Origin: Pseudomonadota bacterium
Lineage (GTDB): Bacteria; Pseudomonadota; Gammaproteobacteria; Steroidobacterales; Steroidobacteraceae
Reading direction: 5' to 3'
DNA: 31,126 nucleotides
Assembly (NCBI GenBank): GCA_021792815.1
Contig: JAJYTX010000006.1
Span: forward strand, 1 to 31,126
The stretch's first letter is position 1; every line of letters begins with the position of its first letter. A program made the translations under genes and the position numbers. Shown in pieces: positions 1 to 31,126 of the stretch. Under the pieces are notes generated by a model. That model searched no databases. It was not told where the DNA came from and saw only the letters and a list, made by a program, of their open reading frames with translations.

Positions 1-477
1 CACTCATTGGACTCGCCTTCCCGGGCTCCCCGGTCCATCGCACCGCCATCGCGGATGCCGGATCGACCCCGTGAACGGCTTGAAACAGGACACTTTCGCG
101 AGGCGGTATGTCAGGAGGTCTGGAATATTGTGCTTTTCATTCGCGGACTCCGGATGAACCGTGCGCGCCGAACACACACAGCTTGACCGGATGAGTCCGC
201 GGCAGCTACGCGTGGTGCCACAGCCCCGTGTTGCAGGGGGGGGTCGCGCCTAGCGGGGTTGTGCCCCATATTCGGTCTGCTTCTCGCCGGTTTCGTCGTG
301 CGCTGCGCCCATCCACTACGCAGCGAACCCAATTCCAGCCGACGGCTCTATACCGTTACCGCACGGGTATCCGCTTATTCCCACACGGTGCGCGATATCA
401 AACGCGCCCACAGACGGGTGTTTTATAGCGCCTTTGCGCGCGGGGCGCAACTTCCCACTGAATGCCGCTAATTCCCC
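1..477. other. Left edge, no convincing gene
   Basis: No reading frame here has recognisable protein content. A plus-strand frame is open from base 1 to a stop near 184 and could be the tail of a gene cut by the window edge, but I recognise nothing in it. A small inverted repeat (TTGCGC, 434-439; GCGCAA, 445-450) lies just past the end of the minus-strand integrase gene; it has no U-tract, so it is a poor terminator. No further copy of the tRNA-Lys end was found, so any second element bounded here must extend beyond the window. Confidence 0.5.
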
Positions 478-1569
478 CTACTTTCCTCCGCCTCCCAGGA
501 TCTCGTCGTTCAACCGCTCGACAAGTGCCTTCGCGTCCTCAGCAGCCAAGTGAACATAACGACTGACAACGTTGCTCTTCCAGCCGCCGATCGCCTTGAG
601 CTGCTGTTCGGTCGCGCCGAGACGGGCCAGATAGGTGGCCGCTGAATGGCGCAGGTCATGGAAGTGAAAGTCGGTCACGGCGGCGGCGGTGCATGCCGCC
701 TCGAAGGCATCGTGGTAGTCGTAGCGCTTTCCGGTCTGCGAACGGAAAACGTGATCATCGTCGAGCCGGCGGATTCTCCCGTGTTCCTTCAGCACCCGCA
801 TGGCCTCGCCACGGACCCAGATGGTGCGTGGCTGCGCGTTCTTGGTCTTGCGCAATAGCACTCGGCCATCCTTGAAATCGACATCGTGCCACGTGAGCGC
901 CAGCAGCTCGCCCGCCCTCGCCGCGGTCGAGAGCGCCAGCACAACCAGGGTGTGAAGCTGCGGGTCCTTCGCGGTCTCGGCCAGCAACAGCTTGCGCTCT
1001 GCCTCGGAGAGGTAGCGCACTCGCCCTGCGCCCTCTGACAGTTTCTTCACCTCGGCCATGGGGTGGTAGCTGATCCAATGCCACTCCTTACGCGCCACCG
1101 TGAGCACATGGCCGAGCACGGCGAGGTACCGGTTGACCGTCTTGGGACTACGCTTGAATTCTTGCGGCTGTTCGCCGGGCTTGAGGGTCGTGCGCTTCGA
1201 ATCGGGCTTAGCGCGGATGTAGGTCTCCCGCGAGAGCTTCCCGCGCGCCTCGACGATAATGGCTGGTGTCAGATCGGCGAGCTTGACGTTCCCATAGTGC
1301 TTGCGCCACCACGGCAGGTTGTGCCGGTGCATGTCGCCGGCGCGCTTCTTCGGAAGATCCTCTTCGGTGTAGCGATCGATCGCCTCGGCGAGCGTCCGCC
1401 GACGGGCCTCGACCGAGCGGAAATGCTTCCCCTCGATCATGTCCGCCTCTATGGTCTTGGCCCACCGCTCCGCCTGGCGACGAGTGGTGAACGTGGCGGT
1501 GCGCGCAGGGAAGCCGGCCATGCGGACCTGCACGTGGAATTTGCCCCCGCGCTCACGGATCGTCGGCAT
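478..1569 (-). CDS. Tyrosine recombinase / phage-type integrase of the outer element
   Basis: Site-specific recombinase that would cut and rejoin DNA at an att site through a covalent phosphotyrosine. Numbering from a GTG four codons upstream (1581), the catalytic set is R222 (in ARAGEL), H308-x-x-R311 (HDLR), W334 (GGW, in the second-His position) and Y342 (RYVHL). The N-terminal part (about 1-60) resembles an arm-binding domain and 60-170 a SAM-like core-binding domain. Length is normal for the family and the frame is intact. I prefer the ATG at 1569 (MPTIRERGG), the usual start in such proteins, but GTG at 1581 is possible. It lacks the DUF4102 N-terminus of the integrase at 6486-7733, so it is not a duplicate. 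It starts about 130 bp from the tRNA-Lys-derived repeat at 1700 and reads away from it, the normal layout for an integrase at an attachment site. Confidence 0.93.
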   Translation of the reverse strand: MPTIRERGGKFHVQVRMAGFPARTATFTTRRQAERWAKTIEADMIEGKHFRSVEARRRTLAEAIDRYTEEDLPKKRAGDMHRHNLPWWRKHYGNVKLADLTPAIIVEARGKLSRETYIRAKPDSKRTTLKPGEQPQEFKRSPKTVNRYLAVLGHVLTVARKEWHWISYHPMAEVKKLSEGAGRVRYLSEAERKLLLAETAKDPQLHTLVVLALSTAARAGELLALTWHDVDFKDGRVLLRKTKNAQPRTIWVRGEAMRVLKEHGRIRRLDDDHVFRSQTGKRYDYHDAFEAACTAAAVTDFHFHDLRHSAATYLARLGATEQQLKAIGGWKSNVVSRYVHLAAEDAKALVERLNDEILGGGGK

Positions 1570-1626
1570 GCGCAAGCTCACTCAACGTGACTCAAGCTCA
1601 CGCCAGTCTACGCAAGAGCGCCGAAG

Positions 1627-1659
1627 TGTGCCAGATTTGTGCCACGGAATTCGGCACAA
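1627..1659. repeat. TGTGCCA repeats, candidate arm sites of the outer integrase
   Basis: TGTGCCA occurs at 1627-1633 and 1638-1644 (11-bp step). The second copy is also half of an inverted repeat: TTGTGCC at 1637-1643 and GGCACAA at 1653-1659. The cluster sits between the integrase gene (478-1569) and the att core at 1700, where arm-type binding sites are expected. The sequence is unlike the TGCCCCCA sites of the neighbouring island. The binding role is inference; the repeats could also be an operator for the integrase promoter. Confidence 0.5.
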
Positions 1660-1699
1660 TCCGTGGTATTCAACAACTATATGATTTACGAAAGAAAAT

Positions 1700-1723
1700 T
1701 GGTGGGCCGTGTAGGGATCGAAC
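1700..1723. repeat. Distal att core (24-bp copy of tRNA-Lys 3' end)
   Basis: This 24-bp stretch matches 7902-7925 exactly, from the encoded CCA (TGG on the plus strand) through the acceptor 3' strand to the T-loop (TAGGGATCGAAC). The match breaks at the next base on either side (1699 against 7901, 1724 against 7926). The rest of the tRNA is absent, so this is a displaced 3' end, the usual scar of integration into a tRNA gene. Confidence 0.93.
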
Positions 1724-2000
1724 GTAGATCAAAAAATCCTATTTCTATAGGCTTTGCGCGAAGTCACTCAATCTAACTGCCCCCATTTATGCCCCCATCG
1801 TGCACAGGTTCGCGCGGCCCAGCAAAATCCATTACCGTCACCATGCCGGACTGTAGCTCGTGGCACCTGCGCGCACCGTGTTCTGACCGAAATTTTGACG
1901 GTGATCGTGCGCCCTCGCGCGCGCGCGCGCGTAGGTGTCTTAAAACTCGTCACATGTTGACTCGCTTTTCAGGGCTGGCGGGGGCGTGTGACAGATTCCG
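1724..2000. other. Distal end of the island, non-coding
   Basis: No credible gene. It holds the paired arm-site candidates at 1778-1806 and an uninterrupted run of eight CG dinucleotides at 1916-1931. Such alternating runs can adopt Z-form DNA; no role can be read from it. Confidence 0.6.
1778..1806. repeat. Integrase arm-site candidate, distal end
   Basis: TGCCCCCA at 1778-1785 and again at 1790-1797 (12-bp step), followed by TGCAC at 1801-1805. The pattern, spacing and orientation repeat at 7772-7800 near the other end of the island. It lies about 55 bp inside the distal att core. Paired short repeats on both flanks are typical of tyrosine-integrase arm sites; binding is inferred. Confidence 0.6.
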
Positions 2001-2393
2001 TCACCGGCTGACACTGCGCGGATTCTCACTATTGGCCGCCCCGCGCATTTCCTCGATGGCGAGCAGCTTTGCGATCAGCTCTTGCGGACGCAGGCCACGG
2101 TCACGGCTCAAGATGCGCAGCAGCTCGGCCTCCGATGCGCTCATGCGCAGCGTCACGATCTTGTCGCCAGCTTTCCTGATGCGGTCGCGATATCGACGTT
2201 GGCGTCGCACGTGAAGGCGGCCTTGGTGCGCTCGATACGCGCCAGTGCCTACGGGCGGCAAGTAGAGAGCGCCACCGCATGGCATCGGTTCGCCGTGAGT
2301 GAAGGTCTGCCATCGCCAATGGCCGCACGGGCCTTCGCCATCACCCGGTGACTTGCGACACCATCGGCAGTCTTTGCAGCGAACCGTGCTCAT
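2001..2393 (-). CDS. Small Cys-rich protein with ribbon-helix-helix-like C-terminus
   Basis: 130 aa, function unknown. The N-terminus has five cysteines within about 40 residues (CKDCRWC, then two more), which could hold a metal. From about residue 77 the sequence KIVTLRMSASEAELLRIL followed by GLRPQELIAKLLA looks like a ribbon-helix-helix or similar small DNA-binding fold: a beta strand, then two helices. The start ATG overlaps the stop of the upstream gene by 4 nt (ATGA at 2390-2393), so the two are translationally coupled. It is the last gene of the island operon. A regulator of island genes or copy control is possible, but that is a guess from shape and position. Confidence 0.7.
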   Translation of the reverse strand: MSTVRCKDCRWCRKSPGDGEGPCGHWRWQTFTHGEPMPCGGALYLPPVGTGAYRAHQGRLHVRRQRRYRDRIRKAGDKIVTLRMSASEAELLRILSRDRGLRPQELIAKLLAIEEMRGAANSENPRSVSR

Positions 2394-2767
2394 GACGGCA
2401 ATCCTTCAGCGGCCTGCCGCCAGTATTCGGTGAACAGCGCCAGTCCCGGCCAACGGTCGCCTGGGACGCGAAGCTCCCCAGTGACGATTGTCCCGGCAGA
2501 ATCACGCAGGCCGAGCATCACGGACACCGGCTCAGGTGCGCCGGGGCCGGGGGTGGCACCTCGCACGTCGAACGAGTACCGCAATGCCGGATCGGCCTTG
2601 AGCCGCGCTATAACCGCCGCTCGGCGACGTTCCAGCTCCCTCGCGGCAGAGCCCGCCTGGGTCCAGTCAGTGGCGCAGGCGCTCGCAGAGGCGGGCGTGG
2701 CAGGCGCAGCGGTAGCAGAAGTTTGCCGGCCAGCAGCGGCCCTCGCGAGTCTCATCAGCTCAGACAT
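2390..2767 (-). CDS. Island protein of unknown function (125 aa)
   Basis: I do not recognise this protein. The first 45 residues are Ala/Thr/Ser-rich and probably disordered. A charged helix follows (residues 42-57, rich in Arg and Ala), then a compact C-terminal half (SVMLGLRDSAGTIVTGELRV and PGLALFTEYWRQAAEGL) that looks folded. A strong purine-rich ribosome site (GGAGGGGG) precedes the ATG at 2767. It lies 67 bp after the primase and overlaps the next gene by 4 nt, so it probably belongs to the same transcript. Confidence 0.7.
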   Translation of the reverse strand: MSELMRLARAAAGRQTSATAAPATPASASACATDWTQAGSAARELERRRAAVIARLKADPALRYSFDVRGATPGPGAPEPVSVMLGLRDSAGTIVTGELRVPGDRWPGLALFTEYWRQAAEGLPS

Positions 2768-2810
2768 ACCCCCTCCGTTCAGTCACGCGACGTGCGAGCA
2801 AAGCGATATA

Positions 2811-2858
2811 AGCGACCAAAGTCCGGGGCTTGTTCATTCCGCACCCCCTTTGGTCGCT
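2811..2858 (-). promoter_or_regulatory. Long hairpin over the end of the primase gene
   Basis: AGCGACCAAAG (2811-2821) is the exact complement of CTTTGGTCGCT (2848-2858), giving an 11-bp stem, and G/C runs just inside can extend it. The arm at 2848-2858 is one of three consecutive near-identical 9-bp units that encode the repeated Ala-Thr-Lys tail of the primase, so the structure spans its stop codon. In the minus-strand transcript it sits between the primase and the two small genes. It could reduce read-through or protect the upstream message. It lacks a proper U-run, so it is not a canonical terminator. Confidence 0.5.
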
Positions 2859-5110
2859 TTGGTCGCTTTTGTCGCAGCTCGCCATACCTCGGAAGGGCGC
2901 CCGCCTGTCTGTTCCTCGGCTTTGAGCGCAAGTCCGCGCGATACCAGCAGGTCGAGTGCAGCAGTGACGCGCTCCCCCCTCTGATGTCGTTTGAACAGGT
3001 CGCGTATCGCCGTGCGAGTCAGTCCCTCATCGCCGGCCCGGCGCAATGCCGCCAGCAGGTCATCGGCTACCGGATCACCAAGAGAGTCTCCGAAGATGTA
3101 CGCGGCGGACGTTTGAACGTAATCAATAACCGCCAGCGCCGCCAGCAGGTGCGGTGCGTCGATCACGGCGGAACCGTCGGACAGCGCAAAGATTAGCGCC
3201 AGCCGCAGTGTCTGCGCCTCTGAGCGGGCCGTGACGGCGCCCAGCAGTCCGGGGCGCGGTTGCGACAACTCGGCGTATACCCCCGCCCAGATCGTTCTCG
3301 CGGCCTCCGTCATGCACACGGATTGCAGCGTGCGGGCGTGCTCTATCGCCCGGTTGAGCCTCGCGATCAGGTCCCGCAGGGCGTTCGGGTCTATCGGGTC
3401 GCCGCCAAAGGGCAGCATCTTCGACCGTCTCGCCAGTGCGAACAGGAAACGGTTTGCAAACCCATTCGCCGTATCGGTTGCGGTGAGCTCGGCGCGCAGC
3501 TCGGGAATGGTGATGTGCCCGATGACGCAGATGTGCGCGCCCGTCGCCACAACTGGATCGTTCTTTGTGAGGGTCATCATGCAGCCGGTATCCCATGCGC
3601 TGCGCACAGTAGGAGAGAGGGTGTTGCCGCTGCGCGCCGTCTGCCGTAGGGCTTGCGCAAATTCCGATTCCACGACCAGCAGCCGCTTATCGGTCACGCC
3701 AGGATCGGCCAGCACGGTCTCGGTGCGCTGGGCGCTTTTGTCGTACTGTTCTTCCTCTCGCGCGTCTCGGACGGCGAATTTTAGTCCCTCGCCGCTCGAT
3801 AGCCCCTCTACCACGCGGGGCCAATCGTTCGTACCGCTCAAAATCTGCCGCACGCGCCCCCAGGAAGTCCCTTTCCGGGCCTTGGATGATTCCCCGACGA
3901 TAACCGCATACAGCACGGCGTTGTGTTCATCGCCTTCCACCTTGATGTGCGGGCCGCGTCCTACGGTTGCGCCGAACGCGACCAGGGTTTGCAGCAGAAT
4001 CGCCGCCGGGTCCGCTTCGGTCTGCGGCTCGATCAGCTTGACGATCTCCCCAATGATTCCGTGATACGCCTCCTTGGCGAGCGGATCAGGCCACGGTGCC
4101 GGGTCCGCGTGGTCCGCGTCCCCGCTCGATTGAACAGACTGCGCCGGCTCGGGATCAGGCTCGCGCGCCGCCTCGATACCTGCCCGCACAGCGTCCAGTC
4201 CCTCGGTTTTGTGTACGTCGTTCCAGTCGCGCCCCTCCGTCGACGGAATCGCCACCAGTGCGCCAATCGCACGCGCCGATTCCATCGCCGCACGCTGCCC
4301 GGTGCCGCTTGCGTCATTGTCGCTCGCAATGACGATGCGCAGCTTTGGAAACTTCGCCCGCAATGCCTCGGCAACTGGCGACAGATTCCCGGCACTACAC
4401 CCAACTGCTACAGCATGCCCCGTAGCCTCATGCACGCTCGCGCCGGTCGCGTATCCCTCCACGATGCACAGCACGCCGTCCGGCTTTCCGATGGCGAAAT
4501 AACAGCCCGTCACGCGCCCGCCGAACAGGAACTTCTTTTTCCCGTCCGGGGTGATACGCTGAAGGTTGACTATCTCCCCGCCGGTCGCCATCGGCAACAG
4601 CAGCTCATCGCCGCTCACGCGCAGGCCGTAGGGCTGCACTCCCTTTGCTCTCAGATATTCGTGATCCTCCGGTGCCGGTGTCGACTCGCGCCAGATGCGC
4701 CGGGCCAATTCCACTGTGTTGTGTTGCCGCTCGGCCTCATCCGCTTGGCGTTGCCGCCGCATCGCCTCCATGCGGCCCCGGTGTGCGCGCAATTCCTCGG
4801 GGCTGTACTTGCGTTCCCCTCTCGCGTGCCAGGTCTGTTTGATACCGGAGCGCCAGCAGCCGAACATGCCCGCCGGCAGTCCGTCCATATGCAGCACGTA
4901 ATAACCGCTGTCATCGCCGCGCCGCCCATCGGATGCAAAACGGTGAAGCGTGCCGTCCGCCTCGATTGCTTCCGGTGGTGTCAGTCCCGCCGCTGCAATC
5001 GCCGTGCGGAACGAGTCGAGCGCGTCGCGCTCCGCGGTTGTTCCGATGGTGCCCGCAAGGGTGACGGGCCGTCGGTGCGGCTCGGGCGGTGTGATGGTCG
5101 GGGTGCTCAT
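2834..5110 (-). CDS. TOPRIM primase / DUF3987 helicase-like replication protein
   Basis: Probable replication initiator of the island: an N-terminal primase-like half fused to a DUF3987 ATPase-like half, about 758 aa. Numbered from the ATG at 5110: residues 55-135 form a zinc-ribbon-like/primase N-terminal region, and 212-290 a TOPRIM fold with the acidic signature E218 (VEGYATG) and D264-x-D266 (ASDNDASG). A P-loop-like GESSKARKGTS is near 406-416, and a winged-helix-like region precedes the C-terminal ATKATKATK repeat. The ATG at 5110 overlaps the stop of the excisionase gene by 4 nt (ATGA), which decides the start over an in-frame codon at 5152. Such proteins are common in P4-like satellites and small islands. 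No separate origin was identified. Confidence 0.88.
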   Translation of the reverse strand: MSTPTITPPEPHRRPVTLAGTIGTTAERDALDSFRTAIAAAGLTPPEAIEADGTLHRFASDGRRGDDSGYYVLHMDGLPAGMFGCWRSGIKQTWHARGERKYSPEELRAHRGRMEAMRRQRQADEAERQHNTVELARRIWRESTPAPEDHEYLRAKGVQPYGLRVSGDELLLPMATGGEIVNLQRITPDGKKKFLFGGRVTGCYFAIGKPDGVLCIVEGYATGASVHEATGHAVAVGCSAGNLSPVAEALRAKFPKLRIVIASDNDASGTGQRAAMESARAIGALVAIPSTEGRDWNDVHKTEGLDAVRAGIEAAREPDPEPAQSVQSSGDADHADPAPWPDPLAKEAYHGIIGEIVKLIEPQTEADPAAILLQTLVAFGATVGRGPHIKVEGDEHNAVLYAVIVGESSKARKGTSWGRVRQILSGTNDWPRVVEGLSSGEGLKFAVRDAREEEQYDKSAQRTETVLADPGVTDKRLLVVESEFAQALRQTARSGNTLSPTVRSAWDTGCMMTLTKNDPVVATGAHICVIGHITIPELRAELTATDTANGFANRFLFALARRSKMLPFGGDPIDPNALRDLIARLNRAIEHARTLQSVCMTEAARTIWAGVYAELSQPRPGLLGAVTARSEAQTLRLALIFALSDGSAVIDAPHLLAALAVIDYVQTSAAYIFGDSLGDPVADDLLAALRRAGDEGLTRTAIRDLFKRHQRGERVTAALDLLVSRGLALKAEEQTGGRPSEVWRAATKATKATKGGAE

Positions 5111-5388
5111 GCCGAGTCTCCAGCATTGGCAGACTCCATCTTGCGCAGCCATTCGCGCAGTGTCCCGACACGGTAACGGGGTCTCCCGCAGGTAAGGACG
5201 GCGCGCGGAAAGTCACGGCCCAGCTTCTTGCGCAGCAGGTAGAAGGTGGAGTCCGGCAACTGAAGGAATCGCGCGGCCTTGCCGGGGCCGATCAGCGCAT
5301 CATCGTGTAGCGAGCCGGGGTCAAACTCGGCAGGGCGTTGCGCACGCGGCGATGCGGAGCGCATCAGAGAAGCAGAAGTCTTTTTCAT
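5107..5388 (-). CDS. AlpA-like excisionase / transcriptional regulator
   Basis: 93 aa, small winged-helix DNA-binding protein of the AlpA/Xis type. The core runs from about residue 32: LIGPGKAARFLQLPDSTFYLLRK with GRPRYRV and a terminal LREWLRK helix. This is the familiar layout of a helix-turn-helix, a wing with an R-x-R turn, and a tail. Residues 1-30 are probably disordered. In P4-like elements AlpA proteins switch on excision or integrase expression. The ATG at 5388 has GAGGA about 7 nt upstream, and its stop overlaps the primase start. The direct repeats at 5521-5559, about 130 bp upstream, are a plausible binding site. Confidence 0.8.
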   Translation of the reverse strand: MKKTSASLMRSASPRAQRPAEFDPGSLHDDALIGPGKAARFLQLPDSTFYLLRKKLGRDFPRAVLTCGRPRYRVGTLREWLRKMESANAGDSA

Positions 5389-5445
5389 GACCGATCCTCA
5401 CGTGCGAGGCGCGGTCAGCTCGGCGGTATTGCCGGGTTCTGCGCG

Positions 5446-5470
5446 GCCTCGGACTCCTTGGAGTCGGCCG
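5446..5470. terminator. Hairpin between the 270-aa gene and the AlpA gene
   Basis: GACTCC (5452-5457) pairs with GGAGTC (5460-5465) around a TT loop, flanked by GGCC on both sides. It lies just after the stop of the minus-strand gene at 5564. No U-tract follows on that strand, so termination would be weak or factor-dependent. Confidence 0.3.
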
Positions 5471-5520
5471 GTATTGTTATGGCACGTTTCCGCCGTAGAA
5501 AGGTGCGTCAGACACAGATG

Positions 5521-5559
5521 CCGGAATCTCTGCCAGAAAAACCGGCATCTCTGACAGAA
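5521..5559. repeat. Two 18-bp direct repeats, 21-bp step
   Basis: CCGGAATCTCTGCCAGAA (5521-5538) and CCGGCATCTCTGACAGAA (5542-5559) differ at two positions and start 21 bp apart, two helical turns, so a protein would contact the same face. The segment also contains a 9-bp inverted repeat, AGATGCCGG (5517-5525) with CCGGCATCT (5542-5550). It fills the gap between the 270-aa gene and the AlpA/primase pair. An operator for AlpA or an iteron-like replication site is plausible; both are inference. Confidence 0.6.
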
Positions 5560-5563
5560 TGCC

Positions 5564-6376
5564 CTACGTCCGCTTACGCGCGCCTAATACCCTGCGGACT
5601 GTCTCGGGGTCTTTCTTCAGCTTCTCGCCGATCCACGCATACATGCGCTTCTTTGTGCGCCAAGGTTTCCCGGTACCGGGATCATCGCCGGCGGCATATT
5701 TCTGTGCGACTTCCGGCCACATTTTGCCATCTGGCGTTGTGAGGCGTTGCGCACGCGCCGCCTCACGCGCGTTCTTCGTAAGCTGGCGACGCGCCTGCGC
5801 AACCAGTTCATCCACAGCCAGTTCCTTCGCCGATTCTGCGTTGTAGGCGAACCCAAGCAGCCACCGCCCGCAGATGTACTGAGTGTGAATGAGTCGGTCG
5901 GCATCGACCGCGCCGACTTTTTTAACGAACTCCCGGAAGGCCATCCCTTGAGCCGCACTCCTTGCGTCTCCTTCCATCCCGGCCAGCATTACCTCATGCC
6001 TAAATGCCATCAGAGAAGGGTCACTCGGGTTGTCATGGCGGAACCGGCGGTTGGTGTCTTCGTATCGCTTCGCCATCTTTTCTGGCGTGATTTCGCGGAG
6101 CACTTCTTCCATCATCGACCGTACAAGTTCCTCTGCGCGTTCATCGAGTAATCCGATCTCTTCTAGCTCGCGCGAATCCGGCTTCCGCTGAATCCGCTTC
6201 ATGGCGGCCAGTCCATCAGTTATCTTTTTTGAGGTTTTCGGAGGTGCCCACTCTGCCGCGCGCTCCATTCGAGCGACCGCCACTTGGTGAATGGGCTCCG
6301 GTGCGTATTTTTTTTCGGTGATCCCGAGGCGAACGAGGTAGTTGCGAGCATTCGCCCTTTTGACTCGGTTTGCCAT
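5564..6376 (-). CDS. Island protein of unknown function (270 aa)
   Basis: I do not recognise a family. It is basic at both ends and mostly helical by appearance. Residues 1-60 are rich in Arg/Lys, a charged middle (70-130) contains EEIGLLDERAEELVRSMMEE, and a more hydrophobic stretch (CGRWLLGFAYNAESAKELAV) follows near 170-190. The C-terminus (PGTGKPWRTKKRMYAWIGEKL, then KKDPETVRRVLG) looks like a helix-turn-helix-type DNA-binding tail. The ATG at 6376 has a near-perfect ribosome site (AGGAGG, 7 nt spacing). It lies between the integrase and AlpA genes, on the same strand. A DNA-binding island function is a reasonable guess, not a call. Confidence 0.75.
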   Translation of the reverse strand: MANRVKRANARNYLVRLGITEKKYAPEPIHQVAVARMERAAEWAPPKTSKKITDGLAAMKRIQRKPDSRELEEIGLLDERAEELVRSMMEEVLREITPEKMAKRYEDTNRRFRHDNPSDPSLMAFRHEVMLAGMEGDARSAAQGMAFREFVKKVGAVDADRLIHTQYICGRWLLGFAYNAESAKELAVDELVAQARRQLTKNAREAARAQRLTTPDGKMWPEVAQKYAAGDDPGTGKPWRTKKRMYAWIGEKLKKDPETVRRVLGARKRT

Positions 6377-6485
6377 GTGCGCCTCCTGTAGACGCTTCCT
6401 GAATCAGAGCCGCCGCGCCAGAGCCGCCAGGATGCGGCCTTTTCCCCCGCCGGGATCAGCGGCAAGGTAGGCGCGGCAGGTTCGG

Positions 6486-7733
6486 TTATGCGCCCGCCGG
6501 TCGACGGAACGGCACCACGTTTGCCCCGGTGCGCAGCGCGTCCAGATAGTCGCTCCACGATTGCATCATCGACCGCCGCTCGGGTAGGCGGGTCGAGCGG
6601 TTGTAGACCGCCCGCACCGATGAGTCACGGTGCGCCAATTGCAACTCGATGATGTCCGGCGGGTGGCCTTGCTCGTTTAGCGCCGTGCTCGCCATCGCCC
6701 GGAAACCGTGCGGCACGATCCGATCAGGGCCGTATCCCAGCCGGCGCAACGCTTGCCCCAAGGTGGCATCGGATATGGGCTTGCCGGCCACCAGTCCGGG
6801 AAACAGCAGGCCGTGTGCGTTGGTCCCGGTGATCGTGCGCAGCTCCTTGAGCAGTCCCGCCGCTTGGGTCGACAGCGGCACCAGATGCTCGCCGGGATTC
6901 TTCCGGCGCATCTTCATGCGCTCGCCGGGTATGCGCCACAGCGGCTCGGGGCCGTCCAGATCGAATTCAGGCCAGCGGGCGTTGCGCAGCTCGCCGGGGC
7001 GGGTGAATACCAGCGGCAGGATGCGCAGGCAGTAGACCGTGCTCGGATCGCCGCCATAGGCGTAGATCGCCTTCATCAGCTCGGCAATCTCGGCAGGCTT
7101 GGTCAGGGTGGCGTACTTCTCGGACTGGACCGGGGCCAATAGCGTCTCGCCGCCCTTGCGCCTCAAGTCCGCAGTCACGTCCCGCTCGGCGTGCCCAAGC
7201 GTCACGGCGAAACACATCACGCGGCCAATCTGCGCCAGCACACGGTGCGCGTTCTCGGTGAAGCCTTCCCGCTGAATGCCGAGCACAACGGGCCGAATGT
7301 CCGCCGCGGTGAGTGCGCGGGCCGGAATGTCGCCCAGCTTCGGGGTCCACTGCGCGAGTAGATACCGCTCCCGCTTCTCGGTCGACGGTGCCCAGGCTTG
7401 CTGGTGCGCCCATACGGTGGCCAATGCCCCCATCGTCTCGCCTTCCATGCCCCCACGCGCAGCACGATGCCCCCTTGCCGGGTCGGTCCCGTCCCGCAGC
7501 ATGGCGCGGGCATCGGCGGCCTTCGCTCGGGCTTCGTCTAGGGATACTTCCGGCCACGGGCCGAACGAGAGCCGATTCTCCTTGCCCCCAAATCGGTACT
7601 TCAGCCGCCACAGCTTGCCCCCCGCCGGGGTCACTTCGACGTAAAGCCCCCCGCCATCGGCGGCCTTGTAAGGCTTTTCGCGCGGTTTCAGGGGCTTAAT
7701 CGCCCGGTCGGTCAGCTTGCGAGTGGTCCGCAT
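6486..7733 (-). CDS. P4-type integrase (DUF4102 + tyrosine recombinase)
   Basis: Catalyses integration of the island into the 3' end of tRNA-Lys. Numbered from ATG 7733 (MRTTRKLTDR): residues 1-90 are the DUF4102 arm-binding domain (DGGGLYVEVTPAGGK, then WRLKYRF and SLDEAR), 100-195 the SAM-like core-binding domain and 205-400 the catalytic domain. The active site is complete: R245 (TRPGELR), H342-x-x-R345 (HGFR), H368 (LAHRD) and Y377 (AVYNRS). The open frame runs to 7799, but the added residues are unlike family N-termini and come from the TGCCCCCA repeat zone, so ATG 7733 is preferred. It reads away from the tRNA and starts about 170 bp from it, the normal P4-type position. TGGGGGCA motifs also recur inside its own 5' coding region. 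Confidence 0.95.
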   Translation of the reverse strand: MRTTRKLTDRAIKPLKPREKPYKAADGGGLYVEVTPAGGKLWRLKYRFGGKENRLSFGPWPEVSLDEARAKAADARAMLRDGTDPARGHRAARGGMEGETMGALATVWAHQQAWAPSTEKRERYLLAQWTPKLGDIPARALTAADIRPVVLGIQREGFTENAHRVLAQIGRVMCFAVTLGHAERDVTADLRRKGGETLLAPVQSEKYATLTKPAEIAELMKAIYAYGGDPSTVYCLRILPLVFTRPGELRNARWPEFDLDGPEPLWRIPGERMKMRRKNPGEHLVPLSTQAAGLLKELRTITGTNAHGLLFPGLVAGKPISDATLGQALRRLGYGPDRIVPHGFRAMASTALNEQGHPPDIIELQLAHRDSSVRAVYNRSTRLPERRSMMQSWSDYLDALRTGANVVPFRRPAGA

Positions 7734-7771
7734 GGGAGGGTGCCCCCAACGAAGCGGAGCGAGTGCTCCTT

Positions 7772-7800
7772 TGCCCCCAATCTTGCCCCCACTTTGCACG
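7772..7800. repeat. Integrase arm-site candidate, tRNA-proximal end
   Basis: TGCCCCCA at 7772-7779 and 7784-7791 (12-bp step), then TGCAC at 7795-7799, the same layout and orientation as 1778-1806. A further TGCCCCC lies at 7741. The site is about 100 bp inside the att core at 7902 and just upstream of the integrase start, so binding there could also control integrase expression. Confidence 0.6.
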
Positions 7801-7901
7801 CTCTCGCAAGGTCTAGCGGCGTCCCGTTTTCTGCAATACTATTCTAAGTGATTGATTTATAGAGTAAACTGCACAAAGCGGGATCGAGTGGGACAGGGTA
7901 G

Positions 7902-7925
7902 TGGTGGGCCGTGTAGGGATCGAAC
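7902..7925. repeat. tRNA-proximal att core
   Basis: The 24 bp shared exactly with 1700-1723. Here it is the 3' end of the intact tRNA-Lys gene, so integration left the tRNA functional. Confidence 0.93.
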
Positions 7926-7977
7926 CTACGACCAAGAGATTAAGAGTCTCCTGCTCTACCAGCTGAGCTAACGGCCC
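7902..7977 (-). tRNA. tRNA-Lys(CUU), island attachment target
   Basis: A complete 76-nt cloverleaf on the minus strand with CCA encoded. The acceptor GGGCCGT pairs with ACGGCCC, the D arm contains AGCTCAGCTGGTAGAGC, the anticodon loop CTCTTAA gives CUU (Lys), and the T arm holds GTTCGATC. It is the last of three tRNAs in the operon and ends at the island's att core. Confidence 0.97.
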
Positions 7978-8020
7978 ATATTTTTTCGCGCAAGCCGCCC
8001 GGGGCGGCTCTCGCCGGATC

Positions 8021-8097
8021 TGGGGTGGACGATGGGACTCGAACCCACGACAACCGGGATCACAACCCGGGACTCTACCAGCTGAGCTACGTCCACC
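8021..8097 (-). tRNA. tRNA-His(GUG)
   Basis: 77 nt including the extra G at position -1, which faces C73, and an encoded CCA. The anticodon loop TTGTGAT between CCGGG and CCCGG gives GUG (His). The T arm holds GGGTTCGAGTCCC. It lies 43 bp upstream of tRNA-Lys in the same transcript. Confidence 0.97.
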
Positions 8098-8162
8098 ATC
8101 ATCGAACTCACGCCGGGAAATCCAACCTCGCCACGCACGTCCCGTCGCGCGCGCAACCGTCA

Positions 8163-8296
8163 TGCCCGGCAGGACTTGAACCTGCGACCCACTTGCGGCC
8201 TCAAACGAAGCCACCCCAGGTCGCTGGCGTGCCCGGCAGGACTTGAACCTGCGACCCACTTGCGGCCTCAAACGAAGCCACCCCAGGTCGCTGGCG
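8163..8296 (-). repeat. Two tandem 67-bp units repeating the tRNA-Arg 3' end
   Basis: Units 8163-8229 and 8230-8296 are identical. The first 27 bases of each on the plus strand (TGCCCGGCAGG through CTGCGACC) equal 8297-8323, the T-arm and acceptor 3' strand of tRNA-Arg. In the boundary-proximal copy the tRNA CCA is also reproduced (TGGCG, 8225-8229). The other 40 bases are a spacer that carries GCGACC at one end, able to pair with GGTCGC at the other in RNA. The 5' tRNA half is absent, so neither unit can make a tRNA. The layout resembles the tyrT (rtT) repeats of E. coli, which also carry a tRNA 3' fragment. Confidence 0.9.
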
Positions 8297-8368
8297 TGCC
8301 CGGCAGGACTTGAACCTGCGACCACCGGCTTAGAAGGCCGGTGCTCTATCCAGCTGAGCTACGGGCAC
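8292..8368 (-). tRNA. tRNA-Arg(UCU)
   Basis: 77 nt with CCA encoded. The acceptor GTGCCCG pairs with CGGGCAC, the D arm contains AGCTCAGCTGGATAGAGC, and the anticodon loop CTTCTAA between CCGGC and GCCGG gives UCU (Arg, AGA/AGG). It is the first tRNA of the operon, about 65 bp from the promoter start region. Confidence 0.97.
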
Positions 8369-8440
8369 GCGGGTGCATCGCTCGATCGCCCGCACACCGG
8401 CGTCCGGACCCTGCCGACAGACCTGCCGCACGGGGCGCGC

Positions 8441-8470
8441 ATCATACGGAACCCTCGGTGCCAGCGTCAA
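8441..8470 (-). promoter_or_regulatory. sigma70 promoter of the tRNA operon with GC-rich discriminator
   Basis: On the minus strand, TTGACG (8465-8470) and TATGAT (8441-8446) are separated by 18 bp, each one or two changes from consensus. The bases after the -10 (GCGCGCCCCG) form a GC-rich discriminator, the known mark of stringently controlled stable-RNA promoters. The ppGpp response is inferred from that. Confidence 0.75.
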
Positions 8471-8483
8471 TTTCTGATTTTAC

Positions 8484-8500
8484 GCATGCCGCAGGCATGC
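8484..8500. repeat. Inverted repeat GCATGCC-GCA-GGCATGC
   Basis: A perfect 7-bp inverted repeat with a 3-base centre, between the tRNA promoter and the divergent CYTH gene. It lies about 14 bp upstream of the tRNA -35 and could be an operator or upstream element; the role is unknown. Confidence 0.4.
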
Positions 8501-8547
8501 CGCAGAGGCGATGCTAGGGTCCACTTTGCCACAAATCGGCCGCCGCC

Positions 8548-9237
8548 ATGTCTTCCGCAAAAACCGCGACCTCGTCCCCCACCGGCACCGGAACCCGCGA
8601 AATCGAATGGCAGCTCGCCGTCACGGACCTCGAGGCCGTACGGCGCTGGCTCGAGAAGCACAAAAAGATCGGCGCGCTGCTCATTCAGCCTCGCCCGCGG
8701 AAAATCTTACGCGATACCTACTTGGATACCGGAGATTGGCGCATATTTCTTGCCGATTTCGCCCTGAGGCTCCGCGAGACGTCCGACGGCGCAGAGGCCA
8801 CTCTCAAGAGCCTGCGCTCCGCTCGTGAAGGCCTGGCCGATCGGCAAGAGATCACTGAGCCTTTGCCTGAGCCGGACGATTGGCTGCGGAACGCGCACGG
8901 CGCTGTCGGGGCCCGGGTGCGCGAGATCGCCGACGGCGTGCCGCTCAAAACCCTCTTCACGGTCCACACCAAGAGGGAGCGATTTGCCGTCCACAATCCC
9001 CTGCATCCGGCGGATATCGGGGAAATCGCCCTCGACGAGACGGAATTCCGCTCCGCCGCGAACGTGTCCCTGGGCCGCCTGCAGCGGATCGAAGTCGAGG
9101 CGCTAGGACCTCCCCTGGCCGCGCTCGAGCGTCTCGTCGCCACGCTTCAGGAGCAGTGTGACCTCGAACCGGCCCCGGAGAACAAGTTCGCCGTCGGACT
9201 GCGCCTCACGGGACTGGTGCCTCCACCGCCGATGTAA
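8548..9237 (+). CDS. CYTH-domain (triphosphate tunnel) protein
   Basis: 229 aa. CYTH proteins form a beta tunnel that binds triphosphates; relatives hydrolyse inorganic triphosphate or thiamine triphosphate. Visible marks are the N-terminal EIEWQL (residues 18-23), the ALRLRE strand near 75, ATLKSL, RERF and GEIALDETEF with acidic ends, and IEVEALG near 180. The family signature ExExK reads E-I-E-W-Q, so the usual lysine is glutamine. Activity may therefore be altered or lost. No CHAD domain follows, unlike many bacterial two-domain versions. No clear ribosome site precedes the ATG. It is convergent with emrB (23 bp between stops) and divergent from the tRNA operon. Confidence 0.82.
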   Translation: MSSAKTATSSPTGTGTREIEWQLAVTDLEAVRRWLEKHKKIGALLIQPRPRKILRDTYLDTGDWRIFLADFALRLRETSDGAEATLKSLRSAREGLADRQEITEPLPEPDDWLRNAHGAVGARVREIADGVPLKTLFTVHTKRERFAVHNPLHPADIGEIALDETEFRSAANVSLGRLQRIEVEALGPPLAALERLVATLQEQCDLEPAPENKFAVGLRLTGLVPPPPM

Positions 9238-9260
9238 GCGCAGCGCGCTCCCGGGCGGGC

Positions 9261-10859
9261 TCAATGCGCCCCAGCGGAGATCGCGGCGGCGTCGGCGCCC
9301 GCCTTGACGGGCCGCGCGAACCAGATCAGGAACACCATCGCGACGAACAGGATCCCCGAGACGTAGAAGATATCGTCCGCGGACATCATGTAAGCCTGGT
9401 TGTCGACCAGGTGATTGAGCAGCAGCGCGCCCTGCTGGCTCGAGAGCCCCTGAGCATGCATCTGCGCCATGAACTGCCGGGCTTGCGGATTGGAGGTCAG
9501 GCTCGCAACCAGCCGGTCGTGGTGCAGCCTTGCGCGGCGCGACCAGAGTGTCGTCGTGATCGAAGTCGCGAATGAGCTGGCGGTGATGCGCGCGAAGTTG
9601 ATCAGTCCCGAGGCGGACGCGATGCGCTCGGAATCCAGGCCGGAGAACGCCAGCGCCAGCAGCGGAATGAAGAACGTGGCCAATGCCGCGCCCTGAATCA
9701 ATGTCGGCGTCAGCATTACATCGAAGCTCGCCTGCGTAGTGAAGTCCGCCCGCATGAACATGACTAGCGCGAAGATGAGGAAGGACACGGTGACGAACCA
9801 GCGTGGATCGAAGCGGTCAACCAGCCGTCCGACGAGGGGCGTCAGCACGATCGCGAGCAAGCCTACCGGGGCGAGCACCCAGCCCGCGAGTGTCGCGGTG
9901 TAGCCCATGTACTGCTGCAGCCACAGCGGCAGCAGTACCACGGTACCGAAGTACAAGCCATAGCCGATGGACATCGCCACCGAGGCCACCAGGAAATTGC
10001 GCCTGGCGAACAGGTGCAGGTCCACGACCGGGTGCTTGTCCGTCAGCTCCCACACGAGGAATACCGTGAAGGAAATCGCCGCCACGATGGTGAGCGTGAC
10101 GATGAATGGTGAGCTGAACCAGTCAAGATCCTTGCCCTTGTCGAGCATGATCTGCAGCGAGCCCACCCACAGAACGAGCAGCCCCAGCCCCACCTTGTCG
10201 ATGGGCAGGCGTGCCGTGGGTGTCTCCCGGCGCCGGTAGATCGACCAGGTGATGGCCGCGGCGACGATACCGATCGGCACGTTGATGTAAAAGATCCACG
10301 GCCAGGAGATGTTGTCCGTGATCCAGCCGCCGAGAACCGGCCCGACCACCGGGGCCACCAGCGTCGTCATCGACCACACCCCGAGGGCCGACCCGGCGCG
10401 GGACTTCGGGTAGCTCGAGAGCAGCAGCGCCTGCGACAGCGGAATCATGGGGCCGGCCACCAGCCCTTGCAGGGCGCGGAACAGCACCAGAGTGCTGAAG
10501 GTCGGAGCGAGCCCGCACAGCGCCGAGGTGATCACGAACAGCAGCGTCGAGGCGGTGAACAGCCGCACCTGCCCGAGGCGGCGGGTCAGCCAGCCGGTAA
10601 GCGGCATGGAGATGGCGTTGGCCACGACAAACGAGGTGATCACCCATGTGCCCCGATCGGGGGAAACCCCGAGATCGCCGGCAATCGCCGGGATCGACAC
10701 GTTGGCAATGGACGTGTCGAGCACATTCATGAACGTCGCGAGCGACAGGGCGAGCGTCCCGAGAACGACCGCCATGCCCTCGAGCGGCGGCAAGGGCTGC
10801 GGGAGCGCCGCCCGAGGCGGCGCTTGCGGCTCCTCAGCCACTGATTGCTCCTGTGCCAC
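9261..10859 (-). CDS. emrB: EmrB-type multidrug efflux transporter (MFS, DHA2)
   Basis: Inner-membrane proton-driven drug exporter, expected to have 14 transmembrane helices, working with the adaptor encoded upstream. Family motifs are visible: LDTSIANVSIPAI in helix 1 (motif D1), GWLTRRLGQVRLF after helix 2 (motif A), and GPVLGGWI followed by SWPWIFYINVP (motif C and the DHA2 signature). The N-terminal 28 residues are Pro/Ala-rich and cytoplasmic. Length is typical (532 aa). GTG 10859 and GTG 10841 both have a GGAG at fair spacing; the start is uncertain by 6 codons. It follows emrA by 16 bp, so the two are co-transcribed. No TolC-type outer-membrane gene is in the window. Confidence 0.93.
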   Translation of the reverse strand: MAQEQSVAEEPQAPPRAALPQPLPPLEGMAVVLGTLALSLATFMNVLDTSIANVSIPAIAGDLGVSPDRGTWVITSFVVANAISMPLTGWLTRRLGQVRLFTASTLLFVITSALCGLAPTFSTLVLFRALQGLVAGPMIPLSQALLLSSYPKSRAGSALGVWSMTTLVAPVVGPVLGGWITDNISWPWIFYINVPIGIVAAAITWSIYRRRETPTARLPIDKVGLGLLVLWVGSLQIMLDKGKDLDWFSSPFIVTLTIVAAISFTVFLVWELTDKHPVVDLHLFARRNFLVASVAMSIGYGLYFGTVVLLPLWLQQYMGYTATLAGWVLAPVGLLAIVLTPLVGRLVDRFDPRWFVTVSFLIFALVMFMRADFTTQASFDVMLTPTLIQGAALATFFIPLLALAFSGLDSERIASASGLINFARITASSFATSITTTLWSRRARLHHDRLVASLTSNPQARQFMAQMHAQGLSSQQGALLLNHLVDNQAYMMSADDIFYVSGILFVAMVFLIWFARPVKAGADAAAISAGAH

Positions 10860-10875
10860 GGCCGTGCTCCGCCGC

Positions 10876-12204
10876 TCAGTTCATCCAGCGATCGTCGGCG
10901 ACCACGCGCGGGAGGGCCGGCTGCGAAACGGCGCCTCTGTCGGCCACACGCAGCGTCCGGCCAACCGTCCCGGCGGTGTGCGCGGGAGAGACCCCGATCG
11001 CGTTCCTCACGCCTTGCGAGCCTCCTCCGGCCAGGTGCGCGGCACCGGGATCGTTGGCCGCGATGATCTCGCGCACCGTCTGCTTGGCTCGCGCGTCGGC
11101 CGTGCGGAAAACGCTCGTGGCGTCGTTGGGGCCGCTGTCTGCCACCTCCGGCAGCCTTGGGCTTCGGTCATGGCGTACATCGACATACGCCCTCATGGAC
11201 AGCCCGATCTGCAGCGGATGCGCGGCCAACTCCTTCGGGTCGAGCGCGATGCGCACCGGCACGCGCTGCACGATCTTGATCCAGTTGCCGGTGGCGTTCT
11301 GAGCCGGCAGCAGCGCAAACGCGGCCCCCGTTCCCGCCCCGAACCCCACCACGCGACCGTGGAACACCACCGCGCTCCCATACAGATCGGAGGTCAGCTG
11401 CACCGGCTGGCCCACCCGCATGTCTGCCAACTGCGATTCCTTGAAGTTCGCATCGATCCAGACCTGGTTGAGCGGCACGACCGACATCAGCGGCGTCCCC
11501 GGGGCCACGTGCTCGCCGAGCTGCACGTTGCGCTTGGCTACGAAACCGGAAACCGGCGCCGGCAGTACGGTGCGCGCATAGGTCAGGTAGGCATCGTGCA
11601 CCGCCGCGGCGGCGGCGCGCACCGCGGGATTGTTGGCGACAGTCGTGCCATCGACCCAGGCCCGATTCGCCGCCAGCTGCTGCTGCGCGGCCATCAGGGC
11701 GGCCTGCGCGGCCTGCACCGCATCCTCGGCGTGCTGCAGATCCTCACGCGAGATCGCGCCGGTACGCGCCAAGCGTGCACGGCGCTCATAGTCGGACTGC
11801 ACCCTGGCCAGCTCGGTCCGGCGGACCAGCACGTTCGCGCGCAGCGCATCGGTGGTCGCAAAGAGATTGCGCACCTGCCGCACCGTGCGGGCAAGCTCGG
11901 CCTCGGCCCGCTGCAACGCCACCTTGGCGTCGGTCGGGTCCAGGCGCACGAGCGGCTGCCCGGATCCGACGTACTGCGTGTTGTTGGCGTCGATGGACAC
12001 TACTGTGCCGGAGATACGGGGCGTGATCTGCACAACGTTGCCGGCGACGTACGCGTCGTTCGTGTACTCCATGTACCGCCCGTAGCGCACCCAGTACACG
12101 CCGTATCCAGCGCCGGCGACAAGAGAGACCGCAAAAATCACGGTAAGCCAACGAGCCCTGGGGGTCTTCCAGAACGCTCGCACCTTGTCTTCGCTACTCG
12201 TCAT
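10876..12204 (-). CDS. emrA: EmrA-type membrane fusion protein (HlyD family)
   Basis: Periplasmic adaptor that links EmrB to an outer-membrane channel. From ATG 12204: cytoplasmic residues 1-18, one membrane anchor 19-38, the first beta/lipoyl half (NDAYVAGNVVQITPRISGTV) near 49-70, an Ala/Arg/Glu-rich helical hairpin about 90-200, the second lipoyl half (LPAPVSGFVAKRNVQLGEHV) near 217-236, and a beta barrel to about 345. The protein then runs on for roughly 100 residues. The first half of that tail (to REIIAANDPGA) resembles normal EmrA ends, while the last 50 or so are extra, Ala/Gly/Val-rich and unassigned. ATG 12204 with GGAGG/GGAG upstream is preferred to TTG 12213. Confidence 0.92.
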   Translation of the reverse strand: MTSSEDKVRAFWKTPRARWLTVIFAVSLVAGAGYGVYWVRYGRYMEYTNDAYVAGNVVQITPRISGTVVSIDANNTQYVGSGQPLVRLDPTDAKVALQRAEAELARTVRQVRNLFATTDALRANVLVRRTELARVQSDYERRARLARTGAISREDLQHAEDAVQAAQAALMAAQQQLAANRAWVDGTTVANNPAVRAAAAAVHDAYLTYARTVLPAPVSGFVAKRNVQLGEHVAPGTPLMSVVPLNQVWIDANFKESQLADMRVGQPVQLTSDLYGSAVVFHGRVVGFGAGTGAAFALLPAQNATGNWIKIVQRVPVRIALDPKELAAHPLQIGLSMRAYVDVRHDRSPRLPEVADSGPNDATSVFRTADARAKQTVREIIAANDPGAAHLAGGGSQGVRNAIGVSPAHTAGTVGRTLRVADRGAVSQPALPRVVADDRWMN

Positions 12205-12518
12205 GGCCTCCAACTCCCGGCGACAGCCGCCTCACTCCCATTACTCGTTGCCGTGGCTAAAGATGCCTAGGCAAATATTTGGCAAAAAAAACCCTTCGAA
12301 CAAGCGCTCCGGCTCCGCGCATTTCCCGCTCCAGGCAAGCCCGCGGCGTCCATTCCGCTTCGCCATCCTTGAGGCACCGCGAACGCCCGACGCACACTCC
12401 AGCCCGTCCGCTCCCGGCAGTGCGACCCGCCCCTGCACACCTGTTTGCCGCATACGGCAAACCCCTGGATGCCGCTCCTGACCTGCCCCTCCCGGACAGT
12501 CGATCGCCGATTCGCGGC
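12205..12518. other. marR-emrA intergenic region
   Basis: No gene is convincing here. It contains the operator-like motif at 12263-12274, a run of eight A at 12284-12291, and a hairpin GTTTGCCG-CATA-CGGCAAAC (12443-12462) 57 bp beyond the marR stop. The hairpin lacks a U-tract. Its TTGCC...GGCAA arms also resemble a widely spaced MarR half-site pair. Confidence 0.5.
12263..12274 (-). promoter_or_regulatory. MarR-type operator candidate upstream of emrA
   Basis: On the minus strand the sequence reads TTTGCCTAGGCAT, a near-match to the MarR consensus TTGCC-N2-GGCAA; its central GCCTAGGC (12265-12272) is an exact palindrome. The same GCCTAGGC occurs in the marR promoter. A TTGCCA 17 bp before CTTTAG could be a weak promoter around it. 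Confidence 0.6.
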
Positions 12519-12992
12519 TCACCCCGCGTTATCGAGCATGCGGGAGAGGAATTCTTTCAACTGCTGCGCCTCGCTGCGGCTGAAGCCGTGCAGAAAGCGA
12601 TTCAGCACCCTCACCGAAATCTCGACCATCTTCGGATAGGCCACCTGGCCGGCGTCGGTGAGCTCCAGATAAATCAGCCTTCGATCCTTCACACAGCGCA
12701 CGCGGCGCACCAGACCCTTGTTCTCCAGCCGATCGATCATCCGTGTCATCGCCCCGGCGTCGTACGAAAGCTCCTTGCACAAGTCGGACGCCGACTTCTT
12801 GCTCTCGGAGCCCACGAGCCGCACGATCACCACGAATTGCGCGGCGGTAACCCCTAGCGAAAAGAGATACGGATCGGCGGCCAGATCACGGTCGAGCGCC
12901 GCGAGAGTCGCCACTTTCACCCGCGTCATCAGATAACCGATGCTTTCCCGCGGCTCGTAGGTGTCGACGTCGTAGATATTCGCCAAGGCCAC
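12519..12992 (-). CDS. MarR-family repressor of the efflux genes
   Basis: 157 aa, within the usual size. The winged helix-turn-helix is clear: SASDLCKELSYDAGAMTRMIDRLENKGLV (recognition helix near residues 67-95), followed by the wing with the family signature DRRLIYLELTDAG. Flanking helices (residues 16-45 and 120-150) form the dimer interface. Family members lose DNA affinity when they bind phenolic drugs or are oxidised; the sequence does not show which. Placed directly upstream of emrA-emrB on the same strand, it most likely represses both itself and the pump through the two operator motifs. GTG 12992 is used here; TTG 12986 has a better spaced GGAG. Confidence 0.92.
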   Translation of the reverse strand: MALANIYDVDTYEPRESIGYLMTRVKVATLAALDRDLAADPYLFSLGVTAAQFVVIVRLVGSESKKSASDLCKELSYDAGAMTRMIDRLENKGLVRRVRCVKDRRLIYLELTDAGQVAYPKMVEISVRVLNRFLHGFSRSEAQQLKEFLSRMLDNAG

Positions 12993-13026
12993 TCTCCAAA
13001 CACATCCCCCGTAAGGGATAGTACGT

Positions 13027-13055
13027 ATAATAGTTGCCTAGGCTGCAATTGTAAA
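13027..13055 (-). promoter_or_regulatory. marR promoter with embedded operator
   Basis: On the minus strand, TTTACA (13050-13055) and TATTAT (13027-13032) are separated by exactly 17 bp. The spacer contains GCCTAGGCAAC, with the palindrome GCCTAGGC at 13036-13043. A repressor bound there would block RNA polymerase, so self-repression by MarR is likely. The leader would be about 28 nt. Confidence 0.75.
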
Positions 13056-13208
13056 GGCAGAATTTGTATCCCTGAAGAGGGAGATCCTTCTCCCCCGGTA
13101 TCTCGTCCGGTTCGTGCTCGAGCGGGAAGGCGCCCCGCGGCATGGGCGCCGTGTCCCGAGACTGTCACAGACAGCGGCCATCATGGACGCCGTGACGGAG
13201 CCTCACCC

Positions 13209-13451
13209 ATGAGCCAAGAGACCATTCAAAGCCGCTGGCAGGCAGCCTTATCGGCCGCGGCCCGGCAGACCCTGTCGGTGCGCTGGCGCACCACCACGAA
13301 CGCCCTGAGGGCCGCGCAGCTCGAGTACCGCTCACTCTACTCGGCGGAGGAGATCGACATCCGCGCGCTGCGCAAAGCCGCTCAGCGGATCCATGACCTC
13401 GAGCAGCTGCGCAGCGCGCTCGAGAGCGACCTCGGCGGCAGGCCGGCCTAG
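13209..13451 (+). CDS. Small helical protein of unknown function (80 aa)
   Basis: Not recognised. It is soluble and almost wholly helical by appearance. Residues 1-40 are Ala/Arg-rich (WQAALSAAARQTLSVRW), and residues 45-75 are charged with heptad-like Leu/Ile spacing (EIDIRALRKAAQRIHDLEQL), suggesting a helical hairpin or coiled coil. ATG 13209 has GGAG about 8 nt upstream. It is divergent from marR and convergent with the gamma-glutamyltransferase gene. Codon use (strong G/C in third positions) matches its neighbours, which supports a real gene. Confidence 0.65.
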   Translation: MSQETIQSRWQAALSAAARQTLSVRWRTTTNALRAAQLEYRSLYSAEEIDIRALRKAAQRIHDLEQLRSALESDLGGRPA

Positions 13452-13474
13452 CCCCACCCGGCGGAGGGGATGAC

Positions 13475-13520
13475 GAGGCCGCCCCTGGGCGGGGGATCGG
13501 AGCGGCCCCGCCTCGGCCTC
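13475..13520. terminator. Possible bidirectional terminator
   Basis: GAGGCCG (13475-13481) pairs with CGGCCTC (13514-13520), with smaller GC-rich stems between. It lies between the convergent small gene and ggt and touches the ggt stop codon. No U-tract is present, so the call is weak. Confidence 0.3.
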
Positions 13521-15291
13521 AATACCCTGCGGCCAGCCCCTCGGGACGGATCGGGTAGTCGTTTGCGCCCTCCAGCAGGTGGGTGCGCGGATTGACGAGG
13601 ATCGCCTCATCGGCGCCCCAGAAGTTGAACCTCTTGAACCGGTACCCCATCGCCTGCAGGCGCCGCTTGACCGCCGGACGCATCATCCCCGGCTGGACGA
13701 AGACCACATCCGGATACCACTGCTGGTGCACGCGCGGCGCATCGACCGCCTGCTGCATGTTCATGCCGAAATCGACGACGTTGAGGAAGCTCTCGAGCAC
13801 GCTCGAGATGATCGTCGATCCGCCGGGGGCGCCCGTGACCATGAACAGCCGCCCGCCCTTGAGCACGAGGGTCGGGGCCATCGAGCTCAGCGGCCGCTTG
13901 CCGGGCTCGATCTCATTCGCCTTGCCCTGCACCAGACCGAAGGAGTTCGGCACGCCGGGCTTGGAGGTGAAATCGTCCATCTCGTTGTTGAGGAAGAAGC
14001 CGGTATCGCCGGCGATCTGCCCGAGACCGAAGAGGTAGTTGTCCGTGTACGTGACGGCGACCGCGTTGCCGTGGCTGTCGACGATCGAGTAGTTGGTCGT
14101 ATCATTGCCCTCATAAGGGCCCAGGCTCCCCTTGATCTCGGCCGACGGGGTGGCGGCATCCGGCTTGATGCTCGCCCGCAGCAGCGCCGCATGGTGCGCC
14201 GACAGCAACCGTCCGATCGGGTTGTGCACGAAGGCCGGATCGCCGAGGTAGGTGTTGCGATCGGCGAAGGCGCGACGCTCGGCCTCGACCAGATAGTGTA
14301 TGGACCTCACCGAGCCGTAACCCCACTTCGAGAACGGGTACGGCTTGATGATCTGCAGAACCTCGCACATCGTCACACCGCCCGAGCTCGGCGGCGGATC
14401 CGAGAGCACCGTGAAGCCGTGGTAGCGGCACTCGACGGGCTTCGCCCACTGCACGGTGTAGTCTGCGAAATCCTTCATCGAGAGGATGCCGCCGTGCGCG
14501 CGGCTCGCCGCGACGATCGCCCGGGCGATGGGTCCGCGATAGAAAGCGCGGCTGCCCTCGCGCGAGATCAGCTCAAGCGAGTGCGCGAGCTGCGGCTGGC
14601 GCAGCCGCTGTCCGGCCACATACGGCCTGCCGTGGTCGAGGAAAATCGCCGCGACGTTCTTGTGCCTGGCGAAATCCTTGAGCCGTGTATCGAGGATGTT
14701 GACATCACCCTGCTCGAGCACGTAGCCCTCGCGAGCCAGGCGGATCGCCGGGGCCATCACCTTCTGCCGGCTCATCGTGCCGTACTTGCGCAGCGCCGTA
14801 TCGAGGCCCAGGACCGTGCCGGGCACGCCCACGGAAAGATACGTCCGGGTGCTCAGGCCGGGCACGACCTGTCCCTTGGCGTTCTGATAGAGCGTCGGGG
14901 TCGCCTTCAACGGCGCCTTCTCGCGAAAGTCGAGAAAGACATTTTTGCCGCTCGCGAGGTGGATCATCATGAAGCCGCCGCCGCCGATGTTTCCACAGCA
15001 CGGGTGCACCACCGCAAGTGCGTAGCCCACTGCCACGGCCGCGTCCACCGCATTGCCGCCTTCCTTGAGGATCCTCAGCCCGACCTCCGTCGCCAGGTGC
15101 TGCGCGGTGACCACCATCGCGTGCCGCCCGAGCACCGGCCGATCGTGCGCGAGGGCGGCGATGGTGGCGGGCGGGGCGATCGAATCGAGCACGTGATCCG
15201 GGATCACGGCCCGGGCGGGGGCGGCGTGAGCCGATACCGCCGCCAGAGCTGCCGCGGCCGCCCATGCCAGATGAGTCTTGCGCCTGTGCAT
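13519..15291 (-). CDS. ggt: Periplasmic gamma-glutamyltransferase
   Basis: Cleaves the gamma-glutamyl bond of glutathione and related compounds, transferring glutamate to water or a peptide. From ATG 15291 (MHRRKTHLAW) the first 27 residues are a Sec signal peptide (AWAAAAALAAVSAHAAPARA), so it acts in the periplasm. The precursor should cut itself before the catalytic Thr (about 398, in NDTTNYSIVD, matching TTHYS of E. coli). Other family residues are present: the glutamate-binding Arg (about 123, FREKAP), PLSSMAPT near 454 and the oxyanion GG in GAPGGSTII. Length is typical. AAGG upstream favours ATG 15291 over GTG 15315. It follows the TonB receptor by 53 bp, so both are probably one transcript under the ECF sigma factor. 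Confidence 0.95.
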   Translation of the reverse strand: MHRRKTHLAWAAAAALAAVSAHAAPARAVIPDHVLDSIAPPATIAALAHDRPVLGRHAMVVTAQHLATEVGLRILKEGGNAVDAAVAVGYALAVVHPCCGNIGGGGFMMIHLASGKNVFLDFREKAPLKATPTLYQNAKGQVVPGLSTRTYLSVGVPGTVLGLDTALRKYGTMSRQKVMAPAIRLAREGYVLEQGDVNILDTRLKDFARHKNVAAIFLDHGRPYVAGQRLRQPQLAHSLELISREGSRAFYRGPIARAIVAASRAHGGILSMKDFADYTVQWAKPVECRYHGFTVLSDPPPSSGGVTMCEVLQIIKPYPFSKWGYGSVRSIHYLVEAERRAFADRNTYLGDPAFVHNPIGRLLSAHHAALLRASIKPDAATPSAEIKGSLGPYEGNDTTNYSIVDSHGNAVAVTYTDNYLFGLGQIAGDTGFFLNNEMDDFTSKPGVPNSFGLVQGKANEIEPGKRPLSSMAPTLVLKGGRLFMVTGAPGGSTIISSVLESFLNVVDFGMNMQQAVDAPRVHQQWYPDVVFVQPGMMRPAVKRRLQAMGYRFKRFNFWGADEAILVNPRTHLLEGANDYPIRPEGLAAGY

Positions 15292-15344
15292 CGCTTTCAA
15301 CCTTGTATCGCTCACGAATGCGTTAGTCTTGCAGATTACGGCCG

Positions 15345-18116
15345 TCAGTACCAGTGATACGCCACCGTGCCGTAGTAGTACGCGCCACTGAAGCCGAACG
15401 GCGAGGAATTCGGATACGGGAACATGCCGAAGACATTGTTGGCACTGTTGTTCTGCTGCGGATAGGTATTACCGAGATCGTCGCCGCCCACCGTCAGCAT
15501 CAAACGCCTCCACCGATAGGTGAGGCTCGCATCGAGCAGATAGCGCGCGCCGTAGGACTGCACGTTTGCGGCGGTGGTGCCAAAATACCTCCACTTCCCG
15601 TAGCGCGTGAGCTGAGCATGCGCCAGCCAGCGCCCGAGGTACCAGTCCGCTCCGATAGACCCTTTCGTGAGCGGCGCACTCACCGTGAGAAAGCCCCTCT
15701 CCTCCTGATCGACGATCGGCAGCACCAGTCCGTGCAGGCCGTCCTGCGGCGGATTCGGCGCAACGGCGATCAATTGGGTCTTGTTGTAGTTGAACCCGGC
15801 GCTCAGGGCCAGCCGCGAGCGGCCGAGCGCCAGTGTGTAGTGCGCCACCAGATCCGCGCCCCGCGTGCGCGTATCCACCCCATTGTAAAAGAATGCGCCG
15901 CCGTCCACGAACGGAATGCCCACCGAGGTGAGGTAGTCCTGCACGGCCGGACCGGTCAGGTTGCCGCTGAGGACGATGCGGTGCGCGATCGTGATCTGGT
16001 AGGCATCGAGCGTCGCATACAGCCCGTCATGCGGCGTGAGCACGAGCCCCACCGAGTAGCTGTGCGACTTCTCCGCCTTCAGCGGCTCCGCGCCGAGGGC
16101 CACCGCGGCCGGATTGCTCACCGGGAACTGGCGGATCGAATACGGCACATTATTTATGAACAGAAGCGATGTGCTCGAGTAGTACTCCTGCTGCAGGGTC
16201 GGGGCAAGGAAGCCGGTCGAGGCGGTCCCGCGCAGGGCAACCGCGTGATTGAATGCATAGCGGCCCGACAGGTCATACACGGTCGCCCCGCCGAAGTCGC
16301 TGTACTGCGTCCGGCGCACCGCGAACTCCGTTGACAGCCGCTTCGTCCAGTTGCTCTCGAGATCGAGGTATATCGCCCGGCTGTTGCGCGAGTGCGCGCC
16401 GGCATCCGCCGGTGTGTAGCCGGGGAATACCTGCGCTCCTTCGCCGGCATAGGATTGCGGGTCGCCCTGGCGCACGGAGAAATGATCGTACCCGTAGTCG
16501 AGGCCCCAGGCGACCAGCAGGCCGTTCGCCACCCAGCCCGGATTGAAGACGCGCTTGAAGTCGGCATTGACCATGCTCTGGCGGATCTTGGTCATGCCGA
16601 TGTAGAAGTCCGTGGGCGAGGCGCTGCCGAGCGAGTAATTGAAGGTGTCCGCCGTGTTGAGCTTCCAGGCGTTCCCGCCGGTGTCGGCGCTGAAGTCGTA
16701 GCTCCAGCCCAACAGCTTGCCGCGCACGCCGAGCACCTCCTGGTCGTCGAAGAGGTTGCTGTCCTCTATCGGCAGGTAGCCGCGCGGATAGACCGCGGCC
16801 GCGGCGGGCGAGCTGCTTTGATACTGCGCCAGCGAACGGAAGAACCCGCTCGACCACACGTCACGATGGTTGATGACCGTGAAGCCGTACAGATGGACCT
16901 CGGGGGAGAAGTCGTACTGCATGTTGATCGAGCCCTGCAGGCTGTGCACCTCCGGCAGACCATAGTGCATCGTGATCTTTCCATACATCGGATCACCGGG
17001 GAACAGCAGCTCCGGGTTGGCGCGGTTCGTGGGCCCCTGGCGAGTACCGTCGAAGCTCACGCGCACCCAGCCGTTGCTTCCCAATCGCACCCCCTCATCG
17101 ACGCCGCCGGTCACGGTTCTGCCGTCCCCCCTGATGAACTGACCGACCGTGAGGTTCGCCGAGCCGCCCCGGGCGCCGCGCTTGAGAATGATGTTGATGA
17201 CGCCCGCTATGGCGCCCGATCCGTACTGTGCGGCCGCGCCGTCGCGCAGCACCTCGATGTGGTCGATGGCGTTCATGGGAATGGCGCTGAGATCGACCGG
17301 CGAGGAGCCACGGGCGAACGTGTCATCGACGTTGGTGATCGAAGTGGTATGGACCCGCTTGCCGTCGATGAGCACCAGGGTCTCATTGGGAGAAAGGCCG
17401 CGCAGCTGCGCCGGCTCCGAGGCGTCGGTTGCATCGGTAACCGAGGATTGCGGGAAATTGAACGAGGGCAACAGCACGCTCAGCGCCGACGCCAGGTTCG
17501 ATGCGCCGGTCGCGGCCAGCTCGGCGGGGGTCACCACATCGATCGGGGAAAGCGAAGTCGCCTCCGTCACGCCGGCCTCCCGTGTGCCGGTGACCACCAC
17601 GGTGCGCAGCGCGGAATTCACAGCCGAGGGCGCCAGAGCGCTCCGGCTGACCGCCGCCGGCGCCGCGGTCGTTGGCGGATCGGGCGCTATCGCAGCGGCC
17701 ACCTTGGCCGCCGAAGGCGGATCGGACTGCGTCGCCGGCCTCCCTGCGGCCAGGGCCCGCGGAGGATTGGACCGCTGCGCCGCCGCGCCGAGCGCAGTGC
17801 CGGGGCGGCGTATTTCGATGATACTCGGACTCAGCTGGCGGTACGTGAGATGCGTACCGCCGAGCAGCCGATGCAGCGCGTAATCAAGGGTGACGTTGCC
17901 CCGCACAGCGGGCGCTTCGTGCCCGTCGGTGAGCCTCGAGAAAAACATGATCTGAATGCCGCTCTGGCGGGCGAGCTCCTGCAGCGCCGCGGCGAGCGGC
18001 TGGTGGCTGATCGCCAGATCAAAGGTCTTCGCCTCGCCACCCGCCGCCGCGGGGGTGCTCGCGAACAGGCAGATCAGCGCGGTCAACAACGCAACCACGG
18101 ACCATCGACGGTGCAT
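15345..18116 (-). CDS. TonB-dependent receptor with STN signalling domain
   Basis: Outer-membrane active importer that also reports ligand binding to FecR. Residues 1-25 are a signal peptide, 31-104 the STN domain (FDLAISHQPLAAALQELARQ), 105-170 an Ala/Pro-rich linker, and TVVVTG at 172-177 a TonB-box-like segment. The plug spans about 190-313 (LRGLSPNETLVLIDGKRV, then IEVLRDGAAAQYGSGAIAGV), followed by a 22-strand barrel to the C-terminal aromatic YHWY. At 923 aa it is intact. GGGGAGG 5 nt before the ATG is a strong ribosome site. The STN domain plus adjacent fecI/fecR-like genes marks it as a transducer. The ligand is not readable from sequence; a siderophore is usual for this system, but the neighbouring ggt suggests a peptide or glutathione-related ligand. 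Confidence 0.93.
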   Translation of the reverse strand: MHRRWSVVALLTALICLFASTPAAAGGEAKTFDLAISHQPLAAALQELARQSGIQIMFFSRLTDGHEAPAVRGNVTLDYALHRLLGGTHLTYRQLSPSIIEIRRPGTALGAAAQRSNPPRALAAGRPATQSDPPSAAKVAAAIAPDPPTTAAPAAVSRSALAPSAVNSALRTVVVTGTREAGVTEATSLSPIDVVTPAELAATGASNLASALSVLLPSFNFPQSSVTDATDASEPAQLRGLSPNETLVLIDGKRVHTTSITNVDDTFARGSSPVDLSAIPMNAIDHIEVLRDGAAAQYGSGAIAGVINIILKRGARGGSANLTVGQFIRGDGRTVTGGVDEGVRLGSNGWVRVSFDGTRQGPTNRANPELLFPGDPMYGKITMHYGLPEVHSLQGSINMQYDFSPEVHLYGFTVINHRDVWSSGFFRSLAQYQSSSPAAAAVYPRGYLPIEDSNLFDDQEVLGVRGKLLGWSYDFSADTGGNAWKLNTADTFNYSLGSASPTDFYIGMTKIRQSMVNADFKRVFNPGWVANGLLVAWGLDYGYDHFSVRQGDPQSYAGEGAQVFPGYTPADAGAHSRNSRAIYLDLESNWTKRLSTEFAVRRTQYSDFGGATVYDLSGRYAFNHAVALRGTASTGFLAPTLQQEYYSSTSLLFINNVPYSIRQFPVSNPAAVALGAEPLKAEKSHSYSVGLVLTPHDGLYATLDAYQITIAHRIVLSGNLTGPAVQDYLTSVGIPFVDGGAFFYNGVDTRTRGADLVAHYTLALGRSRLALSAGFNYNKTQLIAVAPNPPQDGLHGLVLPIVDQEERGFLTVSAPLTKGSIGADWYLGRWLAHAQLTRYGKWRYFGTTAANVQSYGARYLLDASLTYRWRRLMLTVGGDDLGNTYPQQNNSANNVFGMFPYPNSSPFGFSGAYYYGTVAYHWY

Positions 18117-18242
18117 AGCAGCCTCCCCGAAGAAGATTCAGCTGTAATCGATGTTCTTTGTGTAATTAGAGGCCGCGCGCGCCGACTTGGCCCCCCGTCG
18201 CGGGGAAATATATTGAGTCCCGGCGCGCCTCAGTCGCCACTC

Positions 18243-18258
18243 GTCGCGGGCCCGCGAC
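18243..18258. repeat. 16-bp perfect palindrome between fecR-like gene and receptor
   Basis: GTCGCGGGCCCGCGAC is a perfect palindrome, 8 bp after the fecR-like stop. In RNA it would form a 6-bp stem with a GGCC loop. A second small stem (CCCCG-TCG-CGGGG) is at about 18192-18204. No U-tract follows, so these may attenuate rather than stop transcription into the receptor gene, which would set regulator and receptor levels apart. Confidence 0.45.
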
Positions 18259-18266
18259 AGAGGCGC

Positions 18267-19484
18267 TCAGGGACGAGTTTGATTCACGGGTTGGTGAGCG
18301 CCGCTCATGTGTGCCGCGTCCCCCGCCCGAGGGCTCGAGAGCGTCACGACGCTCGCGCCATCGCCCGCGCGATGGATCTCGACGCCGGGCACGTCGCGCA
18401 GAAACGCGAGCAGCGACCCCGGATCGTCGATCTCGACCACTCCGGTGACCTTCCGGGCGCGCAGCGCTGCACTCGCGATCACGATGCGTTGGCCACTGTC
18501 GCGGTCGAGCTCATCGATCACCTCCCCGAGCGGGCGGTGCTCGAATACCAGCTGGTCGTGCATCCAGGCGGTGGTCGCGGACAGGTTGCTCACCGGACGC
18601 GGAGCGCTCACACCTCTCGAGGTGATCAACACCCGCTGCGCGACGCTGAGAACCAACGCGCCGGGCGGCGCCGGAAAATGCTCAAGCGACGGCCGCCTCC
18701 CCGGCGGCGCACCACCGGGGGGCGCGAACCATGCCGGGTTGACCGGCAGACGGGCCTGAGCGGCACTCATCACGGCCACCCGCCCCTGCAGCACGGTGAC
18801 CGCTGCGTATCGGTGAAGCATTGTGACGTCGAACTCCGTGCCGATTGCACGCACCACCTCACCGTCGGTGTGCACGTCGAAGGGGCGAGACGGATCGTGG
18901 CTTACCTGGAAGAGCGCCTCGCCGCGCAGAAGATGCACGACGCGGCGGCGCCTGCCGAGATCGACCACGACGCTCGAGGCGGAATTGAGCGTCACCCGCG
19001 AGCCGTCGGCCAGCAGGATCGAGCGCTGCTCTCCGGTACGGGTCTGATAGAGCTGCGCGCGCCCGGGCAGCCACAGCCAGAATGCGACCGCCGCGGCGAG
19101 CACGGCGCCGGCCGCAATCCACCCGCTGCGCCGCGTGCGCCGCCCGCGATCGACCGGCCCGCGGCTGGCGGCCAGCGGTGCATTCGGCCGCGCAAGGCCG
19201 GCTTCGCCGATGCCGACGGGCGTCGGCTCGAGGGAAGACCTGGCCTCGCGAATCAGTGTCTCGGGGGGGGTATCGGGCCAGCGCACCGCGTCGGCGCGCA
19301 GCACCGTCATCAGCCGCTCCATCGCGAGATAGGCCTCGATCCGCTCCGGGGAGCGCGACACCCAGGAGAGGAACTCGCGCCGATCGGCGGCCGTTACTCC
19401 CTCGCCGTGCAGCAGCGTCCACCATTGGGCCGCCTCCTCACGCCAGAGGCGGCGGGAATCCGAAAGGCGCGGCACGTCACTCAT
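18267..19484 (-). CDS. FecR-type anti-sigma factor / transmembrane sensor
   Basis: Inner-membrane protein that holds the ECF sigma factor and releases it when the receptor's STN domain signals. From ATG 19484 (405 aa): cytoplasmic sigma-binding DUF4880 region 10-60 (EEAAQWWTLLHGEGVTAADR, then EFLSWVSRSPERIEAYLAM), one membrane helix 120-140, FecR domain about 148-240 (SILLADGSRVTLNSAS, then GEALFQV and GTEFDV), and an STN-like C-terminal domain about 315-385 that contacts the receptor. A Pro/Gly-rich insert (APPGGAPPGRRPS) separates the last two. ATG 19484 overlaps the sigma stop by 8 nt, so the pair is translationally coupled. Confidence 0.92.
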   Translation of the reverse strand: MSDVPRLSDSRRLWREEAAQWWTLLHGEGVTAADRREFLSWVSRSPERIEAYLAMERLMTVLRADAVRWPDTPPETLIREARSSLEPTPVGIGEAGLARPNAPLAASRGPVDRGRRTRRSGWIAAGAVLAAAVAFWLWLPGRAQLYQTRTGEQRSILLADGSRVTLNSASSVVVDLGRRRRVVHLLRGEALFQVSHDPSRPFDVHTDGEVVRAIGTEFDVTMLHRYAAVTVLQGRVAVMSAAQARLPVNPAWFAPPGGAPPGRRPSLEHFPAPPGALVLSVAQRVLITSRGVSAPRPVSNLSATTAWMHDQLVFEHRPLGEVIDELDRDSGQRIVIASAALRARKVTGVVEIDDPGSLLAFLRDVPGVEIHRAGDGASVVTLSSPRAGDAAHMSGAHQPVNQTRP

Positions 19485-19965
19485 CGAGCGCACTGCGCAA
19501 TTGCTCGTAGGCGTGGGCCAGGTAGCGGCGCACCTGCCGCAGCGTCAGTCCAAGCTCCTGCGCGATCTGCTTGTACGAGTGCTCGTCCCGCAGCCGCAGG
19601 AGCACCGCCGCGCGCATCATCGGCGACATCTGCGCGAGCTGTTGATTCAGTCGCTCCTCCGAGAGCTTCGCGTCGACGGCAAGCTCGGGCAGGCACTCAT
19701 CGACCGGCGCGTCCGCCTCATCCAGACCCACCACCTCCGCAGGGTATTCACGCCGCCATTCGGCCACGACGTGACCCGCCACGCGAAGCAGATAGGCCTG
19801 GGGGTTGTGCACCTGCAGAAGATCGGGGGCACGAAGCAGACGCAGATAGATTTCCTGGGCCAGGTCCTCGACCTCGACCGTCGAGCGCACGCGGCGGCCG
19901 AGAAATTGCAGCAGGCTGCGGTTCCAGCGCCTGCGCCAGCCGACCAGCACGGTCGCGTTCGTCAT
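19477..19965 (-). CDS. ECF sigma factor, FecI-like
   Basis: About 162 aa from ATG 19965. Sigma region 2 is at residues about 12-75 (FLGRRVRSTVEVEDLAQEIYLRLL, then NPQAYLLRVAGHVVAEWRRE) and region 4 at about 105-155 (MSPMMRAAVLLRLRDEHSYKQIAQELGLT, then VRRYLAHAYEQL). It directs RNA polymerase to the receptor promoter when FecR releases it. Upstream codons at 20001 and 19977 are in frame, but GGGA 6 nt before ATG 19965 and the alignment with region 2 favour this start. It is first of the cluster fecI-fecR-receptor-ggt. No sequence matching a known FecI target promoter was identified. Confidence 0.92.
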   Translation of the reverse strand: MTNATVLVGWRRRWNRSLLQFLGRRVRSTVEVEDLAQEIYLRLLRAPDLLQVHNPQAYLLRVAGHVVAEWRREYPAEVVGLDEADAPVDECLPELAVDAKLSEERLNQQLAQMSPMMRAAVLLRLRDEHSYKQIAQELGLTLRQVRRYLAHAYEQLRSALDE

Positions 19966-20323
19966 GTTCGGTCCCATTCCCCCTGAGCCTCGGGTCTCCA
20001 CCAGTAATAGAGCGCCCTATTGCCCGTGTAGCCCCCCCTGGGCGCCGGGATTTCCGGGGAACTCCTGCGCGCCCCGCCTGCCCAACCTCGGGGCAGCCGG
20101 TCCGGGGCCGGGTGGCGCTCGACGAAGCCGTTGACGAGCGCCTGCGACGGGACGGCACACCCCTCATCCGCCCATCCATCCATCCGCCTGTATCAAGCCC
20201 GATCGCTTGCCATCCCCCGGGACAAGCGCGCAGAATTTGCCGCTTCATGAATTCCAAAAATACGCCCTCTCCCTGGCGGCCGCATTCGCATTTGGATTTG
20301 GATTTGAAGCCGAGGATTGCCCA
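19966..20323. other. Divergent intergenic region, sigma gene / tricorn gene
   Basis: 358 bp without a convincing gene; it should hold promoters for both directions. A short inverted repeat (AATAG/CTATT, about 20006-20021) lies upstream of the sigma gene. Three near-copies of TTTGGA/TTTGAA occur at 20290-20308, just before the tricorn start. No clear sigma70 promoter was found. Confidence 0.45.
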
Positions 20324-23300
20324 ATGAAGCTCAGGACTCTCGCGGTCGCGCTTTGCGCCGTCTGCTCTTTCGCGCTGGCCTCACACGAGGCGCGCGCCCA
20401 GATCGGCCCCATCCAAGCGCTGATCCGCTTTCCGAGCATTCACGGCGACACCGTGGTATTCGAAGCCGGCGGCTCGGTGTGGAAAGTCGGCGTGCACGGT
20501 GGCGAGGCCGTGCGGCTCACCGCGAGCTCCGGCTACGACTCGCATCCGCTGATTTCCCCCAACGGCCGGTGGGTCGCCTTCACCGGCTGGTATCGCGGCA
20601 ACACCGACGTCTACGTGGTGTCGATTGACGGCGGACCGGTCAAGCAGCTCACCTGGCGCTCGATCAATCAGCCGATGAACGGCGGGATCGGAACGGTCAC
20701 CGACAACATCGTCGCCGGCTGGACCCCGAACAGCCGCGACATCATTTTTCTCTCGCGGCGCGAAAGCTTCAATCCCCAGATCGAGCGCGCGTTCGAGGTG
20801 CCGATCACGGGCGGCCTGCCCGTCGCGCTGCCCATGCCGTGGACCGGACCGCTCTCGCTCAACCCCAGCGGCACTGTCGTCGCATACGACAAGCTCTCGC
20901 GCGTCCTGCTCCTGCGCTCGTTCCGCCGCAAGCACTATTACGGCGGCATGGCGGAGGATATCTTTACCTATGATCTCGCCACGGGCGCCAGCCGCCGCCT
21001 CACCCACTGGAAAGGATCGGACGTCTTCCCGATGTGGGTGGGTAACACGCTCTATTTCGCCTCGGACCGGGGCGCCAACGGCGTGCTCAATATCTGGGCC
21101 AGGAATCTCGGCACCGGGGCGCTGCGCCAGGTGACGAATTTCCCGGTCTATGACGTCGATTGGCCAAGCGCCGGCAACACCGGCATCGCCATCTCCGACG
21201 GCGGCAAGCTGTACGTGTATTCCTTCGCGACACACAAGGTGAGGCAGGTGCCGGTCACCGTACCGCTCACCGGCTCGCACACGCTGCCGTACGAGTACGC
21301 GGCGGCGAAGATGATTCGCGCAGCGGGCCTGGCGCCGGATGGCAAGCTCACGGTCTTCAGCGCGCGCGGCAAGCTGTTCACCGTGCCGGTCAAGTACGGC
21401 CATACCACCGACCTCAGCACGCGTGTCGCGAGCAACGACAAGGATCCGGCCTGGTCGCCGAACGGCAAATGGATCGCATACATCCGTAATGACGGCCGGG
21501 ACAGCCAGGTCATGGTGCGCGCCGCCGATGGCAGCGGCGCACCACGGGCGCTGACGCCCGAAGGCAATCTGACCTACATGGGACGGCTGCTCTTCAGCCC
21601 GGACGGCCACTGGCTCACCTACAGCACCTCGCGCCAGCAATTGTGGCTCGTGAACGTGAAGACGGACGTGCGCAAACTGGTGACCACGGCGCCGCGCTCG
21701 GCGCCCGTTCACATATTCCAGGATGTGGCGTTCTCGCCCGACAGCCGCTGGCTCGCGTTCTCCAAGCGCCTGGCGAACAACCTGCACGCGCTGTTCATCT
21801 ACGGCATCCACGGCGCCGATCTGCATCAGATCAGCCGCGGTGATTTCGACGACGGCAACCCGGTCTTCTCGCACAACGGCAAGTACCTGTTTTTCGTGTC
21901 CGCCCGCCTGGTCAACCCGGCGATGTCGGCATTCGGCTTCGGCGCCTCCAGCGTGGTTCCCGACGGCCTGTACGTGACCACGCTGCAGTCGATCACGCCC
22001 TCGCCGTTCGCACCGCGCACCCAGCAGCCGACGACCTCACACGGGTCCAAGGCAGGCAAGGGCAAGCCGAAGAGCGACCAGAGCAAAAAGAAAGGCAAGA
22101 AGAAGGGCAAAGGCAAACCGAAGCCCCCGCGCGTCAAAATCGACTTTGCCGGACTCATCGACCGCACCGTTCAGGTGCCGGTGCCGGCCGCGAACATCTC
22201 GAATGTCGCAGAATTCAATGGTGTGGTGTACTACTCCACCGTGCCCATCCCGACGCTCGGCGGTGCGATCCCGGGCGAGGCGCCGAAGCTGCGGGCCTAC
22301 GATCTGAAAGAGCGCAAGGCTCTGACACTCGCAACGGGCATCGGCTCGAGCTTCGCGTTGTCCGCCGATGGCTCGACGCTCCTGTACAAGCAGCAAGGCA
22401 GGTGGATACTGCGGCCCGCGACGTTCGCCCCGCAGGCGAAGACCAGGGCGCTCGACACCTCGCACATGCAGATGCTGGTGAATCCGCGCGCGGAATGGAA
22501 CGAGATCTTCAATGAAGCCTGGCGCAACGTACGCGACTACTTCGTCAATCCCCGGCTGATCAAGGAGAAATGGGCGGCGCTCGGCAAGCGCTATCAGGCG
22601 TTGCTGCCGCTGGTACAGGACAGGGAGGATCTCAACTACATCATCGGCAACATGATCGGCTCACTCGGTGAGAGCCACATGTACATCATGGGCGGGGATA
22701 TGGGCTGGAAGACGCCGCCGCAGCCGACCGCCGGGCTGGGGGTGGAATTCGCGCTGAACGCCTCGGCGGGACGCTACTACTTGAAGCGCATCTTCCACGG
22801 CGACAACACCGTGCCGGGCTATTACGCGCCGCTCGCGCAGCCGGGGCTGAAGGTCAAGACGGGCGACTACGTGCTGGCCATCAACGGCAAGCCGCTCAAG
22901 GCCTCGACCAACCCCTATTCGCTCCTGCAGGGCACGCTGGGGCAGACGATAGCGCTGAAAATCGCCTCCACGCCGGCCGGCAAGCCGTGGACCATACTGG
23001 TCAGGCCCGTCGTCAACAGCGGCAAGCTGCACCTGCTGCACTGGATCAACCGCAATCGGCGCGAGGTCACCAAGCTCTCCGGCGGCAAGATCGGCTACGT
23101 GTACCTGAATGACATGGAAGCGACCGGCCTGCACGAATTCGTGCGCCAGTTCTACGGCCAGATCACCAAGCCCGGACTGATCATCGATGACCGCTGGAAC
23201 CTCGGCGGCTTCATCGACACGATCCTCTTCGACCGCCTCACCCAGAAGATGGTGGCCGCATGGGTCAGGCGCGACGGCGTGCCGCAGCAGAGCCCGAGCG

Positions 23301-23740
23301 ACGCCTATATCGGCCACCTCGCGGCGTTGATCAATCATGGCTCGGCCTCGGACGGAGACATCTTCGCGTACCGCTTCCAGAAGTATCATCTCGGCCCCAC
23401 CATCGGCTCACGCACCTGGGGCGGGGTTCGCGGCTACGACAACGTTTTCACGCTCCTCGACGGCGGAACCCAGGTCGTCTCCGAGGTCGCCATGTACGGA
23501 ACGAACTCGAAGTGGGTCGTGGAGAACATCGGCGTGGTGCCCTCGATCCCGGTGCACGTGAACCCGGGGCTGCTGGCGCGGCACCATGTCGATACGCAGA
23601 TCGAGACCGCGGTGCACGTGCTGCTGAAGGAGATCGCGCGCCATCCCGTGGCCGTGCCCCCGCCCCCGCCCTGGATTCCGGCGTTCCCCAAGCAGCCGAC
23701 CTATCCCCCGTGCCCGGTGAGCCACGGCACCTGCCAGTAG
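20324..23740 (+). CDS. Secreted tricorn-type serine protease (S41, PDZ)
   Basis: Large peptidase of the tricorn/C-terminal-processing family, 1138 aa, which degrades short peptides. Residues 1-25 are a signal peptide (MKLRTLAVALCAVCSFALAS), so it acts outside the cytoplasm, unlike archaeal tricorn. Residues 27-560 form beta-propellers with TolB/tricorn-like blades (LISPNGRWVAFTGW, AWSPNGKWIAYI, LFSPDGHWLTYS, AFSPDSRWLAFS). Residues 571-605 are an unusual Lys/Gly-rich insert. A C1-like domain (about 710-800) holds S784-H785 (GESHMY), a PDZ domain spans about 800-895, and the S41 core 915-1090 has nucleophile S1009 (SASDGD) and E1067 (VENIGV). All catalytic positions match tricorn (S745/H746, S965, E1023). 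GAGGA 7 nt upstream decides ATG 20324 over codons at 20207. It is divergent from the ECF cluster. Confidence 0.92.
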   Translation: MKLRTLAVALCAVCSFALASHEARAQIGPIQALIRFPSIHGDTVVFEAGGSVWKVGVHGGEAVRLTASSGYDSHPLISPNGRWVAFTGWYRGNTDVYVVSIDGGPVKQLTWRSINQPMNGGIGTVTDNIVAGWTPNSRDIIFLSRRESFNPQIERAFEVPITGGLPVALPMPWTGPLSLNPSGTVVAYDKLSRVLLLRSFRRKHYYGGMAEDIFTYDLATGASRRLTHWKGSDVFPMWVGNTLYFASDRGANGVLNIWARNLGTGALRQVTNFPVYDVDWPSAGNTGIAISDGGKLYVYSFATHKVRQVPVTVPLTGSHTLPYEYAAAKMIRAAGLAPDGKLTVFSARGKLFTVPVKYGHTTDLSTRVASNDKDPAWSPNGKWIAYIRNDGRDSQVMVRAADGSGAPRALTPEGNLTYMGRLLFSPDGHWLTYSTSRQQLWLVNVKTDVRKLVTTAPRSAPVHIFQDVAFSPDSRWLAFSKRLANNLHALFIYGIHGADLHQISRGDFDDGNPVFSHNGKYLFFVSARLVNPAMSAFGFGASSVVPDGLYVTTLQSITPSPFAPRTQQPTTSHGSKAGKGKPKSDQSKKKGKKKGKGKPKPPRVKIDFAGLIDRTVQVPVPAANISNVAEFNGVVYYSTVPIPTLGGAIPGEAPKLRAYDLKERKALTLATGIGSSFALSADGSTLLYKQQGRWILRPATFAPQAKTRALDTSHMQMLVNPRAEWNEIFNEAWRNVRDYFVNPRLIKEKWAALGKRYQALLPLVQDREDLNYIIGNMIGSLGESHMYIMGGDMGWKTPPQPTAGLGVEFALNASAGRYYLKRIFHGDNTVPGYYAPLAQPGLKVKTGDYVLAINGKPLKASTNPYSLLQGTLGQTIALKIASTPAGKPWTILVRPVVNSGKLHLLHWINRNRREVTKLSGGKIGYVYLNDMEATGLHEFVRQFYGQITKPGLIIDDRWNLGGFIDTILFDRLTQKMVAAWVRRDGVPQQSPSDAYIGHLAALINHGSASDGDIFAYRFQKYHLGPTIGSRTWGGVRGYDNVFTLLDGGTQVVSEVAMYGTNSKWVVENIGVVPSIPVHVNPGLLARHHVDTQIETAVHVLLKEIARHPVAVPPPPPWIPAFPKQPTYPPCPVSHGTCQ

Positions 23741-23867
23741 CCCAGGCGAACCAAGACGGGCCGGAATGCGCCGCCGTCACCGTCTCACGGGCCAGCGGCA
23801 CGACGGATGTGAGGCGCTCCCGTCGCTGCGCGGGCACCACGGCCGGCATGCGGCTCGGACTTTCATT

Positions 23868-23900
23868 CTCCCCCATTTGCGGAGTGTGAAAGAATGGGAG
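23868..23900 (+). promoter_or_regulatory. Hairpin masking the ribosome site of the next gene
   Basis: CTCCC(CC)ATT (23868-23877) can pair with AATGGGAG (23893-23900). The second arm contains the only Shine-Dalgarno-like sequence (GGGAG), only 1 nt from the ATG at 23902. Translation may therefore be weak or controlled by folding. The pairing has a two-base bulge. Confidence 0.35.
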
Positions 23901-23901
23901 C

Positions 23902-24504
23902 ATGGAGAAGGTGTTCATTTCGGCCGACGGACTGCTGCGGGACTCACTGGAGCTTGCCCGGCGGGTCCTCGCGAGCGGTATGCGCCCGACGTTCCTCGTC
24001 GCCATGTGGCGCGGGGGCGCACCGATCGGCATCACGGTGCAGGAAGTGCTCGAGTACCACTCGATTCACGCCGACCACATCGCAATCCGCACTTCCTCGT
24101 ACGAGGGCATCGACCAGCAGCACAAGAGCGTGAGAGTGCATGCCACGGACTATCTGGTGTCACGTCTCTCGGCCGAGGACGAGCTTCTGATCGTCGATGA
24201 CGTATTTGACTCCGGCCTCAGCCTCGAGGCGGTCATCGAAGAGCTGAGACGCCGCTGCCGGCGCAACCTGCCGGAGAAAATCCGCATCGCCACCGTGTAC
24301 TACAAGCCCGAGCGGCGGCGCAGCGCCCTCATGCCCGACTTCTTCGTGCACCAGACGTCCCACTGGCTGGTCTTCCCGCATGAGATCCAGGGACTGACGC
24401 GTGAGGAAATCCTGGCCCACAAGCCCGTTGGAACGAACTTCCTCGATCCCTTACCTGCCGCGACGTCCGCCTCACTCGGGGCGCCGGTCACACAACGGGA
24501 GTGA
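23902..24504 (+). CDS. Purine-type phosphoribosyltransferase
   Basis: 200 aa type I phosphoribosyltransferase, probably of the hypoxanthine/guanine/xanthine salvage group, joining a base to PRPP in the cytoplasm. The PRPP loop LLIVDDVFDSGLS is at residues 95-107 and the PPi loop region (AMWRGGAPIG) at 34-43. The C-terminal hood (YYKPERRRSALMPDFFVH, then TSHWLVFPHE) carries the aromatic/His residues that stack on the base. The exact base cannot be read. The last 25 residues are Ala/Pro/Thr-rich and overlap the antisense remnant of the sensor kinase by 17 nt. Its ribosome site is poorly spaced. Confidence 0.88.
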   Translation: MEKVFISADGLLRDSLELARRVLASGMRPTFLVAMWRGGAPIGITVQEVLEYHSIHADHIAIRTSSYEGIDQQHKSVRVHATDYLVSRLSAEDELLIVDDVFDSGLSLEAVIEELRRRCRRNLPEKIRIATVYYKPERRRSALMPDFFVHQTSHWLVFPHEIQGLTREEILAHKPVGTNFLDPLPAATSASLGAPVTQRE

Positions 24505-26105
24505 AGCGGTCAGTCCGCAGCGCCGAGAAGACACGAATCAGCGAGTCGCGCACCCGCACAATCAGGTTCTTTTCCGAATATTCGAGCTCGATTTCGATTC
24601 GCCGGCCCCGTGAGTGCCTCAATGCATTGCGAAACGCCTCACGCTCGACCTGGTAGAGCTCATCACGCACCACCGGCGCGAGCAAGCGCCGCCTGCCCGT
24701 CCCGTAGAAACGGTATGCGAGGTCTTCCCCCCCGTTTGCGCCGAGCTCCTCGACCCACGCCTCGAGCGCATCCGCAAGATCGCCGGCGCCGCGCGCGGAA
24801 GCGCGCAGGTCCTGCACGGCATCGCGGACCTCTGCGATCGTGCTGTCCCCGCGATGCAGCGCCTGTTCGAGCGCATCGGCAGCGGCCACCGGCTGTTGAG
24901 GAAGCAGGTGTCGGACACCCTGGAGCCGGAACATCAGGCCCTGAACGCCCTGCAGGAGCGAATCATGAAACTCGCGTGCGATGCGATTGCGTTCTGCGAT
25001 GCGCTCTCTGGAGCGGATCTCATATCGCCGCGCAAGCTGGCGCACGCGCACCAGATAAGCGACGTACAACATGGCCGCACCGGCTGCGATGCAGAGCGCG
25101 AGGAACCAGCGAGTCTGATAGAAAGCCGGCAGGATGCGGAAACGCACGGTGGTGGGATTTCCGCACCGGGCGCCGCTGGTATCGCTCGCCTGCACACTGA
25201 AGTGATATACCCCGGGCGAGAGATTTCGATATGCCACCGGACCTGCGGTGTCCACCTCGTGCCAGGCCTTGCCGGTGTCGGCAGGCTTGTAGCGGAATCG
25301 AATGGCCTCCGGATTCGACACACTCACGGCCGCAAAAGTGATGCGCACATCGGTGGTGCGTGGCGCGAGCCGAAGCACAGGACCGACAGGATACGACTCG
25401 CCGTTTGCCGATAGAGACTGCAGTGACACCGCGGGCCGCCCGGCGCGCAGCCCCGGGGCTGGGGGATCAAGCGATGCCCCCCCCCCGATCGCCCGCGAAC
25501 CTGAGTCGTCCGTCGCTTGCCTCAATGACGCTCGGCAATGGGCGCAGCTCCCCCGGGGTCCCTGGCACGCCCTGGCGTATTCCCAGATGCTGACCGTGGA
25601 CGAGGTGGTTCGGATCCTTCAATGCTTAGGCGATTTCGGCACGCCGGATGTGAAAGACCCCGGCAGCCCCATATATCCACGGATCCCGGTTTCGGGTCGC
25701 CGCGATTCCGGAGATGCCGGAGAGCCAGTCTTTATTGACCGCCTCGATGCGGCGAAAACGGCCTGCGCCATATTGCTGCAACCCCCATTCCCCGCCTATC
25801 CAGATCCTGGCTCCCCGCCCATAGAGCGCCGTGATGTTGCCGACGCGGGCACCCTGTTTGGCGGTGAAGAGTCGTACCCGGTTGCCACTCAGCACGGCAA
25901 GGCGATCGTCCGTGCACCCGAACCACACGCGGCCGAGGCTATCCGTGAATTCAATGATGACATCGTTCTTCGGTAGATCGTCATATCCTCCGTCGGCCGT
26001 CCATTGCCCATGATCCACCCTATACAGGTCATTTCGCCCGCGGAACCGGCAGACGCGCAGGCGCTGATCGCGTCGATATCGCAATTGAGATGTGAACTCT
26101 CCCAC
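24488..26105 (-). pseudogene. Broken beta-propeller sensor histidine kinase
   Basis: Remnant of a large two-component sensor. At 25626-26105 lies propeller sequence (GRVWFGCTDDRLAVL, then ARIWIGGEWGLQQY); an in-frame TAA at 25626-25628 follows RRAEIA, and the same frame continues with typical family sequence (ALKDPNHLVHGQ, then PLPSVIEASDGRLRFAGDRG). A run of ten C at 25487-25496 then shifts the frame; nine or twelve would restore it. The second frame carries a Y_Y_Y domain, one membrane helix, and HisKA_3 with its phosphate-accepting His (REFHDSLLQG). It has the N-box Asn (EAFRNALRHS), but the ATPase ends at VRD, where the G-box should begin, and is replaced by sequence antisense to the neighbouring gene. 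The 5' part of the propeller is also missing. It cannot make a working kinase. Confidence 0.85.
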
Positions 26106-27177
26106 GCCGCCTTGCCGCAGGCCAGTGGAATTTCCACGGGAGGCTGCGACGCGACTCTCGGCGCAGGAGCGAAGAAACCCGGGGCGCCAACGCGAGACGG
26201 CGGCAGCGCTGTGTCGGCGCGCAGAGTTTCTCCAACATGCTTACAGATGCAGGTCGGGCTCATGGACGACATCGAGTCGTTGGCGGCCGGGATATGTGCG
26301 CACGGCAAGGGAATGGACAAGGAAGTGTTCCAAGCGGGGCACCCGTGCCACCGGGGGCTTCATCGGCATGCGGGAGCGGGCGGGCAGCCTGGGGACGAAC
26401 CTCGGAGTTTGGAGCCGGACGGGCCGCGGCACCGAGATCAAGCGGACAGTACCGGCCGCAGTTGCGTGCGCGGCGAGGTCGGATGGCGACAGCCGGCGCG
26501 GATCAGGCCTTCCCGGCCGACCCCGGGGTCGATGGGCGGGTTGTCCACGTCAATCCGCCGCGATGGCTTGGCGCCGTGCCCCTGGCAAGACCCCTGCACG
26601 GGTGGCGGGCGGGACCGCATGCACCGATATCGAGCGTGCGATCGGCTTCGCTGCGGGCCGGAGTGCGCCCGGCGGCCGCGCGTACCGGGTGTGCAAAGCG
26701 CCTATCGCCCGCCTGCACCGCGGCCCTCCCGGTCGCCGGTCCCACCCGGTGCCCGCCAAAATGCTGCGTGTCGGTTTCGTGCAAGCCGTCGTTCATGGAG
26801 CCGGTACGCGGGCGCGGCGCAGGCTCCGCCACGGGGCACCCGGTTCCAGGGGGGCAAGTTATTCTGCGGCTTGCGAGACGGCGCACGCGAGCCATGGTAC
26901 AAATATGCGATAAAGATCACTATATTCCGGCGTCAGTGTCGGGGGAATAACGGGTCCGCGGTGATGAATCGCAAGCATGTTACCGGGCGCACAATCCGGC
27001 GGTGCGCGACGTGGCAGGCTCTCCCCGGTGAATGCTCCGCCGGTCCATCCGTTGCGCAGATGCCGATGACTTCGAATTTCCCAGGTGGCGCCGTTGCGTG
27101 CGCCGAGCCGATATCGTCCGGCCGGAAACGGACGGACGAGGCCGCCCATCGCCGGCTCCCGCCCGAAAAGAATGGTC
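26106..27177. other. About 1 kb without a convincing gene
   Basis: Open frames exist on both strands because the DNA is GC-rich, but their products are compositionally biased and match no family I know. This may be further decay of the kinase gene. An AT-richer patch at about 26895-26935 (ACAAATATGCGATAAAGATC, then ACTATATT) is the likeliest place for a promoter of the downstream c-di-GMP gene, though no clean hexamer pair is visible. Confidence 0.5.
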
Positions 27178-30100
27178 ATGTCTGACCCGGTAAGACCGTT
27201 GCTTTGGACCGATGCGATGGCGACGGGCATCGTCGTGGTCGATGAACAGCATCAGCGGCTGCTGGAGATCTTCAATCGCCTGGCACTCGCCCATGCGGAG
27301 GACGCCGCGCACGAAACCGTGCTTGCGAGCCTCGATGAGCTGGTCGACTACGCCCGCTATCACTTCCGCGAGGAAGAGCGGTTCATCTGCCATTCGCGGC
27401 TCGATTCCAGGCACCGCGCGATGCATCTGCAGGCCCATGAGAGCTTCTGCGGATTTCTGCGGCAAGCCCGGGCTTTCACGTCGGAACACGCGTCGGAGAT
27501 GACCGTCGAGCTGCTGGCGTTTCTCGCGCAATGGCTGCTTCACCACATCATGGAGGTCGACAGGCAGATGGCGCGTGAAATCGAACTGCTGCGGACCGCC
27601 GACGCTGCGGGGGATGCCGCGCCCGGTCCGGCCCGTGATGCCAGGGACGACGTCGCACAGACCGTGAGCCAGCTGACGGATCACCTGGGGCAGCGGACGA
27701 TCGCCCTGCTCGGGCAGCGCCAGCAGCTCATGAATCTTCAGGCCCTGTATCGGGCTCTGCTGCATTGCGGCGATGTGCTGATTCATAGCCGCGAGGAGCA
27801 GGAGATGCTCGACAGCCTCTGCACCAAGCTGGTGCAGGGCACCGTGTTCCATACGGCATGGATCGGCAGGCCCGGAAATACGAGCGTATTCGACGTGCTG
27901 GCGCTCGCCGGCGAGGGCGCAGAGCAGGTGCGGGGCGCACCGCCGGAATTGACGGATCAGGAATGCGCCTCCGTCATCGTCAAGGCCTGGAATCGACAAC
28001 AGCCGGTCGTCTGCAACGACACCCTGACCGATCCGACATTGCGGCCATGGCACGCGGACTTCGTCGCACACCGCTGGCTCAGCATGCTCGCCATTCCCAT
28101 CACGCGGGCTGGAAAGATGTGGGCGTTACTGGTGCTGGCATCGCCCCGGAGCGCGTGCTTCGATGAGGCTACGATCGAAGTGTGCACGCGGATCGCGGCT
28201 TTGCTGGGGCATGGAATCGATGAGCTCGACGCCAAGAGCCGCGTCCAGGCGCGCCAGCTGCGGGATGCTCGGATTGCGCGCACCGACATGCTCACCGGGC
28301 TGCCGAACCGGCTGGCTCTCAAGGAGTACCTGCCGCAGGCCATCGCCCGGGCACGCCGCCGCACGACATCCGTGGCGGTCGGCGTGATCGATCTCGATGA
28401 TTTCAAGCCGGTCAATGACCAGTTGGGGCATGAGGCCGGAGACGAGCTGCTGCAGTGCATTTCGCGCGGCCTGCTCGAGTGGCTGAGAGACTCGGATTTC
28501 ATCGCGCGCGTGGGCGGCGATGAGTTTGTGGTGGTCCTGGAGGACCTGGAGCCGACACGGGCGATACCCCAGCTCGGGGCCGCGCTCAAGCATCTGCACC
28601 GGGCGGTGGAGGAGGCCTTCCGGTTGAGCGTGGGGAAGACGGTGTCGATCGACATGACCATGGGCGTGGCCCTGTATCCCGCCGATGGACATGAACCGGA
28701 GCTGTTGCTGCGCCAGGCCGATGCGGCGATGTACCAGGCCAAGCAGACCAAGAGTGAACGGACGCAATGGTGGCGGCTCGGCGCAACCACCTCGCCGGAG
28801 CAGATCGCAGAAGCGACTTTCGATACCTTCGGCCCGGAGGCAATGGAGTCCATGAAGCGCCTGGCGCCGCATCTGCAGACAGTGTCGGAGAAGTTTTCGG
28901 CGGCGTTCTATCGGGAGTTGCAGTCGCACCCCGAGAGCGCCGCGATCCTCGCATGCCTGACCGAGGCGGAGTATCACGCGCTCGCGCGCACTCAGGCGGC
29001 GCACCTGCGCTTTCTGCTCGATGCGCGAACCACGGAACAGGCGTTGGTCAGGACCGCCGACCGGGTCGGCACGGTCCACGCCCTCATCGGCGTCTCAGGT
29101 GCGTGGATGACGAGGGCCACGGGATTGTATCGCGATCTGTTGCGCGCCCATCTGGATGCGGCGTTGCTCACCACACGCACGCGCTACCTGACTCTGCGAG
29201 CCGCCGATGCCAGGCTGCAATTGGACATCGAGACCCAGCTGCAGGCCATGCAGTCCGTTCTCGATCAATACCAGTTGCTGCTTGCGCGCCCGATGGGCGA
29301 CGGGACTTCGACGGCGGACTGGACTCAGACTGAGCTTGCCGCGCTGGCCGCGCTGCCGGGCATACGCTTCGCGGCGTTGATCCGGCCGGACGTGCAGAAC
29401 CGGCTCATCATAGAGCGCGCGGCCGGTGAAGACGCGGATGCGTTCATCGAGGCGCATCGCGTGCGCGACCTTTACCCGGTGCTTGATCCGAGGGATGTGC
29501 GCGGTCGCGGGCTGGTGGCGGGCACCTGGATGACCGACTCTCAGCAAGAGACGGCCGCCTATTGGCTCGACAGTCGCTCTCAGCCCTGGCAGGCTCTGTT
29601 GCAGGAGTTCGGCATACGCAGCGCGGTAACTCTGCCCGTTCATCGGCATAATGCGATCCATGCCGTACTGATGCTCTTTGGCGCTTACCCGCACCAGTTC
29701 GCCTCCGGCTGGATGCGCACCTGGCGCCTGTCGCTGCAGAACCGCTGGGATCTGATGACGGTGATGTCGCACGGCAGCTGGCATGCGATCGACTCCGGCC
29801 AGGCCGCGCAGATCCGCTCGCTCCTCTACAGCGGGGGCGTAGAGATGTTCGTGCAGCCGGTCGTCAACCTCGCAGACGGCTCGCTGGTGAAGGTCGAGGC
29901 GCTGGCGCGGCTGCGCACGCCCGAGGGCACCTTCCTGACTCCTGAGAAATTCCTGCCGGCGCTTGGAGAAACCGACCTCGACTCGCTCTTCCGGCAGGGA
30001 CTGGTGCAGGGGCTGGAGCATTTACGCCGCTGGCGCGACGAGAAGCTGGACATCCGGCTGTCGATCAATCTCGCGCCGAGCTCTCTGGTGCACCCGGACT

Positions 30101-30816
30101 GCGCGCGATGGATCGACGAGGCGCTGCGCGAGGCGCAGGTGGCGCCTCAGCATCTGACCCTCGAGCTGCTCGAGAGCCAGGCACTGGAGGCGGGCGCGGT
30201 GGATGAAGCCATCACCCGGCTGGCCTCGATGGGTGTCAAGATCGCGTTGGACGATCTGGGGGCGGGGTTCAGTAACTTGAAGCGCCTTGCGGAACTGCCC
30301 TTCGACGTGATCAAGATAGACCAGAACATCATCAAGGATCTCGCCTGCGATCCGATCAAGGCACTGTGCCTCATCCGGACCGTCGTGCAGATCGGCCATG
30401 ATCTGGAGCGTGAGGTGGTGGCCGAGGGCCTGGAGAATGCGGGCATCATCGAGGCGGCAAGGCAGCTCGGCTGCCGCTACGGACAGGGGTATGGGCTGGC
30501 GCGGCCGATGCCGGCAGCGGCGCTGGCGGACTGGCTCCGGACACGCGCGTTCTGCGGCGGCGATGGATGCGGCCTGCAGAGCTGGATCGGCGCGCTCGCC
30601 TATCAGTGGATGGTGATGCACGATGCGCTGAGTCTGCGTCTTCCGGGCGAGCTCGACTCGTGTCCGGTCACCGGGTTCTTCGCGGCACAGGAGATACATG
30701 ATGCACAGATCCTGCAGTGGCATCGGCAAATTCATGAGGATCCGGACGAATCGACCCGTCTGCACGCCATGCGCCACCTGACACACTGGATGACGCGCAA
30801 GACTCGGGACAATTGA
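27178..30816 (+). CDS. Hemerythrin-GAF-GGDEF-globin-GAF-like-EAL c-di-GMP enzyme
   Basis: 1212 aa, cytoplasmic. Residues 10-135 are a bacteriohemerythrin with a full di-iron ligand set: H25, H62, E66, H83, H87, H123, D128. Residues 190-355 are GAF-like. GGDEF spans 362-530, with an intact active site (446-450) and product-inhibition site R437-x-x-D440. Residues 545-700 match a globin-coupled sensor: distal Y578 (AAFYRE), proximal H634 (RVGTVHALIG). Residues 715-865 are a second GAF-like region. EAL spans 885-1115, with E907 (EAL), N964, E996/E999, D1025-D1026, K1046, E1083 and Q1103 all present. The last 97 residues are unassigned. Both synthesis and breakdown of c-di-GMP look possible. ATG 27178 is chosen because MSDPVRPLLW begins the hemerythrin fold; ATG 27172 is equally possible. 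Ribosome site weak. Confidence 0.93.
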   Translation: MSDPVRPLLWTDAMATGIVVVDEQHQRLLEIFNRLALAHAEDAAHETVLASLDELVDYARYHFREEERFICHSRLDSRHRAMHLQAHESFCGFLRQARAFTSEHASEMTVELLAFLAQWLLHHIMEVDRQMAREIELLRTADAAGDAAPGPARDARDDVAQTVSQLTDHLGQRTIALLGQRQQLMNLQALYRALLHCGDVLIHSREEQEMLDSLCTKLVQGTVFHTAWIGRPGNTSVFDVLALAGEGAEQVRGAPPELTDQECASVIVKAWNRQQPVVCNDTLTDPTLRPWHADFVAHRWLSMLAIPITRAGKMWALLVLASPRSACFDEATIEVCTRIAALLGHGIDELDAKSRVQARQLRDARIARTDMLTGLPNRLALKEYLPQAIARARRRTTSVAVGVIDLDDFKPVNDQLGHEAGDELLQCISRGLLEWLRDSDFIARVGGDEFVVVLEDLEPTRAIPQLGAALKHLHRAVEEAFRLSVGKTVSIDMTMGVALYPADGHEPELLLRQADAAMYQAKQTKSERTQWWRLGATTSPEQIAEATFDTFGPEAMESMKRLAPHLQTVSEKFSAAFYRELQSHPESAAILACLTEAEYHALARTQAAHLRFLLDARTTEQALVRTADRVGTVHALIGVSGAWMTRATGLYRDLLRAHLDAALLTTRTRYLTLRAADARLQLDIETQLQAMQSVLDQYQLLLARPMGDGTSTADWTQTELAALAALPGIRFAALIRPDVQNRLIIERAAGEDADAFIEAHRVRDLYPVLDPRDVRGRGLVAGTWMTDSQQETAAYWLDSRSQPWQALLQEFGIRSAVTLPVHRHNAIHAVLMLFGAYPHQFASGWMRTWRLSLQNRWDLMTVMSHGSWHAIDSGQAAQIRSLLYSGGVEMFVQPVVNLADGSLVKVEALARLRTPEGTFLTPEKFLPALGETDLDSLFRQGLVQGLEHLRRWRDEKLDIRLSINLAPSSLVHPDCARWIDEALREAQVAPQHLTLELLESQALEAGAVDEAITRLASMGVKIALDDLGAGFSNLKRLAELPFDVIKIDQNIIKDLACDPIKALCLIRTVVQIGHDLEREVVAEGLENAGIIEAARQLGCRYGQGYGLARPMPAAALADWLRTRAFCGGDGCGLQSWIGALAYQWMVMHDALSLRLPGELDSCPVTGFFAAQEIHDAQILQWHRQIHEDPDESTRLHAMRHLTHWMTRKTRDN

Positions 30817-31126
30817 GCCGCCACCGCGTGCCCCGCCCGGCCAAGCCGTGCGATCCATGTCCGCACCCTTCGGGGGGGTGCGGGCCTCGACCGGGCGACG
30901 GAATCGAGTTCGCCTGGACCTGTCGGCAGCCTCGGCCCCGGCTCGAGCGCCTCCGCCGGGGCGAGCACCGCCCGAGTCGGCGGTTGTGCGCGCCCCGGAC
31001 TGCGGCGCTCGGCAAAATGAGTCCGGCTCTGCTCAGCAAAACGAGGCCATACGGGTGACAGGATTGGGCGCAACATTCGTGACGCTGTCACTGCGGTTCT
31101 CGGGCGCGGGGACGGTAGCCGGGGCG
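30817..31126. other. Right edge, non-coding
   Basis: No convincing gene. It contains the hairpin at 30861-30883 and a spaced inverted repeat (GTGACA near 31057, TGTCAC near 31087). Confidence 0.5.
30861..30883 (+). terminator. GC-rich hairpin after the c-di-GMP gene
   Basis: CCGCACCC (30861-30868) pairs fully with GGGTGCGG (30876-30883), giving an 8-bp stem with a TTCG-containing loop, 45 bp after the stop. No U-run follows, so it may need Rho or only protect the 3' end. Confidence 0.5.

Follow-up and report, generated by a model that had tools for sequence, protein, structure and literature searches.

We found that one open reading frame in the window, the whole 31,126-nucleotide stretch of DNA that was analysed, encodes a protein in which a predicted di-iron hemerythrin sensor and a predicted haem globin sensor are joined to both a GGDEF and an EAL domain, and we conclude from the sequences compared that this hemerythrin-globin c-di-GMP protein is a conserved family and not a chimera. 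c-di-GMP is a signal that controls biofilms. The reading frame lies on the forward strand where the original prediction had placed it (27178-30816), running from an ATG at 27178 to a stop codon that ends at 30816 (1212 aa); from a GTG at 27085 upstream the frame is likewise open, such that a longer protein is possible.

Profile matches placed the hemerythrin at the N-terminus and the globin between GGDEF and EAL, as proposed (Table 1), and in the profile search that the original prediction had called for, Hemerythrin, Protoglobin, GGDEF and EAL all scored above their curated cut-offs. Those four domains were correctly named, but a GAF domain (205-348), a weak second GAF and a conserved C-terminal tail had been overlooked. 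Thus, by profile matches, each enzyme domain has its own sensor and GAF-type domain N-terminal to it. The second GAF-like domain is a weak match (PF13185, 23.9 bits against a Pfam cut-off of 28.6) and has alternating strands and helices in the predicted model. The full-length predicted model has a pTM of 0.49 with unreliable placement of one domain relative to another, and the matches from a fold search were filled by GGDEF and EAL.

Table 1. Coordinates in the window of the predicted protein and its domains.
Feature	Position	Strand	Evidence
1212-aa protein: hemerythrin-GAF-GGDEF-protoglobin-GAF-EAL-tail	27178..30816	+	profile matches
Hemerythrin (HHE) domain, residues 17-132	27226..27573	+	PF01814 E 3.1e-10; PDB match 4xpx
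GAF domain 1, residues 205-348, between hemerythrin and GGDEF	27790..28221	+	PF13185 E 2e-20
GGDEF domain, residues 368-527	28279..28758	+	PF00990 E 2e-41; motif positions
Protoglobin (haem globin sensor) domain, residues 551-693	28828..29256	+	PF11563 E 6.8e-12; HemAT profile match
GAF-like domain 2, about residues 720-841, between globin and EAL	29335..29700	+	PF13185 E 5.2e-5
EAL phosphodiesterase domain, residues 878-1110	29809..30507	+	EAL profile 189.7 bits (cut-off 31.3)
C-terminal helical tail, residues 1118-1212	30529..30813	+	conserved H1148, C1162, H1182, H1186

The hemerythrin domain matched PF01814 (41.1 bits; curated cut-off 25.3) and TIGR02481 (85.4; cut-off 51.75), reached the NCBIfam bact_hemeryth (NF033749) cut-off of 84 exactly with a score of 84, and aligned with the bacteriohemerythrin chain 4xpx of the PDB (E 1.1e-8). 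The region is all-helical in the predicted model (19-40, 45-72 and 77-140). All seven of the di-iron ligand positions named beforehand are present, comprising five His, one Glu and one Asp (H25, H62, E66, H83, H87, H123 and D128), and in an alignment of the protein with the best 120 of the 670 homologues that passed our search (121 rows, 60 with hemerythrin), all seven are kept in 56 of the 60 hemerythrin rows.

The globin matched Protoglobin PF11563 at 46.1 bits (curated cut-off 25). A single-sequence PDB search with the globin domain alone matched no globin-coupled sensor; a 20-sequence globin profile matched Tlr1989 (8h17), HemAT (1or4), 2w31 and AfGcHK (5ohe, E 0.026). On the profile alignment, counted by hand, the predicted distal Tyr (Y578) and proximal His (H634) align with HemAT positions 70 and 123, which are the distal Tyr70 and proximal His123 of that protein (PMC13401364). 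Both residues, as first proposed, are present and conserved across homologues: H634 is kept in 120 of 121 rows (60/60 with hemerythrin) and Y578 in 109 of 121 (55/60). Globin-coupled sensors as a class have an N-terminal globin followed by an output domain (PMC13401364). This layout is seen in the second half of our protein taken alone, and not in the whole protein, where the globin is internal (551-693), after hemerythrin, GAF and GGDEF.

The enzyme domains likewise keep their key residues. The GGDEF profile scored 141.9 bits (cut-off 23.8), and the GG(D/E)EF and RxxD patterns occur as GGDEF at 446-450 and the I-site RDSD at 437-440. The EAL signature lies at 907-909, and all ten EAL positions checked are present, so that the GGDEF, I-site and EAL residues are intact, as originally reported. 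We take E907, N964, E999, D1025, D1026, K1046, E1083 and Q1103 to be the EAL catalytic positions, by which the domain presumably classes as an EAL phosphodiesterase.

We considered that the protein might be an assembly chimera or a set of chance domain matches, particularly as the named records are metagenome-assembled genomes. However, Hemerythrin and Protoglobin occur together in 57 of the best 120 of 670 homologues, and a close relative is encoded in 18 of the 58 genomes of the genus examined, with all seven hemerythrin ligands in each of the 23 loci read there. These counts contradict a chimera, which we regard as exceedingly improbable, and the conservation across homologues argues against chance matches. 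We conclude that the family is conserved because of these double-domain homologues and the ligand conservation in the 121-row alignment. Most hemerythrin-less relatives retain GAF, GGDEF, Protoglobin and EAL, and they list PAS, MASE1, CHASE or an extra GAF (from domain lists, with domain positions verified for 7 proteins); such variety would follow if the first sensor were an exchangeable input. Two relatives (P0116 and P0122) have a PAS domain between the first GAF and GGDEF, which suggests that the two-module layout is not fixed. On a quick core tree, the hemerythrin label requires 7 changes, and three main-clade rows that lack the label (P0049, P0050 and P0054) come from shorter proteins. 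On a tree of the hemerythrin domain, the family rows lie close together, with the outside rows, only two in number and on branches >3, placed within the set.

Our preferred reading, which we advance tentatively and rate somewhat short of even in likelihood, is that two tandem sensor-GAF-enzyme modules form a push-pull oxygen/redox switch for c-di-GMP, with hemerythrin-GAF-GGDEF as the synthesis module and globin-GAF-EAL-tail as the breakdown module. When oxygen is scarce, or in the reduced state, the di-iron site would be diferrous and the cyclase on, while the globin haem would be unliganded and the phosphodiesterase off, such that c-di-GMP would rise. On entry of oxygen, the di-iron site would be oxidised, turning the cyclase off, and the haem would bind O2, turning the phosphodiesterase on, such that c-di-GMP would fall. 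Since both sensors would push in the same direction, the switch would be sharper than either alone would give. We infer cofactor binding and the pairing of sensor with enzyme from the sequence, and the sign of each sensor's effect is taken from characterised relatives. Vibrio cholerae Bhr-DGC shows tenfold higher activity when diferrous (PMC9388753). Among globin proteins, an HD-GYP phosphodiesterase works in both its Fe(III) and its Fe(II)-O2 form, and DcpG, a globin-GGDEF-EAL protein, favors EAL in the O2 form and GGDEF in the NO form (PMC10882959). Characterised globin cyclases go either way, as O2 activates several and inhibits PccGCS (PMC8846402). Bhr-HD-GYP, the sole hemerythrin phosphodiesterase in one review, is active when reduced (PMC9388753); if the hemerythrin controlled the EAL domain in this fashion, oxygen would turn breakdown off, contrary to the push-pull switch.

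The original idea that the two sensors set synthesis and breakdown separately fits the sensor and GAF that precede each enzyme, but the two arms are unequally kept. The ten EAL positions are intact in every row covering all ten (57/57 hemerythrin rows; 61/61 others), with the signature reading EGL in 3 of 60 hemerythrin rows. In contrast, a strict GGDEF is found in 48 of 60 hemerythrin rows, compared to 58 of 59 other rows covering the motif, and the 12 departures fall in the first two positions (7) or in the last (GGDEL; 5). The I-site Arg is missing in 7/60 hemerythrin rows, and GGDEF is altered in five of the 23 genus loci (DGDEF in 4, GDDEF in 1). Thus, some members of the family may act chiefly in breakdown, and synthesis may be dispensable, given the rows with an altered GGDEF or without the I-site Arg. 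These counts speak for a rival explanation in which the protein is mainly a phosphodiesterase, with both sensors gating EAL and with GGDEF serving a regulatory role through GTP binding, and RmcA, which has GGDEF and EAL domains and acts mainly as a phosphodiesterase, is a precedent (PMC8846402). We think this credible but on the whole doubtful: our protein keeps both GGDEF and I-site, as do 43 of 60 hemerythrin rows, and the altered rows lie mostly in a few neighboring branches of the core tree (by eye), and so may reflect few independent events.

It is also conceivable, if unlikely, that a single sensor works and that the other domain has a structural role or a different ligand; the hemerythrin might, for instance, sense iron or NO. 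In two hemerythrin rows (P0052 and P0053) the distal Tyr is replaced by Arg or Ser, and neither has a precomputed Protoglobin hit (P0052 matches Protoglobin at E 0.0049). Metal binding or detoxification has been discussed as a function of hemerythrins (PMC10101095; PMC3770913). However, the ligands of both sites are generally kept, as the counts for the seven di-iron ligands and the proximal His indicate.

The C-terminal tail (predicted model pLDDT 84.6) is conserved at H1148 (98/117 rows), C1162 (111/118), H1182 (110/118) and H1186 (107/117). This His-Cys-His-His set, like the 3His/1Cys of CZB zinc domains, is found in our protein, in 53 of 57 hemerythrin rows covering the tail and in 39 of 61 other rows. 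In a Pfam search of the protein no family matched the tail, nor does PF13682 (CZB) detect it; against 28 members, the best E from PF13682 was 0.032, and a search for CZB in genome G001 gave no match at E 0.01. The profile-profile score of the tail against CZB was 18.4, a value reached in 1 of 200 column shuffles (hhalign probability 4.6), whereas four other domains of the protein reached no more than 13.3 when compared with the tail. Fold searches did not point clearly to a CZB fold or away from it. Between its first His and its Cys, the tail is spaced unlike the CZB sequences compared. The residue set of the tail resembles that of CZB domains, with membership unproven. DgcZ of E. coli, a CZB-GGDEF protein, has a similar 3His/1Cys set (PMC8262984); its CZB is N-terminal, unlike our C-terminal tail, which PF13682 misses. 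An extension of the push-pull reading that we think improbable is a three-metal integrator that would read redox state through the di-iron site, O2/NO through haem, and zinc or oxidants through a zinc-type His/Cys site. The di-iron and haem sensors would act in push-pull on synthesis and breakdown, and the His/Cys site would gate breakdown.

Several known proteins share parts of this architecture. Bhr-DGC of V. cholerae has an N-terminal hemerythrin upstream of a GGDEF cyclase, whereas ours has a GAF between the two, and then globin, second GAF, EAL and tail; Bhr-HD-GYP from the acid mine drainage bacterium Ferrovum sp. PN-J185 likewise has a hemerythrin before a c-di-GMP phosphodiesterase, but as HD-GYP in place of EAL, and the account of it mentions no GGDEF or globin (PMC9388753). 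DcpG of Paenibacillus dendritiformis couples a globin sensor to both GGDEF and EAL activities, but hemerythrin is not mentioned in its description (PMC10882959). AFE_1712 of the acidophile Acidithiobacillus ferrooxidans shares Protoglobin, GGDEF and EAL with ours and ends in a zinc-type domain, where ours has its CZB-like tail, but is described as Protoglobin-GGDEF-EAL-CZB, with globin first and no hemerythrin (0 mentions in the main text; PMC6416229). PG_0686 of Porphyromonas gingivalis has a hemerythrin domain and is reported to make c-di-GMP, but has PAS10 and DUF1858, non-canonical ligands and no GGDEF motif (PMC10101095). An earlier survey counted one hemerythrin protein combining GGDEF and EAL (PMC2556348). 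We found no description of hemerythrin and globin in one c-di-GMP protein in the literature covered, few subscription papers falling within its scope; thus the suspected novelty held in that no prior description was found, but the architecture is not a one-off and recurs in many public sequences. If the protein acts in the way we propose, one polypeptide would sense oxygen by two iron chemistries and set both production and destruction of the messenger, and a single purified protein would suffice to test whether paired sensors give a sharper response or split it into two oxygen ranges. It would then also be an instance of hemerythrin joined to EAL, which a 2022 review listed as not yet discovered (PMC9388753).

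A promoter scan found nothing, and at E 1e-50 no plasmid record spanned 80% of the protein; one spans 27%, inside the EAL-tail part. Judged by eye from ORF starts alone, six other loci share no neighbor. The upstream tricorn-type protease and phosphoribosyltransferase ORFs also adjoin the gene for an 85% relative (L013), as judged by their first residues.

Domain searches placed both sensors in this protein, and the order claimed in the original prediction (hemerythrin N-terminal, globin between GGDEF and EAL) matches the Pfam domain positions. The seven di-iron ligands (H25, H62, E66, H83, H87, H123 and D128), the distal Tyr and proximal His (Y578 and H634), and the I-site and GGDEF motif likewise lie where that prediction had put them.

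Features of the window and of the query protein
Feature	Position	Strand	Remark
Phage-integrase-family protein	478-1581	-	
Toprim protein	2834-5152	-	flanked by the two integrase-family proteins
Phage-integrase-family protein	6486-7799	-	
MFS transporter adjoining HlyD-type membrane fusion protein	9261-12213	-	
Gamma-glutamyltranspeptidase, STN-domain TonB-dependent receptor, FecR, sigma-70 family factor	13519-20001	-	consecutive
Two ORFs between phosphoribosyltransferase and query gene	24488-26105	-	Y_Y_Y and HisKA_3 in one
Query ORF	27178-30816	+	1212 residues
Hemerythrin	residues 17-132		Pfam, above curated cut-off
GAF	residues 205-348		Pfam, above curated cut-off
GGDEF	residues 368-527		Pfam, above curated cut-off
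Protoglobin	residues 551-693		Pfam, above curated cut-off
GAF_2	about residues 720-841		E 5.2e-5, below cut-off (700-872 scanned alone)
EAL	residues 878-1110		Pfam, above curated cut-off

We searched with the whole protein, found 670 homologues and examined the best 120. According to precomputed Pfam matches, PF01814 and PF11563 occur together in 57 of these 120, and PF01814 occurs without a Protoglobin match in five more (P0052, P0053, P0057, P0069 and P0109). We aligned the query with the 120 (121 rows) and counted as hemerythrin rows the 60 that keep five or more of six hemerythrin ligands in the columns of the query; P0109, P0114 and P0116, with an N-terminal hemerythrin in a different layout, were left out. 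We found that the seven ligands are complete in 56 of the 60 (H25 uncovered in two, a single substitution in two), and that the proximal His is present in all 60, the distal Tyr in 55, the I-site Arg and Asp in 53, and the ten EAL positions in 57 (two partly covered, one uncovered), with Gly as the middle letter of EAL in three. The GGDEF motif is strict in 48 and reads GGDEL in five, DGDEF in four, GDDEF in two and SGDEF in one. The other 61 rows have the proximal His in 60, the distal Tyr in 54, the ten EAL positions in 61, and a strict GGDEF in 58 (GGDGF in one, uncovered in two).

Most hemerythrin-less relatives among the best 120 of 670 retain GAF, GGDEF, Protoglobin and EAL, and PAS, MASE1, CHASE or an extra GAF appear in their domain lists. 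Judging from these lists, hemerythrin looks like one of several possible inputs, and globin is a usual component between the two enzymes. Domain positions were examined in seven relatives, six with hemerythrin and P0070 with an N-terminal GAF; P0116 and P0122 carry a PAS domain after the first GAF and before GGDEF. When only the hemerythrin domain served as query, a search among proteins 0.55 to 1.75 times the length of the whole protein found 51; 50 combine hemerythrin, GAF, GGDEF and EAL, and the other, P0123, has histidine kinase domains.

Every part is already known, as are multi-sensor c-di-GMP proteins. A 2022 review of hemerythrin sensors states that an EAL phosphodiesterase with bacterial hemerythrin was not yet discovered (PMC9388753), although a 2008 survey counts one hemerythrin protein with GGDEF and EAL (PMC2556348). 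Full-text searches pairing hemerythrin with globin or EAL terms gave, among the passages opened, none describing hemerythrin and globin in one c-di-GMP protein. The claim that this exact order is undescribed stands for the passages opened, yet both sensors recur in the 57 homologues.

Among 100 genomes sampled from the family, seven of them from the window's genus, three have a match at E <= 1e-100, all of that genus. Within the genus, 18 of 58 genomes examined have a match (11 of the 28 with completeness of 90% or more and contamination of 5% or less), and one genome, G286, has three full-length copies. In the 23 genus loci read, the seven di-iron ligands are present in all, 21 have the full set of ten EAL positions (a contig end or unknown bases truncate the remaining two), and GGDEF is altered in five. 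The altered loci (L063, L064, L065, L066 and L077) read DGDEF or GDDEF with EAL positions intact; in G286, L077 stands alongside two GGDEF copies, L062 and L084. In G129, matches to the gene fall in two different frames (L028 and L030); since unknown bases lie between them, we treat the split as a contig gap, not a proven frameshift. Scanning named genomes, we obtained 16 loci: L016, with a GGDEF match alone, and 15 relatives (66-85% identity), all from metagenome-assembled genomes whose labels go no further than Proteobacteria, Pseudomonadota or Gammaproteobacteria. One homologue among the best 120 of 670 bears a Steroidobacteraceae label. The nearest genome has one protoglobin match, that in this protein; its hemerythrin matches number six, including an overlapping adjacent pair on a single contig.

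We considered how the two sensors might act, based on passages describing relatives. Vibrio cholerae Bhr-DGC is ten times as active when diferrous as when diferric, and Bhr-HD-GYP activity is restricted to the reduced form (PMC9388753); both the Fe(III) and the Fe(II)-O2 forms of a globin HD-GYP phosphodiesterase are active, and DcpG shifts towards EAL with O2 and towards GGDEF with NO (PMC10882959). Globin cyclases with either sign of response are known (PMC8846402). If the relatives' signs are placed on its two modules, the query would be a push-pull switch, with c-di-GMP rising at low oxygen and falling as oxygen enters. The chief competing reading, a phosphodiesterase whose GGDEF would be regulatory, is supported by how constant EAL is and by how GGDEF has eroded in some members of the family.

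The C-terminal tail has conserved His 1148 (98/117), Cys 1162 (111/118), His 1182 (110/118) and His 1186 (107/117) in the alignment, matching in type the ligands described for CZB zinc domains (PMC8262984). Pfam CZB gave no match to the query and, at best among 28 members, E 0.032. A tail profile scored 18.4 against 32 CZB domains, as high a score as one in 200 column shuffles gave; the profile alignment pairs the Cys and the HxxxH pair, at an hhalign probability of just 4.6, and structure searches with the tail had no CZB chain among the matches listed. We term the tail CZB-like, a candidate rather than an assigned member; the description of an Acidithiobacillus protein as Protoglobin-GGDEF-EAL-CZB (PMC6416229) lends this plausibility.

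Elsewhere in the window, 478-7799 is perhaps an integrated mobile element, the transporter and fusion protein perhaps an efflux pair, and the cluster from gamma-glutamyltranspeptidase to the sigma factor looks like a surface-signalling uptake cluster. The two ORFs upstream of the query gene, the second with no Pfam match, are perhaps a decayed two-component gene. The corresponding interval in L013, the 85% relative, spans just about 0.5 kb.
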